Shown: one piece after another, positions 1-64,000 of the stretch
Numbering within the stretch: position 1 is the stretch's first letter
Layout: every line of letters starts with the position of its first letter
DNA from: an alpha proteobacterium HIMB59
GTDB lineage: Bacteria; Pseudomonadota; Alphaproteobacteria; HIMB59
NCBI GenBank assembly: GCA_000299115.1
Contig: CP003801.1
Coordinates: 1,240,001 to 1,304,000 of the forward strand
Direction: 5' to 3'
Length of the DNA: 64,000 bases
Notes under the pieces: generated by a model
Seen by the model: only the letters and a program-made list of their open reading frames with translations
Databases searched by the model: none
What the model was told of the DNA's origin: nothing
Translations under genes and position numbers: made by a program

Positions 1-523
1 TTAAAACAGCAGGCAAACTAGTTTCAAGTTTTTCAATTCCTTCATCTATCTCTCTTGAAATGAGTAATTTATTATCTTCTATTTTTAGTTTGGAAATAAA
101 GCATCCTTGTGGCCAATTCATTAAAGCGGATAAAATTTGACCAGTTTGATTTGAGTCATCATCAATTGCTTGTTTGCCCAATAAAACTAAATCAGGATTT
201 TCTTTTTCAATTATTTTAACTAGAGTTTTAGCTACAGCCAGAGGTTCTAAAGTGTTTGAGCTCTTAACTAAAATTGAGCGATCAATACCCATAGCCATAG
301 AAGTTCTAAGCACATCTTGAGATTTATCATCACCTATAGTAACTGCAATAGTCTCAGTAGCTAAACCTTGTTCTTTTAGTTTAACCGCTTCCTCAATAGC
401 ATTTTCATCCGGTGGATTAACAGACATTTTTACATTCTGTGTTTCAACTCCGGAGTTATCACTTTTAACTCGAATTTGAACTTTGTAATCAACTACTCTT
501 TTGACGGCAACTAAAACTTTCAT
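1..523 (-). CDS. etfB: Electron transfer flavoprotein beta subunit, 3' end cut off by the window
   Basis: The minus strand reads an ATG at 523 followed by about 174 codons that run off position 1 without a stop. The N-terminus begins MKVLVAVKRVVDYKVQIRVK, typical of EtfB/FixA. It continues with the family's NPPDENAIEEAVKLKE segment and the VLLGKQAIDDDSNQTGQ segment of the AMP-binding fold. Family members are about 250 residues, so roughly the last 75 are missing. ETF accepts electrons from FAD dehydrogenases (acyl-CoA, dimethylglycine and sarcosine dehydrogenases) and passes them to ETF-ubiquinone oxidoreductase. That suits the dimethylglycine dehydrogenase-like gene nearby, although the two are separated by a divergent gene. 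etfA would be expected next, outside the window. Confidence 0.93.
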   Translation of the reverse strand, partial: MKVLVAVKRVVDYKVQIRVKSDNSGVETQNVKMSVNPPDENAIEEAVKLKEQGLATETIAVTIGDDKSQDVLRTSMAMGIDRSILVKSSNTLEPLAVAKTLVKIIEKENPDLVLLGKQAIDDDSNQTGQILSALMNWPQGCFISKLKIEDNKLLISREIDEGIEKLETSLPAVL

Positions 524-576
524 TTGGAATTGAATAAAATAAACTATGTAAAATAAGTTACAAGATCCAAACGAGA

Positions 577-1122
577 ATGAATAAAATAAAAAAAAAGAAA
601 ATTTATAAAAATATTTATGAACTAGAGATCAATTTTGATCAAAAAGATAAGTCTAAAAATATTAAAGAAAACTACATTTTTAATGGAAGAAGCGTCTCAG
701 CAATCTGTTTTAATAGAAAAATAAAAGTATTTTATTTTATAAGACAATTTAGACCTAATTACTTTTTTAATAACACTAAAAGATATCCCTTAGAAATAGT
801 GGCAGGTGGGATTAAAAAAAAAGAGACCAGTAGACAAGCAGTACTAAGAGAAATTCATGAAGAGCTGGGTGTTCAAGCTTTATCGGTCAAAAAGATAGAC
901 TCACTGATAATTGCCCCAGATTGCCTAGAAGAAATTACTGATATTTATTTGGCTGAGGTACCTATAATTAACACATTCAAGATTATTAATACTGAAGAAG
1001 GGGAGTATATAGATATATTGCCTCTTAAAAAAAAAGAAGTTCTGGATCTTATTGATAGTAAAAAAACACAAAATATAGTTACTAAATTTGCTTTATTAAA
1101 AATAAGAGAACTTAAGCTTTAA
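577..1122 (+). CDS. Nudix hydrolase, ADP-ribose pyrophosphatase-like
   Basis: A 181-residue protein with a perfect Nudix box, G-x5-E-x7-REuxEExGu, at residues 77-99 (REIHEELGV at its end). This box binds the divalent metal that cleaves nucleoside diphosphates linked to another group. The AGGI lead-in and the substrate-grip segment before it (IRQFRPNY) resemble the ADP-ribose/NDP-sugar pyrophosphatase branch; the exact substrate cannot be read from sequence. The N-terminus is very lysine-rich (MNKIKKKK), following the local base composition. It diverges from etfB across 53 bases. Its 3' end overlaps the convergent dehydrogenase gene by 11 bases. Confidence 0.85.
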   Translation: MNKIKKKKIYKNIYELEINFDQKDKSKNIKENYIFNGRSVSAICFNRKIKVFYFIRQFRPNYFFNNTKRYPLEIVAGGIKKKETSRQAVLREIHEELGVQALSVKKIDSLIIAPDCLEEITDIYLAEVPIINTFKIINTEEGEYIDILPLKKKEVLDLIDSKKTQNIVTKFALLKIRELKL

Positions 1123-3544
1123 TATTCTTCATTTGAGGATCGTAAAGAGCTTTTAAATGCACCTTGCAAGGCACCATCTCTGTTGCAATTTCTAATTCGT
1201 ATTCACCATCCAAAACAAATTGGTTATCTATAAATTCTGAACTTCTAATATACCCATATCCAACAGATTGCTTAATAGTATAGCCATATCCCCCGCTTGA
1301 AAGCCATCCAACTTGTTTCCCATTTCGGTAAATAGTTTCTCTTCCAAGAAGTATATGTTCTGGATCATCCACAGTAAAGGCTGCGAAAATCTTCTTAACG
1401 CCATTTTTCTTTTGATCAAGTAATGCTGATTTGCCAATAAAATCTTTGTTGCTTTTTAATTTAACTGCCCACCCCAATCCTGCTTCCAATGGGGTATGAT
1501 CGGGGCCAATATCAGAACCCCAAGCTCTATAGCCTTTTTCTAATCGGCAAGCCTCAATACATCTATATCCTGCATTAACTAGACCAAATTCTTCACCTGC
1601 TTCAAATAATTTATCATATACGTAATTCGCATCTTCTATTGGAAAATGAAGTTCCCATCCTAATTCACCCATATAGGTTATGCGAATGGCTCTAACAATT
1701 TTATCGCCAATATTAACTGATTGAGCTGTAGCAAAAGGAAATGATTCATTTGAAAGATCATTCGATGAAACCTTTTCTAAAATTTGTCGTGAATTGGGTC
1801 CCATTAATGAAAAAACAGATTTTTGATAAGTCACATTTTCAATTTTTACATCAGGAAAATTTGTGAGATTTCTTTTTATCCAATCAAAGTCGTGGGTCAT
1901 AAAGCCAGTTCCTGTTACTAAATAAAAACAATCATCCTCAATACGAGTAATGGTAACATCACACTCAATACCACCATGGTTATTTAACATTTGAGTATAT
2001 ATAGTTGAACCGATCTCTTTATTGATATTATTTGCACAAAGATACTCCAAGGCATCTAAGGCTTGGGGCCCTGATATTTCAAACTTAGCAAATGATGTTT
2101 GGTCAATTAGAACGGCTTTTTCCCTAGTTGCTTTTACCTCTTCACCAACTACCTCAAACCAATTTTGACGATCATATGTATAATGATCAACTGGTTCCAT
2201 TGACTTAGGGGCAAACCAATTAGGTCTCTCCCAACCTAATTTTTCACCAAAACAAGCGTTTGCATTTTTTAAATTCTCATAAATTGGAGATTGTTGAAAA
2301 GGTCTTCCTGTTGAGTGCTCTTCGAATGGCCAAGCCATAGTGTAATGCTTTGCGTATGCCTCATAAGTTCTTTTTCTCACCCATTCAAGATCTTGGTGTG
2401 GTTTACCAAAACGTCTAATATCGACAGGCCATAAATCATAAGGGGGTTGACCATTGGCTATCCACTCAGCTAATGCCATGCCTGCGCCACCTCCAGCTGC
2501 TATACCATAAGCATTAAAACCTGCACCAACATAAAAATTCTTTAATTCCGGACTCTCGCCTACAATAAAATTTCCATCTGGAGTAAAACTCTCTGGACCA
2601 TTAATTAACTCTTTAATTCCAGCTGTTTCTAATTTCGGAACTCTGCCCAAAGCATTATTCATTATAAGTTCAAAGTGATCATAATCAGAGTCTAATAAAG
2701 AAAAATGAAAATCCTCAGGAACAGATTTTTCTGCCCACGAGATAGGATTAGGTTCATATCCTCCCATGACTAGGCCACCTACTTCTTCTTTAAAATAAAT
2801 TAAACGATCAGGATCTCTGAGAGTTGGCAAATTAGAAGCAACCCCCTCTATTGGTTCTGTAACCATGTATTGATGTTGAAATGAAACTAAAGGAATATTA
2901 ACTCCCACTGTTTCAGCAAATTGTCTAGACCATTGACCGCAGCAACAAACTAATTTTTCACAACTAATAATTCCTTTATCAGTTTCGACACCTTTAATAA
3001 TGCCATTATCTATAATTATTTTTGTAACTCTTGTCTCCTCTAAGATTTGAGCTCCTTTATTTTTTGCACCTTTGGCTAGAGCTTGTGAAATATCGGTAGG
3101 ATTAGCTTGGCCATCTGTGGGTAAAAAAGCAGCTCCATGAACATCCTCAATATCCATTATCGGCCAAAGATCTTGAGCCTCTTTTGGAGTTAACAGTTCC
3201 ATTTTCAATCCAAAAGAGTGAGCTGTTGTTGTTTGTCTTAGCACTTCCTGCCAACGTTCTTTATTACAAGCAAGTCGCAAGCCGCCATTCATTTTCCATC
3301 CTGTGCTAAGTCCCGTTTCCTTCTCTAAGCGATTATATAAATCAACGGAATACCCCAAAAGTTGAGTAATGTTAGCATTAGTTCTAAGCTGTCCTACCAA
3401 GCCAGCAGCATGCCAGGTACTACCTGATGTGAGCTTACCGCTCTCAATTAAACATACTTCTAATCCAAGGTGAGCCAAATGATAAGCTGTTGAACATCCA
3501 ACGATACCTCCTCCAACAATTATAATTTTTGAATTAGAAATCAT
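1112..3544 (-). CDS. Dimethylglycine/sarcosine dehydrogenase-like flavoprotein with C-terminal GcvT domain
   Basis: 810 residues. An N-terminal DAO-type FAD domain opens with the dinucleotide motif GGGIVG at residues 11-16. The segment STWHAAGL follows, whose His45 matches the histidine that carries covalent FAD in dimethylglycine and sarcosine dehydrogenases. The C-terminal half is a folate-binding aminomethyltransferase (GcvT) domain, with YMGELGWELHFP and a conserved RLEKGYRAWGSD segment. The family oxidatively demethylates dimethylglycine or sarcosine, passing the one-carbon unit to tetrahydrofolate and electrons to ETF. It is the last gene of the betaine operon; its ATG follows directly on the stop codon of the kinase gene. 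Dimethylglycine versus sarcosine as substrate is undecided. Confidence 0.88.
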   Translation of the reverse strand: MISNSKIIIVGGGIVGCSTAYHLAHLGLEVCLIESGKLTSGSTWHAAGLVGQLRTNANITQLLGYSVDLYNRLEKETGLSTGWKMNGGLRLACNKERWQEVLRQTTTAHSFGLKMELLTPKEAQDLWPIMDIEDVHGAAFLPTDGQANPTDISQALAKGAKNKGAQILEETRVTKIIIDNGIIKGVETDKGIISCEKLVCCCGQWSRQFAETVGVNIPLVSFQHQYMVTEPIEGVASNLPTLRDPDRLIYFKEEVGGLVMGGYEPNPISWAEKSVPEDFHFSLLDSDYDHFELIMNNALGRVPKLETAGIKELINGPESFTPDGNFIVGESPELKNFYVGAGFNAYGIAAGGGAGMALAEWIANGQPPYDLWPVDIRRFGKPHQDLEWVRKRTYEAYAKHYTMAWPFEEHSTGRPFQQSPIYENLKNANACFGEKLGWERPNWFAPKSMEPVDHYTYDRQNWFEVVGEEVKATREKAVLIDQTSFAKFEISGPQALDALEYLCANNINKEIGSTIYTQMLNNHGGIECDVTITRIEDDCFYLVTGTGFMTHDFDWIKRNLTNFPDVKIENVTYQKSVFSLMGPNSRQILEKVSSNDLSNESFPFATAQSVNIGDKIVRAIRITYMGELGWELHFPIEDANYVYDKLFEAGEEFGLVNAGYRCIEACRLEKGYRAWGSDIGPDHTPLEAGLGWAVKLKSNKDFIGKSALLDQKKNGVKKIFAAFTVDDPEHILLGRETIYRNGKQVGWLSSGGYGYTIKQSVGYGYIRSSEFIDNQFVLDGEYELEIATEMVPCKVHLKALYDPQMKNIKA

Positions 3545-4402
3545 TTATAAACTTTCAAATGCCTCATTAAATTTACTCAAATTTTCTTGGGTGTATTCAC
3601 CGTAATCAAATTCTAATTTGGAGGTAATTTCTGAAACCATACTCCACATTGTTTCTCTGAGTAAGCTAGCAGTTTTCATTGAATTATATTTTAATAAAAC
3701 GTCATTTGTTAAAGGTTTTTCATAATACATCTCTAAAGCCTCTTTCTCTAAATCTTGACTAAAATCATTATTTGAAGCTAATCCGCCAATATCAAATAAG
3801 GGATCATTAAAGCCACCATACTCCCAATCAACGACCCATATCTTAGATCCATCATCCAAAAAATTAGCAGCTAAAAAATCATTATGACCGAAAACTATTT
3901 CTCTGGGAGAGGATAGTTTTTCTAATTTAGATGCTTTTTGAAGTAGATCTTGGATTTTGTCTTGATGGCTACTGTGATTTAATCTTAAAAAATTGGCATA
4001 ATATTTGATTACATGGAAGACCCAAAACATTGCAGGTTGTCCAGATAAAAAGTTGGGAATCTCATGATGAATTTTTTTTATTACCGGCATGATCCTCTCT
4101 AAGTTTTTTTGAACCCCTTTGGGGTCTAAGGTTTGACTTTCAATGAATTCTAAAACTAGGACTCCTAATTCACTGTGAATTAACTTAGGAGATACGCCAA
4201 TTTCATATGCAGCTTTACTTACATTAATTTCATTTGAGCGAAACACTAAGTGCTCCGGTATATCTTGTCCCAATCGAACTACTAGTTTGTCATCTCCATG
4301 GTTAACCAAAAAATTTAAGTTTGTTATACCGCCCTCTAGGGGATTAATTGTTAATTCATGGCTCCAAATAGATAAGGATTTTATTTTTTCTATTGAATTC
4401 AT
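3545..4402 (-). CDS. Choline kinase-like phosphotransferase (APH/LicA fold)
   Basis: 285 residues with the APH/choline-kinase signatures. There is a nucleotide-loop region GGITNLNF near residue 24 and a catalytic loop HNDFLAAN at 173-180 (Asp175, Asn180). The metal-binding VDWEYGG at 191-197 (Asp192) completes the set. The family phosphorylates choline, ethanolamine, thiamine or aminoglycosides. The GGxTN N-terminal motif and the betaine/choline operon favour choline or a related amino alcohol, which is inference. It abuts both neighbours with no spacer (ProW stop TAG then ATG; its TAA then the dehydrogenase ATG), so it is co-transcribed and probably translationally coupled. Phosphorylation of a betaine precursor would be an odd partner to an oxidative route. 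Confidence 0.72.
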   Translation of the reverse strand: MNSIEKIKSLSIWSHELTINPLEGGITNLNFLVNHGDDKLVVRLGQDIPEHLVFRSNEINVSKAAYEIGVSPKLIHSELGVLVLEFIESQTLDPKGVQKNLERIMPVIKKIHHEIPNFLSGQPAMFWVFHVIKYYANFLRLNHSSHQDKIQDLLQKASKLEKLSSPREIVFGHNDFLAANFLDDGSKIWVVDWEYGGFNDPLFDIGGLASNNDFSQDLEKEALEMYYEKPLTNDVLLKYNSMKTASLLRETMWSMVSEITSKLEFDYGEYTQENLSKFNEAFESL

Positions 4403-6385
4403 CTATGCAAAACCATACTTAACTTTCAATTTTTTACTAGCTGATTTAATCAGATTATCTGAAATAATTGCAATAAAGGCGACACAAAGACCTGCAACTA
4501 AACCTCTTCCTATATCTGCTTTTGTTAAAGCAATATAAACTTCTTGACCCAACTCACGCGTTCCAACCAGGGCAGTAATAACTAACATAGATAAGGCCAA
4601 CATAATTGTTTGGTTTATTCCAAGTAAGATTTCTGGCAAAGCTAAGGGCAAGCGAATGTTAAAAAGTAATTGCCTTTTATTACAGCCATTTGCAACACCA
4701 GCATCAATAATTTCTGAATTAATACCTCTTATACCATGAATTGTGTATTTAACGGCTGGTGCTAAAGAGTATAAAATTACAGCTAACATAGCAGTAAAAT
4801 CTCCAACTCTAAATAACATGACGACAGGGATGAGATACACAAAACTTGGTAAAGTTTGAAGCGTATCCATAATACTTGATAAAATCTTATTAGCTCTGTC
4901 GTTTAATCCGCCCCAAATTCCTAAGGGAATTCCTATGATACAGGCAAGAATTACGCTGGCTCCACATAAATAAATTGTAACCATAGCTTTGAGCCATAAT
5001 CCATTGACAACAATAAATAATAATAAAATTAAATTTAAAAGGGCTAATTTAGATTTTCCATAATACCACCCTAATAAAACTAAAATAAATATAAACCAAG
5101 GCCAGGGTATAGATAAAAAAAAGCTTTTTATGGGAAGCATGAAATATTTTAAAATATAGAATTTAAATAACTCTAGCTGGTCATAATAATTTATATTTAT
5201 AAATTTAATTGATTTTTCCCAAAATTCAGAAGTGCTTAATGTAATATTTTCAGGATATGATTTAAAAAAATCTATGAAAAATCCAAAAATATAAGTTATC
5301 AAGATTAAAAAAATAATTATTAATAAATGAAAATATTTTTTAAAAAAATTTGAATTTTCATTTTCAAATTTTTTGTGCTTACCTATATAAGCAAAACTCA
5401 TTCTATCTAAAACTATAGCCAGGATCACAATTGCTAATCCAGCCTCTACTCCTCCACCGATATCCAACTTTCTCAATGATGTTAAAACATCATAACCCAA
5501 TCCACCCGCACCAATCATAGAGGCTATGATGACCATATTAAATGACAACATAATTACTTGATTAATACCCAATTTAATTGAACTCAGAGCTGAGGGTATT
5601 TCTACTTTCCACAATAATTGTTGGTTGTTACAACCACACATTTTTCCTGCCTCAATAATAGAAGGATTAATTCCTTTAAGGCCTAAATAAGTTGTATGAA
5701 CCATTGGAGGCAAAGCATAAATTATTGTTGCTATTAATGCTGATACAGGTCCAAACCCGAATAGCACTAATATAGGAACCAAATATGCAAAGACCGGCAT
5801 TGTCTGCATCAAATTTAATATTGGATTTACAACTCTATAAGTATTTAAACTTTTGTAACTTAAGATTCCAAAAAACATCCCTATTGATACACCAAAAGGA
5901 ACTGCAATAAATATAGATGCCAATGTAACCATAGAACTATGCCATTGATCAAAAATGACTAAATAGAGAAAAGCAAAAAAAGTTAATAAAGCTAATGAAA
6001 GGTCTTTGATTTTTATAGCTACAATAGTCATTATCGCAACCATTGCTATCCAACTTAAAGGACTTAAAATTAATATTGCTTGGCTACCTTGGCCTTTGTA
6101 AAAACCTTCAGCAAAAAAAGATAAAATAATTTCGTAGGGCTGTTCAATTATCCAAGATATTGATCTGGTGAAATCATTAAATGTAAAAAGTCCAAATGTG
6201 GCGCTTTCAATCAGCCATTTAATCGACGAGGAAATATACAGTTTAAATGGAAATATTAAGGACTTCGGAAATTTAAGAGCCCATCCTAAATCATTAGATT
6301 TTAAAAAATCACTTGAAAATAAAGAAATTATTAAAGTAACAAGAAATAAAAAAATAAAGGTAAATTTTTTTTTTGATAAAAGCAC
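4403..6385 (-). CDS. proW: Fused double permease of a glycine betaine/proline-type ABC transporter (ProW-ProW)
   Basis: One polypeptide carries two complete ProW/OpuAB permease domains in tandem. Counting from the longest possible reading frame (674 residues, TTG at 6427), the ABC-interaction EAA loops are at about 252-281 (GINPSIIEAG) and 568-597 (GINSEIIDAG). Several membrane helices and a hydrophobic linker lie between the two units. I prefer a GTG start at 6385 (660 residues), because the first 14 codons of the longer frame lie over a strong 9-bp hairpin and look non-coding. No clear Shine-Dalgarno supports either start. ProX lies just upstream, but no ATPase (ProV) gene is present in this operon or elsewhere in the window apart from thiQ. 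Confidence 0.85.
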   Translation of the reverse strand: MLLSKKKFTFIFLFLVTLIISLFSSDFLKSNDLGWALKFPKSLIFPFKLYISSSIKWLIESATFGLFTFNDFTRSISWIIEQPYEIILSFFAEGFYKGQGSQAILILSPLSWIAMVAIMTIVAIKIKDLSLALLTFFAFLYLVIFDQWHSSMVTLASIFIAVPFGVSIGMFFGILSYKSLNTYRVVNPILNLMQTMPVFAYLVPILVLFGFGPVSALIATIIYALPPMVHTTYLGLKGINPSIIEAGKMCGCNNQQLLWKVEIPSALSSIKLGINQVIMLSFNMVIIASMIGAGGLGYDVLTSLRKLDIGGGVEAGLAIVILAIVLDRMSFAYIGKHKKFENENSNFFKKYFHLLIIIFLILITYIFGFFIDFFKSYPENITLSTSEFWEKSIKFININYYDQLELFKFYILKYFMLPIKSFFLSIPWPWFIFILVLLGWYYGKSKLALLNLILLLFIVVNGLWLKAMVTIYLCGASVILACIIGIPLGIWGGLNDRANKILSSIMDTLQTLPSFVYLIPVVMLFRVGDFTAMLAVILYSLAPAVKYTIHGIRGINSEIIDAGVANGCNKRQLLFNIRLPLALPEILLGINQTIMLALSMLVITALVGTRELGQEVYIALTKADIGRGLVAGLCVAFIAIISDNLIKSASKKLKVKYGFA

Positions 6386-6404
6386 CAGACTAATCGAATG
6401 TGGA

Positions 6405-6426
6405 TGTGGGGGTGAAGACCCCCACA
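6405..6426 (-). other. Strong GC-rich hairpin between proX and proW
   Basis: A perfect inverted repeat, TGTGGGGGT / ACCCCCACA, with a four-base loop (CTTC on the transcript strand), stands out in very AT-rich DNA. It begins 12 bases after the proX stop codon and ends 20 bases before the preferred proW start. No U-run follows, so it is not a standard terminator. By analogy with hairpins after binding-protein genes in other ABC operons, it may stabilise the proX mRNA and lower permease expression. This is inferred. Confidence 0.6.
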
Positions 6427-6437
6427 ATGAAGATTTA

Positions 6438-7379
6438 TTATTTAATCCAAGATTGCCATCTTGATTTATTATTATTCATCCAGTCTGCAACAACTGCTTC
6501 AACTGAATTACCATCAAGATCCACCGCGGCAACCATTTGGCCCATTTCATCATTAGAGATTGTAAATGCCTCAACAGCATCGTATGCACCTGGCCATTTA
6601 TCTTTTAACTGGCTAGAAGCTACTTTCCAAATCGGACCCCTTGGTTTACCACAATCATATGCAGCATTTGGGTTAATTCCCCATGAGGGATCATTATAAC
6701 ACTCTGAGGTATAAGCTGGGAATTCAACAAATTCTCCTTCAAATTTTGATGGAGCCCAGTGAGGAGCGTAAATCCAAAGCATGATAGGAGCCTTTCTTTG
6801 ATATGCTGATTCTAGTTCAGCAAATAAAGCTGCATCCGTGCCTGCATGTATAACTTCCCAATCTAAACCAAGAGCCTCAACTCTTTCATCATCAAATCCT
6901 CCCCAAGTTACTGGACCTCCTAGATATCGACCATTAGGAGCTGTTTCCATAGTTGAGAAAGCCTCAGCACAATCATTCAAAGCTTCCCAATTTGGTAATC
7001 CTGGACATTCATCTTTCATGTAAGATGGGTACCACCATTCTTCAATGGCATCCATACCAGTGGAACCTACATTAATAACTCTTCCGTCTGGTGTGTATTC
7101 ATCTATCGCATCTCTTCCTGTTGTCTCCCACATTTCCATGGCTACATGCAAATCTCCAGTTTGAAGACCAGCAAATTGTGCGATGTAATCAGCCTGAACT
7201 AATTCAATATTATAACCAGCCTCTTTTAAAACCTCAGCCATAATATTTGTTGTGATTAACTGACCAGTCCAATCATGTAAAGTTAACTTAATTGGATCTT
7301 GCGACTCAACTGCTTTAGATGAGTATGAAAAAAATATTGATAGTGTTAATACACTAATCAATGTTTTGAGTTTAAACAT
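6438..7379 (-). CDS. proX: Periplasmic glycine betaine/choline-binding protein of an ABC transporter
   Basis: 313 residues. A signal peptide (MFKLKTLISVLTLSIFFSYSSKA) precedes an OpuAC/ProX-type binding domain. That domain starts KLTLHDWTGQLITTNIMAEV and is rich in Trp and Tyr (MEMWETTG, EEWWYPSYM, LWIYAPHWAPSKF), the aromatic residues that cage quaternary ammonium groups in this family. Two cysteine pairs may be structural. The start is well supported by AGGAGG about 10 bases before the ATG. It is the first transport gene of the betaine operon, 86 bases after the choline dehydrogenase-like gene on the same strand. Glycine betaine, choline and dimethylglycine are all plausible ligands. Confidence 0.9.
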   Translation of the reverse strand: MFKLKTLISVLTLSIFFSYSSKAVESQDPIKLTLHDWTGQLITTNIMAEVLKEAGYNIELVQADYIAQFAGLQTGDLHVAMEMWETTGRDAIDEYTPDGRVINVGSTGMDAIEEWWYPSYMKDECPGLPNWEALNDCAEAFSTMETAPNGRYLGGPVTWGGFDDERVEALGLDWEVIHAGTDAALFAELESAYQRKAPIMLWIYAPHWAPSKFEGEFVEFPAYTSECYNDPSWGINPNAAYDCGKPRGPIWKVASSQLKDKWPGAYDAVEAFTISNDEMGQMVAAVDLDGNSVEAVVADWMNNNKSRWQSWIK

Positions 7380-7465
7380 TTTATTTATCCTCCTATCCTA
7401 TTTTAAATTTAAATTATAAAATTGAATTTTTAAAAAACCTAACTCTATTTAATATGTTAAAGGCA

Positions 7466-9133
7466 CTATTTTTGAGAGTTTTTCCAATTTGAGTGATAAA
7501 AAGGCTCTAATTTTGAGGGAGATAACTGCTCTCTCCCTAAAATGTAATCAGATGCTTTTTCCCCTGTCATAATTGATGGAGCGTTCAAATTACCATTAGT
7601 AATTCGAGGAAAAATAGAAGAGTCAGCCAAATACAAATTCGAAACTCCTTTAACACTACAATTGTTTTCAACAACGGCAGTAGGGTCATCCTTTTGACCT
7701 ATTTTACAAGTACCACAAGGATGGTAAGCAGATTCACAATTATTTTTAATAAATTCATCCAAGCCTTCATCTGAGGTAACTTCATCTCCCGGTTGGATCT
7801 CTGGTCCTTTAAATGGTTTTAATGCATCTTGGCTTAAAATTTCTCTACTTAATTTTAGTGCTTTTCGAAATGTCGGGAAATCATTTTCATGGCTCATGTA
7901 ATTGAATTTAATCTTAGGTGCTGTTTTAGGATCAGATGATTGTATTCGCACATAACCTCTTGACTCAGATCTCATCGGACCCACGTGTAACTGGAAACCA
8001 TGTCCTTCACTTGGAGCTTTTCCATCATAGCGAATAGCGACTGGAAGAAAATGAAATTGGATATCAGGATAAGAAATATTTTTATCAGAGCGAATAAATC
8101 CAAGAGTTTCAAATTGATTAGATGCGCCAGGCCCACTTTTAAAAAATGTCCATTGCATTCCAATTAATAATTTAGAAAAAGGATTTAAATATTTATAGAG
8201 GGTGATGGGCTGTAAACATTGAACTTGAAAGTAAACCTCTAAATGATCTTGTAAATTTTCTCCTACTCCAGGGCTATGATGGACAACAGGAATTCCTAAA
8301 TCTTTTAATTGTTCTGCATTTCCTATACCAGATCGTTGTAGAATTGCTGGACTGTTGATGGATCCCGCTGACAAAATAACATCTTTTTTTACTTTAATAA
8401 TCTTACTTTGACCTTGATGAGAAAATTGAACTCCTACTGCTTTTTTATTTTCAAAAATAATTTTTTCGACTAAGGCTCCCGTAACTAATTGAACATTTTT
8501 CTTTTTCAAAGCGGGTCTAAGATAGGCTTTAGCGGTGGAGAACCTAGAACCTTTCCAAACAGTCATATCGGCTGGACCAAATCCCTCCTGTCGATAACCA
8601 TTATAATCATCGGTTGGTTGATAGCCTGCTTGTTCAGAAGCTGTAACAAATGCAGAGTGCAAAGGGTTATCCCTCTTACCTCGAGAAACTTGCAAAGGAC
8701 CATTGCTTCCACGAAATTCTGACTGAAAACCATGACTTGTTTCCATTCTTTGAAAGTAAGGGAGGACATTTTTATAATCCCATTCGGTAGCTCCATTCTG
8801 CGCCCAGTAATGATAATCACCTGGATTACCTCTAACATAAATCATTCCATTTATTGATGACGATCCCCCAATTACTTTACCCCTTGGACATACAATAGAT
8901 CGATTATTCAAATTGGGTTCAGGTTCAGCTTTATACCCCCAATCATAACGAGACATATTCATCGGATAAGAAAGAGCCGCAGGCATTTGAATAAATGGAC
9001 CAATATCAGTTCCACCGAATTCTAAAACGAGTACTTGATTATTCCCATTCTCTCCAAGTCTATATGCAATAGTTGATCCGGAAGAGCCCGAACCAATTAC
9101 GATATAATCTGGATGGAAGAAGTGAGACATCAT
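7466..9133 (-). CDS. betA: GMC-family oxidoreductase, choline dehydrogenase-like
   Basis: 555 residues, the usual length for BetA. The Rossmann FAD motif GSGSSG is at 14-19. The GMC signature GKVIGGSSSINGMIYVRG follows near residue 90, and the C-terminal catalytic His is at 471 (SAYHPCGTCKIG) with the partner Asn near 515 (TNGNLNAPS). GMC enzymes of this branch oxidise choline to betaine aldehyde, but related ones act on other alcohols. Placement directly upstream of the betaine transporter and dimethylglycine dehydrogenase genes supports choline or a related methylated amine. No betaine-aldehyde dehydrogenase gene lies beside it. The 125 bases upstream, shared with the divergent GST gene, show only AT-rich sequence. 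Confidence 0.8.
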   Translation of the reverse strand: MMSHFFHPDYIVIGSGSSGSTIAYRLGENGNNQVLVLEFGGTDIGPFIQMPAALSYPMNMSRYDWGYKAEPEPNLNNRSIVCPRGKVIGGSSSINGMIYVRGNPGDYHYWAQNGATEWDYKNVLPYFQRMETSHGFQSEFRGSNGPLQVSRGKRDNPLHSAFVTASEQAGYQPTDDYNGYRQEGFGPADMTVWKGSRFSTAKAYLRPALKKKNVQLVTGALVEKIIFENKKAVGVQFSHQGQSKIIKVKKDVILSAGSINSPAILQRSGIGNAEQLKDLGIPVVHHSPGVGENLQDHLEVYFQVQCLQPITLYKYLNPFSKLLIGMQWTFFKSGPGASNQFETLGFIRSDKNISYPDIQFHFLPVAIRYDGKAPSEGHGFQLHVGPMRSESRGYVRIQSSDPKTAPKIKFNYMSHENDFPTFRKALKLSREILSQDALKPFKGPEIQPGDEVTSDEGLDEFIKNNCESAYHPCGTCKIGQKDDPTAVVENNCSVKGVSNLYLADSSIFPRITNGNLNAPSIMTGEKASDYILGREQLSPSKLEPFYHSNWKNSQK

Positions 9134-9258
9134 TAATTAATATATTTGATTATCTATAGAGTGAAAGATTAATGTAAATTTTAAATAGAAATTTTTTACT
9201 CAAAATATTAGTATTTAAATATAATAATAAATCCGGATAATTAGTCAAAAAAATCATA

Positions 9259-9903
9259 TTGAAGTTAAAACTTTATACCAACTCCCATAGTGTCTCTTGT
9301 TCGAAAGTAGAGTTTGCTCTCGATTATAAATCGATTGAGTTAGATAAAGTAGAAGCAATTAATAACTATAGTGCTTTTTCTCCTACTGCCACCGTTCCAT
9401 GTTTGTCAATTGATGGATTAATGATTTCAGACTCAGGGGCAATTTTAGAGTTTCTCGAAGAGAAATATTCAGAACCATCTTTACTTTCAAATCAACCAAC
9501 TATTAATTCCAAAATTAGGTTTATGGCAAAATTAGTTGATGAAAAATTAGTAGGAAGTATTCGAAAGCTTTTTAGCCTTGTCAAAACTACCTCCCATCCC
9601 TCTGATGGACTGATGATTGAAAATATTTTCAAAGAAATCGAGTATCATCTTCAATTGATCAATAATATCAAGCAAGAGGATAAATATTTTGCAAACAATG
9701 CTATAAGTTTTGCAGATTGCAATACTCCAGCTTTTTTCTCAATGCTCAAGGAATTTGAAATACATTTTAATAAAGTGATCTTAAAACCGGATGGAATTAA
9801 GGTTTATGAAAAAACACTCGAGGATCATGAAAATCTCTCAAGAGAATATAAACGTTACGGATATGAAATTAGAACCTGGATTGCAAATAAACTTTTAGCA
9901 TGA
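9259..9903 (+). CDS. Glutathione S-transferase family protein
   Basis: 214 residues with a thioredoxin-like N-terminal half (KLKLYTNSHSVSCSKVEFAL), the cis-proline segment TATVPCLSIDG and the glutathione gamma-glutamyl contact DSGAILEFLEEKY near residues 52-64. An all-helical C-terminal half follows. The SxSCS N-terminal motif resembles zeta-class (maleylacetoacetate isomerase-like) GSTs, but assignment to a substrate is not justified. The start is a TTG with no obvious ribosome-binding site, chosen because the family N-terminus begins exactly there. It overlaps djlA by four bases (ATGA), indicating an operon. Confidence 0.78.
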   Translation: MKLKLYTNSHSVSCSKVEFALDYKSIELDKVEAINNYSAFSPTATVPCLSIDGLMISDSGAILEFLEEKYSEPSLLSNQPTINSKIRFMAKLVDEKLVGSIRKLFSLVKTTSHPSDGLMIENIFKEIEYHLQLINNIKQEDKYFANNAISFADCNTPAFFSMLKEFEIHFNKVILKPDGIKVYEKTLEDHENLSREYKRYGYEIRTWIANKLLA

Positions 9904-10631
9904 GTATCTGGGGGAAACTATTAGCTGGTACTTTTGGATTTGCTCTTGGAGGGCCTATTGGCGCTCTTTTAGGTGTTATTGCTGGCCACAGCGTTGATAA
10001 AATAAGAAGTCAATCTGGAACTTATCAAGATGGCATTCAATCAACTCAAGAGGTTATTACAGTTGGTGTTATTATTCTGGCAGCGAAACTTGCGAAAGCA
10101 GATGGACAAGTAACTGCGGATGAAGTTTCAGCATTTAAAGAAAAATTCCAAATTCCTCCAAACTTTCAAAGTGATGTTGGAAAGATTTTTAATGAAGCAA
10201 AAAAATCATCTGATGACTATCATCAATACGCTCAACAGCTTGGGATGATTTTTAGAAATCAAACTCAAGTCTTAGAGCAAATTATTAATCTCTTATTTTA
10301 TATTGCTGAAGCAGATGGAGAAATTAGCAAACCAGAAATTCAATTTATTGAAGGGTGTGCTAAATATTTTGGCTTACAAAGAAATCAATATGAAAGTATT
10401 CAATCTCTTTGGCTGGATAAACAAGTTAATCCCTATAAAATCCTAGGAGTTGAAAAAGAAGCCACTAATGAAGAAATTCGAAAAAAATGGATACAATTGA
10501 GTAAAGAACTACACCCTGATCAATTACGAGCTCAGGGTGTACCTCAAGAATTAATCATTAAATCTGAAGACAGACTATCCGAGATAAATCAAGCCTACGA
10601 TAAAATAAAAAGTTTGCGTAAGATCAATTAG
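9900..10631 (+). CDS. djlA: DjlA-like co-chaperone (TerB domain plus J domain)
   Basis: 243 residues. A glycine-rich N-terminal membrane segment ([20 protein letters not shown]) is followed by a TerB-type acidic helical domain with the repeated AxADGxV/I signature ([22 protein letters not shown]). A C-terminal J domain from about 177 contains the HPD tripeptide at 205-207, which stimulates DnaK ATPase. This is the standard DjlA layout: an inner-membrane co-chaperone facing the cytoplasm. It overlaps the GST start by four bases. Its TAG stop interlocks with the TAA stop of the convergent cold-shock gene (10628-10631). Confidence 0.9.
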
Positions 10632-10831
10632 ATTTTTTTTAATTGATCTGCTTTGGATTTGCCTTTGTCTTCAACAACTTCAAATTCGACTTTATCACCT
10701 TCATCAAGGCGGTCTAATCCTGCTTGTTGAACAGCTGTAATGTGAACAAAGATATCTTTATCTTCACCATCAGGGGCAATAAAGCCATATCCTTTTTTTG
10801 GGTTAAACCATTTCACTGTTCCAGTAGTCAT
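10628..10831 (-). CDS. cspA: Cold-shock domain protein
   Basis: 67 residues forming a single cold-shock domain with both nucleic-acid-binding motifs: RNP1 KGYGFI at 13-18 and RNP2 DIFVHI at 26-31. The start [18 protein letters not shown] is nearly invariant in the family. Such proteins bind single-stranded RNA and DNA and melt mRNA structure. The ATG is preceded by AAGAAAGG, a reasonable ribosome-binding site. Its own promoter candidate lies just upstream, and it converges on djlA with a four-base overlap. Confidence 0.95.
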
Positions 10832-10849
10832 TCGTATTACCTTTCTTAA

Positions 10850-10880
10850 ATAATAAGGTTAACCAGCATTAAATCGTCAA
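10850..10880 (-). promoter_or_regulatory. Candidate sigma-70 promoter of the cold-shock gene
   Basis: On the minus strand a TTGACG -35 element (10875-10880) is followed after 19 bases by TATTAT (10850-10855), some 19 bases upstream of the cold-shock start. The -35 match is good, but the spacing is two bases longer than ideal. Confidence 0.4.
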
Positions 10881-11005
10881 ACTAAGTTTTTTTTGGGGAA
10901 ACGAAATTTATTAATTCAATTATAATTAGCCTTAAATAGTACAGATAGAGTAGTATACATATTTTAATGAAAAACAATCTCAAATTAGCAAGGTAAATTA
11001 AAGGA

Positions 11006-11761
11006 ATGATAGGACTTAAAGATAAAAATGAGGGATTTTCATCAGTCTACAAAATATTAACCAACCAAAAGGTCTATAAAATCTATAATCAAGTAGCCTT
11101 TTCTAAATATTTCAGAGATAGTCTATCAAAATTCAAAAGGCTTTATGATGAATTATGTAAATTAAAATTAAGCGTTAAACATAAAGTTATTTCTAAAAGT
11201 ATTATTGAAATTGAGGAGCTAGAGTCCGATCAAAAGGTCACTATTAAAAAATTATTTAATAATGAAAGATTGTTAAAAAATTTTCTAAAACAAATTAAAA
11301 ATATAGGTAACGTAAAAAAAAATATTTCATCAAAAAAAATAATTCATGAAATTGAAAATTATACTAAGAATGACCCTCAACATCAGAAAATAAATAATAA
11401 AATAAATGAATTAAAAAAATATTTAGATGTTTATCTACAAAATAAAATTTGCCATGGAGATTTGCATTTAGAAAATATTTTCTTAAATAGAAATAAATTC
11501 TATTTTTTAGATTGGGATTATTATGTGCTGTCTTCCTCTGGATATGATTTGGCCATGTTTGCCTATTTAGAAAAATTAAATAAAAAACAAATAGAAAAGA
11601 TATCACTTTATTCAAAAGTATCTTTAGAGGAAATCCATCACTATCTACCTATCTGCCAACTTTTAGATTACTTATTTCTCTCATTGGACCATAAAAAAAA
11701 CGGCGAGAGAGCGAGAAAGTTAAAATTAAAAGTTGATAAATTTATTTTAAATAATCTTTAA
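11006..11761 (+). CDS. Small APH-fold kinase, possible thiamine kinase
   Basis: 251 residues with a divergent N-lobe and clear catalytic motifs: HGDLHLEN at 150-157 (Asp152, Asn157) and the metal site FLDWDYY at 168-173 (Asp169). These place it in the choline/thiamine/aminoglycoside kinase superfamily. It converges on thiQ, overlapping by 20 bases, and so sits beside a riboswitch-controlled thiamine transporter. Thiamine taken up by ThiBPQ must be phosphorylated to be used or trapped, so a ThiK-like role is attractive but is inference from position. The protein is lysine- and asparagine-rich like its neighbours. A ribosome-binding site (AAAGGA) is only two bases from the ATG, so the exact start is a little uncertain. 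Confidence 0.6.
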   Translation: MIGLKDKNEGFSSVYKILTNQKVYKIYNQVAFSKYFRDSLSKFKRLYDELCKLKLSVKHKVISKSIIEIEELESDQKVTIKKLFNNERLLKNFLKQIKNIGNVKKNISSKKIIHEIENYTKNDPQHQKINNKINELKKYLDVYLQNKICHGDLHLENIFLNRNKFYFLDWDYYVLSSSGYDLAMFAYLEKLNKKQIEKISLYSKVSLEEIHHYLPICQLLDYLFLSLDHKKNGERARKLKLKVDKFILNNL

Positions 11762-12437
11762 AAGATTTGTATTTAGATAATTCTTCAAAAGTTAAAACCT
11801 TATTTCCAATTATTCTACCTTTATGAAGGAAAATAAAAGAATTCGTAATTTTTTTTAATTCTTCAATTAAATGACTACTTATCAGAGTAAGCTGATTTGG
11901 AGTTTTTTTTGCCATTGACACAACATCTTTATAAAGATTATTTCTAAGACCAGGATCTAAAGAATTAAAAGGTTCATCAAGAAGTAATAAAGATTTTTTT
12001 CTTATTAAACATCGAGCAATCGAGACGCGTTGTTGCTCGCCTCCTGATAATAAATTTAGTTTGGTTTCCATATCAAGATTTATGGATAGTTTTTTTAATA
12101 TGTCTCTTACTATTCTAAAATTATCTGTTGTTTTTTTCATTTGGGGATCAATACCTAGAATTATATTTTCAAAAATAGATAGATGATCGAAAGTATTAAA
12201 ATTTTGAAATAAAATTGATAAATCTCTTTGAGAGGGTTCTAAATCATTTAAATTTGAGTCATTGTAAATAATTTTTCCAGATTGAGGCTCTATAAAACCT
12301 GCTATGAGATTTAGTAATGTAGATTTACCTGAGCCACTTCTTCCTACAACGCCCACAATGCCTGAATTTAAGATCTTAAAACTAAAATTCGTATTAAAAG
12401 AGTCAAATGAACAAGTAAGTTTATCTATTTTAAGCAT
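11742..12437 (-). CDS. thiQ: Thiamine ABC transporter ATP-binding protein
   Basis: 231 residues with Walker A GRSGSGKST at 32-40, the Q-loop FQN near 78, the signature LSGGEQQ at 130-136 and Walker B LLLLDEP ending at 156. Its length fits ThiQ, which lacks the extra C-terminal regulatory domain of MalK-like ATPases. It is the third gene after a TPP riboswitch and thiB-thiP, overlapping thiP by eight bases. It would energise import of thiamine or TPP across the inner membrane. It overlaps the convergent kinase gene by 20 bases. Confidence 0.9.
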   Translation of the reverse strand: MLKIDKLTCSFDSFNTNFSFKILNSGIVGVVGRSGSGKSTLLNLIAGFIEPQSGKIIYNDSNLNDLEPSQRDLSILFQNFNTFDHLSIFENIILGIDPQMKKTTDNFRIVRDILKKLSINLDMETKLNLLSGGEQQRVSIARCLIRKKSLLLLDEPFNSLDPGLRNNLYKDVVSMAKKTPNQLTLISSHLIEELKKITNSFIFLHKGRIIGNKVLTFEELSKYKSFKDYLK

Positions 12438-13998
12438 TTCTATTCAGGAACCTACTTGGTAAATACATAATAAAAAAAAGTGAAATTATAAATAACGATA
12501 ATATAAAAAATGCATCATCATATTTGTAATTATTATAAAGCTGAGAGATAAATAATGGGATGGTTCTAAAAGAACTATCATTGAAAATAGTAATTGAAGT
12601 TAAATCACCTAAGCTTAGTACAAAAACAGCTGAAATAATTAAGACTAATTCGTTTTTAATTTTTGGGATGTCGATTTTTATTAATCTTATTAAAGGTGAG
12701 ATTTTGAGTATCAAACATTGTTTAGACTCATGAAAATAATTTTCTATGAATTTACTTGATAAAAAAACAAAAACTATGGGAGTAATAAAAAAACCATTGA
12801 TTATAGAAACAATGAAAAAATTAGAAAAAATAAAATTTAAATTAAAATTTAAATAAAAAATAATTGAAGACAGTGTGAGAGAGGGAATGAAAAGAAGGAT
12901 CGTAATCGAGAGAAATATAAATTTTTGCAAATTACTATTTTTTTCTAAAAAAGATCTATAAGTAAATAAAGCTGAAAGTGATAAAATTATAGATAATAAA
13001 ACAGAAAAAGTTGAAATCATTAAACTATTAAAAATACTATTTAGAAAACCTATTGATAAAATTGATTGAGCATTAAAGTTAAAAAGACCTTTTATCAAAA
13101 TTAGAAAAGGTATTAAAAAATAAAATACAATCACATAAAAACCTATTGAAATTAAGGTGTTTTTTGGAAACTTTATGATGGATGATTTATTAAAATTGAA
13201 TGATTGATCATAATTTTGATTAAACATGATCAAACTTGATAAAAATAACATCAGAATTAATTGAATTATACCAAGAGTTATTCCTGAATGCAGATCGGCA
13301 TTAAAAATAATTGATTGATAAATTGAAAGTTCAATCGTCACCAAATTTGGTGATCCTGAGAGTAAATACAATATCGTGAAATTACTTGCGCAGAAAATTA
13401 ATGTTAAAATAATAATAGACCTATATCCTTGAAATAAATACCCTCTAATTTGCAACCTTACTGCAGTCCAAAAGGTAATATTATTGGACTTTAGAACTTT
13501 TATATAATTGTCCGGAAGATTAACTAATTTTCGAAAAAAGAAATTAGCATTAAAGGCTATATTAAAATATGAAGTGACATAAATAATTCCAGCAAATGAG
13601 AAAATTTTAAAATCATAATTTAAAGAAAATAGATTTAAAAATTTGCTTAAAACACCATTGGAGCTATAAAAAAAGATAACTCCAAAGGAAACAAAAATGA
13701 CCGGTAAAATAAAACAAAAATTCAAAAAAGCAGAGATCAATCTTTGATTTTTCCCTGAAAGATACAAAATTAAACCAAAAATAAATCCCAAAATGGAAGA
13801 AAAAAATGTAGCAGTAGTAGCTTGAAAGAAAGTAAAAAATATTGCGTTTGAATAATTTAAAAAATTAAAAATATAGCTATCTGTTGCTGTAAGAAAAAAT
13901 GAAATTCCAGTTACAAATATGAATAAAAGAATGAATAAATATAAATAATATGGAAGCCTTATGAAGAAGGCTCCCATAAAATTAATAGATTTACTCAC
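12430..13998 (-). CDS. thiP: Thiamine ABC transporter permease
   Basis: 522 residues, very hydrophobic, with about a dozen predicted membrane helices arranged as two fused permease modules, the known ThiP architecture. EAA-like loops can be recognised near residues 170-195 (VLKSNNITFWTAVRLQIRG) and 430-455. It overlaps thiB by eight bases at its 5' end and thiQ by eight at its 3' end. Identification rests on gene order behind a TPP riboswitch as well as on the double-module architecture. The sequence itself is strongly AT-driven (rich in Phe, Ile, Leu, Asn). Confidence 0.87.
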   Translation of the reverse strand: MSKSINFMGAFFIRLPYYLYLFILLFIFVTGISFFLTATDSYIFNFLNYSNAIFFTFFQATTATFFSSILGFIFGLILYLSGKNQRLISAFLNFCFILPVIFVSFGVIFFYSSNGVLSKFLNLFSLNYDFKIFSFAGIIYVTSYFNIAFNANFFFRKLVNLPDNYIKVLKSNNITFWTAVRLQIRGYLFQGYRSIIILTLIFCASNFTILYLLSGSPNLVTIELSIYQSIIFNADLHSGITLGIIQLILMLFLSSLIMFNQNYDQSFNFNKSSIIKFPKNTLISIGFYVIVFYFLIPFLILIKGLFNFNAQSILSIGFLNSIFNSLMISTFSVLLSIILSLSALFTYRSFLEKNSNLQKFIFLSITILLFIPSLTLSSIIFYLNFNLNFIFSNFFIVSIINGFFITPIVFVFLSSKFIENYFHESKQCLILKISPLIRLIKIDIPKIKNELVLIISAVFVLSLGDLTSITIFNDSSFRTIPLFISQLYNNYKYDDAFFILSLFIISLFFIMYLPSRFLNRNA

Positions 13999-14965
13999 CT
14001 AGTGAAGCTTCCCAATTGGAAATCCATTTTTCCTTTTGAGCAAGAGATGGAAAAACCTGATCTAATGACTTTGGTTTTGGTGCTGCACTATAAAATTCAC
14101 TCTGCGAATTTTGAAGATCAATTACTGGATACATCCAGTTACCTTGTGGAATGTGTTTTTGGAAGTCTTCGGATAAAGAAAATTCTAAAAAGTTTCTTGC
14201 CAATTCTATGTTAGATGCATTTTTCAAAATACCCATTACTTCAATTTGAATAGCATGCCCTTCCATCATATCCAAAGATTGATAATTTGAATTTCCTTCT
14301 ATTAATGAGTGATAAGCGGGGGAAGTTGTATAACTCAGAACAATGTCGCTTTCTCCCTCTAAAAATAATCCATATCCGTCAGACCAACTTTTTGAGGTAA
14401 TAACAATTTGATCTTGTAAATTTTTCCAAAATTCAACTGCATCCTCTTGATAAACTTGATCTATCCATTTAGCTAATCCCAAACCTGGTGTGGAGTATCT
14501 GGGATCCATTATTATAACAGAAATATCATTTCTTGAGGCAAGTTCCTCAAAAGATTGAGGTGGCATGGAAAGTTTTGTTTGATCGTAAATAAAACTGAAG
14601 TATCCATAATCAAATGGTGTAAAAAATTTATTTTTCCAATTTAAATCTAAATTAAATTCTTCTATTTGATGTTCTATAAATAAATCATTTTCTTCAGCCT
14701 CATTGATCAAAGAGTCATCTAGACCTAGAAGAACATCAAAGCCTTCATTATTTTTGGTAAGCTTAACTCTCGATAAAAGAGCCCCTGAAGAGTCTGCTGT
14801 ATTCCAAATTAAGTCACAATTACAAATAGACTCAAATTCTTTTTCAATATTAGGTCCAGGACCCCAATCAGAATTAAATGATCCATAGGTAAGTACTTTT
14901 AATTCTTCTTTAGCAAAAACTTGAAGAGGAAATAAAAGTAAAATAATCAATAATTTTAAGTTCAT
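13991..14965 (-). CDS. thiB: Periplasmic thiamine-binding protein
   Basis: 324 residues starting MNLKLLIILLLFPLQVFA, a signal peptide with an AxA-like cleavage site. It continues EELKVLTYGSFNSDWGPGP as in ThiB/TbpA, with further family segments FDVLLGLDDSL and DPRYSTPGLGLAKW. I place the start at 14965 because AAAGGA lies seven bases before that ATG and the signal peptide begins there. The frame is open 18 codons further upstream, into the riboswitch expression platform. It is the first gene of thiBPQ, controlled by the TPP riboswitch immediately upstream. Confidence 0.92.
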   Translation of the reverse strand: MNLKLLIILLLFPLQVFAKEELKVLTYGSFNSDWGPGPNIEKEFESICNCDLIWNTADSSGALLSRVKLTKNNEGFDVLLGLDDSLINEAEENDLFIEHQIEEFNLDLNWKNKFFTPFDYGYFSFIYDQTKLSMPPQSFEELASRNDISVIIMDPRYSTPGLGLAKWIDQVYQEDAVEFWKNLQDQIVITSKSWSDGYGLFLEGESDIVLSYTTSPAYHSLIEGNSNYQSLDMMEGHAIQIEVMGILKNASNIELARNFLEFSLSEDFQKHIPQGNWMYPVIDLQNSQSEFYSAAPKPKSLDQVFPSLAQKEKWISNWEASLGE

Positions 14966-15015
14966 CGTTAATCCTTTCATTAACAAGGAACCAAGATTGC
15001 GCATTGGTAGGGAAA

Positions 15016-15099
15016 TCAACTTCCTACGCCGGCATTATCCGGTTCAGGTTCTAGGGTTAAGGAAATCCTCTCTCAGCTTTATCAAAAGCACCCCTGTTA
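15016..15099 (-). promoter_or_regulatory. TPP riboswitch (THI element)
   Basis: Read on the minus strand, the conserved THI-box blocks occur in order: CAGGGGTGC, then GCTGAGAGAGG, then ACCTGAACCGGATAATGCCG, then GCGTAGGAAG. The closing helix P1 can form between AAC near 15097 and GTT near 15018. The GCUUUUGAUAAAGC segment forms the small P3-like stem. It lies about 50 bases upstream of the thiB start, so TPP binding would switch off thiBPQ expression. The platform (15015 to 14966) has no obvious U-tract terminator, which favours control of translation initiation; that is inference. Confidence 0.95.
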
Positions 15100-15177
15100 C
15101 AAAGATCATAACAAGAAGCTTTGTTTATTTAAAGACATATATTTACTTATTAAAAAATATTGTTAATTTGAGTGACC

Positions 15178-16668
15178 ATGAAGACGATTAGTAATTTTTT
15201 TGACGGAAAGCTCATTACAAGTGAGTCCACAGACAAAATTCCTTTGTACAAGCCTACTACTGGGGAAGAATATGCTCAAATACCCGTAACTACTGATAAA
15301 GAATTTAAATTAATTATTGATAAAATGAAAAATGCCCAAATCTCATGGGCCAATACTCCAGTTACCAAAAGAAGTGCAATTTTGTTTAAATTTAAAAGTT
15401 TAATTGAAAAAAACTTTGATGAAATTGCTCGCATCATCTCTGAAGAACACGGAAAAGTATTCTCAGATGCCAAAGGTTCTCTTCAAAGGGGATTAGAGGT
15501 TGTTGATTTTGCTTGTGGGATACCGCATCTTTTAAAGGGAAATCATTCTATAAATGTAGGAACAAATGTTGATTTATTCGATATAAAACAACCGTTAGGA
15601 ATTTGCGCAGGGATTACTCCTTTCAATTTTCCAGCAATGGTTCCAATGTGGATGTTTCCAATGGCTATTGCATGTGGGAATGTTTTTATACTCAAGCCCT
15701 CGGAAAAAGTTCCACAATGCTCTTTAAAATTAGGAGAATTATTGCACGAAGCAGGTTTACCTGAAAATGTTCTCACTATAGTAAATGGAGACAAAAGAGT
15801 TGTAGATAATATCTTACATTCTCCTGATATAGCATCTGTTAGTTTTGTAGGCTCTACTCCTGTAGCAAAATACATATATACAGAGTGTGCAAAGTACAAT
15901 AAACGCGTACAAGCTTTAGGTGGTGCTAAAAATCATATGTTAATTATGGAAGATGCAAACTTAGAGGATGCTGTAAATGGTTTAATTGGTGCTGCTTTTG
16001 GATCAGCTGGAGAAAGATGTATGGCTACTTCTGTCGCTCTTCCTATAGGTAAAATTCAAAAACCATTCATGGAACTTTTAAAAGAAAAAGCATCTCAAAT
16101 TAAAGTTGGTGAGTCTCTGGATCCCCAAAGTGAAATGGGACCTTTAATTACCAAAGAACATCAACAAAAAGTTTTAAATTATATTGAAAAAGGAATTTCT
16201 GAGGGCGCTACTCTTGAAATGGATGGACGAAACTTAAATCTACAGGGTTTTGAAAAAGGTAATTTTGTTGGCCCAACAATTTTTAATAATGTTTCAACTG
16301 ATATGACGATTTATAAAGAAGAAATTTTTGGTCCTGTTTTATCCGTTGTCAATTTAGATAATTTTGATGATGCATTAAAAATTATAAATAATCATGAATT
16401 TGGAAATGGTACTTCTATTTATACTTCTAATGGTACTTTTGCTCGAAACTTTATGAAAGATGTCCAAATTGGCATGGTTGGTATTAATATCCCTATTCCT
16501 GTTCCCTTGTCTTTTTATAGTTTTGGAGGTTGGAAAGGGTCAATTTTTGGAGGTCATGGCATGCATGGAGAAGAAGGAATTAATTTTTACACAAAAAGAA
16601 AAACAATTACCTCAAGATGGCCAGAAGATGTCGCAGGGGCTTCTCTAAACATGCCAACTGTGAAATAA
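15178..16668 (+). CDS. mmsA: Methylmalonate-semialdehyde dehydrogenase (CoA-acylating)
   Basis: About 496 residues of the aldehyde dehydrogenase superfamily. The nucleophile lies in SAGERCMA (Cys281). The segment GGAKNHM replaces the usual glutamate general base, as is typical of MmsA. PLGICAGITPFNFPAMVPMWMFP is the family's NAD-site signature. MmsA converts methylmalonate or malonate semialdehyde plus CoA to propionyl- or acetyl-CoA in valine, inositol and beta-alanine catabolism. I prefer ATG 15178, preceded by GAG at a suitable distance; a GTG two codons earlier is possible. It diverges from the thiB riboswitch. The small zeta-subunit gene follows eight bases later. Confidence 0.92.
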   Translation: MKTISNFFDGKLITSESTDKIPLYKPTTGEEYAQIPVTTDKEFKLIIDKMKNAQISWANTPVTKRSAILFKFKSLIEKNFDEIARIISEEHGKVFSDAKGSLQRGLEVVDFACGIPHLLKGNHSINVGTNVDLFDIKQPLGICAGITPFNFPAMVPMWMFPMAIACGNVFILKPSEKVPQCSLKLGELLHEAGLPENVLTIVNGDKRVVDNILHSPDIASVSFVGSTPVAKYIYTECAKYNKRVQALGGAKNHMLIMEDANLEDAVNGLIGAAFGSAGERCMATSVALPIGKIQKPFMELLKEKASQIKVGESLDPQSEMGPLITKEHQQKVLNYIEKGISEGATLEMDGRNLNLQGFEKGNFVGPTIFNNVSTDMTIYKEEIFGPVLSVVNLDNFDDALKIINNHEFGNGTSIYTSNGTFARNFMKDVQIGMVGINIPIPVPLSFYSFGGWKGSIFGGHGMHGEEGINFYTKRKTITSRWPEDVAGASLNMPTVK

Positions 16669-16675
16669 TCACATC

Positions 16676-16957
16676 ATGGATAAATTTAAAGATAGAGAAA
16701 GAGCTTTCGAAGCTGAACAAAGTCATAAAGAACAATCAGAGTTTGATAAAAGAAACTCAAGAAATAAAGTTTTTGCTGAGTTTATTCTTGACCATATCGG
16801 TCAGCAAGGAAATCAAGAGTTACTAAAAGAAATAGTTCTCTCAGACCTTGAAGAACCAGGTGACGAGGATATTATCAGAAAGTCTCTTGATGTTATCTCT
16901 CAACATAACGGTTCACTAACAAGAGAAGATCTTCTAAAAAAATTATCTGAAATATAG
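16676..16957 (+). CDS. F1-ATPase inhibitor zeta subunit (DUF1476)
   Basis: 93 residues beginning MDKFKDRERAFEAEQSHKEQ, the inhibitory N-terminal helix motif of the alphaproteobacterial zeta subunit first described in Paracoccus denitrificans. The conserved EEPGDEDIIRKSL segment at about residues 60-72 belongs to its four-helix C-terminal bundle. The family blocks ATP hydrolysis by F1F0-ATP synthase in the wrong direction. It is virtually restricted to Alphaproteobacteria, which helps to place this genome. It lies just after mmsA in the same direction, away from any ATP synthase genes, which is usual for this family. Confidence 0.85.
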   Translation: MDKFKDRERAFEAEQSHKEQSEFDKRNSRNKVFAEFILDHIGQQGNQELLKEIVLSDLEEPGDEDIIRKSLDVISQHNGSLTREDLLKKLSEI

Positions 16958-16965
16958 ATAGCTAA

Positions 16966-17406
16966 TTACCAGCTACCTGTATTTTCCATACTTGACCAAG
17001 GTTCTTGTGGTTCAAGACTATCGCCCTTTTGAAGCAATTCAATTGAGATGCCGTCAGGTGATTTTATAAAAGCCATGTGTCCATCCCTGGGTGGGCGGTT
17101 GATAACTACACCATTATCTTGAAGTTTCTGGCAAATTTCATAAATATTGTCGACTCTAAATGCAAGATGGCCAAAGTTTCTGCCGCCAGTATATTCCTCT
17201 TTATCCCAATTATAGGTAAGTTCAATTAAAGGTTTTCTATTTTGTTCGGCAAGATTTTTATCTTCGGGGGCGCACAAAAAAATAAGTGTAAACCTACCCT
17301 TTTCATAATCTTTTCTAGAAAATTCAATCAGTCCCAATTTATTGCAATAGAAATCTAGAGAAGCATCAACATCACTTACTCTGATCATTGTGTGTAAAAA
17401 TTCCAT
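16966..17406 (-). CDS. gloA: Lactoylglutathione lyase (glyoxalase I)
   Basis: 146 residues, a standard single-module glyoxalase I. The four metal ligands known from the family are visible as His5 (FLHTMIRV), Glu62 (LIELTYNW), His80 (NFGHLAFRV) and Glu123 (GISIELLQK). The [17 protein letters not shown] stretch is a family hallmark. It isomerises the hemithioacetal of methylglyoxal and glutathione to lactoylglutathione. It converges on the zeta-subunit gene with a gap of only eight bases. Confidence 0.92.
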
Positions 17407-17484
17407 AAGAATTAATTATCAAAAAATCAAAAGAATGTCTAATTGCAACTATTAATAAGAAAATTTTAAATATAAATTAAAGTT

Positions 17485-17991
17485 ATGTCAGACCATTCCA
17501 AAATGAATAAAGATGAACAGTTCCTTCTTAAAATTGTTCAGCCTTCACTTTTAGGTTTCATGGATGGATCTATTTCTACATTAGCCCCTGTATTTGGTTT
17601 TGCAGTATCAGGGGATGCCAAAACAGCCTTTATGGCAGGAACTTTAGTTTCTGTAGGAGCTGGTATAAGCATGGGTCAAGCTGAAGCGATAAGTGATGAC
17701 GGTAAATTAACTGGTAGGGGTTCACCTGTTATAAGAGGCATTATTACTGGTGTGGCCACCTTTATTGGTGGCATGTTGCATACGCTTCCATTTTTAATTG
17801 ACGATATATCACTTGCAAAAGATCTAGCTATTATAATCACAATTTTTGAACTCGCCCTGATAGCTATAATCAAATGGAAATATATGAAAAGCAAACTTTT
17901 AACAAGCTTTTGGCAAGTATATTTAGGCGGAGGTCTTGTAATTTTTGCAGGAATATTTTTAGAAAGAATTATTTCCAGGTTTTTAAATTAA
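17485..17991 (+). CDS. VIT/CCC1-like membrane protein
   Basis: 168 residues with about four to five membrane helices. The N-terminal segment LGFMDGSISTLAPVFGFAVSG and the second-helix segment AGISMGQAEAISDDG resemble the DGxxxxxALVAG and AGAISMALGEYLS signatures of VIT1/CCC1 iron and manganese transporters. It is shorter than canonical VIT members (about 230 residues), so transport of Fe or Mn is only a family-level suggestion. It stands alone between two minus-strand genes. Its stop codon is shared in the palindrome TTAA with the convergent exporter gene. Confidence 0.6.
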   Translation: MSDHSKMNKDEQFLLKIVQPSLLGFMDGSISTLAPVFGFAVSGDAKTAFMAGTLVSVGAGISMGQAEAISDDGKLTGRGSPVIRGIITGVATFIGGMLHTLPFLIDDISLAKDLAIIITIFELALIAIIKWKYMKSKLLTSFWQVYLGGGLVIFAGIFLERIISRFLN

Positions 17992-18860
17992 AACTGTTTG
18001 TTTGCTCCAAGAACAATTTGTTTTTTTAGTACTCTTTCTCGATAGAAGATATAAGAAACACTCATAATAATAATTAATCCCCCAAACAAAACATTAAGCG
18101 TTATAAACTCTTGAAAAAATATATAGCCAATTAGAAAAGACCAAATAACTGAGGAGAAATCTAAAGGAGCCAATAAGGAAGCATCAGCCATTTGAAAAGA
18201 TTTTGTAAGACAAATTTGAGCAATAAATCCTAAAAAACCTGAGGCTACCATAAAGATGAGATCGTAGTTTTGAGGCCAAATCCAAGTATCATCGTAAAAA
18301 AAGAGACTAATTACTGTACAGAAGGCAGTAAAAATCCAAACAGATAAAATATTATTATTAGTTAAAAGTATTTTTTTAAGAAAAATAACTGCTATTGATA
18401 AGAAAAAACTAGCTATCAATGGCAAGAAAGAATAATTCGAAAATATTGCTGATCCGGGATTCAAAATTATAATAACTCCAATAAAACCTACGATCACAGC
18501 AATAATTCTTCTATAACCAATTTTTTCTCCTAAAAAAAATACAGATAAAATTGAAATAAAAAAAACTGAGGAAAAACTAATCGTCTGCATTTCAACTAAA
18601 GGAACATATCTAATTGAAATAAAAAACAAGCTCATTGCTGTTATTCCAATAACCGCCCTTCCTAAATGCAGAGGGTATTTATTAATAGTTGATAATTTAA
18701 GCTTTAAAAAATAAATAACAAAAAATAATGGAATTAAGGCAAAGAAATTTCTAAAAAAAACGACTTGAAATAATGGAATATGATCTCCGGTAGCCTTAAT
18801 ACAAACACTCATAAGAACAAAAAATAAAACTGAAAAAGACTTATAGATAAATGCTGACAT
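17988..18860 (-). CDS. EamA-family drug/metabolite transporter
   Basis: 290 residues with ten predicted membrane helices in two five-helix EamA repeats. The typical first-helix end (CIKATGDHIPLFQVVFFRNFFAL) and the FLGEKIGYRRIIAVIVGFIGVIII segment at the end of repeat one are visible. Such proteins export amino acids, nucleosides or other metabolites or import cofactors; the substrate is unknown. It is a single gene, with a 28-base divergent spacer to the amidotransferase gene. It shares its TTAA stop with the VIT-like gene. Confidence 0.83.
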   Translation of the reverse strand: MSAFIYKSFSVLFFVLMSVCIKATGDHIPLFQVVFFRNFFALIPLFFVIYFLKLKLSTINKYPLHLGRAVIGITAMSLFFISIRYVPLVEMQTISFSSVFFISILSVFFLGEKIGYRRIIAVIVGFIGVIIILNPGSAIFSNYSFLPLIASFFLSIAVIFLKKILLTNNNILSVWIFTAFCTVISLFFYDDTWIWPQNYDLIFMVASGFLGFIAQICLTKSFQMADASLLAPLDFSSVIWSFLIGYIFFQEFITLNVLFGGLIIIMSVSYIFYRERVLKKQIVLGANKQF

Positions 18861-18888
18861 TTAAACAAAGTAACTATATTAAATATGA

Positions 18889-19674
18889 ATGAATTTACTA
18901 ATAGTTAATGGCTATGATAAAAAAGGATGGGGCAAACTCGCCAAACATAAATTACAGCCTATCTGTGAATTTTATAGAGATCAATTAAAGCTAATTTATC
19001 CAAAATTAAAAACCACTTTTATCTATCCATCAATGGAATTGCAAAAGGAATATGATGATAGTTTTTTTCTATCATTTGATGGCATTGTTTGGACAGGTTC
19101 GAGTTTGAATATTTATGACAATACAAAGGAAATTAAAAATCAAATAAACTTAATGAAAAAATTATCTAAGCTGCCAGTTAGAATGTTTGGTAGCTGTTGG
19201 GGTATGCAAATGTATACCGTCTGTAACGGTGGTCAGGTAACTAAAAATACTAAAGGGCGAGAAATAGGAATTGCCTATAATATAACTTTAAATAATCTAG
19301 GGATCTCTCACCCGCTCTATTCCAAAAAACCAAAAATTTTTGATGCATTCGCCTCGCATGTCGATCATGTAACTACAATGCCAAAAAACTCAAAAGTCTT
19401 ATCAGACAATCATTATTCTATTCAGTCATTATCTACTTCTAAATTTTGGGGCACTCAATATCATCCAGAGTTTAATTTTAAATACACTGGCCAGATTATG
19501 AATGCTCGAAAAAAAATACTATTAGATGAAAAACTTTTTTCCAAAAATCAAATTGAAAAGTTAATTCAAGACTTTAAGAGACCTAAATCCAATAGCTACA
19601 GCAAATCAATTTATGATTTTAAACTTAGAACTTTAGAGTTAGCAAACTGGCTAAAATGGATAAAATCTAATTAA
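18889..19674 (+). CDS. Class I glutamine amidotransferase-like protein
   Basis: 261 residues with the GATase-1 triad in place: Cys103 in FGSCWGMQM, His192 and Glu194 in QYHPEFNF. The N-terminal MNLLIVNGYDKKGWGK and the segment DGIVWTGSSLNIYD match stand-alone GMP-synthase-like amidotransferases (YfeJ/gamma-glutamyl hydrolase type) rather than subunits of a synthase. It may hydrolyse gamma-glutamyl amides of small amines, but no acceptor domain or partner is present. The stop codon is TTAA shared with the convergent LOG gene. Confidence 0.75.
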   Translation: MNLLIVNGYDKKGWGKLAKHKLQPICEFYRDQLKLIYPKLKTTFIYPSMELQKEYDDSFFLSFDGIVWTGSSLNIYDNTKEIKNQINLMKKLSKLPVRMFGSCWGMQMYTVCNGGQVTKNTKGREIGIAYNITLNNLGISHPLYSKKPKIFDAFASHVDHVTTMPKNSKVLSDNHYSIQSLSTSKFWGTQYHPEFNFKYTGQIMNARKKILLDEKLFSKNQIEKLIQDFKRPKSNSYSKSIYDFKLRTLELANWLKWIKSN

Positions 19675-20222
19675 AATACTTTTTTTAATTCCGATAGGTT
19701 TTTGCACTCAATCATCAAATCACCAAAATTTTTATAAGCAAAACCTTTGGCTATTACTTTTTGGTATTGATTAATCAAATCAGACCAATAATTATTATAA
19801 TTAAAAATAATAAATTTTTTATTTTTAATGATACCTAATTGTAGAGCGCTTAATACTAATCCAATTTCTTCAATTGTACCGCCTCCCCCAGGAAGAGCTA
19901 TAAAACTATCGGACAACCTTAGGAACTTTTTCTTTCTTTCTTCCATTGTTTTAGTGATGTGAAGTTCATCAACTTTATGATGAATAGTTTCACGATGATC
20001 CAAGAATTTGGGAATAATTCCAGTAACATGTGCTTTATTCTTTAAAGCAGTGTTCGCTACTACTCCCATAAGTCCATTTTCTCCACCACCATAAACAATG
20101 CCATATTCCTTATTGGATAAATATTCGGTTACCTTGATAGCGATATCCTTATATCCCTTATTTGAACCAAACATTGATCCACAAAAAATTGCTACTTTAT
20201 GATTAGAATTTTTTATTTTCAT
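19671..20222 (-). CDS. LOG-family nucleoside 5'-monophosphate phosphoribohydrolase
   Basis: 183 residues with the two LOG/TIGR00730 signatures: YGGGENGLMG at 44-53 and PGGGGTIEE at 111-119, which bind the phosphate and supply the catalytic glutamate. The conserved arginine segment MEERKKKFLRLSD lies between them. The family releases bases from AMP or cytokinin-type nucleotides; in most bacteria the physiological role is unclear. It diverges from the chorismate mutase gene over 32 bases and shares a TTAA stop with the amidotransferase gene. Confidence 0.85.
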   Translation of the reverse strand: MKIKNSNHKVAIFCGSMFGSNKGYKDIAIKVTEYLSNKEYGIVYGGGENGLMGVVANTALKNKAHVTGIIPKFLDHRETIHHKVDELHITKTMEERKKKFLRLSDSFIALPGGGGTIEEIGLVLSALQLGIIKNKKFIIFNYNNYWSDLINQYQKVIAKGFAYKNFGDLMIECKNLSELKKVF

Positions 20223-20254
20223 ATATTAATGTCTACTATATTAATTATTAAACG

Positions 20255-20551
20255 ATGAAAAAGAATAACAATATTGCCGAATTAAAAAAAGTAAGATTAA
20301 AGATTGATGAAATTGATAGCAAAATCATTAAATTAATCGCTGATCGATTTAAAGAAATACATAAAGTTACTAAACTAAAAGATAGTCATGATCAAATCAT
20401 AGATCATGAGCGCATCACCCATATTCTAAAAACTGTTCAAACCAAGGCAAAAAAAAATAAGATTGATCCTGATATAACTACCAGAATTTGGCAGATCTTT
20501 ATTCAAGAAGCTATAAAACTTGAATATGCAAAAATTAAAAAAACTAAATAA
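20255..20551 (+). CDS. Chorismate mutase (AroQ type)
   Basis: 98 residues, an all-helical AroQ chorismate mutase domain: LKKVRLKIDEIDSKIIKLIADR, then HKVTKLKD and DHERITHIL, with the active-site Arg and Lys residues in the usual order. It converts chorismate to prephenate for phenylalanine and tyrosine synthesis. No fused prephenate dehydratase or dehydrogenase is present, so it is the stand-alone form often found in Alphaproteobacteria. Its 3' end overlaps the last Mrp gene by eight bases. Confidence 0.85.
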   Translation: MKKNNNIAELKKVRLKIDEIDSKIIKLIADRFKEIHKVTKLKDSHDQIIDHERITHILKTVQTKAKKNKIDPDITTRIWQIFIQEAIKLEYAKIKKTK

Positions 20552-22223
20552 CTGCTAAAACTAACATAACGAAAAGTATTGCTATTAAAACTGTAGCCGC
20601 AAAACTTGGAGTGGTGACTTTAAAGTAAGATGAGTTTGCAAATTTTTTGGATCTTCCTGAGAAAAATTCAAATAATGAGTTTAGGATTAAATATAGTCTA
20701 TTTATAACAATTTGTAGTGTTTGAAAGAGAGGTTTACCAATTCCTGGTAGCATTCTTCGATAAAACCAATCAGAGTTTAAGACAGTAGATTTAATTTCAG
20801 CTGGATATAATTTAAATTTAACTAAAAATAAGAAAGCCAATATAGCAAAAACTAAAAGTTGTAATTGGCTTATGATATGATCAATCGTATAAGGATGATA
20901 CTCAACTGCATATGGTAAAATTGAATAAAGATAATTAGGGAAAATTCCGATACCGATACACAAAGAAGCCGCGATACCCATTGCTAATAACATATTAAAT
21001 GGCGCCTCTTTGACTTTTGTTTTCCTTTCATGAGCGAAAAAAGCAAAATAAGGAATTTTTATACCTGAATGCTCAAGCACACCTGCAGAGGCAAAGAATA
21101 GAATAAAATAAATTAAAATTAATCCCTGCCCTCCTAATGCAGACATAATTAAAGATTTTGCCACAAAGCCACTAAATAAGGGGAATGCGGAAATTGACAT
21201 TGCACCAATAATGCAGAATACGGTAGTAAATGGCATGTATTTATACAATCCGCCTAACTCCGAAGCTTTTGTTGTTCCAACTCGATGTAAAACTGCACCC
21301 ATACTCATAAATAATAAAGCTTTGTAAATAATATGAACAAAGGCATGAGCAACAGTTCCATTTAAAGAAAGCTCTGTGCCAATTCCAATACCTACAACCA
21401 TAAAACCTAATTGGTTGTTCAAACTAAATGAGAGAACTCTTCGTAAGTCGTTTTCAATGACTGCGAAGAAAACTGGGAAAGCGGTCATGATCGCCCCTAT
21501 CCAAATCAAAGTATCCGTCCCCGGAAAAGTTCTTGCTAAAGCGTAGATCGCTAGTTTTGTTGTAAAAGCAGAGAGCGCAACTGTGCCAGTTGGAGATGAC
21601 TCTGGATAAGAGTCTTGAAGCCAACCATTGAGTAAAGGGAAAGCAGCTTTTATACCAAAAGCTAAAAATATAAATAAGCTAAAAGTATTTGATAGATCTA
21701 ATTTAGTTAATAAATAATTGCCAGTTTGTAATGTCATTAAGCTAGCTCCAATCAATAACAACACTCCGGAACAAACCTGAATAATCAGATAACGCATGGC
21801 AGATGATCTTGCTGATGGTGTATTTCCAGCCAATACAATAAATACTGAAGTAAGTGCGGTTGCTTCCCACCAAATAAATAAGCTAAAAAAGTCTCCTGCA
21901 TGTACAGCACCGATGGCAGCACCTGCATAGGCCAAGGTAGCCATATTTTCCATCAAATTTTTATTATGCCACCCATAAATGATAACTAAGACAGAGGCTA
22001 AATGAAAAATTAGAGCAAAAGGTAAAGTTAGGTTATCAGCTTGATAAAGTATTAAAGTGTTTCCTAAAATTTCCCATTCAACAAATACGCCGAAACCATT
22101 TAAAAGAGATAAGGCTGAAGCAGCCACAGAAAGTAACATTACTGGTTGTCTAAAATATTGAGGAATAACAGGTAAAAATATGGATACTAAAATCATCCAT
22201 AGACCTGGGATCATATTAGTCAT
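20544..22223 (-). CDS. Mrp complex antiporter-like membrane subunit (third MrpD/NuoL-type copy)
   Basis: 559 residues, about 15 predicted helices, with a Proton_antipo_M domain (LSFSLNNQLGFMVVGIGIG; HIIYKALLFMSMGAVLH). The lysine- and glutamate-bearing helices seen in MrpA/D and NuoL/M/N are present: ATLAYAGAAIGA, SLFIWWEATALTSVF, FTTKLAIYALAR. It has a longer C-terminal part than its two paralogues, including a lateral-helix-like tail. It is the last gene of the antiporter operon, overlapping the small upstream gene by eight bases. It probably takes the place of the N-terminal antiporter domain of MrpA. Confidence 0.85.
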   Translation of the reverse strand: MTNMIPGLWMILVSIFLPVIPQYFRQPVMLLSVAASALSLLNGFGVFVEWEILGNTLILYQADNLTLPFALIFHLASVLVIIYGWHNKNLMENMATLAYAGAAIGAVHAGDFFSLFIWWEATALTSVFIVLAGNTPSARSSAMRYLIIQVCSGVLLLIGASLMTLQTGNYLLTKLDLSNTFSLFIFLAFGIKAAFPLLNGWLQDSYPESSPTGTVALSAFTTKLAIYALARTFPGTDTLIWIGAIMTAFPVFFAVIENDLRRVLSFSLNNQLGFMVVGIGIGTELSLNGTVAHAFVHIIYKALLFMSMGAVLHRVGTTKASELGGLYKYMPFTTVFCIIGAMSISAFPLFSGFVAKSLIMSALGGQGLILIYFILFFASAGVLEHSGIKIPYFAFFAHERKTKVKEAPFNMLLAMGIAASLCIGIGIFPNYLYSILPYAVEYHPYTIDHIISQLQLLVFAILAFLFLVKFKLYPAEIKSTVLNSDWFYRRMLPGIGKPLFQTLQIVINRLYLILNSLFEFFSGRSKKFANSSYFKVTTPSFAATVLIAILFVMLVLAVI

Positions 22224-22446
22224 AGTAATCCTCTTTTCTCATCAATATTTTTCTTAACCATTTTCCAACAAGAACAATGAAAACAAAGCTAACGAAACCA
22301 AATAAGGCTGGGAATCCATATATCTCTTCTAGGGCAAAATATGCATGACGATGAAATGTAAAATCAATTAAGACTAATAGAATTGATATAATAATTATAA
22401 TTCTGGTAAAGTGTTTTGCGAGTGTTTTCAAATTATTTTGGCTCAT
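22216..22446 (-). CDS. Small two-helix membrane protein of the Mrp operon, function unknown
   Basis: 76 residues with two hydrophobic helices (about residues 14-28 and 43-61) and a charged C-terminus (LRKILMRKEDYYD). I do not recognise the family. It lies inside the antiporter operon, overlapping the upstream paralogue by four bases and the downstream one by eight. It is therefore certainly co-translated with the complex and may be an accessory subunit or spacer between antiporter-like modules. It is not MrpC, F or G, all of which are present elsewhere in the operon. Confidence 0.7.
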   Translation of the reverse strand: MSQNNLKTLAKHFTRIIIIISILLVLIDFTFHRHAYFALEEIYGFPALFGFVSFVFIVLVGKWLRKILMRKEDYYD

Positions 22447-23894
22447 AAAAATAAGACTCCATTGATAATTTCATCAAAGTAATTAGCATAAAAGAATAAT
22501 AATAAGCACCCTAATCCTGTTACAACAGGAGGCCAAACAGCTAATGGGGCATTTGTTAGATGAATATCTTTAGTTAATTTTTTCCTAAAACCAACAAAGA
22601 CTGGTTCTAATAAATAATAAATATTCAATAGCGATGAGATACCTAAAATTATTGCTATAAATAAATAATCAGCCTCTAATGATCCTAGTATTAAATAAAA
22701 TTTACTCCATGATCCTACAAATGGAGGAACCCCAATTATTGACAATGCTCCTAAAGTATAAGCAAAAAAGATCAAAGGTGTTTTATATCCAAGACCATTT
22801 AACTGACTGATTTTTTTAACATGAGCGGTGACATAAATGGCTCCTGCACAAAAGAATAATGTAATTTTTCCAATAGCATGTGTAATTATATGGAAGGAAG
22901 CGCCTTTAATTGCAAAGGTAGTTGCCAAAGCGGCTCCTAGGATAATATACGAAAGTTGACTTATAGTGGAATATGCCAGCCTTGCTTTTAAGTCGTCCTT
23001 AGTAATGGCAATGATACTTGAAGCCAGTATTGTAAATGAAGCTAACCATATCAACCAATCAGAAGCCCTGCTTTCAAACAGATATTCTGGGCCAATAATA
23101 TAGACAACCACAACTAAGAAGCTAAAAACACCAGCTTTTACAACAGCCACTGCATGGAGCAAAGCAGAGACAGGAGTTGGGGCAACCATTGCTGCTGGTA
23201 ACCAACGGTGAATTGGCATTATAGCAGCTTTTCCTATACCAAATACCAAAAGGGCAACTAGAAAAGAGAGGTATTCTGTTGGAAACTTTCCCTCAAGTAT
23301 ACCGCCTGACCTAAAATCTAGCGTTCCTGTTTGAAACCAAATCCAAAATATTGCAGGCAAAAACAACATTAAAGAGGTACCGACAAGAATTGATAAATAC
23401 ACTCTTCCTGCAGCCTGGGACTCTGCATTTTGTTTATGTCCTACTAGAGGAAAAGTAGAGAAAGTTAAAATTTCATAAAAAATGAATAGAACTAATAAAT
23501 TTCCTGACCAGGCGATCGCTAAAGCAGCATGAATTGCAATTGAGTAAAAAATGACAAACCGAGTTTGATTATCTTCTCCAGCGCCACGCATATAACCAAT
23601 AGTGTAAATAGAAGCAAGTATCCACAATGAGGAAGCGACAAGACTAAAAATTGAACCTAAAGGTGTGACTCTAAAAATAAAATCTACACCTTCAATGAGC
23701 GGGAATAGAGAGATTGAATAATCTTGAAAATTTTGAATACCATCAAAGATAATTAAACTGATGATAAAAGTAATAATACCTCCTATGACGCCGAATGAAT
23801 CACGTAAATTAATATTCTTTTGGAAAACATATGAACCCAAAGCTGAAAGTAGTGGAACTAGTAAGCCGAGAATAATTAAGGAAGAGTTACTCAA
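22443..23894 (-). CDS. mrpD: Mrp complex antiporter-like membrane subunit (second MrpD-type copy)
   Basis: 483 residues with a Proton_antipo_M domain. The conserved glutamate helix reads LLVLFIFYEILTFSTFPLVG. The lysine helices (LLVFGIGKAAIMPIHRWLP; ITKDDLKARLAYSTISQLSYIILG) and the quinone-family PTPVSALLHAVAVVKAGVF segment follow. These are the proton or sodium channel residues of NuoL/M/N and MrpA/D proteins. Overlaps of four bases on both sides show a tightly coupled operon. As there are three such subunits, which of them corresponds to canonical MrpD is uncertain. Confidence 0.87.
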   Translation of the reverse strand: MSNSSLIILGLLVPLLSALGSYVFQKNINLRDSFGVIGGIITFIISLIIFDGIQNFQDYSISLFPLIEGVDFIFRVTPLGSIFSLVASSLWILASIYTIGYMRGAGEDNQTRFVIFYSIAIHAALAIAWSGNLLVLFIFYEILTFSTFPLVGHKQNAESQAAGRVYLSILVGTSLMLFLPAIFWIWFQTGTLDFRSGGILEGKFPTEYLSFLVALLVFGIGKAAIMPIHRWLPAAMVAPTPVSALLHAVAVVKAGVFSFLVVVVYIIGPEYLFESRASDWLIWLASFTILASSIIAITKDDLKARLAYSTISQLSYIILGAALATTFAIKGASFHIITHAIGKITLFFCAGAIYVTAHVKKISQLNGLGYKTPLIFFAYTLGALSIIGVPPFVGSWSKFYLILGSLEADYLFIAIILGISSLLNIYYLLEPVFVGFRKKLTKDIHLTNAPLAVWPPVVTGLGCLLLFFYANYFDEIINGVLFL

Positions 23895-25384
23895 TTAGAC
23901 AACCCTCCAAATAAATTACTAGAAGCCATATTAGCAAGTTCTACAATCGGTGCAGAGAAAATTCCAAATATAATAATTGATATTGCAACTATCCAGAGCG
24001 GTATATAAATTGCTGGATCTTCAGAAACAGCCTCAGTCTTAATTGATGAGAACCATAAGCTTTCTACTATTTTCCAAAAATAAATTACAGCGAGAGCAGA
24101 ACTTATCGCTATAAGCGCAATCGTTATAAACATATGGTTGTAATAAAGAGCTTGAAATAAATAGAGCTTTGAAACAAATCCATTTGTAAGCGGAATACCT
24201 ATTAAAGAGACTCCACAAATCAATAACGCAAAAGATGTAATTGGATATTTTTGACCATATCCATTAATAGAAGACAAAGTTACTCTATCTTGGGAGGAAA
24301 TCGCAAAATACCCAATGGCCATAAAAAGACCTCCCTTAATTAAGGCATGATTGAAAATATGAATAAATCCAGCGGTAATGCCGCTTTGGTCATTCATACT
24401 AAAAGCAAGAGTAATATAGCCAATTTGGGCGATAGAAGAATATGCAAGCAGTTTTTTTATATCATCCTGATAGATCGCAATGATCGTGCCTACAAAGATA
24501 GCTGTGACTGATAAAGGCATCAAAACATAATCTAAAAATATAATTAAATAGTGATCATAGAATGTGAAAACTTCATAAATTAGACGAACAAAAAAATACA
24601 AAATAGCTTTCGTTGCCAAAGCGGCAAAAAGAGTTGAAACGGCCGATGGGGCATAACTATAAGCAGGAGGAAGCCATAAATGGAGAGGGAAAACTGCTGA
24701 TTTAACCATGAGACCGATAAGCATAAAAGACATTCCTGCAAATATCGCTAATTGACCAGTTGAATATTGAGAAAGTTGAATAACTAAGTCAGACATATTC
24801 AAAGTACCAGTCATTGAATAGGCAAAGCCAACACCGATTACATAAAAAGTTGCTCCAATCGCTCCTATAATTAAATAATTGAAAGCAGCTAAGAGTGCTT
24901 TTCTATTCATTCCCGCACCTAAAGCAATTAAAGATATTGATGATAGAGCTGAGATTTCTAAAAATACAAAAAGATTAAAAATATCATTAGTCAGAATAAT
25001 ACCGTTTAAACTTGCTACGGCCAGAAGCCAAAGTGAATATGCTTTCCCACTATCCTCAGGATGTATTTCAGAAAGAAAAATTTTTCTAGAATAAAAAGTA
25101 GTTATTAAAACAAAACTCGAGAAAATAATCTGTAATCCGATATTTATACCATCAATTTTAAATGCTATACCCCAAGGCGGCTGCCAATTTCCAAATTCAT
25201 ACAATATTACTCCTGATATTTGAACCATTGAAAGAAGTTCAAAAGAAATGAAAAGATGAACAACAAGAGTTATCATTGAAATTATCCATGGCCATTTAGA
25301 AGAAGGCATAAAAGCAATGATCGCAGATACAATTAATGGAAGAACTACAACTAAAGCAGGGGCGTCATCAATCAAAAAATTCAT
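23891..25384 (-). CDS. mrpD: Mrp complex antiporter-like membrane subunit (first MrpD-type copy)
   Basis: 497 residues with 13-14 predicted helices and a Proton_antipo_M domain. It has the glutamate helix NLFVFLEISALSSISLIALG, the lysine helix MLIGLMVKSAVFPLHLWLP and YQDDIKKLLAYSSIAQIGYITLA. This copy directly follows mrpC and is the best positional match to canonical MrpD. It would form one of the ion-translocating half-channels in the inner membrane. It overlaps the next gene by four bases. Confidence 0.9.
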   Translation of the reverse strand: MNFLIDDAPALVVVLPLIVSAIIAFMPSSKWPWIISMITLVVHLFISFELLSMVQISGVILYEFGNWQPPWGIAFKIDGINIGLQIIFSSFVLITTFYSRKIFLSEIHPEDSGKAYSLWLLAVASLNGIILTNDIFNLFVFLEISALSSISLIALGAGMNRKALLAAFNYLIIGAIGATFYVIGVGFAYSMTGTLNMSDLVIQLSQYSTGQLAIFAGMSFMLIGLMVKSAVFPLHLWLPPAYSYAPSAVSTLFAALATKAILYFFVRLIYEVFTFYDHYLIIFLDYVLMPLSVTAIFVGTIIAIYQDDIKKLLAYSSIAQIGYITLAFSMNDQSGITAGFIHIFNHALIKGGLFMAIGYFAISSQDRVTLSSINGYGQKYPITSFALLICGVSLIGIPLTNGFVSKLYLFQALYYNHMFITIALIAISSALAVIYFWKIVESLWFSSIKTEAVSEDPAIYIPLWIVAISIIIFGIFSAPIVELANMASSNLFGGLSN

Positions 25385-25386
25385 TT

Positions 25387-25749
25387 TTATCTCTCTGACT
25401 TGAGCTCCTCTGCTTCAATCTCTTTTTCTTCAATTGTGTTATAGTTTTTATAAATCTGTAGCACGAGAGCTAGTCCTAAGGCTGAAGTCGCAACCCCGAC
25501 CACAATAGCAGTAAGTATTAAAACGTGTGGAAGTGGATTTGAATATATAGCTTCAACTTTCATTAAAATTGGAGCTGTTCCATCAATGATTTTTGCAAGA
25601 GAAACAAAAAAAACAAATACAGAAGTTTGAAAAATGGCGAGACCAACAATTTTTTTTATATAATTTTGACTAGTAATAATGATAAATAAACCACCTACCA
25701 TCAGCAAAATAAAAGCAAAGTGGTTCCAGAAATATAAAAAATCAGTCAT
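25387..25749 (-). CDS. mrpC: Mrp antiporter subunit C (NuoK-like)
   Basis: About 120 residues with three helices. The NuoK-type features are the third-helix run PLPHVLILTAIVVGVATSALGLALVL and the earlier FQTSVFVFFVSLAKI. I start it at the ATG at 25749 (MTDFLYFWNHFAF), seven codons inside the longest frame: GGTGAT precedes it, the length matches other MrpC proteins, and the overlap with mrpB falls to eight bases. It is the homologue of complex I NuoK, contributing a glutamate or polar half-channel. Confidence 0.88.
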   Translation of the reverse strand: MTDFLYFWNHFAFILLMVGGLFIIITSQNYIKKIVGLAIFQTSVFVFFVSLAKIIDGTAPILMKVEAIYSNPLPHVLILTAIVVGVATSALGLALVLQIYKNYNTIEEKEIEAEELKSER

Positions 25750-26179
25750 TGCTATCACCAAATGAAGCAAAGGAGTGGTAAAGAGCTATCATTACAGTAG
25801 CAACAGTTATACCTACTCCAAGTTCAACAAGTATAATTCCTAGATGTTGTCCGCCAGAGGGATCAGAAGATAAGACGTTATAATCTAAATATTTTCCATT
25901 TAGAAATAATGAAATGACTCCAACACCAGCATACAAAAGAACACCTACACACATCAAATACCTGTTTATTTTAACTGGAACCAAGGTCTCACCATTTTTT
26001 AATCCAAAAATCATTGAGTATAAAATGAATGCAGCTGCAATGATTACCCCAGCCTGAAACCCTCCTCCAGGTCCATAATCACCATGAAATTGAACATACA
26101 ATCCAAAAATAATAATTGGCGCAAATAAAATTCTGCTGACAATACTAAAAATAGGACTAGATGATATTTTTTCTTTCAT
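25742..26179 (-). CDS. mrpB: Mrp antiporter subunit B
   Basis: 145 residues with the MnhB signature near the N-terminus: RILFAPIIIFGLYVQFHGDYGPGGGFQAGVI read in segments, especially HGDYGPGGGFQAG at about 29-41. Four membrane helices are predicted. It follows the MrpA C-terminal-like gene with a one-base overlap and precedes mrpC. MrpB is essential for assembly and cation transport in characterised Mrp complexes. Confidence 0.9.
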   Translation of the reverse strand: MKEKISSSPIFSIVSRILFAPIIIFGLYVQFHGDYGPGGGFQAGVIIAAAFILYSMIFGLKNGETLVPVKINRYLMCVGVLLYAGVGVISLFLNGKYLDYNVLSSDPSGGQHLGIILVELGVGITVATVMIALYHSFASFGDSND

Positions 26180-26742
26180 TATTTTTTTAATTTCTTTTTA
26201 AATTTTGTTTTTCTATTAAGAGTATTGCCCGTTAAAAGTGCGATTACACCCAACCCAGCTGTAAATATAACTACAGTTTCTCCTAAAGTATCAAAACCTC
26301 TATAGCTCGCTAAAATATTAGTAACTACATTGGGGATATGAAAAAATGATTCGCTCTCTTTTATGTATTCAGGAGTAACATGTAAATGAATCGGGGCATT
26401 GGGATCACCAAGTAGAGGGAGATTGGCGATTATGACCATTAAAACAATCACAATACATACAGCAATAAGGATACTCGGATATAAATTAACTAAGGTATTT
26501 TTTTTTCCTTCTGGCAATTTAGCTACCGCCATGACCATCAAGATAGTGGAAATTCCCGAACCAACTGCAGCTTCAGTAAAAGCAACATCAACAGCATCTA
26601 AATTTACATAGATAGCGGCACAAACAAGAGTAAACGCTCCTGTTAATGCGACTATTCCAATCAAAGAAGTACTTTTGAAAATAAAAAAAGTTGTTATCAA
26701 AAGAATTGAAATGAGAAAAAAATTAATTAAGAGAAAATTCAT
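26179..26742 (-). CDS. MrpA C-terminal-like subunit (MbhD/MbhE-type, DUF4040)
   Basis: 187 residues. The N-terminal half has the DUF4040/MbhD signature DAVDVAFTEAAVGSGISTILM at about residues 49-69. The C-terminal half has the MbhE-like LASYRGFDTLGETVVIFTAG segment at about 143-162. In canonical Mrp these pieces form the C-terminal end of the large MrpA. Here they stand as an independent gene, as in archaeal Mbh/Mrp modules. The acidic residues of the first motif lie in the central ion path of the complex. It overlaps mrpG by four bases. Confidence 0.85.
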   Translation of the reverse strand: MNFLLINFFLISILLITTFFIFKSTSLIGIVALTGAFTLVCAAIYVNLDAVDVAFTEAAVGSGISTILMVMAVAKLPEGKKNTLVNLYPSILIAVCIVIVLMVIIANLPLLGDPNAPIHLHVTPEYIKESESFFHIPNVVTNILASYRGFDTLGETVVIFTAGLGVIALLTGNTLNRKTKFKKKLKK

Positions 26743-27053
26743 TTTTTTTTAATTTTTGCCTTTGGTTTTAGTCCAGACTCATAAGCAAAAAGAGAAATTG
26801 CATGACTAGATATTGGACTAGTGAATAATAAAAATAATGGAATAAGTAAAAGTTTAAAACTCACTAGCGTGAATCCTGAATAAAGAACAAGTGAGAGAAC
26901 TACAAAACCAGATCCTAAAGTATCAATTAAACCTGCAGCATGAATTCTACTAAAAACATCTGGTAATTTGATTAAACCTAAACTTCCTGAAAAAATAAAA
27001 AAAGAACCTATAGCCAGTGAAATCATCGATAAGATATTGATAAAGTTATCCAT
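26739..27053 (-). CDS. mrpG: Mrp antiporter subunit G
   Basis: 104 residues with three helices and the MnhG pattern SLGLIKLPDVFSRIHAAGLIDTLGSGFVVLSLVL at about 24-57, including the conserved RIHA(A) motif. It overlaps mrpF by eight bases and the MrpA C-terminal-like gene by four. A small structural subunit of the cation/proton antiporter. Confidence 0.92.
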   Translation of the reverse strand: MDNFINILSMISLAIGSFFIFSGSLGLIKLPDVFSRIHAAGLIDTLGSGFVVLSLVLYSGFTLVSFKLLLIPLFLLFTSPISSHAISLFAYESGLKPKAKIKKK

Positions 27054-27312
27054 TAAATTTTTTTCCTTTTATTTTGTAAAACTTAAGAATAGCGATGGTC
27101 CCAAGAAAATTTAATAAAACATACATCAATGAAATATCTACAAACTCTGGTCTTTGAAAAGCAAACCCATGGACAGCAATTCCAAGGGCTATAATTGTAC
27201 CGATACTGGAAATAGATAAAATCCTATCAAATGGAGTTGGGCCTTTAATGGCTCTTATAATGCATAGGATAATCGCCAATGCCAGAATAGTCAGAGCAGC
27301 AAAAAAAATCAT
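27046..27312 (-). CDS. mrpF: Mrp antiporter subunit F
   Basis: 88 residues, three helices, with the MnhF signature IRAIKGPTPFDRILSISSIGTI at about 19-40 (GPTPxDRIL) and a C-terminal FLGTIAILKFYK. It overlaps mrpE by four bases and mrpG by eight. In MrpF the conserved aspartate of this motif is required for activity in studied members. Confidence 0.92.
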   Translation of the reverse strand: MIFFAALTILALAIILCIIRAIKGPTPFDRILSISSIGTIIALGIAVHGFAFQRPEFVDISLMYVLLNFLGTIAILKFYKIKGKKFNG

Positions 27313-27803
27313 TTATCAAGTCCTGAAATTAATCGATCCATTTCGCCAGTTTGTAAATCTTCAGACAACTCCTTACTCAAAGCGTGAATAAGTAAATCAT
27401 TTTTTTCTACTTCAATTGTAACGGTTCCGGGTGTCAAAGTGATTGCATTGGCATAATTAGCTATACCAGTTGAATTTTTTTGTGATGCTTTGATCTTAAT
27501 TAACTCTGGAGAAGGTTTATTGTTCCAAATTATTTTTGTTGTAGTAATACCAGACTTAAATATCTCTTTAACCAGCCAGAGCCAATAAAAGGGCAAACGT
27601 AATAAAAGCTTTAATGGAAGAGCATCATTATCTAAAGCTTTTGCCCTCAAAGACATCCAACTCACAAATAAAACGCTAACTAAACCAAAAAATAATAATA
27701 AGGGCTTTAAATATCCTGAGAGAACGTACCAAAGTGCAAAAAGCACTAAGAAGTAAACTAGTATAGATAAAAACTTAACCGAATTTATTGTTTTATTAGC
27801 CAC
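27309..27803 (-). CDS. mrpE: Mrp antiporter subunit E
   Basis: 164 residues. Two N-terminal helices are followed by the MnhE hallmarks LPFYWLWLVKEIFKSGI and YANAITLTPGTVTIEV, then a cytoplasmic C-terminal tail. It is the first gene of the antiporter operon, in the order E-F-G-A'-B-C-D-D'-x-D''. Its ATG lies only nine bases after the stop codon of the formyltransferase-like gene on the same strand, so no separate promoter is evident and read-through from the catabolic cluster is likely. Confidence 0.92.
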   Translation of the reverse strand: MANKTINSVKFLSILVYFLVLFALWYVLSGYLKPLLLFFGLVSVLFVSWMSLRAKALDNDALPLKLLLRLPFYWLWLVKEIFKSGITTTKIIWNNKPSPELIKIKASQKNSTGIANYANAITLTPGTVTIEVEKNDLLIHALSKELSEDLQTGEMDRLISGLDK

Positions 27804-27812
27804 TAAAAGCTA

Positions 27813-28730
27813 TTATGAGAATAAATCGCCCTCTGTAAACACTGCTGTGTTCATGTCTTTCACGTAAAGTTTTCCTTGATCTGATTTAAATCTTGAAACT
27901 TCAATGAAACCACCTTTGACAGCAATACGAACGTTTTCAGCATTGATGGAAATAATTTGCCCGGGGAAGTGTTCTGCACTTTGCTCATCAATAAATTTGG
28001 TATCGACAAAAGTAAATTCATCTCCCATAAATTCAGCCCAAGCGCCGGGTTGTGGGTTACAACCTCTGATCAAATTATAGACTTCTCTACCTGGTTTTTT
28101 CCAATCTATTCTTGCATCCGCTTTTTTACACCATGACTCATAAGTAGCTTTAGATTCATCTTGAGTAATTCGGGGAGCATTTCCAGCAGCAATCATATCT
28201 GCAGCTTCAACACAAGCATCCACACCTAATGGGAAAATCTTTGAGAAATAAACATCACCAAGAGTATCATCAGGTCCAATTTCAACTTCTTTTTGAAGTA
28301 ATATCTCGCCTTCATCTAAACCATCGTTTGGGTAAAAGATTGTTAAACCTGTCTTCTCGGAGCCCCAGATGATCGGCCAGTTAATAGAACTGGGACCTCT
28401 GTGCAAGGGAAGCAAAGACGGATGAAAGCAAATTGAGCCATGTTTTGGAATATCGCGAGCAGCCTCAGGAACAAATATAATTACATAGGCCATCACACAT
28501 AAGTCTGCGTCATGAGACTTGATCTGATCTAAGACTTCTTGATCTTTGAAGTTTGAAGGTTGAAATACAGGAAGACCTACGCTTTGAGCATATTCCTTTA
28601 CAGGATCTACCGGCTTACCCTCTTTGTCTGGTGCGCAGTAAACAGCGACTACTTCATGATCAGTTCCAGTGTGAAATTTTTCTAAAGCACTCTTTCCAAA
28701 TGCTTGTTGTCCCATCAGTATAATTTTCAT
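27813..28730 (-). CDS. Formyltransferase-fold protein resembling the hydrolase domain of 10-formyl-THF dehydrogenase
   Basis: 305 residues. It starts MKIILMGQQAFGKSALEKF, and the core PKHGSICFHPSLLPLHRG (residues 96-112) with DGLDEGEILLQKE (136-148) gives catalytic His103 and Asp139. Their spacing of 36 matches that recalled for the N-terminal hydrolase of ALDH1L1. Methionyl-tRNA formyltransferases have Asn two residues before the His; here that place is Cys101. A C-terminal formyltransferase-C-like region (WKKPGREVYNLIRGCNPQPGAW) is also present. Expected chemistry is transfer or hydrolysis of the formyl group of 10-formyl-THF. Its operon with frc and a TPP enzyme suggests a role in disposing of formyl units. 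It is unlikely to be Fmt itself. Confidence 0.72.
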   Translation of the reverse strand: MKIILMGQQAFGKSALEKFHTGTDHEVVAVYCAPDKEGKPVDPVKEYAQSVGLPVFQPSNFKDQEVLDQIKSHDADLCVMAYVIIFVPEAARDIPKHGSICFHPSLLPLHRGPSSINWPIIWGSEKTGLTIFYPNDGLDEGEILLQKEVEIGPDDTLGDVYFSKIFPLGVDACVEAADMIAAGNAPRITQDESKATYESWCKKADARIDWKKPGREVYNLIRGCNPQPGAWAEFMGDEFTFVDTKFIDEQSAEHFPGQIISINAENVRIAVKGGFIEVSRFKSDQGKLYVKDMNTAVFTEGDLFS

Positions 28731-28753
28731 TTTTATTTTCTCCCTCTATAGAT

Positions 28754-30001
28754 TTATACAGCTCCAGCTTCTCTAACTGCTTTAATTTCCTCTTCGCTCA
28801 TATTACAAAATTCTTTAAGAATTTCATCAGTATGCTCACCTAATAAAGGCGATCTTTTGACTACCGCAGGAGAGTCAGATAATTTAATTGGATTGCCAAC
28901 TGTTAAATACTTTCCTCTCACAGGATGATCAACTTCGACAACAGTTCCTGTTTCTCTAAGTCCTGGGTCTTCTGCAATTTCTTTTAGAGACAGAATAGGA
29001 CCAACAGGGATATCTAAAGGATTACAAATCTCCATCACTTCAAATTTTGTTTTGGTCTTTGTCCATGCCTCAATAGTATCAAAAATTTCATTCAATCGAG
29101 GAAGTCGAGCTGGTGGGGTTGAATAATTTTCATCTTCTTTCCATTCTGGCTTACCAATCACATCACACACTTTTTCCCAAACGGCAGCTTGGGTAATAAA
29201 ATATGTATATGCGTTTGGATCAGTTTCCCAACCCTTACATTTTAAAATTCTACCAGGTTGTCCGCCACCCGAGTCATTTCCCGCACGTGGTGTTGAGTCA
29301 CCAAAAGGAATATTTTCACCAAATTGTGAGTACTCTTTTAAAGGCCCTCTCTCCAATCTTTGCTGATCACGAAGTTTAACTCTGCATAGATTAAGAACGC
29401 CGTCTTGCATAGCGGCAGATACTTTCTGACCCTTGCCTGATTTCTCTCGATGAAAAAGCGCAGTAACTATTCCAAGGGCTAAATGAAGACCTGTTCCACT
29501 ATCACCGATTTGGGCACCAGTAACCATAGGTACCTCACCTAACATACCTGTAGTTGAAGCTGATCCTCCAGCGCATTGAGCAACATTTTCATAAACTTTA
29601 CATTCCTCATATTTCCCTGGTCCAAATCCTTTTACAGAAGCATAAATCATTCTAGGGTTAATCTCTTGGATCTTCTCCCAAGTAAAACCCATACGGTCTA
29701 AAGCTCCAGGTGCAAAGTTCTCAACCATTACATCACATTCCTTAATTAATTGAGTAAAGATTTTCGCTCCCTCAGGTTTTTTAGGATTAAGAGTAATACT
29801 TCGTTTGTTGGAGTTTAGCATTGTAAAATAAAGGCTATCTGCTTCTGGGATATCCCTTAGCTGTCCTCGAGTAGCGTCTCCTACTCCTGGACGTTCAACT
29901 TTTACAACGTCAGCGCCAAACCATGCTAACAGCTGAGTGCATGTTGGTCCGGACTGGACATGAGTCATGTCCAGTACCTTTACACCTTTTAAAGCTTCCA
30001 T
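28754..30001 (-). CDS. frc: Family III CoA-transferase, formyl-CoA:oxalate CoA-transferase-like
   Basis: 415 residues from the ATG at 30001, which lies seven bases after the stop of the TPP-enzyme gene; the frame is open 20 codons further, but that part overlaps the neighbour. The sequence follows Frc closely: [20 protein letters not shown], the segment [24 protein letters not shown] with Tyr137, and catalytic Asp167 in IGDSGTGLH. The glycine loop GGGQPG at 245-250 and [13 protein letters not shown] follow. Frc moves CoA from formyl-CoA (or succinyl-CoA in some members) to oxalate through an aspartyl-CoA thioester. Oxalate is the likeliest acceptor, although related acids cannot be excluded. 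Confidence 0.82.
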
Positions 30002-30008
30002 TTTTGAA

Positions 30009-31685
30009 TTATTTGTACATAGTCTGGTTTTTTGTACCAGGTGCAAATTCTTCTTTATCAACCCAGATGTTCACGATTGCAGGGATACCTGACTTAACCG
30101 CTTCTCTTGCTCTTTGAAGTGCTGGTTGAATGTCTTTGGCTTCTCTAACAGCTTCACCGTGACCACCAAGTATTTTAGCAAATTCGTCAAAGTTAACATC
30201 GCCAAGAATATTACCAACATTACCTTTTTCTTCACCATACTTCATGATCTGACCAAAACGAATTTGGTTTTGAGCTGAGTTATTTCCGATAACAGTAAGA
30301 ACTGGGGCTTTGTGTCTGACAAATGCTTCAAAGTCCATACCAGTCATTGAGAAGGCGCCATCTCCACAATAAAGTAGTACTTCTTTTTCAGGAGCCGCTA
30401 TCTTTGCTGCAAGGGCATACGGTACGCCTACGCCTAATGTTCCTAATGGGCCTGGATCCATCCATGCACCAGGCTGTCTTGGCTGAACTGCTTGTGCACT
30501 GATAGTAACAACGTCACCGCCATCTCCAATATAAATTGTGTCATCATTAAGGAATTGGTTTAACTCCCAAGCTACTCTGTATGGGCTAATTGGTGATTTG
30601 TCTGTTGTAAAAGTAGGCATTAACTTCTCAAGTGCCGCCTCTTCACCAGCTCTTAATTCATTAAACCAGTCAGATCTGTCTTTTTTAGAACCAGCCTCTG
30701 AAATAGCTTTCAGTGTAGTTCCAATATGACCAACAAGACCTAAAGAGATATCTCTATTTTTACCGACAGTTCTATAATCCATGTCAATTTGGATAACTGT
30801 AGCGTTAGGATTTAATCTTTTTCCGTAACCCATTCTGAAGTCAAAAGGAGTTCCCACAATGATAATACAATCAGATTTAGTAAAAGCATTTCTTCTTGTT
30901 CTATGGAAATGATGTGGATCGCCAGGAGGTAATGAACCACGAGCAGAACCGTTTAAGTATGCAGGGATATCCATGTTTCTCACAAAATCAACTGCATCTT
31001 GAGTTGATTGACTAGTCCAAACTTGTTGACCTAAAAGAATACAAGGTCTTTCAGCTTTTGAAATAATGTCAGCAGCTTTTTGAACATCAACAGGATCGGC
31101 AAGAGTTTTAGAGGAGGCACTGTATTTTCCTGTTTCTGGTACAACAGCTTTACTTAAAGGAATAGATGAATCTAAGATATCTCTTGGGATCTCAAGGAAA
31201 GATGGTCCAAAAGAACCATTTCTAGTTTCTCTGAATGCCATAGAGACCATATCAGCACATCTTTCAGTAGACATTACTGTAGCTGCGAATTTTGTAATAG
31301 GTTGCATCATATCCACGTGTGGGAGATCTTGAAGTGATCCCATCTTATGTTGAGTTAGTGAACTTTGACCACCGATTAATAACATTGGGATTTCAGCTCT
31401 AAATGCATTAGCAACGCCAGTTATAGCATGGGTAGTTCCAGGCCCTGCTGTTACAACAGCACATCCCGGCTTTCCTGTCATTCTTGCATAACCATCTGCT
31501 GCATGTGAAGCCACTTCTTCGTGTCTTACGTCGATGATTTTAATACCTTCGTTTAAACAACCGTTATAAATGTCAATAATATGACCACCACATAGGGTGT
31601 AAATTACTTCAACGCCCTCAGCTTTGAGAGCTTTTGCTACTAGCTCACCGCCAGTAATCATTTGTTCGTTAGTTCCTGTAGACAT
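30009..31685 (-). CDS. TPP-dependent enzyme of the acetolactate synthase / oxalyl-CoA decarboxylase / 2-hydroxyacyl-CoA lyase superfamily
   Basis: 558 residues with the full three-domain ThDP architecture. The pyrimidine-binding domain has the activating Glu56 ([17 protein letters not shown]). A central domain follows. The pyrophosphate domain has [13 protein letters not shown] starting at 441 and ending VIGNN at 469. Its pairing with frc suggests oxalyl-CoA decarboxylase or 2-hydroxyacyl-CoA lyase, both of which make formyl-CoA. However, residues recalled as CoA/ADP contacts in oxalyl-CoA decarboxylase look replaced ([11 protein letters not shown] where GRPGG is expected; LGQQ where LGKG is expected). 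The C-terminal tail [11 protein letters not shown] is of the lid type. AGGAGAGAGG precedes the ATG, and an operator palindrome lies directly upstream. Confidence 0.8.
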
Positions 31686-31702
31686 ATGTACCTCTCTCCT
31701 GG

Positions 31703-31719
31703 TGGTATAATGTATACCA
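31703..31719. promoter_or_regulatory. Palindromic operator, probable GntR site 1
   Basis: TGGTATAATGTATACCA is an inverted repeat with seven-base arms around ATG. It sits between the regulator gene and the TPP-enzyme gene, with its near edge 17 bases upstream of the TPP start. On the minus strand it overlaps a possible -10 (TATACA) with TTTGCA 16 bases upstream. The 14-base core GGTATAATGTATAC recurs at 35718-35731, in the tctC/qor divergent region. The GTATAC centre matches the kind of site bound by FCD-type GntR proteins. Confidence 0.65.
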
Positions 31720-31747
31720 GAAAAATTAAGGATGCAAAGAAATTTGG

Positions 31748-32407
31748 CTAGGTTTTGATACTTTCTTGTATCTTTTCAACAAGCGTTAAAGCATGGTTTT
31801 TCAATAGTTTTTCAGCTTTTGCAGGTTGCCCTGCGACAAGAGATTTGACTATATCATTGTGCTCATCAATAGATCTGATGGACCGATTGGACTCTATTAT
31901 GAACTTTTTTCTAAGATATTGGAGGTGTATTAATTGAGATTCTAGTATCTCTCCCATCAGTCTCACTTTAGTCAATTTCATAATATGTTCATGAAATTTA
32001 ATATTATCATTAGAATAGTTATCAAGGTCAGATAAGACGTTTGACTTAGAATACTGACAATATTTATTTAATACTTCGATTTCTTCTTTTGACGAATTTT
32101 GAATAATCAAATGTGCTGCGTATCCCTCCAAACCAGCCCAAACAGTTACAATATCTATTAATTCCTTCTTAGACTTCCTATGAACAAACACACCTCTTCT
32201 TGGGACTGTCTTTACTATACCCTCTTGTTCTAGTCTTGCTACAGCCTCTCTTATTGGAGTACGGCTGACTCCTAACTTCTCGGAGAGTTGTCGTTCATCT
32301 AAATGAAAATCTGTCTCTTTCAGATATATATTTAAAGATAGGATATATTTTTTTAAAGCCTCATAAACTTTATTCTTTAAATTAACGGGTCCAATTTTTT
32401 GGATCAT
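31748..32407 (-). CDS. GntR-family transcriptional regulator, FCD (FadR/VanR) type
   Basis: 219 residues. A winged-helix domain occupies about 10-75, with the recognition segment LSEKLGVSRTPIREAVARLEQEGIV and the wing VPRRGVFV. A helical FCD ligand domain follows with the D-x4-H, H and H metal-binding pattern (DNIKFHEHI, DEHNDIV, LLKNHALTL). Members sense carboxylic acids and usually repress neighbouring catabolic genes. It lies in the middle of the transporter/catabolic operon, ten bases after tctA and 62 before the TPP enzyme. Two matching palindromes nearby are its probable sites (inference). The ligand is presumably the transported acid or its CoA product. Confidence 0.88.
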   Translation of the reverse strand: MIQKIGPVNLKNKVYEALKKYILSLNIYLKETDFHLDERQLSEKLGVSRTPIREAVARLEQEGIVKTVPRRGVFVHRKSKKELIDIVTVWAGLEGYAAHLIIQNSSKEEIEVLNKYCQYSKSNVLSDLDNYSNDNIKFHEHIMKLTKVRLMGEILESQLIHLQYLRKKFIIESNRSIRSIDEHNDIVKSLVAGQPAKAEKLLKNHALTLVEKIQESIKT

Positions 32408-32416
32408 TAATTTATT

Positions 32417-33931
32417 TTAAGCTTTTTTAAAAAATTTTCTATAAATAGGTCCAAAAGCAGGCATGACAAGTAAAACAATGGCTATGTACATAATCACTGC
32501 AGCTATTGGCTTAGAGCCAAAATCAAAAAATATTCCCATACTTCCGTCTGATAAAATTAAGGATTGTCTCATTGCTTTCTCAGCCAACGGACCTAAAACA
32601 ATCGACAAGACAGCTGGAGCTACAGGATAGTCTAATTTTCTTAGTATATATCCTCCAAATCCAAACAATAACATTAACCAAACATCATGAAGGCTTTGCG
32701 TTGGTGCGTAACCACCTGTAACACAGAGAACAAATATCACAGGAGCTAATATAGCAAAAGGAATTCTGAGAACCATTAAGAAGGCTGGAATTAAAGCAAT
32801 GTTTAACACAAGAGTAAAAAAATTTGCAATATAAAGACTTCCAATTAATCCCCATACAAATTCTGGCTGTTGTGTAAACAATAAAGGTCCTGGAGTTAAG
32901 CCCCAAAGTATCATCCCTCCCAATAGAATAGCTGTAGTTGGAGATCCAGGAATACCAAGAGTTAACATTGGTAACATACTTCCAGTACTTGCAGAATTAT
33001 TCGCGCACTCTGGGGCAACTACACCTGCGGGAACCCCTGATCCAAATTCCTTTGAATTTTTAGAGAGTTGTTTTGTTATACCGTAAGACATCAAAGAAGC
33101 TGGTGTTGCGCCTGCTGCTGGCAAAATACCCACAAAAAAACCTAAAAAAGAACCAATATTCATTGCCATAATAGTCTTTTTTAATGCAGCGAAGGCTCTT
33201 CCGACTTCTTTCATATTAACTGAGAGTTTAGACATTTGAACTTTTCCTTTAGTTTCTTCGAGTGTCCATAGCATCTCACCTATTCCATAAATACCTATAG
33301 CCAGAACTAAGAAATTTATTCCATGGAGAAAACCTGGGATACCAAAAAATATTAAGCGCGGTTTACCAGTAATTAAGTCCAATCCTATTGTTGATAAAAC
33401 TAATCCAATTAAAATAGAGAAAATTGTTTTAGGAATATCATCGCCACCTAAGCCCACAAATGTTGCAAAAGCCATGACCATTAAAGCAAAAGTTTCAGGA
33501 GCATTAAATCTCAAGGCTACTTCAGCAAGTGGTGGCGCGAATAAAGTAAATAAAATTACAGACACAGTTCCACCTACAAACGAGCCTACGGCAGCTGCTG
33601 TGAGGGCAGTCATCGCCTCACCCTTTACAGCCAAAGGTCTTCCATCAAAAACTGTGGCTACGGCAGTTGACGCTCCTGGAATGCCTAGCATCACAGAACT
33701 GATTGCACCTCCATACATTGCTCCATAATAAACCGCAGCTAAAAAAATAATTGCAGCTGTAGGGGGCACAATAAAAGTAATTGGAATTAAAATAGCAACA
33801 CCATTAACTGAACCCAGGCCTGGCATAGCTCCAACAAATAAGCCTATGAGACATCCAAATATCAAAAGAGCTAAATTTAATAATTCAAAGGATGTAGCCA
33901 TTCCTTGAAGAAGTAATGCAAAAGTTTCCAT
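32417..33931 (-). CDS. tctA: Tripartite tricarboxylate transporter large membrane subunit (TctA)
   Basis: 504 residues with about 12 helices and the TctA hallmarks: GCLIGLFVGAMPGLGSVNG near residue 26, YGGAISSVMLGIPGASTAVATVFDG near 73-97, and a second repeat with FLGFFVGILPAAGATPASLMSYG and SMLPMLTLGIPGSPTTAILLGGM. The PGxG/GIPG loops form the inverted-repeat substrate site. It imports a carboxylate with the ion gradient, receiving substrate from the periplasmic TctC. It lies in the order tctC-tctB-tctA-gntR. Confidence 0.93.
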   Translation of the reverse strand: METFALLLQGMATSFELLNLALLIFGCLIGLFVGAMPGLGSVNGVAILIPITFIVPPTAAIIFLAAVYYGAMYGGAISSVMLGIPGASTAVATVFDGRPLAVKGEAMTALTAAAVGSFVGGTVSVILFTLFAPPLAEVALRFNAPETFALMVMAFATFVGLGGDDIPKTIFSILIGLVLSTIGLDLITGKPRLIFFGIPGFLHGINFLVLAIGIYGIGEMLWTLEETKGKVQMSKLSVNMKEVGRAFAALKKTIMAMNIGSFLGFFVGILPAAGATPASLMSYGITKQLSKNSKEFGSGVPAGVVAPECANNSASTGSMLPMLTLGIPGSPTTAILLGGMILWGLTPGPLLFTQQPEFVWGLIGSLYIANFFTLVLNIALIPAFLMVLRIPFAILAPVIFVLCVTGGYAPTQSLHDVWLMLLFGFGGYILRKLDYPVAPAVLSIVLGPLAEKAMRQSLILSDGSMGIFFDFGSKPIAAVIMYIAIVLLVMPAFGPIYRKFFKKA

Positions 33932-33957
33932 ATGTTTTATTTACCCTTTCTCATAAA

Positions 33958-34572
33958 CTATTTTATAAATCTGCTAGCTAGAAACGCCAAGAGAGATGGC
34001 GAAAGTACAGTGGCAATTATATATATCCAAATCATAAATAGTGAACTTGAACCATACATAACATCGTAAACTGGATAAAATAAAGGCTCAGATATTCCTT
34101 GAGGCAAAGGAATTTTTAACAACCATTCAAAAAATAAGAAAGTCAAAATAGGGGTTGTTATTGAAAAATTAAAAATAAAAGAATTACTCTTATCACTAAA
34201 ATATCTTAAATAGAAAGCTAAGAAACAAATTAAAGAAAAATAAATTCCTAAATATCCGATAGCAAAAACTAAAACTACAAGTGAAATAATAGTTACCCAT
34301 ACAAACTTAAAGGCCTCAGGATCAACAAAAGGCTCGTGGTTTGTGGATTGTGGAGATTTTTTTAAAATAAACTTAGCAATGGTTATTACAGTACAAATGA
34401 ACATTCCTAATGAAAGGTAGAAGGGAAGAAACCCTGCTCCCATATTTTCTTCTGCGCTCCATGTAATTCTGTTTTGTGCGCTTTTAAACATAAGAGCGAG
34501 TGAGCACAGTGCTAAAACTACAGCGACAGTAATTTCTGCCCTTCTAACTGAAAATTTAGTATCTGTGCTCAT
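33958..34572 (-). CDS. tctB: Tripartite tricarboxylate transporter small membrane subunit (TctB)
   Basis: 204 residues with four to five predicted helices and the DUF1468 pattern: a first helix ending in FKSAQNRITW, then GAGFLPFYLSLGMFICTV, and a C-terminal FEWLLKIPLPQG. The last motif (FExLLxIPLPxG) is typical of TctB. It is slightly longer than the usual 150-190 residues. It lies between tctC and tctA with short spacers and acts as the auxiliary membrane component. Confidence 0.88.
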   Translation of the reverse strand: MSTDTKFSVRRAEITVAVVLALCSLALMFKSAQNRITWSAEENMGAGFLPFYLSLGMFICTVITIAKFILKKSPQSTNHEPFVDPEAFKFVWVTIISLVVLVFAIGYLGIYFSLICFLAFYLRYFSDKSNSFIFNFSITTPILTFLFFEWLLKIPLPQGISEPLFYPVYDVMYGSSSLFMIWIYIIATVLSPSLLAFLASRFIK

Positions 34573-34594
34573 TATTCGCTCCTAATTTATTTTA

Positions 34595-35572
34595 TTAGTT
34601 AAAGTTCTTAATGATCTCGCCGTGCTTCTCATACTCAACTGCTAAGAAGTCTTTAAGACCATATCCTTCCAACCAACTCATTAACTTACCGTCGTCAATG
34701 TTGAAAGTTTGGAACTCATCATCCCAGTAAACAGTGTGTAAAAGACCTGTGTAGTACTTTTCCACTTCTGCATCAATACCAGCTGGAGCCATAAATGCTC
34801 TCATCATGTAGTATTCAAGATCAGGATAACCTAATTCATAAGAAGAAGGTACATCTGGGAATGCTGGGTTTCTCTCAGGAGTCATCATAACTAAAGCCTT
34901 AGAGTCTCCAGACTGATAGAATCCCATCTGCTCGGAAGGGTTGTTTAATGTGAAATCTGACTCACCGCCAACTAGACCTTTTGCAACAGCGCCACCACCG
35001 TCATACGGGACGTACTTTGCATCAAATCCAAACTGGCCTCTCATCATACCAAGAAGTAATTCGTCTTCTGACATACTTCCTGTACCACCAGCAACAAGGT
35101 TACCCTGTTTTGCAAGTGCAATGAAGTCATCAAAAGTTTCTACACCTTGAGTATTCTTACCTTCAGTTGCAATCCATACTAGGAAAGTATCTGTGATAAG
35201 TCTTGCTAATGGAGTGAAGTCATTGAAGAAGTCAATTCCTAACTCAGGTTGGTTAACAGGTGTAGTTAGAACGTTGTTAAGAGTAATGATCAGCGTGTGC
35301 TCATCACCAGCTTTTTTCTTAACATATGTCATTGCCTCACCACCAGAACCACCTTTTTTGTTGATTGGAATCACTGGCTTAGATGCGTAGTCATTTTTCT
35401 CAATAACACCTTGTACTAGTCGAGCGATCTCGTCAGCTCCTCCACCTTGACCAGCTGGGATAATAAGTTCAATAGGCTTCTTTGGAGAAAAAGGCTTCGC
35501 AGAAGACACTGAACTAACAGCTACAAGTGAAAGAGAAACTAGAACTAGACCGATTTTTTTGATTAAAGTCAT
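34595..35572 (-). CDS. tctC: Periplasmic solute-binding protein of a tripartite tricarboxylate transporter (TctC/Bug)
   Basis: 325 residues. A signal peptide (MTLIKKIGLVLVSLSLVAVSSVSSA) is followed by the Bug/TctC fold: KPIELIIPAGQGGGADEIARLV with the glycine-rich carboxylate loop, INKKGGSGGEAMTYV, and VPYDGGGAVAKGLVGGESDF. AGGAGG lies upstream of the ATG. As first gene of the transporter/catabolic operon it has the palindromic operator 147 bases upstream. The ligand cannot be read from sequence; the metabolic neighbours suggest oxalate or a hydroxy or dicarboxylic acid. Its codons look less extreme in AT than its neighbours, consistent with high expression. Confidence 0.92.
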   Translation of the reverse strand: MTLIKKIGLVLVSLSLVAVSSVSSAKPFSPKKPIELIIPAGQGGGADEIARLVQGVIEKNDYASKPVIPINKKGGSGGEAMTYVKKKAGDEHTLIITLNNVLTTPVNQPELGIDFFNDFTPLARLITDTFLVWIATEGKNTQGVETFDDFIALAKQGNLVAGGTGSMSEDELLLGMMRGQFGFDAKYVPYDGGGAVAKGLVGGESDFTLNNPSEQMGFYQSGDSKALVMMTPERNPAFPDVPSSYELGYPDLEYYMMRAFMAPAGIDAEVEKYYTGLLHTVYWDDEFQTFNIDDGKLMSWLEGYGLKDFLAVEYEKHGEIIKNFN

Positions 35573-35718
35573 ACTATTATTCCTCCTATAGAATGAATAT
35601 TCTTTTAAAGATTAACCTATTTAATAAAAATTAGAAAGATAAATAAAAAAAAATTTCTAAATTCATAAAAAAAACCTTATTTTTAGCTATATTTTTTAAC
35701 TTGTTGTTAAGATCTTTG

Positions 35719-35738
35719 GTATAATGTATACATTATAC
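35719..35738. promoter_or_regulatory. Perfect 20-bp palindrome in the tctC/qor divergent promoter, probable GntR site 2
   Basis: GTATAATGTATACATTATAC is its own exact reverse complement and contains a consensus -10 box TATAAT on each strand. Its first half, with the preceding G, repeats the core of the operator at 31703-31719. A repressor bound here would block transcription of tctCBA-gntR in one direction and of qor-sucC-sucD in the other. No strong -35 partner stands out on either strand. The rest of the stretch between 35573 and 35750 is AT-rich leader with the tctC ribosome-binding site. Confidence 0.7.
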
Positions 35739-35750
35739 AATTATAAAAAA

Positions 35751-36725
35751 ATGAAATTTATAAACTGTAAAGATAATAAATTATTTATCGATAATAGTAG
35801 TTTACCAGACCCTACAGAGAATCAAATACAAATAGAAATTTTTTCAACTAGTGTTAACAGAGCCGACGTGCTTCAAAGAAAAGGACACTACCCTCCCCCG
35901 AAGGGAGAGAGTGAGATTATTGGCCTAGAGTGTGCTGGGATTGTCTCCAAGATTGGTCCAAACTCGAGTAAATTTAAAGTTGGAGATAAAGTCTGTGCTA
36001 TTTTAGGTGGCGGTGGATATGCCGAATTAGTGAATGTTGATGAAAGGCAAGTCATGCCCATTCCGTCAAATATCAGTATGTTAGAGGCAGGATCTCTTCC
36101 AGAAACTATTCTTACTGTTTATGAAAATATTTTTAATATTTCTGAATTTAAAAATAATGAGGTTGTTTTAATTCATGGTGGAAGTAGTGGGATTGGCACA
36201 ACAGCTATTTCTCTTTTGAAAAATTTTACTGATCAGATTTATGTCACTGCCGGCTCTAAAGAAAAATGTGATCAATGTTTACAACTTGGAGCCAAAGCGG
36301 CAATCAATTATAAAGACGAAGATTTTGAGCAGTATTTCATTGATCAAAAAATAAAAGTTGATGTTATTTTAGATATGGTTGGTGGATCCTATTTAAAGAA
36401 AAATTTAAAAATATTAAATCATAAAGGGCGACTCACATATATAGCTGCTCTCGAAAGTATTAAAGCTGAAGCTAACCTCCTATATATAATGACCAAACAA
36501 TTAAAAGTTTCTGGATCTACACTTAGATCAAGATCACCTGAGGAAAAAGGAAAAATAGTCAATCAAGTTGTTGAACATATTTGGCCTTTAATTGAACAGG
36601 GAAAATACAAACCAACAATTTTCCAATCTTTCAATATGGAAGATGTAAATTTGGCTCATGAGTTAATGGAATCATCCAGCCATATTGGAAAAATCTTATT
36701 AGATATTAAAGGAGGACAAAAATGA
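35751..36725 (+). CDS. NAD(P)H:quinone oxidoreductase-like protein (PIG3/Qor family of MDR)
   Basis: 324 residues from the ATG at 35751; the in-frame ATG at 35724 lies inside the operator palindrome and is unlikely. It is a zinc-free medium-chain dehydrogenase: [19 protein letters not shown] and [10 protein letters not shown] in the catalytic domain, [14 protein letters not shown] for NADPH binding, and [13 protein letters not shown] as in PIG3-type quinone reductases. The true substrate is unknown. It is the first gene of qor-sucC-sucD, overlapping sucC by four bases (ATGA). Its divergent promoter shares the palindrome with tctC, tying it to the catabolic cluster. Confidence 0.82.
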
Positions 36726-37909
36726 ACTTACATGAGTACCAAGCAAAAATATTGCTTAAAAATAATGATGTAAGAGTTTTAGCTGGTAACCCAGTTTTAA
36801 ACGACAACGAGATAGACTCTGCTGTTGACTCTATCCAGACGCCGGTAATGGTTGTGAAATCACAAATTCATGCTGGGGGAAGAGGTGCAGGAAAATTTAA
36901 AGATAGCGGCGATGATAAAGGTGGAGTGCGAGTTTGTTTTTCAAAAGAAGAAGCAAAAGAAAATGCAAAGAAAATGCTTGGTAAAACACTTGTAACAAAA
37001 CAGACTGGACCGGATGGTAAAGTCGTTAATCGTCTTTATATCGAAGAGGGCTGCGATATTAAAAAAGAATACTATCTCAGTATGTTAGTAGATCGTTCAA
37101 CCTCCTCCATCTCTATTATAGCTTCAACTGAAGGTGGAATGGAAATTGAAGAAGTAGCTGAAAAAGAACCTGAAAAAATTATCACTGTAAACGTTCCTGG
37201 TGATCAAACTTTAGATCAAGCTAGCTTAGATCAATTAGTTCAAGGTTTAGAAATTACTTCTGAACAATCTGGAGATTTTTGTGATCAGATTCAAAAAATT
37301 TATTCCAGCTTTTTATCAGCAGATGCTTCTCTAGTTGAGGTAAACCCATTTGTATTAACTGGTGAGGGAAACTTCCTTGCACTTGATGCAAAGGTATCGA
37401 TCGATGACAATGCTTTATACAAACACAAAGATATTGCCGAGATGCGAGATGAGACAGAAGAAGATCCAGCTGAGATAGAAGCATCTAAACATGAGTTAAA
37501 TTATGTAAAACTAGATGGGAGTATCGGATGTATGGTTAATGGCGCAGGTCTTGCTATGGGTACCATGGATATTATCCAACTTCATGGTGGAAGCCCAGCA
37601 AACTTCTTAGATGTTGGTGGTGGAGCTACAAAAGAAAGAGTTGCTAAAGCCTTTTCAATCATTCTTCAAGATCCAAATGTTAAAGTCATTCTGGTAAACA
37701 TTTTTGGTGGCATTATGAAATGCGATATCATAGCTGAAGGTGTTGTTGCTGCCGCTAAAGAACTATCCATTCAGGTTCCTTTAGTTGTTAGACTTGAGGG
37801 AACAAACGTAGATCTTGGAAAAGAAATTCTTAATAAATCAGGTCTAGCTATTATTTCAGCAGATAATTTAGAAGACGCGGCTCAAAAGGCTGTCGGTGCT
37901 TTGAGTTAA
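36722..37909 (+). CDS. sucC: Succinyl-CoA synthetase beta subunit (ADP/GDP-forming)
   Basis: 395 residues with an ATP-grasp N-terminal domain ([44 protein letters not shown]). The C-terminal CoA-ligase domain has [18 protein letters not shown] and [17 protein letters not shown]. The insert GDDKGGVR and [18 protein letters not shown] are as I recall for alphaproteobacterial SucC, rather than malate-CoA ligase MtkA. GGAGG precedes the ATG. It makes ATP or GTP from succinyl-CoA in the TCA cycle, or succinyl-CoA in reverse. Its separation from mdh/sucAB, and its place behind qor and the shared operator, are unusual. Confidence 0.93.
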
Positions 37910-37919
37910 AGGAGTAAAC

Positions 37920-38792
37920 ATGTCAGTATTAATTAATAAAGAAACAAAAGTAATTTGCCAGGGATTTACTGGTGCTCAAGGTACATTTCACTCAGAACAA
38001 GCAATTAAATATGGTACACAAATGGTTGGTGGTGTAACACCTAAAAAAGGCGGACAAGAGCATTTAGGTCTACCAGTATTTAACACCGTTAAAGAGGCGA
38101 AAGAAAATACTGAAGCTAACGCTACAGTAATCTATGTCCCTCCTCCATTTGCAGCTGGCGCTATTATTGAAGCTATTGATGCTCAAATGGAATTGATCGT
38201 ATGTATCACTGAGGGCGTTCCAGTTTTAGATATGATGCAGGTTAAGAGGAAGTTAGAAAATTCCAATTCAAGACTCATTGGTCCTAACTGCCCAGGTATC
38301 ATCACACCAGATGAATGTAAAATAGGTATTATGCCTGGTCATATTCATAAAAAAGGTAAAATTGGTGTTGTAAGTCGATCAGGAACCTTAACTTATGAGG
38401 CTGTGGCTCAAACCTCTGCAGTAGGACTTGGACAGTCTACATGTATTGGTATAGGTGGTGATCCTATTAATGGTACCAACTTTATCGACTGTTTAGACTT
38501 ATTTTTAAAAGACCCTGAAACCGAGGGAATTATTATGATTGGTGAGATTGGTGGAACAGCTGAAGAAGAAGCAGCAGAATTCATTAAGAACTCTTCTATC
38601 AAAAAACCTGTAGCTTCCTTTATTGCAGGTGCTAGTGCTCCTGCGGGTAAAAGAATGGGTCATGCTGGAGCTATAATATCTGGTGGAAAAGGAACTGCTG
38701 AGTCGAAGTTTAATGCGCTTGAAGATGCAGGAGTTCACATTTCCAAGTCACCAGCTAAATTAGGTGAAACTATCCAAAAGGCTTTAGGTTAA
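37920..38792 (+). CDS. sucD: Succinyl-CoA synthetase alpha subunit
   Basis: 290 residues, the usual SucD length. It has the CoA-binding Rossmann segment [17 protein letters not shown], the [19 protein letters not shown] segment and the phosphohistidine in MGHAGAII near residue 244. AAAGGAG precedes the ATG, 11 bases after sucC. It forms the heterotetramer or dimer with SucC, carrying the phosphoenzyme intermediate. Its stop codon is one base from the stop of the convergent reductase gene. Confidence 0.95.
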
Positions 38793-38793
38793 A

Positions 38794-39774
38794 TTACTTA
38801 TAAAGCTTTGCTTCTTTAGCTCTTAATTTTACCAGAGCTAAAACAGTATCAATTGTCGGTGTGGGAACTTTGGTAATTCTTCCAAGCTCCTGCACTGAAG
38901 AAACTAACGCATCGATTTCCATCGGACGGTCTCTTTCTAAATCTTGTAACATAGAAGTCTTGTGCTCACCCACAGCTTTTGCTGCCTCTATTCTTCGCTC
39001 AACATCAAAAGGTTTATCGATACCTAAATTTTTTGAAATTTCATGAGCTTCATTCATCATATTTTTAACAACATTTCTAACTTCTTGATCACTGCATATT
39101 TTAACTAAAGTAGATGTGGTCAAAGAGCTGATAGGATTTAAAGAAAGATTGCCAAATAACTTCAACCAAATATCTCCTTTAATATTTGGACGAATAGGAG
39201 CTTGAAAACCAGCCTCCTCAAGAGTGCTAGATAGTTTTTTAATTCTATCCGTATCCTCTCCATTAATTTCACCTAATTGAAATTTATCGCCTTCTAAATG
39301 TTGTATAACGCCTGGTTTGATTACTTCGGATGCGGGATTAACAATACATCCAATAATTTTCTCAGGACCTATACGATCCCATTGACTACCATCGGGATCA
39401 ACCGAAGTTACTCTTTTATCTTTGTATTCAGGATTTTCATGATTATGGAAATACCACCACGGTATTCCGTTTACACCCCAAACAAAAGATGTATCGTCTT
39501 TCATTAAAACCTCAAAGGCATCCAAACATCCAGGAACCGAATGAGCTTTTAGAGTGACAAAAATATAATCTTGCTTTCCTGCTTTCTCAGCTGTGTCCAC
39601 ACATCGAGGATAAACTACAAGTTCTTTACCATCTTTTCGCAGTCTTAATCCATCTTGGCGAATAGCTTCATAGTGAGGTCCACGAGCAATTAACGTTACA
39701 TCAGCGCCAATTTCTGTAAGTTTAGCGCCTAGATATCCACCAATAGCACCAGCACCGTAAATACAAATTTTCAT
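38794..39774 (-). CDS. Ketopantoate reductase-family (PanE/ApbA) 2-oxoacid reductase
   Basis: 326 residues with N-terminal NADP-binding GAGAIGGYLG at 7-16 and an all-helical ApbA_C domain (GDIWLKLFGNLSLNPISSLT; a later EIDALVSSVQELGRITKVPTPTIDTV). The catalytic Lys sits in IWLKLFGN. The family reduces 2-oxo acids; panE itself makes pantoate, but many paralogues act on other oxo acids. It follows the serine-glyoxylate aminotransferase gene by one base. Hydroxypyruvate or a related oxo acid is therefore a fair alternative substrate to ketopantoate. Confidence 0.75.
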   Translation of the reverse strand: MKICIYGAGAIGGYLGAKLTEIGADVTLIARGPHYEAIRQDGLRLRKDGKELVVYPRCVDTAEKAGKQDYIFVTLKAHSVPGCLDAFEVLMKDDTSFVWGVNGIPWWYFHNHENPEYKDKRVTSVDPDGSQWDRIGPEKIIGCIVNPASEVIKPGVIQHLEGDKFQLGEINGEDTDRIKKLSSTLEEAGFQAPIRPNIKGDIWLKLFGNLSLNPISSLTTSTLVKICSDQEVRNVVKNMMNEAHEISKNLGIDKPFDVERRIEAAKAVGEHKTSMLQDLERDRPMEIDALVSSVQELGRITKVPTPTIDTVLALVKLRAKEAKLYK

Positions 39775-39775
39775 A

Positions 39776-40936
39776 TTAAACCTTTAAATGCTTGATAGCT
39801 GCGGCTACACCACTGCCTAGCTCAAATTTAATCCCAACATCATACATGGCCAATTCGGCAGTTGATATCGCACCTAAAATCATGGTGCTATTTAAATCAC
39901 CAAGGTGACCTATGCGAAATAGCTTTCCAGCTACCTTGTTTAGTCCTCCGCCAAAAGAAGTGTTGTATTTGTTATAAGCGGTTTTAACGATATCAGTGGA
40001 GTCAATACCTTCAGGTACCATAATTGCTGTAACAGTGTTTGAGTAAAGAGAAGGATCTTTAGCGCATAGATTTAAACCCCAAGCTTCAGAGGCTTTTTGA
40101 ACTGCCTGTGCTAAAAATAAATGCCTTGAGTAAATATTATCTAAACCTTCCTCATGCATCATGGTTAAAGCTTCGCGTAATCCACGAAGTAAAGGCATAG
40201 GGTTTGTATAAGGCCAGTATCCAGTTTCATTAATTTTTAACATGTCATGATAATCAAAATATGCTCTTGGCAAATTAGCTGATTTCGCGATCTCTAATGC
40301 TTTTTGACTTACGCAGCTAATAGCTAGTCCAGCTGGAAGCATAAATCCTTTTTGAGATCCTGATACGGCTACATCCACACCCCAAGAGTCCATTTCAAAT
40401 TTGATTGAACCAATTGAACTAACACCATCAACAAACAGAAGTGCCGGGTGGTTTAATTTATTTAGTAAATCTCTTGTCGCTTTAACATCATTAGTTACAC
40501 CTGTAGAAGTTTCATTATGGGTTACTAAAACAGCTTTAATTTCATGATTGCTATCTTCTGATAAAATTCTTTCAAATTCGTCATGAGGCGTTCCTGATCC
40601 CCATTCAACATCAACAACCTCTACATCAATATGAAGTTTCTTACACATTTCAATCCATAGGTGAGAGAATTGGCCAAAGCGCGCAGATAAAACTTTATCT
40701 CCTTTGCTTAGGGTATTGGTTAATGCTGCTTCCCATCCGCTACTTCCAGTGCCTGGGAAAATGAAAGGTTGTCCAGTGTTGGTTTCAAATACTTTCCTTA
40801 AATCTTCAATTAGAGGATGCCAAAATTTCTCCATCCCAGGTGCTCGATGATCTTCATTAGAAATGTCCATAGCCTGCCTAACTCTATCTGGCATATTGGT
40901 TGGTCCTGGAACGAAAAGTGAAATTTTACCTGGCAT
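39776..40936 (-). CDS. sgaA: Serine-glyoxylate aminotransferase (class V, PLP)
   Basis: 386 residues of the class V aminotransferase family: LFVPGPTNMPDRVRQAM, FPGTGSSGWEAALTNTLSKGD, VTHNETSTGV, FVDGVSSIGSI and the PLP lysine Lys196 in SGSQKGFMLP. This pattern is that of serine-glyoxylate/alanine-glyoxylate transaminases. It converts serine and glyoxylate to hydroxypyruvate and glycine. That would feed glycine towards glyA and connect with glyoxylate or oxalate metabolism. Its one-base spacing to the PanE-like gene marks an operon. The 237-base upstream region holds tRNA-Glu and nested inverted repeats. Confidence 0.9.
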   Translation of the reverse strand: MPGKISLFVPGPTNMPDRVRQAMDISNEDHRAPGMEKFWHPLIEDLRKVFETNTGQPFIFPGTGSSGWEAALTNTLSKGDKVLSARFGQFSHLWIEMCKKLHIDVEVVDVEWGSGTPHDEFERILSEDSNHEIKAVLVTHNETSTGVTNDVKATRDLLNKLNHPALLFVDGVSSIGSIKFEMDSWGVDVAVSGSQKGFMLPAGLAISCVSQKALEIAKSANLPRAYFDYHDMLKINETGYWPYTNPMPLLRGLREALTMMHEEGLDNIYSRHLFLAQAVQKASEAWGLNLCAKDPSLYSNTVTAIMVPEGIDSTDIVKTAYNKYNTSFGGGLNKVAGKLFRIGHLGDLNSTMILGAISTAELAMYDVGIKFELGSGVAAAIKHLKV

Positions 40937-41007
40937 GATTTTATTGTTATCCTTTCTAGTAGTTACAAGAAGATTTAGATTAATTTAATTTATCTTAATA
41001 TCCTTAG

Positions 41008-41051
41008 AGTGTTTCATAATATGAAATGATGTTTAAAAACACTTTGTTTTT
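41008..41051 (-). repeat. Nested AT-rich inverted repeats after tRNA-Glu
   Basis: Three inverted repeats interlock: AAAAACA/TGTTTTT (41035-41051) directly after the tRNA CCA, AGTGTTT/AAACACT (41008-41043), and TTCATAATATGAA inside the latter. The first could be a weak terminator for the tRNA transcript. The second excludes the first, so they could form alternative structures in the sgaA leader. The function is unknown. Confidence 0.4.
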
Positions 41052-41125
41052 GGCATCTCCTACGGGAATCGAACCCGTGTCTTCACCGTGAAAGGGTGAT
41101 GTCCTAACCGCTAGACGAAGGAGAC
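41051..41125 (-). tRNA. tRNA-Glu (anticodon UUC)
   Basis: The minus strand gives a 75-base cloverleaf including the encoded CCA. The acceptor GTCTCCT pairs with AGGAGAT (G-U at the first pair). The anticodon stem TCACC/GGTGA holds the loop CTTTCAC with anticodon TTC, and the T-arm is ACGGG-TTCGATT-CCCGT. It lies between recJ and sgaA, all on the same strand. Confidence 0.97.
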
Positions 41126-41173
41126 ATCTATTAATTAAGACAAACAAAATAGCTAGATTTCATGAAAAATCAA

Positions 41174-42862
41174 TCAATGAATATCTTCTAAGTGCATAAC
41201 GGTCTTATTAGAATAAGTGTCTTTTTTTACTTTAAAATAACAATCAAAGTTAGGTTTTTTCATTAAATAAGATTTGAGATCTTCAGCAATAATGTCAAAA
41301 AAAATTCCTTCACACTCAAAATTTAATTCGTCGTGTATTTTTAGTTTCGCATGTTTATTCTTAAAAATCTGCAAAATATCTATTTTGACATTCTCTACCT
41401 TAAATACAGGTTCAGGATTTTTTTGTCCAAATGGACTTAAAATATCTAAATCATTTAAAAGTTGATCATTAATAACGTTTAAGTCGACTGTCGACTCATA
41501 ATATTTATCATTTGTAATGGAAATATTATTTGTTTCCTCATAAAGATAATTCTTGAATGCAGGTATTTGATCTTCTCTTAAAGTGAAACCACAAGCTTTT
41601 GCATGACCCCCACCTTTAATAATGATACCCCTCTCTGCTGCATTCATCATTAGATGACCAATATTTTTTTCTCCTAAAGATCTACCAGATCCGACAATAA
41701 ATTCATTGGAACTAGTCATTACAAATGAGGGTTTATTATTTAATCTCATTAATCGACCAGCTATAATTCCAACAATTCCGATATGCCATTTCTTATCAAA
41801 AAAGAAATTTATGTTTTTATCTTCAGACTCTTTTAGATTGATTGATTTAACAATCTTAGTTTGAATATTTTGACGATTTTGATTATGAGACTCTATAATT
41901 TGAGCTAGCTGAAGTGCCTGATGAATATTTTCTGATGAGAGAATATTGAATCCTAATAACGACTCTCCCATTCTGCCACCAGCATTAATTCTAGGTCCTA
42001 GAATATATCCTAGATGATATTCAGATATTTTTTGTTTAATCTTAGATTGATTAATGAGTGTTTGTATTCCCTTATTTACATTATCTGAATTTATAACTTT
42101 CAAACCTTGTTTAACAAAACTTCTATTAATTTCGGATAAGGGTACCAGATCACAGATGGTTGCTAATGCGACTAAATCTAAATATTGAAGAACATCTACA
42201 TTAGGAAAAATATTTTCATTTTTTAAAAAAACCATAACCAGAAATGTTAAAGCAGTTGCACATAAATCATCCAAATTAGAGTTGTCATTTGGCGTCTTCG
42301 GGTTAACCACAATAGCCTGATCAAAAAAAACTTCACATTCATGGTGGTCGATAATCATAACTTTTCCACCTTTGTTGATAATATATTCTTGTTCTTTGAA
42401 GTTGTTACTTCCACAATCAAGCACAAGAATATTTGAGCTAAAAGTTAATATTTTATCTATGGCTTCTTGATTGAGTCCATAGCCCTCTTTTAGTCGATTA
42501 GGGATATATACGTTAACTTCTATGCCAAATTGACTAAGGAATTTTTTACATATAGCTGCGGCACACGCCCCATCCACATCATAATCAGAAAATATAGATA
42601 TTGTTTTATCAGATTTAACCTTCTCAAAAAAAGAAATTGATTTATCTATATTTGAAAGTTTAGCTATTTTTGTAATTGATAAATTTTCTTTTAATTTAGA
42701 ATTAATAAATTTTGAAATACTTTTTATATCACGATTAATTAATAGTCTTGAAAGAAGTGTAGATATATTATTTTTTTGAGCTAATTGGAAAATTTCATCT
42801 TCATTTGGATTTAAATAAGCACTTTGCCATTTCGCTCCTTGAAAACTAGAATTAGTACTCAA
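41174..42862 (-). CDS. recJ: Single-stranded-DNA exonuclease RecJ
   Basis: 562 residues with the DHH-family phosphoesterase motifs: IFSDYDVDGACAAAI near 110, LDCGSN, and the DHH motif IIDHHECE near 170. The DHHA1 region includes VGSGRSLGEKNIGHLM and IKGGGHAKACGFTL. RecJ degrades single-stranded DNA 5' to 3' in recombination and mismatch repair. It overlaps glpX by 11 bases; hom-glpX-recJ is a recurring alphaproteobacterial order. Confidence 0.95.
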   Translation of the reverse strand: MSTNSSFQGAKWQSAYLNPNEDEIFQLAQKNNISTLLSRLLINRDIKSISKFINSKLKENLSITKIAKLSNIDKSISFFEKVKSDKTISIFSDYDVDGACAAAICKKFLSQFGIEVNVYIPNRLKEGYGLNQEAIDKILTFSSNILVLDCGSNNFKEQEYIINKGGKVMIIDHHECEVFFDQAIVVNPKTPNDNSNLDDLCATALTFLVMVFLKNENIFPNVDVLQYLDLVALATICDLVPLSEINRSFVKQGLKVINSDNVNKGIQTLINQSKIKQKISEYHLGYILGPRINAGGRMGESLLGFNILSSENIHQALQLAQIIESHNQNRQNIQTKIVKSINLKESEDKNINFFFDKKWHIGIVGIIAGRLMRLNNKPSFVMTSSNEFIVGSGRSLGEKNIGHLMMNAAERGIIIKGGGHAKACGFTLREDQIPAFKNYLYEETNNISITNDKYYESTVDLNVINDQLLNDLDILSPFGQKNPEPVFKVENVKIDILQIFKNKHAKLKIHDELNFECEGIFFDIIAEDLKSYLMKKPNFDCYFKVKKDTYSNKTVMHLEDIH

Positions 42863-43805
42863 GTTGTTTTATATTGAAATTGTGTTCACCGTTAATATGT
42901 CTAATTGTTCCTGTTTTAGATCTCATCACGATTGAATGTGTTTCGGCATAATCTTTTGTAATTTTTATTCCTTTGAGCATTGTTCCATCTGTAACTCCTG
43001 TTGCAGAAAACATTATATCTCCGCTAGCTAAATCCTTTAAACTATAGATCTTATCTAAATCAGTAATTCCTGTTTTTTTTGCTCTCATTACTTCATCGTC
43101 ATTGTTAAATAATAGCTTACCCTCGATACTTCCTCCAATACACTGAAGAGCAGCTGCAGCTAGGACACCTTCCGGAGCGCCCCCTATTCCGTAATACATG
43201 TCAATGTTACTAGAATTAATCACAGAGGAAATTACTGCACTTACATCCCCATCGCCAATCATCTTTACTCTTGCTCCAGTAGATCTGATAACCTCTAAAG
43301 AGTCTTTGTGACGTTCACGATCTAAAATACAAATTACTAAATCCTCAACATTTACTTTTTTGTATTTAGCTAATTCTTGAATATTTGATTTTAAACTTTG
43401 TTGTAATGAAATTACTTGATTGTTATGCACATTTGCTGAAATTTTTTCCATATAAACATCTGGGGCATTTAAAAAACCGCCCTCTTGAGCAAGGGCAATA
43501 ACGGCCATAGCGTTTTCACCGCCATTAGCAGTTATAGTAGTGCCCTCTAAAGGATCTAAAGCTATGTCAACTTTTGGACCTCCAAGTCCAACCTCTTCTC
43601 CGATATAAAGCATTGGCGCCTCATCTCTTTCGCCCTCCCCTATGACTACTTTACCAGAGATAGTAAGCGAATTGAGACAATTCCTCATAGCATCAACAGC
43701 AGCTTGATCGGCTGCTTTCTCATCGCCACGTCCTATGAATTTAGATGCTGCTAAGGCTGCGAATTCGGATACTCTTACTAATTCAATAGCAAGGTTTCTA
43801 TCCAA
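42852..43805 (-). CDS. glpX: Class II fructose-1,6-bisphosphatase
   Basis: 317 residues with the GlpX motifs GRGDEKAADQAAVDAM, VVIGEGERDEAPMLYIGEEVG, ALDPLEGTT and YYGIGGAPEGVLAAAAL. These provide the metal- and phosphate-binding site of the class II enzyme. It hydrolyses fructose-1,6-bisphosphate in gluconeogenesis. It overlaps hom by eight bases at its start and recJ by 11 at its end. Confidence 0.95.
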   Translation of the reverse strand: MDRNLAIELVRVSEFAALAASKFIGRGDEKAADQAAVDAMRNCLNSLTISGKVVIGEGERDEAPMLYIGEEVGLGGPKVDIALDPLEGTTITANGGENAMAVIALAQEGGFLNAPDVYMEKISANVHNNQVISLQQSLKSNIQELAKYKKVNVEDLVICILDRERHKDSLEVIRSTGARVKMIGDGDVSAVISSVINSSNIDMYYGIGGAPEGVLAAAALQCIGGSIEGKLLFNNDDEVMRAKKTGITDLDKIYSLKDLASGDIMFSATGVTDGTMLKGIKITKDYAETHSIVMRSKTGTIRHINGEHNFNIKQLEY

Positions 43806-45090
43806 TATTTTCCTCTATTCTAATGACTGAAATTTCTTTTTTAATAAAGGAGGTCTTTTTTAAATTTTGAGTAACTGAATTAATCTTATCTACCCCGGCA
43901 GGGTCAGAAATAATAACTATTGGTACAGTTTTTTCATTGGAAGTATTTAATTGAATAATTGATTTAATAGAAATTGATTTTTGAGAAAATATTTGAGCTA
44001 TTGATTTTAAAACTCCAACCTTATTCGAAACAGACATTCGAAGGTAGTAAGGTCTTTTTCGATCAGATCGATTAACAAATTTTGATTTCGGCATAGAGGA
44101 GTATTTTTTTACAAAAACTCCATTTGTCTCATCATGAGAAATAAATCTTTTTAAATCAGAAATTATTGATGTTGCTGTCGGATAGCCACCTGCGCCTTTT
44201 CCAACTAAGCTAGTTTTAATAAAACTATCACCTTCTAAAGTAATTACATTTTCTTCAAAATCAGTTTTGGCTATAAGACTATTTTCAGGAACAAAACATG
44301 GTGCAACTGAAGAGTAAAATTTAGAATTACTATAGCGCTCAGTCAAAGAGACTAGTTTTAATTTATAGCCTAATTTTAAACCCTGTTCCAAATCAATTAA
44401 TTTTATGTTTTCAATACCGTCATAATTAATATCTGAAAAAGAAAACTTATTGCCGAAAGATAAATTTGATAAAAGAACCAATTTATGATTAGCATCCCTT
44501 CCAGATAGATCGGCACTAGAGTCTTGTTCTGCAAAACCATTTTTTATGGCCTGATTAAGAGATTCTTGAAAGCTAATTTTATTATCATACATTTGAGAGA
44601 TTATGTAATTTGTAGTTCCATTAAAAATTCCATAAATTTTATTTACCTTAGAAGGAAGAATGCTTTGTTCTATTGACCTTACTACAGGAACTGCCCCAAG
44701 CACTGCTGCTTCGAACCCGAGAAAAAGTTTCTGATTATCGAAATCAGCAAAGAATTTATCTCCATTTTCGGCTAGTTGAGCTTTATTTGCAGTAATTAAT
44801 GAAATATTTTTTTTTATACAATATTTATAAAGATTGTTGATGTAACTTCCAGTTCCCCCAATAGTTTCGATGATGACATCTGGCTTAGCATAATTCTCTA
44901 GGTCAGAAAAATGACTAACCCAATTATATTTTTTAACGTTAAAATTTCTTTTTTTAGACTTATTTTTAGCTCCTAAAGCAACAATCTCAAATTTGGATCC
45001 ATTCAAGATATTGTTATTTTTTTCAAGGAGTTTCACTACGTGAGAACCAACAACACCAAGGCCAAATATAGCTATTTTAATTTTGTTCAT
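43798..45090 (-). CDS. hom: Homoserine dehydrogenase with ACT domain
   Basis: 430 residues. The N-terminal NAD(P)-binding GLGVVGSHVV is at about 10-19. The catalytic domain has NGTTNYIISQMYD, AEQDSSADLSGRDANHKLVLLSNLSFG and VGKGAGGYPTATSIISDL. A C-terminal ACT domain (YYLRMSVSNKVGVLKSIAQIF) probably gives threonine feedback. It reduces aspartate semialdehyde to homoserine. Its ATG lies within the last codons of the small lipoprotein-like gene (14-base overlap), so the two are translationally coupled. Confidence 0.95.
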   Translation of the reverse strand: MNKIKIAIFGLGVVGSHVVKLLEKNNNILNGSKFEIVALGAKNKSKKRNFNVKKYNWVSHFSDLENYAKPDVIIETIGGTGSYINNLYKYCIKKNISLITANKAQLAENGDKFFADFDNQKLFLGFEAAVLGAVPVVRSIEQSILPSKVNKIYGIFNGTTNYIISQMYDNKISFQESLNQAIKNGFAEQDSSADLSGRDANHKLVLLSNLSFGNKFSFSDINYDGIENIKLIDLEQGLKLGYKLKLVSLTERYSNSKFYSSVAPCFVPENSLIAKTDFEENVITLEGDSFIKTSLVGKGAGGYPTATSIISDLKRFISHDETNGVFVKKYSSMPKSKFVNRSDRKRPYYLRMSVSNKVGVLKSIAQIFSQKSISIKSIIQLNTSNEKTVPIVIISDPAGVDKINSVTQNLKKTSFIKKEISVIRIEENIG

Positions 45091-45313
45091 TTTGGGACTT
45101 TAAAATTTCTTCTTTTCTAATATTACTCTTTTCATTGAATTCCTCTAATTCTTTTTTTTTCTCAAGAAGATTTTTGTCAAAATCTTGAAACGACCTTTCA
45201 CAGGATAGAGTGAAAAATGAGAAAAAAATCAGCAGAAAGGTAGATAAAAAATTATCTTTTAGAAAACTGGAAACTACGTCTAGCTTTTTGTCTACCATAT
45301 TTTTTACGTTCAA
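45077..45313 (-). CDS. Small lipoprotein-like protein between rpsI and hom
   Basis: Up to 78 residues. A hydrophobic stretch [17 protein letters not shown] ends in a lipobox-like TLSC, followed by a charged, probably coiled-coil tail rich in Lys and Glu ([21 protein letters not shown]). I do not recognise a family. All usable ATG starts (45313, or 45298 giving MVDKKLDVV) lie inside the end of rpsI, so the gene overlaps rpsI by at least 47 bases and hom by 14. The intact signal peptide and its exact fit between two cotranscribed genes argue for a real gene. Confidence 0.5.
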
Positions 45314-45641
45314 CTGTTCTTGAGTCTCTGGTTAAAAAGCCATTCTTTTTCAAAGAGTCTTTAGTATTAGGGTCGATGAGAGTAAGAGCCCTGCTAAGAC
45401 CGTGTTTAATAGCACCCGCTTGACCGGATAGACCTCCACCCAATACTGTTATTTTTAAATCAACAGAGTCAGACTTCTTCGCCACTTCAAGAGGTTGATT
45501 AATAATCATTCTTAAAGCTTTGTCTTTGAAGTAGTCTTCAATGTTCTTTTTATTGATTGTAATATTACCTGTTCCGTTTGATACCCAAACTTTTGCAATG
45601 GATTCTTTTCTTCTACCTGTGCTATATACCTGATTAGACAT
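45252..45641 (-). CDS. rpsI: 30S ribosomal protein S9 (uS9)
   Basis: 129 residues with the S9 features [15 protein letters not shown] at the start, [35 protein letters not shown] in the middle, and the basic C-terminal tail ending [14 protein letters not shown] that reaches the P-site tRNA. Its ATG overlaps the end of rplM by eight bases. Confidence 0.97.
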
Positions 45642-46101
45642 TAATTAAATTCTTTCTGTTTTGTGATTTAAAATCAATTGGTTTTGGATTTTGTGATTCA
45701 TGTGGATGGTTTGAGTCCTTATAAAGTTTCAAATTATTTTTCATTAAATCTCTGAATAAAGGCGAGTTGGGCAACATGCCTTTGATAGCTTTTTTGATGA
45801 TATCTTCGGACTTGTTTTTTTCTTTTAGCTTATCTGGGGTAATCTCTTTAATACCACCAGGATGGCCAGTATGTTTGTAATATTTTTTTTCAGAGTTTTT
45901 ATTTCCAGAGAATTTAACTTTATCTGTGTTAACAATAATAACTCCATCACCTACAGGTAAGTTGGGTGAAAATTGAGGTTTATTTTTGCCTTTTAGAATT
46001 AAACTTACTCGGGATGCAAGTCTTCCAACTGAGATATCGGTGGCATCTAGCACATGCCATTCTTTTTTAAATTCAGATTTTTTTAGTGTTGTTGTTTTCA
46101 C
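45634..46101 (-). CDS. rplM: 50S ribosomal protein L13 (uL13)
   Basis: 155 residues: [32 protein letters not shown], the [15 protein letters not shown] segment and [13 protein letters not shown] are L13 hallmarks. The start is a GTG without a Shine-Dalgarno (the preceding bases are CCCCCTATC). The candidate promoter would place the transcript start about three bases upstream, so the message may be leaderless. It begins a run rplM-rpsI-lipoprotein-hom-glpX-recJ. Confidence 0.96.
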
Positions 46102-46110
46102 GATAGGGGG

Positions 46111-46138
46111 AATATAAGTAAAATGATTAAAAAATCAA
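46111..46138 (-). promoter_or_regulatory. Candidate promoter of the rplM operon
   Basis: On the minus strand TTGATT (46133-46138) and TATATT (46111-46116) are separated by 16 bases. The -10 ends nine bases before the rplM GTG, so the predicted start of transcription lies at about 46104 and the leader would be only a few bases. Confidence 0.4.
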
Positions 46139-46220
46139 GAAATATAGTGAAAAATATACAAATTTAAGAAAACTTAATATATCAACTTAAATTATTGAAA
46201 ATAAACATTTTTAGGACTTT

Positions 46221-46297
46221 TGGTCGGGGGTACTGGACTTGAACCAGCGACCTCACGCCCCCCAGACGTGCACTCTACCAGACTGAGCTAACCCCCG
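46221..46297 (-). tRNA. tRNA-Pro (anticodon GGG)
   Basis: A 77-base cloverleaf with encoded CCA. The acceptor CGGGGGT pairs with ACCCCCG. The D-arm contains AGCTCAGTCTGGTAGAG. The anticodon stem CACGT/GCGTG holds the loop CTGGGGG, anticodon GGG, and the T-arm loop is TTCAAGT. Its 5' end is one base after the merR stop codon, so it is probably cut from the plsX-ihfA-merR transcript. Confidence 0.96.
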
Positions 46298-46298
46298 T

Positions 46299-46607
46299 TT
46301 AATTGGATTTCTTTAAAAGACCTAACAAATCTCTCAATTCAGTTATTACACTATCATTTAATGTATTTTTTTTAACCTTTGAATTAGAGAAATATTCGTT
46401 AACTCCATCAAGTGTTAATTTTTGTACATCTACTAACTCTTTAATCTTCTTTAATAATAATAGATTTTCGTAATTATAAAGACGATGACCTGAGTGAGTT
46501 CTTAAAACTTTTAGTTTTGAAATTCTGGATTCCCAAAAACGTATAGTATGTTTTTGTTCATTTAAAATTTGGGCTATCTCATCAATATTATAAAAATTTT
46601 TATTCAT
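46299..46607 (-). CDS. MerR-family DNA-binding protein
   Basis: 102 residues with an N-terminal MerR helix-turn-helix: NIDEIAQILNEQKHTIRFWESRI, then THSGHRLYNYENLLLLKKIKELV. There is no clear effector domain beyond a short tail. It matches the small MerR-like gene commonly found after ihfA in Alphaproteobacteria; the target is unknown. It overlaps ihfA by four bases and is followed directly by tRNA-Pro. Confidence 0.85.
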   Translation of the reverse strand: MNKNFYNIDEIAQILNEQKHTIRFWESRISKLKVLRTHSGHRLYNYENLLLLKKIKELVDVQKLTLDGVNEYFSNSKVKKNTLNDSVITELRDLLGLLKKSN

Positions 46608-46879
46608 ATTTCTAAATTTTTAGATTTTTTAAAACTTATCACTTTACGTGATTTAATAACATGCTCTTCTTTGGTTTTTGGATTTCTACCGAGACGACTA
46701 TTTTTTTGATTAATCTTAAATGAGCCTAAAGAACTTATATTTAAATCAGAAGTAATAAGAGAACTAGCCCAAAGATTTAAAATTAAATCAATTTTTTTGT
46801 AAGCAGTAGTATATGCAATGCCAAATTCTTCAGAAAGCTGTGCTGCAATATTTTCTCTAGTAATTTTAACTTGAGACAT
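46604..46879 (-). CDS. ihfA: Integration host factor alpha subunit (HU/IHF family)
   Basis: 91 residues of the HU/IHF fold. The arm region SSLGSFKINQKNSRLGRNPKTKEEHVI (about 50-76) carries the DNA-kinking proline in GRNPKT. The gene order plsX-ihfA-merR supports the alpha subunit rather than HU. It bends DNA in replication, recombination and transcription. It overlaps plsX by 14 bases and merR by four. Confidence 0.88.
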   Translation of the reverse strand: MSQVKITRENIAAQLSEEFGIAYTTAYKKIDLILNLWASSLITSDLNISSLGSFKINQKNSRLGRNPKTKEEHVIKSRKVISFKKSKNLEI

Positions 46880-47870
46880 TTGATTTGATTTTATTTAATA
46901 AATCAGATTTTAAACATTTTAAACCAAATTCAATTGCATTTGCAAAAGCATGGCCATCTGCATTTCCATGACTTTTTATTACAATACCATTAACCCCAAT
47001 AAAAATACCACCATTAAAATTTCTGGGGTCTATAGATTTTTTGAAATCTTGAAATTTATTTTTTAAAAGAAAAGATAAAATCTTTGAGTATAGAGACGAG
47101 GTGAGACTTTTTTTTAGCGAGTCAGTGATAAACTTGGACACTCCCTCAGCTGTTTTAAGCGCTATATTTCCAGAAAATCCATCAGTAACTATGACATGAT
47201 TAGAAGTATCTGTAATTTCATTTGCTTCAACAAACCCTTGATAATTTATTCTCTTTTCATTTTTTAAAAGGTCGTGGGATTGTTGGATCAGGTGATTTCC
47301 TTTCATTTCTTCTGATCCGATGTTCAACAGAGCTACTTTACATTCAACATCAGGATACAAAACCTGATAATAAGTACTGCCCATAATTGCAAAATCTAAT
47401 AAATTTTCAGCTGAGCATTCTGAGTTTGCGCCCAAATCTAAAAAACAAACTGGATGATTTTTTGAGGGAAATAAAGATGCTATAGCTGGTCTAGATATAT
47501 TTTCAATTGTTCTAAGATACACTGTTGAATAAGCCATCATGGCACCAGTATTGCCGGCAGAAATTGTAATTTCATTATCATTATTCTTAATCTCAGCAAT
47601 TGCATTTGACATTGAACTTTTTCGATTATCTTTTTTTAGCGCCTCGCTTGGTTTCAAATCTGGAGAAATATAATTTTCTGATTGTACCCAATCAGATTTT
47701 TGAAAAAGACTAGAGAATTTTCCAGAATATTGTTGCTGAAATTCTTTGGTAGAATGTAATTTAAAGTGTACTGAAGGATTTTTTGAAAGAGCAATAGTCG
47801 CTCCCTCTAAAACTGAGCCTGGTGCAAAATCACCCCCATGAAGGTCAAGATTGATTACATATTTATTCAT
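46866..47870 (-). CDS. plsX: Phosphate acyltransferase PlsX
   Basis: 334 residues: LDLHGGDFAPGSVLEGA at the N-terminus, SAGNTGAMMAYS, FLDLGANSECSAENLLDFAIMG and TDGFSGNIALKTAEG are PlsX signatures. It makes acyl-phosphate from acyl-ACP for the first step of phospholipid synthesis with PlsY. In most relatives fabH follows, and rpmF with a DUF177 gene precedes. Here ihfA overlaps it directly and bamE is divergent 50 bases upstream. Confidence 0.95.
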   Translation of the reverse strand: MNKYVINLDLHGGDFAPGSVLEGATIALSKNPSVHFKLHSTKEFQQQYSGKFSSLFQKSDWVQSENYISPDLKPSEALKKDNRKSSMSNAIAEIKNNDNEITISAGNTGAMMAYSTVYLRTIENISRPAIASLFPSKNHPVCFLDLGANSECSAENLLDFAIMGSTYYQVLYPDVECKVALLNIGSEEMKGNHLIQQSHDLLKNEKRINYQGFVEANEITDTSNHVIVTDGFSGNIALKTAEGVSKFITDSLKKSLTSSLYSKILSFLLKNKFQDFKKSIDPRNFNGGIFIGVNGIVIKSHGNADGHAFANAIEFGLKCLKSDLLNKIKSNVSS

Positions 47871-47920
47871 AGATTTTTTAGTATTGCTTTAAATACCCTT
47901 ATACCTTATTTGTCTTAATA

Positions 47921-48253
47921 ATGAATATATCAAAAAAATTCATATTACTCATATTTCTATTGTTCAGTTCTACTTTTATCTCTTGTTCTAAAGACCTACA
48001 TTTTTCAGGTATTTCTGAGAATAGTGTAAATGAGATTTTGCAAAATTATCAAAATAAAAACTACTCAAAAGAGGATGTGATCAACTTTATTGGATCACCA
48101 CTTGTCACCGAGGACTCTGGTAATCTTTGGATTTATCGTATGGAGAAGGAACAAGGCAACGCTACCTTTAAAAAATCAATCTACAACAAGACCCTAAAAC
48201 TTCGATTTGATGAGAATGTTTTAAGGTCTGTTGAAGAAATAAATTTAAATTAA
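47921..48253 (+). CDS. bamE: Outer membrane assembly lipoprotein BamE (SmpA/OmlA)
   Basis: 110 residues with a lipoprotein signal peptide ending TFISCSKD (Cys22 as the lipidation site). The BamE core follows: [32 protein letters not shown], then [13 protein letters not shown]. It is part of the BAM machinery that inserts beta-barrel proteins in the outer membrane. Its neighbourhood beside plsX is the usual alphaproteobacterial one. Its stop is shared with hppA in TTAA. Confidence 0.85.
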
Positions 48254-50373
48254 ATTATATTTAAATGGACAACGATCGAAAGTAACAAAATAGATACAAT
48301 ATTTGTTATTTTAATCATTGGGTTAACAGCTGGTCCTGCTGTATCTTTGTAAGGGTCTCCGACAGTATCACCAGTAACTGACGCCTTATGGGTATCACTA
48401 CCTTTTCCACCTAAGTTTCCATCTTCAATATATTTTTTGGCATTATCCCAAGCTCCTCCACCTGCAGTCATTGATATGGCTACAAAGAAACCTGTGATGA
48501 TTACACCAATAAGCAAAGCACCAAGTGCCTGGAAGGCCGTATTCACACTACCGGTAAGCCAGTAAACACCAAAGAATACCACAACAGGAGAAAGTACGGG
48601 TAAAAGAGAAGGAATAATCATCTCTTTAATGGCAGATTTGGTTAGGATATCTACACATTTACCATAATCTGGTTTTTCTTTACCTGACATAATACCTTTT
48701 TTATCTTTAAACTGTTGGCGCACTTCAACAACAACCGATCCAGCAGCTCTACCAACAGCAGTCATACTTAAAGCACTAAATAAGTATGGAAGTAGTCCAC
48801 CTAGAAGAAGTCCTATAATGACGTAAGGCTCAGAAAGATCGAAAGAAACATTAAAAGCATCATTGCCTGTTTTCTCTCCAAAGAATTTTAAGTCTTCAGT
48901 ATAAGCTGCGAATAAAACTAAAGCTCCTAATCCAGCAGATCCAATCGCATAACCTTTTGTAACCGCTTTAGTTGTGTTTCCAACAGCATCTAGAGCATCA
49001 GTAACAGTTCTAACTTTTTTTGGAAGACCAGCCATCTCAGCTATTCCTCCCGCATTATCAGTCACTGGTCCATAAGCATCTAAAGCAGTAACCATTCCTG
49101 CTAAAGCAAGCATCGCAGTAACTGCAATAGCTATACCAAACAAACCAGCAGTGGCGTAGGTAATTCCAATACCCGCAACAATGATAAGAACAGGTACAGC
49201 GGTAGACTCCATACCCATCGCTAAACCTTGAATAATATTTGTTGCATGACCAGTTTGAGAAGCATTAGCAACACTTCTTACAGGTCTATATTCAGTACTG
49301 GTGTAATATTCAGTTATAAATACCAATGCAAGGGTAATGATTAGGCCGTAAACCGCACATAGGAATAAGTCCATTCCAGTGTAGTAATTTTGACCGATTA
49401 CCACCCATTGATCGAAACCGATGAAATATGAAGTAAGCACAGCAAATAAAATGATTGATATTATAAGTGTTGCAAAAAATCCTTTATAGAGCGCTCCCAT
49501 AATTGAAGATTTAGGTCCTGAAACAGAAACAAATTGTGAACCAATAATAGAGGCAATGATACTAGAGCCAGCGATTAACAATGGATAAATTGTAATATCG
49601 GTGACGGTTCCCTGAAAAATAATTGCCAAGACCATGGTAGCAACAATAGATACAACATATGTCTCAAATAAATCTGCTGCCATACCTGCACAGTCACCAA
49701 CATTATCTCCAACGTTATCTGCGATAACAGCTGGATTTCTTGGATCATCTTCTGGAATATCTTTTTCTACTTTACCAACAAGGTCTGCACCAACATCAGC
49801 ACCTTTTGTAAAAATACCCCCACCAAGTCTCGCGAAAATTGAAATTAACGAAGAACCAAAACCTAAAGCGACTAGGGGTTCAATTAATTCTCTACCTTCT
49901 CTTTCAAGACCATAAAACAAATAAAAGAAATATCCTGCTATACCTGCTAGAGCCAAGCCTACAACTAATAATCCAGTAACAGAACCAGCATTAAATGCTA
50001 CAGAGAGACCTTTCTTTAAGGAAACGCTAGAGGCTTGAGCGGTGATGACGTTAGCTCTTACAGAAACATTCATACCTATATATCCTGCAAGACCAGATAA
50101 AATAGCACCAATTAAAAACCCAACAGGAACATCATATGTATGCTCGAAGGGAATAATAAAAAAGGCAATAAATATTACAGCACCGACCATTGCGATTGTT
50201 GTATATTGACGATTTAGATAAGCTTTAGCACCCTCTTGAACTGCGCTAGCTATTTCAATCATTTTTTTGTTACCTTTAGGTAAATTTAGAATTTTGTATG
50301 TGGTAATTAAACCAAAAGCAATTGCTGCAGCCGCAGCAAATAGCACTAATTGTAAATAGTGTATCTGAGACAT
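48250..50373 (-). CDS. hppA: Membrane-bound proton-pumping pyrophosphatase, K+-independent type
   Basis: 707 residues with about 16 helices. The substrate-site motifs are [21 protein letters not shown] followed by [29 protein letters not shown], and near the end [20 protein letters not shown]. The segment [10 protein letters not shown] from residue 465 has Lys469, where K+-dependent enzymes have Ala. This is the known marker of the K+-independent, H+-pumping class. It uses pyrophosphate to energise the inner membrane. It stands between bamE (convergent) and nusB (31 bases upstream). Confidence 0.95.
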
Positions 50374-50404
50374 GGTAAGTTGTTATTCTATTTTAATTTT
50401 TTTT

Positions 50405-50791
50405 TCAAGGTGCTTTTTGAGCGATATCATCTAAAAGAAAATTGAAGTATTTAACCTCATCATTAGTCAAAAAATCCTTAGAAAGCTTAATATATTCTCC
50501 CATAAGGATATTTTTTTTTTCCTTATCAAGTAAAAATTCAGAAAAGAAAGCATAGATAAGAAATATACTGATTTTATTGGTTTTTTTTAGAACATCTGGG
50601 GATAAGAGATTTTTGATCATCTGGTTATTGATCTCAAAACTATCGTAAAGGGATTTTAATTTTCTCTTATTAAAGGGTCTTTTTTTAATATTTTTGGCAA
50701 TAAATTCATCCAATTCAAAATCGGTGGAGTATTCTCTTTGGAAAATATACTGAAAAAAAAAGAGACGGGTATTTCTATTTAAGTTAAGCAT
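50405..50791 (-). CDS. nusB: Transcription antitermination factor NusB
   Basis: 128 residues, all helical. It starts LNRNTRLFFFQYIFQREYS and ends in the conserved LLDKEKKNILMGEYIKLSKDFLTNDEVKYFNFLLDDIA region seen at the C-terminus of NusB. The sequence is divergent, with AT-driven Lys, Asn and Phe, but its position directly after ribH (overlap 13 bases) is the conserved ribH-nusB pair. It acts in rRNA antitermination with NusE. Confidence 0.85.
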   Translation of the reverse strand: MLNLNRNTRLFFFQYIFQREYSTDFELDEFIAKNIKKRPFNKRKLKSLYDSFEINNQMIKNLLSPDVLKKTNKISIFLIYAFFSEFLLDKEKKNILMGEYIKLSKDFLTNDEVKYFNFLLDDIAQKAP

Positions 50792-51207
50792 TCAATCATT
50801 CTGACCATGGCGCTAGCAGCTTCAAAACCTTTATTTTTAGAATCTGCTTTCGATCTTTTTTTAGCCTGAGCTCCTGTGTATGCATTAATAATACCATTTG
50901 TAATGATTGTTTTTGGATTTGATAATGAAATATCTAATAAGGATTGTCCAACAGCATCAGAAATTACCTCAAAATGATAGGTATCTCCTTTGATGACACA
51001 ACCAAGTGCTATAAATAAATTAGTTTTTTTTGAATTCAATTTCCAATTAATAAATTGAGGTATTTCGTAAACACCAGGAACTTTGATAATTTCAAAATTA
51101 AATTTATTTTTTTTTAAGTGTTTTACAGCTGCGTTTGTAAGAGAGTTAGTAATATCTTTATAATAATCTGCAACTACAATATAGACAGTTAGTTTTTTTT
51201 GATTCAT
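50779..51207 (-). CDS. ribH: 6,7-dimethyl-8-ribityllumazine synthase
   Basis: 142 residues: VVADYYKDITNSLTNAAV, VPGVYEIPQF, ALGCVIKGDTYHFEVISDAVGQSL with the catalytic His in TYHFE, and ITNGIINAYTGAQAKKRSK. It condenses the RibB and RibD products to lumazine in riboflavin synthesis. It overlaps ribB by four bases and nusB by 13. Confidence 0.94.
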   Translation of the reverse strand: MNQKKLTVYIVVADYYKDITNSLTNAAVKHLKKNKFNFEIIKVPGVYEIPQFINWKLNSKKTNLFIALGCVIKGDTYHFEVISDAVGQSLLDISLSNPKTIITNGIINAYTGAQAKKRSKADSKNKGFEAASAMVRMIECLT

Positions 51208-52280
51208 GATAATTTTTCGACTCCACTAACATTTAATCCATAAATTCCTAAGTCTAGTTCATTAGAAAAAGAATTTGATAGTACTGAAATATTTGTGATC
51301 GAGAAATTTTTTAATATTTGAGCACCTAAACCATAATATTTTACTTTTTCATCCTGAGACAATTGACCCAGATCTCCAAGTATAGGATTATTTATTAAGA
51401 CAACAATTCCAGAACCATGAGATTTAATTTTATCTATTGAAGCATGTAGATCTTTAGTTTTGGGGTTATTGTAATTCATAATAATATCATCAAAGCCTTG
51501 TACTGGATGGACTCTTGTTAAAACAGAACTCTGACTTTGTAGGTCACCAATATGTAAGGTAGCGTGGTGAAGACCATCAATAGTATTTTCGAATATGTTC
51601 AACTCGAAGGCATCCGAATAGATGTTTTTAATCTGATGATTTTTTTCAGGAATTTTTTTAATTAAAATATCATTTTTAATTCTATAAGCGATCAGGTCTT
51701 GTATCGTACCAATTTTTAACGAATGTTTTTTGGCATAAGGGATTAAATCAGGAACTCTTGCCATGGTGCCATCGTCGTTCATAATTTCACAAATTACTGC
51801 TGAGTCATTCAAGCCAGCTAATCGAGAAATATCCACTGCGGCTTCTGTGTGGCCTGCCCTTGTAAGCACGCCCCCATCCCAAGCAATAAGTGGAAAAATG
51901 TGACCAGGACTTATTATGTCCCCAGGTTTGAAATCAGGATTAATAGCCGCTCTTACGGTCTCAGCACGATCATGTGCCGATATTCCTGTCGTTATATTTT
52001 TGCTCGACTCAATAGAAACTGTGAAAGCTGTGGTTTTCTTTTTCCAATTATCAGGATTCATTAAAGGAAGTTTTAGTTCGCTCGCTCTAGACTCAGAAAT
52101 AGAGAGACAAATCAAACCTCTACCGTGGGTAGCCATAAAATTTATATGATCTGGCTTACATAGAGAGGCGGGTATAATTATATCTCCCTCATTCTCTCTA
52201 TCTTCGCTGTCTACTAAGATGTACATTTTCCCATCACGGGCATCTTGAATAATTTCCTCAATTGTTGAAAAATCTGACAA
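51204..52280 (-). CDS. ribB: 3,4-dihydroxy-2-butanone 4-phosphate synthase with degenerate GTP cyclohydrolase II domain (RibBX type)
   Basis: 358 residues. The N-terminal RibB domain is intact, with VDSEDRENEGDII at 23-35, FMATHGRGLICL and RAGHTEAAVD at 141-150. The C-terminal RibA-like domain (about 220-358) lacks the catalytic features: where GTP cyclohydrolase II has RVHSECLTGD it reads RVHPVQGF (256-263). There are no zinc cysteines, and the EGRGIG motif is absent. Only the scaffold (YGLGAQILKNFSITNISVLSNS) remains. It should therefore make the butanone phosphate only, and a true RibA is expected elsewhere. It lies four bases after ribE. Confidence 0.9.
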   Translation of the reverse strand: MSDFSTIEEIIQDARDGKMYILVDSEDRENEGDIIIPASLCKPDHINFMATHGRGLICLSISESRASELKLPLMNPDNWKKKTTAFTVSIESSKNITTGISAHDRAETVRAAINPDFKPGDIISPGHIFPLIAWDGGVLTRAGHTEAAVDISRLAGLNDSAVICEIMNDDGTMARVPDLIPYAKKHSLKIGTIQDLIAYRIKNDILIKKIPEKNHQIKNIYSDAFELNIFENTIDGLHHATLHIGDLQSQSSVLTRVHPVQGFDDIIMNYNNPKTKDLHASIDKIKSHGSGIVVLINNPILGDLGQLSQDEKVKYYGLGAQILKNFSITNISVLSNSFSNELDLGIYGLNVSGVEKLS

Positions 52281-52284
52281 TGGG

Positions 52285-52869
52285 TTAGCTCCTTAAATTA
52301 GAAAAATGAGCGTATCTTGCCAACATATCAACTTCAAGATTTAAAATTTCATTTTTCTTATATTTGTGGATATCGGTACTCTTATAAGTGTGAGGAATTA
52401 TCATGCAATGAAATATATTTGATTTCACTTTGTTTATAGTAAGCGAGATTCCATTCAATGAGATTGAACCTTTTTGGGCAATATATTTTTTTATTGAGTT
52501 TGGGAATTCTATTGATAATGACCAACTCTTACCAACTTGTTTTATGTCGACTAAACTGCCAGTTGTATCAACATGTCCGAAAACAAAGTGACCTGATACC
52601 TCATCTCCTATTTTCAAAGAGTTTTCCAGATTAAGTAAAGTTCCTTTTTTCCAATACTTTGCATTAGTTTTTTCTAACGTTTCTTTAGAAATATCTGCTG
52701 TAAATTTATTTTTGGAAAAAGAAGTTACAGTTAAGCAAATACCAGAGCAACAAATTGAAGAGCCAACATTGTACCCTTTAAGATTTGACTGAATTTCTAT
52801 ACTTAAAAAATCCTTTGATTTGGAAAACTTAGAAATTTTTCCGTAAGCCTGAATAATTCCACTAAACAT
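52285..52869 (-). CDS. ribE: Riboflavin synthase alpha chain
   Basis: 194 residues with the duplicated lumazine-binding fold: MFSGIIQAYGKI at the start, SICCSGICLTVTSF in repeat one, GHFVFGHVDTTGSL and GSISLNGISLTINKV in repeat two. It dismutates two lumazines into riboflavin. Its start overlaps ribD by eight bases. No FMN riboswitch is visible upstream of ribD or ribE. Confidence 0.94.
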   Translation of the reverse strand: MFSGIIQAYGKISKFSKSKDFLSIEIQSNLKGYNVGSSICCSGICLTVTSFSKNKFTADISKETLEKTNAKYWKKGTLLNLENSLKIGDEVSGHFVFGHVDTTGSLVDIKQVGKSWSLSIEFPNSIKKYIAQKGSISLNGISLTINKVKSNIFHCMIIPHTYKSTDIHKYKKNEILNLEVDMLARYAHFSNLRS

Positions 52870-53851
52870 TTTTATAAATCTCTATTTTATCCGTAAAGTA
52901 CTCTTGGGAGTCAATTTTTTTACAACTGCTTTTTATCAATTTTTTATCTAACTTGTATCTTTTTTTTGATTTTTTTATTGTTTCTGATGATTGGCAAATA
53001 ACAACTTCATCAAAAACCCCAAATTTGAGAAAATTTTCAAATGTTTGTAAGCCGCCTTCAACTAAAACACTTCGAATATTGTGTTTATTCAAAATTGAAA
53101 AAAAATTATCAAAATTTCTTCCACTAAACATAATTTGAGGAAACTTAGTTTTGGTTCCAAATTCATTGGTTAAAACAAACGGTCTTATTTTTTTGCTAAT
53201 TCCATTTAATCTGCAATTAAGTTTTGGATTATCTTCTTTATGTGTATTAAATCCGACAATAATAGCGTCATGTTTTAATCTTAATTTATGCATATAATGT
53301 TGAGTTTCTTTTTGAGTAATATTTTTTGATATTAAATTTTTTGAGTAGTAATTTTTAGATACTGCAAGTTTCAAAGTTATAAATGGGGTGCGGTTTTTTT
53401 GGAAATTATAAAAATATTTATTTATTATTTTAAATTTATTTTGACGAGGCCCTGCCAATAAAACTTTTACTCCCTTAGATTTAAGAAAGCTCATTCCTTT
53501 TCCATAAATTTGAGGATTGGGATCCAACGATGATATCACTACTCTTTTTATTCCTTTGCTTATGATTTTTTTTGCACAACAGCTATTTTCTTTAAAGCAA
53601 GGTTCCAAACTTACATACAAAGTAGTTTGATTATTAATTTGAGAGTTTGAAATTTTATCCAAAGCATTAATTTCTGCATGAGGTCTTCCAGATTTAGAAG
53701 TAACTCCATAACTTAAAACTACTCCACGAGAATTATTTTTATAATCAACAATGAGGCATGCAACAGAAGGATTGATGCCTGTCAAACCAAGATTTTTTAT
53801 TGATAAATTATTTATTGAGTCGAGATAAGTAAGATCTAATTTAGAAAGCAA
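52862..53851 (-). CDS. ribD: Bifunctional riboflavin deaminase/reductase RibD
   Basis: 329 residues. The N-terminal deaminase domain has the zinc motif RPHAEINAL (His58, Glu60) and SLEPCFKENSCCAKK (Cys85 with Cys91 or Cys92). The cysteine spacing is compressed relative to the usual PC-x8-C. The C-terminal reductase domain has PFITLKLAVSKN, KHDAIIVGFNTHKEDNPKLNCR and VLVEGGLQTFENFL. It performs the second and third steps from the GTP cyclohydrolase product. It follows nrdR with one base between them. Confidence 0.9.
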   Translation of the reverse strand: MLSKLDLTYLDSINNLSIKNLGLTGINPSVACLIVDYKNNSRGVVLSYGVTSKSGRPHAEINALDKISNSQINNQTTLYVSLEPCFKENSCCAKKIISKGIKRVVISSLDPNPQIYGKGMSFLKSKGVKVLLAGPRQNKFKIINKYFYNFQKNRTPFITLKLAVSKNYYSKNLISKNITQKETQHYMHKLRLKHDAIIVGFNTHKEDNPKLNCRLNGISKKIRPFVLTNEFGTKTKFPQIMFSGRNFDNFFSILNKHNIRSVLVEGGLQTFENFLKFGVFDEVVICQSSETIKKSKKRYKLDKKLIKSSCKKIDSQEYFTDKIEIYKNV

Positions 53852-53852
53852 A

Positions 53853-54308
53853 CTATTCTTTGTTAAGTGAACCTAAAAACTGTTCAAAATCTTTTGTCTC
53901 TCTGAAATCTCTATAAACAGATGCAAATCGCACATATGCAACTTTATCTAAAGTATAAAGACCCTGCATCACCATTTCACCAATGACGTTTGTACTTATT
54001 TCATTTTCACCCATACCCTCAAGATCTCGAACTATCTTTGATATAAGTTTTTCTTTAGTATCTATATCAACAGGTCTTTTTCTAAGTGCCAAATCAACTG
54101 ATTTAGTAATTTTATCTCTATCAAAAATAGATTTTTCACCATTTTTTTTAACAACGAGAAATTCTCTAAACTGAACTCTTTCAAAAGTGGTGAATCTTTC
54201 TTTGCGCTCACATCCACAAATTCTTCTTCTTCTAATTACACCCCCGTCTTCTGTAGGGCGAGAGTCTAAAACCGAAGTCTCTTTCTCTTTACAGAAGGGG
54301 CATTTCAT
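53853..54308 (-). CDS. nrdR: Transcriptional repressor NrdR
   Basis: 151 residues. A zinc-ribbon start, [20 protein letters not shown], is followed by an ATP-cone domain ([31 protein letters not shown]). It binds NrdR boxes and represses ribonucleotide reductase genes. Oddly, the second zinc knuckle reads [18 protein letters not shown], with Cys31 and Cys33 in a C-x-C spacing, where the family normally has C-x2-C before RFTTFE. It stands between glyA and ribD in the conserved order. Confidence 0.93.
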
Positions 54309-54313
54309 GAATA

Positions 54314-55594
54314 TTAATGATTATAAATTGGATATTTAGAGCACAAATCTTCTACTTCTTTCTTAATAGAAGTTTCAATCATTGAAATATCCGAGTTTGA
54401 AGAAGATAAAGTGTTAATAATTGTAGATATCTTTTCACCAATAAATCTGAATTCATCCTCTTTAAAACCTCTTGTTGTAGCCGCAGGAGATCCTAGTCTT
54501 ATTCCCGAGGTAATTGTTGGAGGATTGGGGTCATTGGCTACACCATTTTTATTACAAGTCATTCCTGCTCTCTCTAGGCTTTCTTCAGCATCTTTTCCAG
54601 TCACATTTTTTGATCTTAGATCAACCAAAACCATGTGAGAGTCTGTACCGCCAGTGACAATATCGATGCCATTGGCCATCAAAACCTCACCTAAAACAGA
54701 AGCATTCTTTTTAACTTGTTGAATATATTGTTTAAAGTCTGGCTGAAGAGCCTCACCAAAAGCAACAGCCTTAGCAGCAATTACGTGCATCAGAGGACCT
54801 CCTTGAAGGCCAGGAAAAACTGAACTGTTAAATTTTTTACCAAGATCTATATCGTTAGATAAAATCATTCCACCTCGTGGACCTCTAATAGTTTTATGAG
54901 TTGTAGAAGTTACGACATGAGCGTGTGGAACAGGATCAGGATATTCTTTAGCTGCAACTAGTCCTGAGTAATGAGCCATATCTACTAATAGATAAGCTTC
55001 AACTTTGTCAGCTATATCTCTAAAACGTTTGAAATCAATATTTCTTGGATAAGCAGATCCACCTGCAATAATCAAACTAGGCTTATGTTCTAGTGCTAGC
55101 TTTTCTACTTCATCATAATCAATGAGGGAAGTAGTTGGATCAATGCCGTATTGGACCGCATTAAAATATTTTCCAGATTGGTTTGGGCGCGAACCATGAG
55201 TTAAATGACCACCAGCATCTAATGACATTCCGAGAATAGTATCTCCAGGTTTAATAAGAGCTAGAAAAACTGCCTGATTGGCTTGTGCACCGGAATGAGG
55301 TTGAACATTTGCATATGCACAACCGTATAATTCTTTTAACCTTTCGATAGCTAGGTTTTCAGCTATATCTACAAATTCACAACCACCATAGTACCTTTTA
55401 GCACTATAACCTTCGGCATACTTATTTGTCATAATTGAACCCTGAGCTTCAAGAACAGCTTTCGATACGATATTCTCTGATGCTATAAGTTCAATTTGGT
55501 TTTGTTGTCGGCTAAGCTCTTGGGAAATTGAGTTAAATAAATCTTTATCAGTTTGTTCTAGGCTACTAGAAAAAAATTGTGCATTTAGTGTCAT
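54314..55594 (-). CDS. glyA: Serine hydroxymethyltransferase
   Basis: 426 residues: [48 protein letters not shown], the aspartate in [12 protein letters not shown] and the PLP lysine Lys234 in [14 protein letters not shown]. It interconverts serine and glycine with tetrahydrofolate. It would connect with the dimethylglycine dehydrogenase, serine-glyoxylate aminotransferase and formyl-THF proteins of this window. It overlaps rpiB by four bases. Confidence 0.97.
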
Positions 55595-56031
55595 AACTGT
55601 TCTACTCTCCTTGTATGTCTTCCTTCTTCAAATTCTGTATCGAAATAGGCATTGAGCATAGCAAAAATTTTCTTTTTTACAAAAGGTCTTCCTTGTAAAC
55701 AAATTACATTAGAGTCATTGTGTTTTCTGGTCATTTTTGCAGAGTTAACATTATGACACAAGGAAGCACGAATATGTTTATGCCTATTTGCACTTATGCT
55801 TACTCCTATACCAGACCCACAGATCAGTATGCCCATTGAGGTTTTATTGATCTTTTGGGATAATTTTTTTGCAAATTTAGGGTAATCAACAGATTTTTCA
55901 GAATTCGTCCCTAAATCTTGAAAATTAATTCCCTTTTTGAAAAGAAATTCTTTAACGATAACTTGCTTTAAAGCGTATCCAGCATGATCGGAGGCAATAT
56001 ATACTTTTTTAATTTTTTTGAATAATCTCAC
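55591..56031 (-). CDS. rpiB: Ribose-5-phosphate isomerase B
   Basis: 146 residues: [56 protein letters not shown] with the catalytic cysteine in ICGSGIG, and [12 protein letters not shown]. It interconverts ribose-5-phosphate and ribulose-5-phosphate, the latter being the RibB substrate. rpiB-glyA is a common alphaproteobacterial pair. It overlaps recO by 23 bases; a start a few codons inside (at the VYIASDH strand) is possible. Confidence 0.92.
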
Positions 56032-56641
56032 TGCGATTAAAAGGTAAATTAATATTTAAATTATTCAATACTCGCGATATCACCTTTTCCATGAAATTAG
56101 AGAAGACTTTTTGTAAATCCTGATTATTTTTTAGATAATTTAATAACTCATCATAAGAATTTCGGTTTATTGAAAAACCATCACCAAGAACTTTTTTGAT
56201 AACACTATCGCTTAAGTCGGGTTGATATCCTGAAGATTTTAAAATTTCTAATTCTAATTGAATTAAATCGATCAAATAATTAGAATTATTATTCATTGAA
56301 ATAAGCAGTCTCTGATAAGTATTCAATATTTCAGACTGTCTATCTTCTAAGAAAAGAAGTTTATTGATTAAGAAGCAGATATAATCGATAACCTTCAGTC
56401 TATATTTATCAAATAAAAACCAATTGTATGATTGAATTAAACTAGAATTTAAACAAGAATTTTCTTTATTAAATTCAATTTCTGATATTAGACCTTTGAC
56501 AAAATCAGTATTTTTTTTTTTCGATTTACCACCAAAGACAATTAAACTTTTCTTTCCATATTCACTTGAGAACACAGAAATCAATAAATGATTTTCTTTG
56601 TAGTTTTCAACTTTAGTTATAATCGCGGAAGTTTTAAACAA
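56009..56641 (-). CDS. recO: DNA repair protein RecO
   Basis: 210 residues with the RecO N-terminal OB fold (SAIITKVENYKENHLLISVFSSEYGKKSLIVFGGKSKK). The helical C-terminal region contains LELEILKSSGYQPDLS. It loads RecA onto SSB-coated DNA with RecF and RecR. The usual zinc cysteines of the C-terminal domain are not visible. It follows rnc by seven bases, as commonly seen downstream of lepB-rnc-era, but era itself is missing here. Confidence 0.85.
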   Translation of the reverse strand: MFKTSAIITKVENYKENHLLISVFSSEYGKKSLIVFGGKSKKKNTDFVKGLISEIEFNKENSCLNSSLIQSYNWFLFDKYRLKVIDYICFLINKLLFLEDRQSEILNTYQRLLISMNNNSNYLIDLIQLELEILKSSGYQPDLSDSVIKKVLGDGFSINRNSYDELLNYLKNNQDLQKVFSNFMEKVISRVLNNLNINLPFNRSEIIQKN

Positions 56642-56648
56642 AGCAAAA

Positions 56649-57296
56649 CTATTTTGAGTCGATCAGTTTAATCATTTTTTTAGCAGCAGCTATTTCTGCT
56701 TTTTGCTTTGAAATACCCTCGCCTTCAACAATCAAATCATCTATTTTTAATTCAACCAAAAATTTTGGTCTATGCTTTGTTCCAAGTTCATTAATTAATT
56801 TATATTGAGGAATCATTTTATTTTTCTTTTGGCTATACTCTTGAATATAAGTTTTTGGATCTTTGAGAGGAAGAGTATTTAGCTCATCATTCCAAAGTAA
56901 ATAAATAAATTGTTTTGTAAAATTGAGATCTTTATTGATGTATATAAAACCAATTAATGACTCTAATGCATCGGCATAAATTGAGCTTTTACTGGTTTTA
57001 GGATCTAATTGGTGTTTAAAAATTTCTATTAGATCATGTTTTTTAAAAATTTTAGCGAGCATACTTGTATTTACGAGATGTATAAATCTTCTAGAAATTT
57101 CATCTAAAGAGCTTTTAGAAAAATTATTTATCAAGTACTCTGAAATCACTAGTCCAAGTACACGGTCACCTAAAAATTCATATTTCTGAAATGGCTTATT
57201 TGAATTTTTTTGACGTTTGTCATAGCTATCGTGTTTTAGACTAGTCTGATAGCCTTTTATGCTTTTAATAATTTTAAAAATATCTGTCTTATTCAA
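56649..57296 (-). CDS. rnc: Ribonuclease III
   Basis: 215 residues. The RNase III signature YEFLGDRVLGLVISEYL has Glu40 and Asp44, and the second acidic pair is Asp109 and Glu112 in YADALESLIGFIY. A C-terminal double-stranded-RNA-binding domain (PKTYIQEYSQKKNKMIPQYKL; GISKQKAEIAAAKKMIKLI) follows. It processes rRNA and structured mRNAs; in a genome full of overlapping convergent genes it may also handle antisense duplexes (inference). It is two bases after lepB. Confidence 0.95.
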   Translation of the reverse strand: MNKTDIFKIIKSIKGYQTSLKHDSYDKRQKNSNKPFQKYEFLGDRVLGLVISEYLINNFSKSSLDEISRRFIHLVNTSMLAKIFKKHDLIEIFKHQLDPKTSKSSIYADALESLIGFIYINKDLNFTKQFIYLLWNDELNTLPLKDPKTYIQEYSQKKNKMIPQYKLINELGTKHRPKFLVELKIDDLIVEGEGISKQKAEIAAAKKMIKLIDSK

Positions 57297-57298
57297 AT

Positions 57299-58030
57299 CT
57301 ATTTGACGGTATTAAATAACCTATCATATCTTATGTGTAATGGCAGGGTCCAAAATCTATTTAGGCTAAAATCTGTGTCAACTGAAAACCAGATAAACCA
57401 TACTTTTCCAATGATATTTTCTTTTGGAACAAAACCTACCCCGCTCATAACACGACTATCTGAGGAATTATCACGATTATCACCCATGAAGAAAAATTTA
57501 TTTTTTGGTATTTTATACTCTGGGGTGTAATCAAGAGGTCCACTATCGGTTAAATTCAAAATTTTGTAGTCACTTTCAACAAGTTGATTAATGTTGGCTT
57601 GGTATTGATCATCAAAAAATAAACCATCATCAATTTGTTCAATAACCTCAAAATTATCTGAGCCTACTTTCTTTAAATAAATTAAGCCATCTTCAACTTT
57701 AATTATTTCGCCGGGCAAACCTACCAATCTTTTTACGTAATTAATGTTTTCTTGGCCAGGCAATTTAAAAACGATGATGTCTCCTCTACTTGGGTTCTTT
57801 TCCATAATTTTTCCTGAAAATGGAGCTAATCCAAAAGGAAATGAATATCTTGAATAACCATAATCCCATTTGGAAACAAATAAAAAATCACCGACTAATA
57901 AGTTTGGTTTCATTGAACCTGAGGGTATTTTAAAAGGCTCAATCGCAAAAGTTCTAATAACTCCAGCAATTAATAAAGCCCATAGTAAAGCTTTAATATT
58001 ATTTACAAATGATGATTTAAGTTTTTTCAA
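57299..58030 (-). CDS. lepB: Signal peptidase I
   Basis: 243 residues with one N-terminal helix (IKALLWALLIAGVIRTFAI). The catalytic Ser39 is in IPSGSMKPNL, and the general base Lys100 in NYVKRLVGLPGE. GDNRDNSSDSRVMSGVGFVP lies near the C-terminus. It removes signal peptides from exported proteins at the outer face of the inner membrane. It overlaps acpS by 14 bases, and rnc follows by two bases. Confidence 0.95.
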   Translation of the reverse strand: MKKLKSSFVNNIKALLWALLIAGVIRTFAIEPFKIPSGSMKPNLLVGDFLFVSKWDYGYSRYSFPFGLAPFSGKIMEKNPSRGDIIVFKLPGQENINYVKRLVGLPGEIIKVEDGLIYLKKVGSDNFEVIEQIDDGLFFDDQYQANINQLVESDYKILNLTDSGPLDYTPEYKIPKNKFFFMGDNRDNSSDSRVMSGVGFVPKENIIGKVWFIWFSVDTDFSLNRFWTLPLHIRYDRLFNTVK

Positions 58031-58385
58031 TTATAACCGACGCAATCGAATATTTTTTTGTATCAGATAAGCTAACATGAATAAGAAAATTGCCAAATTT
58101 TTCTTTCATATATTCATTTAACTCATTTTTTGGAAAAATTTCAGGTTTACCCATTTTGTCTCTTTGGACAGAGATGTCTTTTGGAAAGCATGGTGCTCTA
58201 AACCCTAGTCCCAATGACTTTGAAAATGCTTCTTTTATAGCAAAATTATTTGATAATATTTTTGGTGTTATTTTATCGATTTTATCTAAAGCAAAATATT
58301 TATACACGAATGTATCATTAAATTTTTGATAGATATCTGAAACTCTCTTTATTTCTAATAAATCAATACCATGTCCTATAATCAT
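58017..58385 (-). CDS. acpS: Holo-[acyl-carrier-protein] synthase
   Basis: 122 residues with the AcpS motifs GHGIDLLEIKRV (Asp8) and FAIKEAFSKSLG (Glu52), which bind the magnesium and CoA. It transfers phosphopantetheine to ACP. It lies in the conserved run pdxJ-acpS-lepB-rnc, one base after pdxJ. Confidence 0.93.
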   Translation of the reverse strand: MIIGHGIDLLEIKRVSDIYQKFNDTFVYKYFALDKIDKITPKILSNNFAIKEAFSKSLGLGFRAPCFPKDISVQRDKMGKPEIFPKNELNEYMKEKFGNFLIHVSLSDTKKYSIASVIIEKT

Positions 58386-58386
58386 G

Positions 58387-59088
58387 TTAAATAATTCTTT
58401 GAAATTTTTTTATTGTCTCATGAAGTGATAAAAAAATAGACTCCGAAATAATAAAATGTCCAATATGAACAGTATCTATTTTTTTTCTATTTTTAATAAA
58501 CTTAATATTTGAGAAATTTAAACCATGACCAATATTAACTTTTAAATCAATACTATATGCATAATTAATCATGCGATTTATTTTCTCTTTATCTTTATTA
58601 TTAATTTTAATTTTATCTAGAGATCCTGTGTGAAGTTCAACTGTTTGAAATTGTAATTTTTTTGCTAAATCAATTGCTTTTTTATTAGGATTGATAAAAG
58701 CACTAAGCTCAATGCTATTAGAATGGCAGATCGATAAAAGTGATTTTAATTTATTTTTTGAAATTTTTTCTAGGTTTAACCCACCTTCAGTAGTGATTTC
58801 ATTACGTTTCTCAGGAACTAAACAAATAAATTTTGGTTTTATTTTTTTTGAAATTAAAATCATTTCATTAGTTAAGGCCATTTCTAAATTAATTGGTAAT
58901 TTCGAGTGTTTTTTTAATAATTTAAGATCACTATCGTTAATATGTCTTCTATCTTCTCTTAAATGAACGGTTAAAGTATCAACTTTAACTTTTTCGCAAA
59001 CCTTTAAAGCTCTTAAAATACTCGGATTGTCTTGACCTCTAGCATTTCTAAGAGTTGCAATATGATCTATATTTACACCTAGTTTCAT
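58387..59088 (-). CDS. pdxJ: Pyridoxine 5'-phosphate synthase
   Basis: 233 residues: LGVNIDHIATLRNARG at the N-terminus, LTVHLREDRRHI, CLVPEKRNEITTEGGL and VELHTGSLD, then KVNIGHGLNFSN, give a complete PdxJ barrel. It closes the pyridoxine ring from deoxyxylulose phosphate and an aminoacetone phosphate. Its ATG coincides with the stop of the upstream rsh gene (one-base overlap). Confidence 0.96.
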   Translation of the reverse strand: MKLGVNIDHIATLRNARGQDNPSILRALKVCEKVKVDTLTVHLREDRRHINDSDLKLLKKHSKLPINLEMALTNEMILISKKIKPKFICLVPEKRNEITTEGGLNLEKISKNKLKSLLSICHSNSIELSAFINPNKKAIDLAKKLQFQTVELHTGSLDKIKINNKDKEKINRMINYAYSIDLKVNIGHGLNFSNIKFIKNRKKIDTVHIGHFIISESIFLSLHETIKKFQRII

Positions 59089-61226
59089 TAGTAAGTTAAT
59101 GACTGTCTTTTTACCTTTTCAACTTGACTAAGAGTTTTCATTTCAGCCAAGAGAAATTTTAATTTTTCAGAGTCTTCAATTTTTATATCTATGAGAAAGG
59201 TATAATTTTTTTTAGATCTTTCAGCAATTCTTATATTTTCTATATTAATATGGTGTTTATCAAAGATAGAGGTAATACTAAATAAAGCCCCAGGCTGGTT
59301 TTTTATAATGATTTCTATTCTTGTACTAAAATCTTTGTTTAAGTTGCCATTACCCCAGTTAGACCTATAAAAGTTGTCTTTATGATAATAGCCTAAACTA
59401 TCACATATTGTGTTGTGAACCACCAAACCTCTTCCATAGGACATTACAGAAATAATATTATCTCCATTTATTGGAGAACAGCATGTAGCATAATTTACAG
59501 CAATTCCATTTTCATACTTACTTACATTTATTCTAGGATTAGGATCTTTGGCAAATAGCTTTTTAACAAAACTATTTTCCAAATCTTTAAATAAATCATT
59601 TAGATCTTTACGAGACAAAAATCCTCGACCAACATTTTCAAAAAGTTTATTTTGATATTTGAAATCAGTATGACTTAGTATTTTTGTGTAAAGATTGTCA
59701 GTTTCATTAATATTTTTTAATTTAGCTAGATATTTTAAAATATCTTTACCAAGTTTTTCAAACTCTCTTCTTCTTTTTGATCTAAAAAAATGTCTAATCT
59801 TTTCTCGGACTTTTTCTTTTTTTACAAACCTAATCCATAAAGGTGAGATGGTAGTTTTATCATTTAATACAATTTCAACTTGGTCACCACTTGAAAGTTT
59901 AGTTTTAAGTGGAACATCTTGACCGTTAACTTTAGCTCCAGAACACCGGTCACCAATATCTGTATGGATAGTATACGCAAAATCTACGGGGGTTGAGTCT
60001 ACGGGTAATGTGTATAGTTCCCCTTTGGGGGAAAAAACATAGATTTGTTCATCAAAGAATTGTTGGCTAGTTTTATTTAAAATCAAATGGCGTTCATTTT
60101 TTTCTTCAACATAATTTACTGCATCTCTAAGCCATGCGTACATATTTTGATCGTTTTGATCTTTGTTTAAGTATTTATACCTCCAATGAGCAGCGATACC
60201 ATTTTCGGCAATCATGTGCATAGCTCTGGATCTAATTTGAATTTCGAATACTTTATTATTAAAAATAATATCAGTATGAATTGATCGATAACCATTTGGT
60301 TTGGGATTTGAAATGTAATCTTTAGTTCTTCCTACTTTAGCTGAAAAATTACGGTGTATTATTCCTAAAACTTTATAACAATCTCTTGTTGATTTAGTGA
60401 TAATGCGAACTGCAGCTATATCAGAGATAGAATTAAGATCTGAATTTCTTTTATTAATTTTTTTCCAAATCGAATATGGTGCTTTTTTTCTATAGTGAAT
60501 CTCTACTTGTATATTTTCCTTAAAAATAAAACTATTGATAATATTTTCTAATTCGCGAAAAGAACTCTCTAAATTTTTAAATGTATTATCAATCTTGTCA
60601 TTAATACGATTATAGATATCTGGGTGGAGATTTTTAAAGGATATGTTTTCTAAAATAGATTTCCAGTTTTCAAAACCTAATCTTTCTGCCAATGGTGCAT
60701 ATATTAAGAGAGTTTCATTACTTACTCTTTTTCTTTTTTCGACATCTTTAAAAAAATGAATGGTTTTTATGTTATGCAATCGATCAGCTAATTTAATTAT
60801 TAAAACTCTGATATCTTTTGCTGTTGAAATTAATAATTTTCGAAAATTTTCTGCCTCTTTTTCCGATCGTGTAATTTTTTTTTCTTCTAAAAAATCAATT
60901 TTGGTTAAGCCATCAACTAAACTGGCTATAGATTTTCCAAAAATTTCATTAAGCTGTTCTTTGGAATACTCCGTATCTTCAATTACGTCGTGTAGTAAAC
61001 CTGTAATAACTGTTTCAGTATCAAGCTTCAACTCAATTAATGATTTACAAACTTCATAAGGGTGAACGATATATGGATCACCTGAAGCACGAAACTGATC
61101 TTTATGAGAGGTCTCGGCTACCTCAATAGCCTTAATAAAAAGTTTTTCATTAAAATTTTTATCATAGGACTGAAGTGCTGATTTAAAATCAGAGAAATTT
61201 TCACTAAAATAGCTTGATTGAAACAT
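59088..61226 (-). CDS. rsh: Bifunctional (p)ppGpp synthetase/hydrolase (Rsh/SpoT)
   Basis: 712 residues with the full long RelA/SpoT layout. The HD hydrolase domain has DPYIVHPYEVCKSL and GLLHDVIEDTEY, and is intact. The synthetase domain (KPNGYRSIHTDIIFN; VFEIQIRSRAMHMIAENGIAAHWRYK), the TGS domain (YTLPVDSTPVDFAYTIHTDIGDRCSGAKVNG) and a C-terminal ACT domain follow. It makes and degrades (p)ppGpp in the stringent response. It sits next to rpoZ as in many proteobacteria. Confidence 0.96.
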   Translation of the reverse strand: MFQSSYFSENFSDFKSALQSYDKNFNEKLFIKAIEVAETSHKDQFRASGDPYIVHPYEVCKSLIELKLDTETVITGLLHDVIEDTEYSKEQLNEIFGKSIASLVDGLTKIDFLEEKKITRSEKEAENFRKLLISTAKDIRVLIIKLADRLHNIKTIHFFKDVEKRKRVSNETLLIYAPLAERLGFENWKSILENISFKNLHPDIYNRINDKIDNTFKNLESSFRELENIINSFIFKENIQVEIHYRKKAPYSIWKKINKRNSDLNSISDIAAVRIITKSTRDCYKVLGIIHRNFSAKVGRTKDYISNPKPNGYRSIHTDIIFNNKVFEIQIRSRAMHMIAENGIAAHWRYKYLNKDQNDQNMYAWLRDAVNYVEEKNERHLILNKTSQQFFDEQIYVFSPKGELYTLPVDSTPVDFAYTIHTDIGDRCSGAKVNGQDVPLKTKLSSGDQVEIVLNDKTTISPLWIRFVKKEKVREKIRHFFRSKRRREFEKLGKDILKYLAKLKNINETDNLYTKILSHTDFKYQNKLFENVGRGFLSRKDLNDLFKDLENSFVKKLFAKDPNPRINVSKYENGIAVNYATCCSPINGDNIISVMSYGRGLVVHNTICDSLGYYHKDNFYRSNWGNGNLNKDFSTRIEIIIKNQPGALFSITSIFDKHHINIENIRIAERSKKNYTFLIDIKIEDSEKLKFLLAEMKTLSQVEKVKRQSLTY

Positions 61227-61255
61227 CAGCTATTAAAATAAACTAAAAAAAGACT

Positions 61256-61522
61256 TTAATCTTCAAGAAGATGATCTTCGTTTTCTTCTTCTTTTTCCTG
61301 AACAAGTTGGTAGCTCTTAATAATGTCTTCTTTGACATCATTAACGCTAATTTTCTCCTCAGCAATCTCTCTAAGCGCGATTACTGTGCTTTTATCATTA
61401 TCTAAAGGAACTTGAGCTTCATTTCCTGCGTTGAGGACTTTTGCTCTATGTGATGCTAATAGCACTAAATCAAATAGGCTATCTACATTTTTAATACAAT
61501 CTTCTACTGTAACTCTTGCCAT
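61256..61522 (-). CDS. rpoZ: RNA polymerase omega subunit
   Basis: 88 residues starting [30 protein letters not shown], with the conserved [18 protein letters not shown] segment. It assists RNA polymerase assembly and forms part of a ppGpp binding site in proteobacteria, consistent with its position before rsh. The C-terminus is acidic ([13 protein letters not shown]). Confidence 0.95.
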
Positions 61523-61566
61523 GGGAGGTTTATATGAGAATGTAGGAATAATTTCAAGAGGAATTA

Positions 61567-62004
61567 TTATTTTCTTAATAATCGCTCTTTTTTACGGCTC
61601 CACTCCCTTTGTTTGATTGTCTCTCTTTTATCAAATTTTTTCTTACCTATGCCGACACCAAATTTTACCTTTGCCAGTCCTTTTTCATTAAAAAAAATCT
61701 CCATAGGAACGGCCGTATATCCTTTAGTGGTTAGTAAACCTAAAATTTTTTTAATTTCTCTTTTATTTAAAAGTAGTTTTTTGACAGATCTGACCTTTTT
61801 TTTACCATCAAAATTTTTTTGAACAGATATGATTTCAAAATTGTTAATATAAATTTCTCCCTTTTGCTCATTTATAAAACTTGATTGAATAGAAGCTTTA
61901 CCCTGTCTTAGAGGTTTAACCTCATTACTCTCTAAAACCAATCCAGCAATATAAGTCTCTTTGATTTCATAATCAAATTTTGCTCTACGATTTAAAATAG
62001 ACAA
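61567..62004 (-). CDS. smpB: tmRNA-binding protein SmpB
   Basis: 145 residues with [34 protein letters not shown] at the N-terminus and the lysine-rich C-terminal tail [25 protein letters not shown] typical of SmpB. It delivers tmRNA to stalled ribosomes. No tmRNA gene is visible beside it. Its start abuts the dapA stop. Confidence 0.95.
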
Positions 62005-62877
62005 TTAAATGAAATTTAAGTCTTTAAGGACTTTTCTGATTTGTTTTTTTGTCTCTGGACTCAAATCAGTTAAAGGCTCACGTACATCAGCTTTACACTT
62101 TCCCATTAAAGACAAAGCATATTTTGATGGAGTTGGACTAGGTTCGCTAAAAAGTACTTGAGATAATGGGGCTAGTTTTAAATTAATAAGATCAAATTGC
62201 TTATAATTTTTAGTTTGCCAATAATAATGCAATTTAGAAGTTAACCTAGGTGCCACATTTGCGGTAACAGATATACATCCATGACCACCTTGGGCCAGAT
62301 AACCTGCAATGGTTCCATCTTCGCCAGATATGTAATTAAAATTCTTTTTCATAAAAGTTCTCATAACAAGAGGTCTGGAAAGATCATTAGATGCATCTTT
62401 AATTCCAACAATATTAGATATTTTATTAAGTTCTTTAAAACTATCATATGAAAGATCAACAATTGATCTGCCTGGAATATTATAAATAATTTGTTTTAAA
62501 GAAGTGACTTTTGCAATTTTTTTGAAATGGTTAACAAGCCCTTTTTGATTGGGTTTATTATAATAAGGAGTTACAACCAGACCATAATCAGCTCCGGACT
62601 TGTAAGCATGTTTTGTAAATTCAATAGCCTCTTTAGTGGAATTGGATCCTGTTCCGGCTATAACTGGAATTTTTTTTCCAGATACTTTAACTGCAAATTC
62701 AACTAGCTGCATATGCTCATCATGAGTAAGCGTAGGAGACTCACCTGTGGTACCACAAACTGTAACACCCGAAATCCCCTCTTTAATTTGCCATTTCAAC
62801 AATTTAGCAAAGCTATCAAAATCTACCTCACCTTTGGAGAAGGGAGTAATAATAGCTGGTATAGATCCTTTAAGCAT
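62005..62877 (-). CDS. dapA: 4-hydroxy-tetrahydrodipicolinate synthase
   Basis: 290 residues with an aldolase-type barrel: GSIPAIITPF, CGTTGESPTLTHDEH with Thr43/Thr44, the proton-relay Tyr132 in IIYNIPGRS with Arg137, and Schiff-base Lys160 in VGIKDAS. It condenses aspartate semialdehyde and pyruvate for lysine and diaminopimelate synthesis. The dapA-smpB order is common in Alphaproteobacteria. It lies 37 bases downstream of tRNA-Ser. Confidence 0.96.
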   Translation of the reverse strand: MLKGSIPAIITPFSKGEVDFDSFAKLLKWQIKEGISGVTVCGTTGESPTLTHDEHMQLVEFAVKVSGKKIPVIAGTGSNSTKEAIEFTKHAYKSGADYGLVVTPYYNKPNQKGLVNHFKKIAKVTSLKQIIYNIPGRSIVDLSYDSFKELNKISNIVGIKDASNDLSRPLVMRTFMKKNFNYISGEDGTIAGYLAQGGHGCISVTANVAPRLTSKLHYYWQTKNYKQFDLINLKLAPLSQVLFSEPSPTPSKYALSLMGKCKADVREPLTDLSPETKKQIRKVLKDLNFI

Positions 62878-62914
62878 GATTATCTATTTTAGTATAATTT
62901 TCATATTTTTTATA

Positions 62915-63006
62915 TGGCGGAGAGAGAGGGATTCGAACCCTCGGTACAACTTGCGTCGTACGGCGGTTTAGCAAACCGCTGGTTTCAGCCACTCACCCAC
63001 CTCTCC
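62915..63006 (-). tRNA. tRNA-Ser (anticodon GCU)
   Basis: A 92-base class II tRNA with encoded CCA. The acceptor GGAGAGG pairs with TCTCTCC. The anticodon stem GCGGT/ACCGC holds the loop TTGCTAA, anticodon GCT. A long variable arm (about GTACGACGCAAGTTGTAC) is characteristic of serine tRNAs. It lies between gatB and dapA. Confidence 0.97.
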
Positions 63007-63110
63007 GTAAGTAAATTCTAAGCTGAATATGCTGTAGCGCAATATAGCCAATTAAACTTATTTGTCATTTATTTTATCACAATTAATAAAAAATTGGCTT
63101 TTGGCGTAAC

Positions 63111-64000
63111 TTATTTTTTTAATTTTTCTAATAAAATTTTATTTATCAGCTTAGGGTTGCCTTTGCCCTTAGTTGATTTTAAGCATTTTCCAACAAAATA
63201 TCCCAAAACTCGGTCTGAACCTCCCTGGAATTTTGCAATGTTTTCTTCTTCACCAACCAAAGCTTCATCAATAATTTTTTCTAATTCGCTAGTATCTGAG
63301 ACTTGCTCTAGTCCCATTTTTTTTACAAGTTCACTTGGCTTTCCTTTTCCTTCTAAAACTTGAGGTAATATTTCTTTTCCAGCTTTATTTGAGATCACAT
63401 CATCTGAAATTAATTTTAATAAATCTGTAATATCTTTTGTAAATTCTAATAAACTAAGGACATCTGCGTTTTTATCTTTGATAAAAGCAAAAATATCCCC
63501 AACTAACCAACTCGCAATATTTTTAGGAGTAACATCTGACTCATTAACCATTCGCTCGAAAAGAACAGTATTCTCTTTTTCTGCAATAATTATTTTAGAG
63601 ATATCTTTATCAATTTTGTACTCATTGGTATATCTAGTCATTTTCTCGTGGGGGAGCTCTTCCATACTTGGCTTGATTTGATTTATTTGCTCATCTGTAA
63701 GATTAACTGGTAATAAATCTGGATCTGGGAAATATCTATAGTCATGAGAAAATTCCTTACTTCGCATTGGACGTGTCTCACCAGTGCTAGTATCAAACAA
63801 CATAGTGTTTTGTTCAACAGAACCACCGTCCTCTAAAACTTCAATTTGCCTTTGAAACTCAAATTCAATTGCCTGCCTTATAAACTTAAAGGAATTTAAA
63901 TTTTTAATTTCACATCGAGTTCCAAGTTCGCCTCCTGGTTTTCTTACTGATAAATTTACATCTGCTCGGAGTGACCCTTCCTGCATATTCCCATCACAAA
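63111..64000 (-). CDS. gatB: Aspartyl/glutamyl-tRNA amidotransferase subunit B, 5' part cut off by the window
   Basis: The frame is open through the end of the window, reading CDGNMQEGSLRADVNLSVRK; the Met in this stretch is internal, not a start. About 296 codons of the usual 480 or so are present. They include the middle GatB segment (TRCEIKNLNSFKFIRQAIEFE; TRPMRSKEFSHDYRYFPDPDL) and the helical YqeY-like tRNA-binding tail (VLGYFVGKCLKSTKGKGNPKLINKILLEKLKK). It transamidates Glu-tRNA-Gln and/or Asp-tRNA-Asn with GatA and GatC. About 100 AT-rich bases without a gene separate it from tRNA-Ser. Confidence 0.96.
   Translation of the reverse strand, partial: CDGNMQEGSLRADVNLSVRKPGGELGTRCEIKNLNSFKFIRQAIEFEFQRQIEVLEDGGSVEQNTMLFDTSTGETRPMRSKEFSHDYRYFPDPDLLPVNLTDEQINQIKPSMEELPHEKMTRYTNEYKIDKDISKIIIAEKENTVLFERMVNESDVTPKNIASWLVGDIFAFIKDKNADVLSLLEFTKDITDLLKLISDDVISNKAGKEILPQVLEGKGKPSELVKKMGLEQVSDTSELEKIIDEALVGEEENIAKFQGGSDRVLGYFVGKCLKSTKGKGNPKLINKILLEKLKK

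Follow-up and report, generated by a model that had tools for sequence, protein, structure and literature searches.

What substrate a seven-gene cluster of the alpha proteobacterium HIMB59 handles, and through which reactions, is the question raised by this locus. The window, the whole 64-kb stretch of DNA analysed, carries these closely spaced genes on its minus strand at 27813-35572, all with reading frames open at the coordinates in Table 1. The order tctC-tctB-tctA-GntR-ThDP-Frc-FDH-like is broken by intergenic gaps of only 22, 26, 9, 62, 7 and 23 nt (taking 30001 as the first base of Frc), and because of these short gaps the genes look like one operon. An earlier note had described this set from the letters of the DNA; the set is real, with all ORFs and Pfam domains found. 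No conserved palindrome was seen upstream of tctC when ten aligned HIMB59-clade upstream regions were inspected by eye.

Table 1. Features of the locus, in window coordinates.
Feature	Coordinates	Strand	Basis or remark
TctC, tripartite tricarboxylate-type importer, predicted substrate-binding protein (oxalate proposed)	34595..35572	-	PF03401, 84.1 bits
TctB, small membrane subunit	33958..34572	-	PF07331
TctA, large membrane subunit	32417..33931	-	PF01970, 481.7 bits
GntR/FCD regulator	31748..32407	-	PF00392 + PF07729
ThDP enzyme (type A), a proposed oxalyl-CoA decarboxylase not orthologous to OXC	30009..31685	-	PF02776, PF00205, PF02775; OXC slot
Frc, formyl-CoA:oxalate CoA-transferase, 415 aa	28754..30001	-	CoA_transf_3; TIGR03253; start chosen: ATG 30001
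FDH-like protein, 305 aa, proposed formyl-CoA/tetrahydrofolate formyltransferase	27813..28730	-	Formyl_trans_N + Formyl_trans_C
Intergenic region 5' of tctC; operon promoter likely here	35573..35723	.	position only
sucC + sucD, divergent neighbours	36722..38792	+	possible CoA supply; module membership unsure

Proposed pathway and its core enzyme

The explanation that we favor, with a probability of roughly 55%, is an oxalate operon. TctCBA would import oxalate under the control of the GntR/FCD regulator, and Frc would move CoA from formyl-CoA onto oxalate to give oxalyl-CoA and formate. The ThDP enzyme, of a family here called type A, would then convert oxalyl-CoA to formyl-CoA and CO2, in the role of oxalyl-CoA decarboxylase (OXC) but without orthology to it, and the FDH-like protein would convert formyl-CoA and tetrahydrofolate (THF) to 10-formyl-THF and CoA, or catalyze the reverse. 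What is observed is the gene content, its conservation, the mutual exclusion and replacement in place of the decarboxylases, and the retention of residues; the substrates and reactions we infer throughout, most of all for the folate step and the direction in which it runs. The operon resembles the Frc-OXC oxalate pathway of E. coli (yfdW/yfdU) and Oxalobacter formigenes in its genuine Frc and in the proposed route from oxalate through oxalyl-CoA to formyl-CoA and CO2; it differs in having a ThDP enzyme only 25-27% identical in place of OXC, and in including the TctCBA importer and the FDH-like protein. What would be new is an oxalate route that uses a stand-in decarboxylase, together with a candidate gene for a formyl-CoA step to which two papers assign none.

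Frc passes the curated oxalate/formyl-CoA transferase family (TIGR03253, 699.8 bits; cut-off 504.2), and its top PDB match is E. coli YfdW (550 bits). In 65 of 80 named loci the FDH-like gene has Frc as a same-strand neighbour, at a median gap of 51 nt, and 55 of the loci have a GntR relative on the same strand; the association goes well past what chance would give. The earlier suggestion of a single catabolic unit around formyl-CoA is supported, and the neighbourhood check that the note had called for found the frc/ThDP/FDH-like triplet kept in relatives.

Type A and canonical OXC in the same slot

The two decarboxylase types are mutually exclusive. Of 35 Frc genomes in two genome samples, 15 possess type A and 19 possess OXC, while none has both and one has neither; among the 80 named loci the corresponding numbers are 31 and 26 (either in 57, both in 0). 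In the class sample, the Frc search returned 28 genomes at E <= 1e-120, 24 of them over the cut-off; G071 was added to the genome count (a split gene, 414.6 bits), and G067, G281 and G288 (442-447 bits) were left out. The Frc-like genes of G281, G288, G187 and G067 are 42-43% identical to the window Frc, and, apart from a weak Frc paralogue in L136, no further module gene among those queried adjoins them. The type A search of the same sample returned 20 genomes at E <= 1e-100, of which the 14 at >= 62% identity were counted and the six at 36-42% were left out.

Replacement in place is also observed. In L050, L052 and L053 the gene that separates GntR from Frc encodes canonical OXC (991-1003 bits, cut-off 739.4); no ThDP gene was seen at this position in L078 and L080. 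The trees and the ThDP alignment were made with HIMB59-clade near-copies left out; on the Frc tree the partner changes between type A and OXC at least 8 times, 5 of these changes being forced by well-supported branches, and the window Frc clusters with OXC-partnered rows (98). Sister pairs of modules have Frc proteins that are 86-90% identical, yet their decarboxylases are 26-27% identical. On the TctA tree, rows of type A and OXC modules are intermixed, with 8 type changes, and TctA identity is 58-70% in most modules, type A and OXC alike, and 45-48% in a few. For TctC, identity is 94-96% among HIMB59-clade loci whose flanks are intact and ~32-46% in most other modules.

Given the repeated replacement of type A and OXC by one another and an Frc over its cut-off, the most likely role of the operon is oxalate uptake followed by formyl-CoA production through a non-orthologous OXC. 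OXC takes this slot next to the same Frc and, usually, a TctA that is 60-70% identical, which favors oxalate over glycolate, lactate and 2-hydroxyisobutyrate. The cluster had been called unassigned in the earlier note; that label can probably be dropped, since replacement by canonical OXC points to oxalate. The shared slot, the mutual exclusion and the repeated swaps lend indirect support to the proposal that the type A enzyme is a non-orthologous oxalyl-CoA decarboxylase.

Type A scores below every cut-off among the 25 families listed, including canonical OXC (TIGR03254, 243.9 bits; cut-off 739.4), 2-hydroxyacyl-CoA lyase of the AcHACL type (NF058623, 355.6; cut-off 600) and acetolactate synthase (TIGR00118, 315.3; cut-off 538.35). 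The earlier note had named an ordinary acetolactate synthase as an outcome that would speak against its own proposal. This identity was rejected on the cut-offs and on the presence of a separate ilvB-like gene elsewhere in the genome, followed by an apparent small-subunit gene; the ThDP enzyme is thus not the biosynthetic one. By eye, the genome's other two ThDP matches are ilvB-like and iolD-like.

Residue comparison with OXC (O. formigenes numbering) finds the equivalent of E56 retained as E56 and, in all 30 type A rows, L118 and Q119 where OXC has Y120 and E121. Around Y483 and S553, near the oxalyl carboxylate, the alignment is gapped; the Tyr column corresponds to Ile475, and S553 is without a clear equivalent. 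Type A ends in an invariant C-terminal QTMYK. Comparison with AcHACL bears on a rival explanation, improbable in our judgment, in which a 2-hydroxy acid would be imported, Frc would activate this acid instead of oxalate, and the ThDP enzyme would act as a short-chain 2-hydroxyacyl-CoA lyase. AcHACL is the top PDB sequence match of type A, its L127, Q128, H44 and T88 are retained as L118, Q119, H35 and T79 (mapped by hand), and the AlphaFold2 model (pLDDT 79.2; residues 108-131 below 50) is predicted to have a helix where AcHACL carries E493. However, this catalytic glutamate corresponds by hand mapping to Ile475, invariant in 30 of 30 rows, the NF058623 score is far below its cut-off, and type A swaps repeatedly with OXC beside Frc proteins that are 86-90% identical. 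AcHACL is also accompanied by a CoA ligase, HCL, whose place is taken by Frc in the HIMB59 operon. Of the AcHACL contacts to CoA, R273 is retained as R264, R417 becomes Ala397 and R362 is lost (hand mapping); with the last two absent, the residues give no proof of CoA use by type A. The candidate families could not be told apart by fold: type A matched HACL/HACS, OXC and glyoxylate carboligase at Z 39.5 to 37.8, and the FDH-like protein matched Fmt, Nt-FDH and ArnA at Z 35.2 to 30.4. Folds were therefore not used to decide in either case.

The FDH-like protein

The best PDB matches of the FDH-like protein (AlphaFold2 pLDDT 92.7) are hydrolase domains of ALDH1L1, at 220 bits versus 133 for Fmt, and identity to this domain (Nt-FDH) is ~38% in a structure alignment. 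Residues H103, S105, D139 and Y197, equivalent to H106, S108, D142 and Y200 of ALDH1L1, are invariant in 101 of 101 rows; R111 (ALDH1L1 R114) is Arg in 96 and Lys in 5, and F86 is kept in 90. Retention of the folate-holding residues (Y197, F86 and R111) points to folate use. In contrast to full-length ALDH1L1, the protein stands alone, without the fused carrier or aldehyde dehydrogenase domain, and it has Cys at position 201 in 96 of 101 rows. At the Ile104 position (residue 101, two before the catalytic His) it has Cys in 59 rows, Gln in 42 and Asn in none, and the choice of Cys or Gln showed no link with decarboxylase type. All nine Fmt-like matches examined have Asn at this place; its absence and a TIGR00460 score of 165 bits (cut-off 201.5) led to the rejection of Fmt, and PurU was rejected at 22.7 bits (cut-off 285.95). 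The N-terminal domain of HypX has the same fold (Z about 20) at 17-18% identity; HypX, however, makes CO and carries a fused C-terminal enoyl-CoA hydratase-like domain that the FDH-like protein lacks.

The gene is nearly confined to Frc-bearing genomes. Over both samples, 22 of 24 genomes with the FDH-like protein also have Frc, half with each decarboxylase type; in the class sample Frc is found in 19 of 21 genomes with it and in 6 of 268 without it (Fisher p 1.4e-22, a value that is too small since the genomes are related). The two exceptions among the 21, G281 and G288, possess the FDH-like protein without a true Frc. In reciprocal fashion, 6 of 25 class-sample Frc genomes do without the FDH-like protein, and it is therefore dispensable for the pathway. 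It lies away from Frc in 10 of 20 class-sample neighbourhoods examined. Its same-strand neighbour is a formate-THF ligase gene in 42 of the 80 named loci and, in the class sample, in 7 of 20 loci; in the window genome this ligase is encoded elsewhere and not in the operon. Three FDH-like copies adjoin, by eye, a gene resembling pterin carbinolamine dehydratase.

The best reading of homology and gene neighbours is that the FDH-like protein may move formyl groups between CoA and THF. In the forward direction it would bring C1 units into folate without ATP cost, but this transfer would drain the CoA donor needed by Frc, which counts against it; in reverse, with formate-THF ligase, it would supply formyl-CoA to start and sustain the Frc cycle. 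Published work describes related chemistry: in ALDH1L1 the hydrolase domain hands the formyl group of folate over to a thiol of phosphopantetheine (PMC8748788), and HypX is proposed to pass it from 10-formyl-THF to CoA, in its authors' words without direct proof (PMC6802093).

Two rivals retain the oxalate operon and differ on this step. In the first, which we regard as unlikely, a thiol-assisted 10-formyl-THF hydrolase would release THF and formate, acting as a valve of the folate pool under a flood of formate. The closest solved relatives are indeed hydrolase domains; with 2-mercaptoethanol these free formate, and the isolated ALDH1L1 domain requires this thiol according to part of one report (PMC4388273); the catalytic residues are all kept, and some copies lie away from Frc, including the three beside the dehydratase-like gene. 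However, paired with the formate-THF ligase encoded next to it in so many loci, a hydrolase would set up a cycle that wastes ATP, and its tie to formyl-CoA enzymes would be left without explanation. The second, a folate-free formyl-CoA hydrolase (EC 3.1.2.10) yielding formate and CoA, is more doubtful still: it would fit the adjoining formyl-CoA enzymes and an activity for which bacteria are said to lack any known gene (in part of a recent survey, PMC10192776) and which is said still to await identification in plants (in part of PMC9090294), but the folate-holding residues are kept, and the thioester used by Frc would be wasted. We advance tentatively, at somewhat less than even odds, the joint proposal that the FDH-like protein joins the CoA and folate C1 pools as a dedicated formyl-CoA:tetrahydrofolate formyltransferase and that type A is a second, separately recruited and marine-widespread OXC family, hidden by its likeness to acetolactate synthase. 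The FDH-like protein is a concrete candidate for formyl-CoA handling outside Frc, and a direct link between formyl-CoA and folate would, we infer, matter for synthetic C1 metabolism.

Literature context and neighbouring genes

No description of the HIMB59 gene set was found in the titles and abstract beginnings of the best matches from the open-licence literature, nor in that literature any joint mention of oxalate, tripartite tricarboxylate and formyl-CoA transferase; the main texts of two HIMB59/AEGEAN-169 papers do not contain the word oxalate. The part of the recent survey cited above names oxc as the key gene of CoA-dependent routes of oxalate degradation (PMC10192776). Since the scores of type A modules fall well short of the cut-off for oxc, oxc-based surveys and ordinary annotation would miss them, the marine clade of the window included, and marine oxalate consumption may be underestimated.

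Next to the operon, the divergent SucC is over the succinate-CoA ligase cut-off (543.6 versus 370). Malate-CoA ligase was rejected for sucCD, its cut-off being missed by six of six SucC proteins compared. No second sucCD was found in the window genome, where SucD is a single copy. With HIMB59-clade near-copies left out, SucC and SucD are close to 16 of 62 other Frc loci.

Operon architecture and family assignment

The AEGEAN-169 group, to which HIMB59 belongs, was formerly SAR11 subclade V; the HIMB59 genome is a single contig of 1,410,127 bases. The earlier note had described one minus-strand unit, and seven genes with gaps of 7-62 nt indeed form it (see table), with family scans returning the families it had named: TctC, TctB, TctA, a GntR/FCD regulator, a ThDP enzyme, formyl-CoA:oxalate CoA-transferase (Frc) and a formyltransferase-fold protein (the formyl protein). 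Frc is the sole member of the seven to attain an NCBIfam cut-off (TIGR03253, 699.8 vs 504.2 bits; also PRK05398); among solved structures it matches E. coli YfdW best (550 bits). The ThDP enzyme falls under the cut-off of every family among the 25 listed of 51 matched (score/cut-off: PRK05858, 491/587; actinobacterial HACL, 355.6/600; acetolactate synthase, 315.3/538.35; canonical oxalyl-CoA decarboxylase, OXC, 243.9/739.4). The formyl protein scores higher with the ALDH1L1 hydrolase domain (220 bits) than with methionyl-tRNA formyltransferase (Fmt, 133 bits). The Mrp-like operon downstream could be co-transcribed with it.

Features and their coordinates (in the window unless a locus or genome is named)
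Feature	Coordinates	Strand	Remark
Operon, tctC to formyl protein	35572-27813	minus	7 genes; intergenic gaps 22, 26, 9, 62, 7, 23 nt
sucC + sucD	36722-38792	plus	ADP-forming acyl-CoA ligase; divergent neighbours of the operon
Mrp-type Na+/H+ antiporter operon (by eye)	20544-27803	minus	begins 9 nt downstream of formyl protein
Reductase and aminotransferase genes	38794-40936	minus	adjoining
Dimethylglycine dehydrogenase-like, glycine betaine-type ABC transporter, choline dehydrogenase-like genes (by eye)	1112-9133	minus	
Formate-THF ligase	85502-87169 (window genome)		away from operon
Pterin carbinolamine dehydratase-like gene (by eye)	L040:2443-2769		adjoins formyl protein
Type A copies and Frc genes	G439:C1:2351783-2373065		
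Formate dehydrogenase-type gene	L037:1935-6427		near module

Distribution and replacement of the ThDP enzyme

The window's ThDP enzyme and its orthologues (type A, at least 62% identical) occur in 14 of 289 alphaproteobacterial genomes (the class sample), a count that leaves out six weaker matches (36-42% identical). All are on a contig bearing Frc, less than 200 nt from it in 13 genomes and about 5 kb away in G228. OXC is found in 11 genomes, with Frc on the same contig in 10; the other, G127 (74% complete), yielded no Frc match. None of the 289 genomes possesses both type A and OXC. Another 200 genomes from the phylum made up a second sample, overlapping the first in G000, G283 and others; 10 of them have OXC, two (G000 and G439) type A and none both. 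Among the 35 Frc genomes of the joined samples, 15 have type A, 19 OXC, none both and one (G239) neither. In G439 there are two Frc genes and, roughly 16 kb from each other, two type A copies with equal scores. A pair of Frc genes is also present in several OXC genomes; in G420 the two lie in tandem, flanked by OXC and the formyl protein.

Named loci were the best 80 of at least 590 confirmed matches, ranked by similarity to the window formyl protein and therefore biased; type A is present in 31 of these 80, OXC in 26 and both in none. Loci L050, L052 and L053 exhibit the gene order of the window, but carry canonical OXC (991-1003 bits) as their ThDP gene. The neighbourhood check asked for earlier thus bears out the frc/ThDP/formyl-protein grouping, which recurs in relatives with either type A or OXC in the ThDP slot.

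A quick Frc tree without bootstrap (65 rows: 29 type A, 29 OXC and 7 assigned to neither type; L042 and L043 long-branched) requires at least eight type changes, five forced by well supported branches, and places the window Frc within an eight-row set (98), five of whose rows are type A and three OXC. Eight changes, six of them forced, are also needed on the TctA tree (43 rows, likewise quick and without bootstrap). In the sister pair L085/L118, Frc is 90%, the formyl protein 78%, GntR 70% and the decarboxylases 26% identical; L117/L106 and L075/L073 are similar pairs with the decarboxylase swapped. Identification of the acid as oxalate, and of type A as a substitute for OXC, rests chiefly on this repeated replacement in place. 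Judged from sequence, the operon is probably (about 0.85) one for oxalate, with a decarboxylase that is not an OXC orthologue.

The active sites of 30 type A rows were compared with those of 28 OXC rows. Both sets keep the ThDP glutamate, and Tyr120-Glu121 of OXC become Leu118-Gln119 in type A. The position of Glu493 in the 2-hydroxyacyl-CoA lyase AcHACL (hand-mapped, offset 11, with the E493A and E493S chains in support) is an invariant Ile475 in the 30 type A rows. Because PMC8760513 states that the lyase reaction requires E493-type proton transfer and decarboxylation does not, this loss fits a decarboxylase, an argument limited by acetolactate synthases, which also lack E493. Counting against the assignment are the AcHACL CoA contacts, since R417 is Ala397 in type A and R362 is lost, whereas R273 is retained as R264. 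The C-terminal APGT..QTMYK, invariant in type A, may be a lid.

The formyl protein and its candidate reaction

Formyl protein orthologues occur in 21 of the 289 class-sample genomes (weakest 295.7 bits, next match 141.5 bits), and all nine inspected weaker matches have the Fmt Asn. In the 20 neighbourhoods fetched besides that of the window genome, Frc adjoins the formyl protein in 10 and formate-THF (tetrahydrofolate) ligase in seven. Frc exceeds its cut-off in 24 class-sample genomes, or 25 with G071, where a 415-bit Frc fragment follows the type A gene. It is present in 19 of 21 genomes with the formyl protein versus 6 of 268 without; G281 and G288 have the formyl protein and only a 442-445-bit Frc relative, with no module neighbours beside it. 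The second sample has Frc in 12 of 200 genomes and the formyl protein in four, adjoining Frc in all four. In the joined samples the formyl protein is found in 24 genomes (11 with type A, 11 with OXC, two with neither). The p-values, 1.4e-22 for the class sample and 4.9e-9 computed on the joined samples, are too small, as related genomes are not independent. At L040, L051 and L097 a formyl protein without Frc is adjoined by a pterin carbinolamine dehydratase-like gene.

Among the best 80 of at least 590 matches, 65 have a same-strand Frc and 42 formate-THF ligase (gap at most 309 nt); four of the 15 without Frc have less than 500 bp of contig upstream. Alphaproteobacteria account for 62 of the 80 and Gammaproteobacteria for 10. 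Eleven are HIMB59-clade loci. The named loci nearest to the window, L054-L064 from uncultured Alphaproteobacteria/Pelagibacteraceae assemblies, have formyl proteins 90-97% identical. One assembly each is labelled SAR324, Nitrospira and Opitutia; these may be contaminated.

His103, Ser105, Asp139 and Tyr197 are invariant in all 101 aligned rows, which include near-copies and some genomes twice. Residue 111 is Arg in 96 rows, with Lys in the other 5; position 201 holds Cys in 96 rows and Phe in 5; and residue 101, Asn in Fmt, is Cys in 59, Gln in 42 and Asn in none.

CoA bears the same pantetheine thiol as the 4'-phosphopantetheine arm. The ALDH1L1 domain hands formyl to that arm (PMC8748788) and on its own requires 2-mercaptoethanol (PMC4388273), and formyl transfer from 10-formyl-THF to CoA was proposed for HypX without direct experimental results (PMC6802093). 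From the ALDH1L1 and HypX precedents and the shared thiol we infer that the formyl protein moves formyl groups between CoA and THF, and by this analogy the formyl protein is, at even odds, a candidate formyl-CoA/folate enzyme. The forward reaction, from formyl-CoA to THF, would supply C1 units for folate without ATP and would drain the CoA donor required by Frc; the reverse would, in combination with formate-THF ligase, prime the Frc cycle. Of 27 genomes tested for this ligase, 25 had a match, 24 of them above the cut-off. The dimethylglycine dehydrogenase-like gene and its neighbours are perhaps a second C1-yielding cluster of the window.

A possible CoA supply and other neighbours

With the HIMB59 clade left out, 16 of 62 Frc loci (L067, L093, L096, L100, L107, L120 and ten more) have SucC and SucD within the flanks fetched, often divergent as in the window, versus 1 of 25 loci without Frc; chance would give about 0.5 loci, assuming two copies per 4 Mb. 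SucD is single-copy in the window genome, and the pair therefore surely also serves the TCA cycle. Their proximity to Frc is a hint that oxalate may be activated by succinyl-CoA (EC 2.8.3.2); according to PMC10192776, this reaction has no assigned gene.

In the window, a ketopantoate reductase-like gene (NF005089) adjoins one for a BhcA-like aminotransferase, which scores 578 against a cut-off of 650. Near the module, the Frc-centred gene set, relatives of the reductase recur in five loci (L069, L070, L079, L085 and L120), and at L140 one adjoins type A and Frc together with glyoxylate carboligase. At L037 the alpha subunit of the formate dehydrogenase-type gene passes TIGR01591 (744.6 vs 666.25), and its neighbour subunit clusters with genes of eight more Frc loci.
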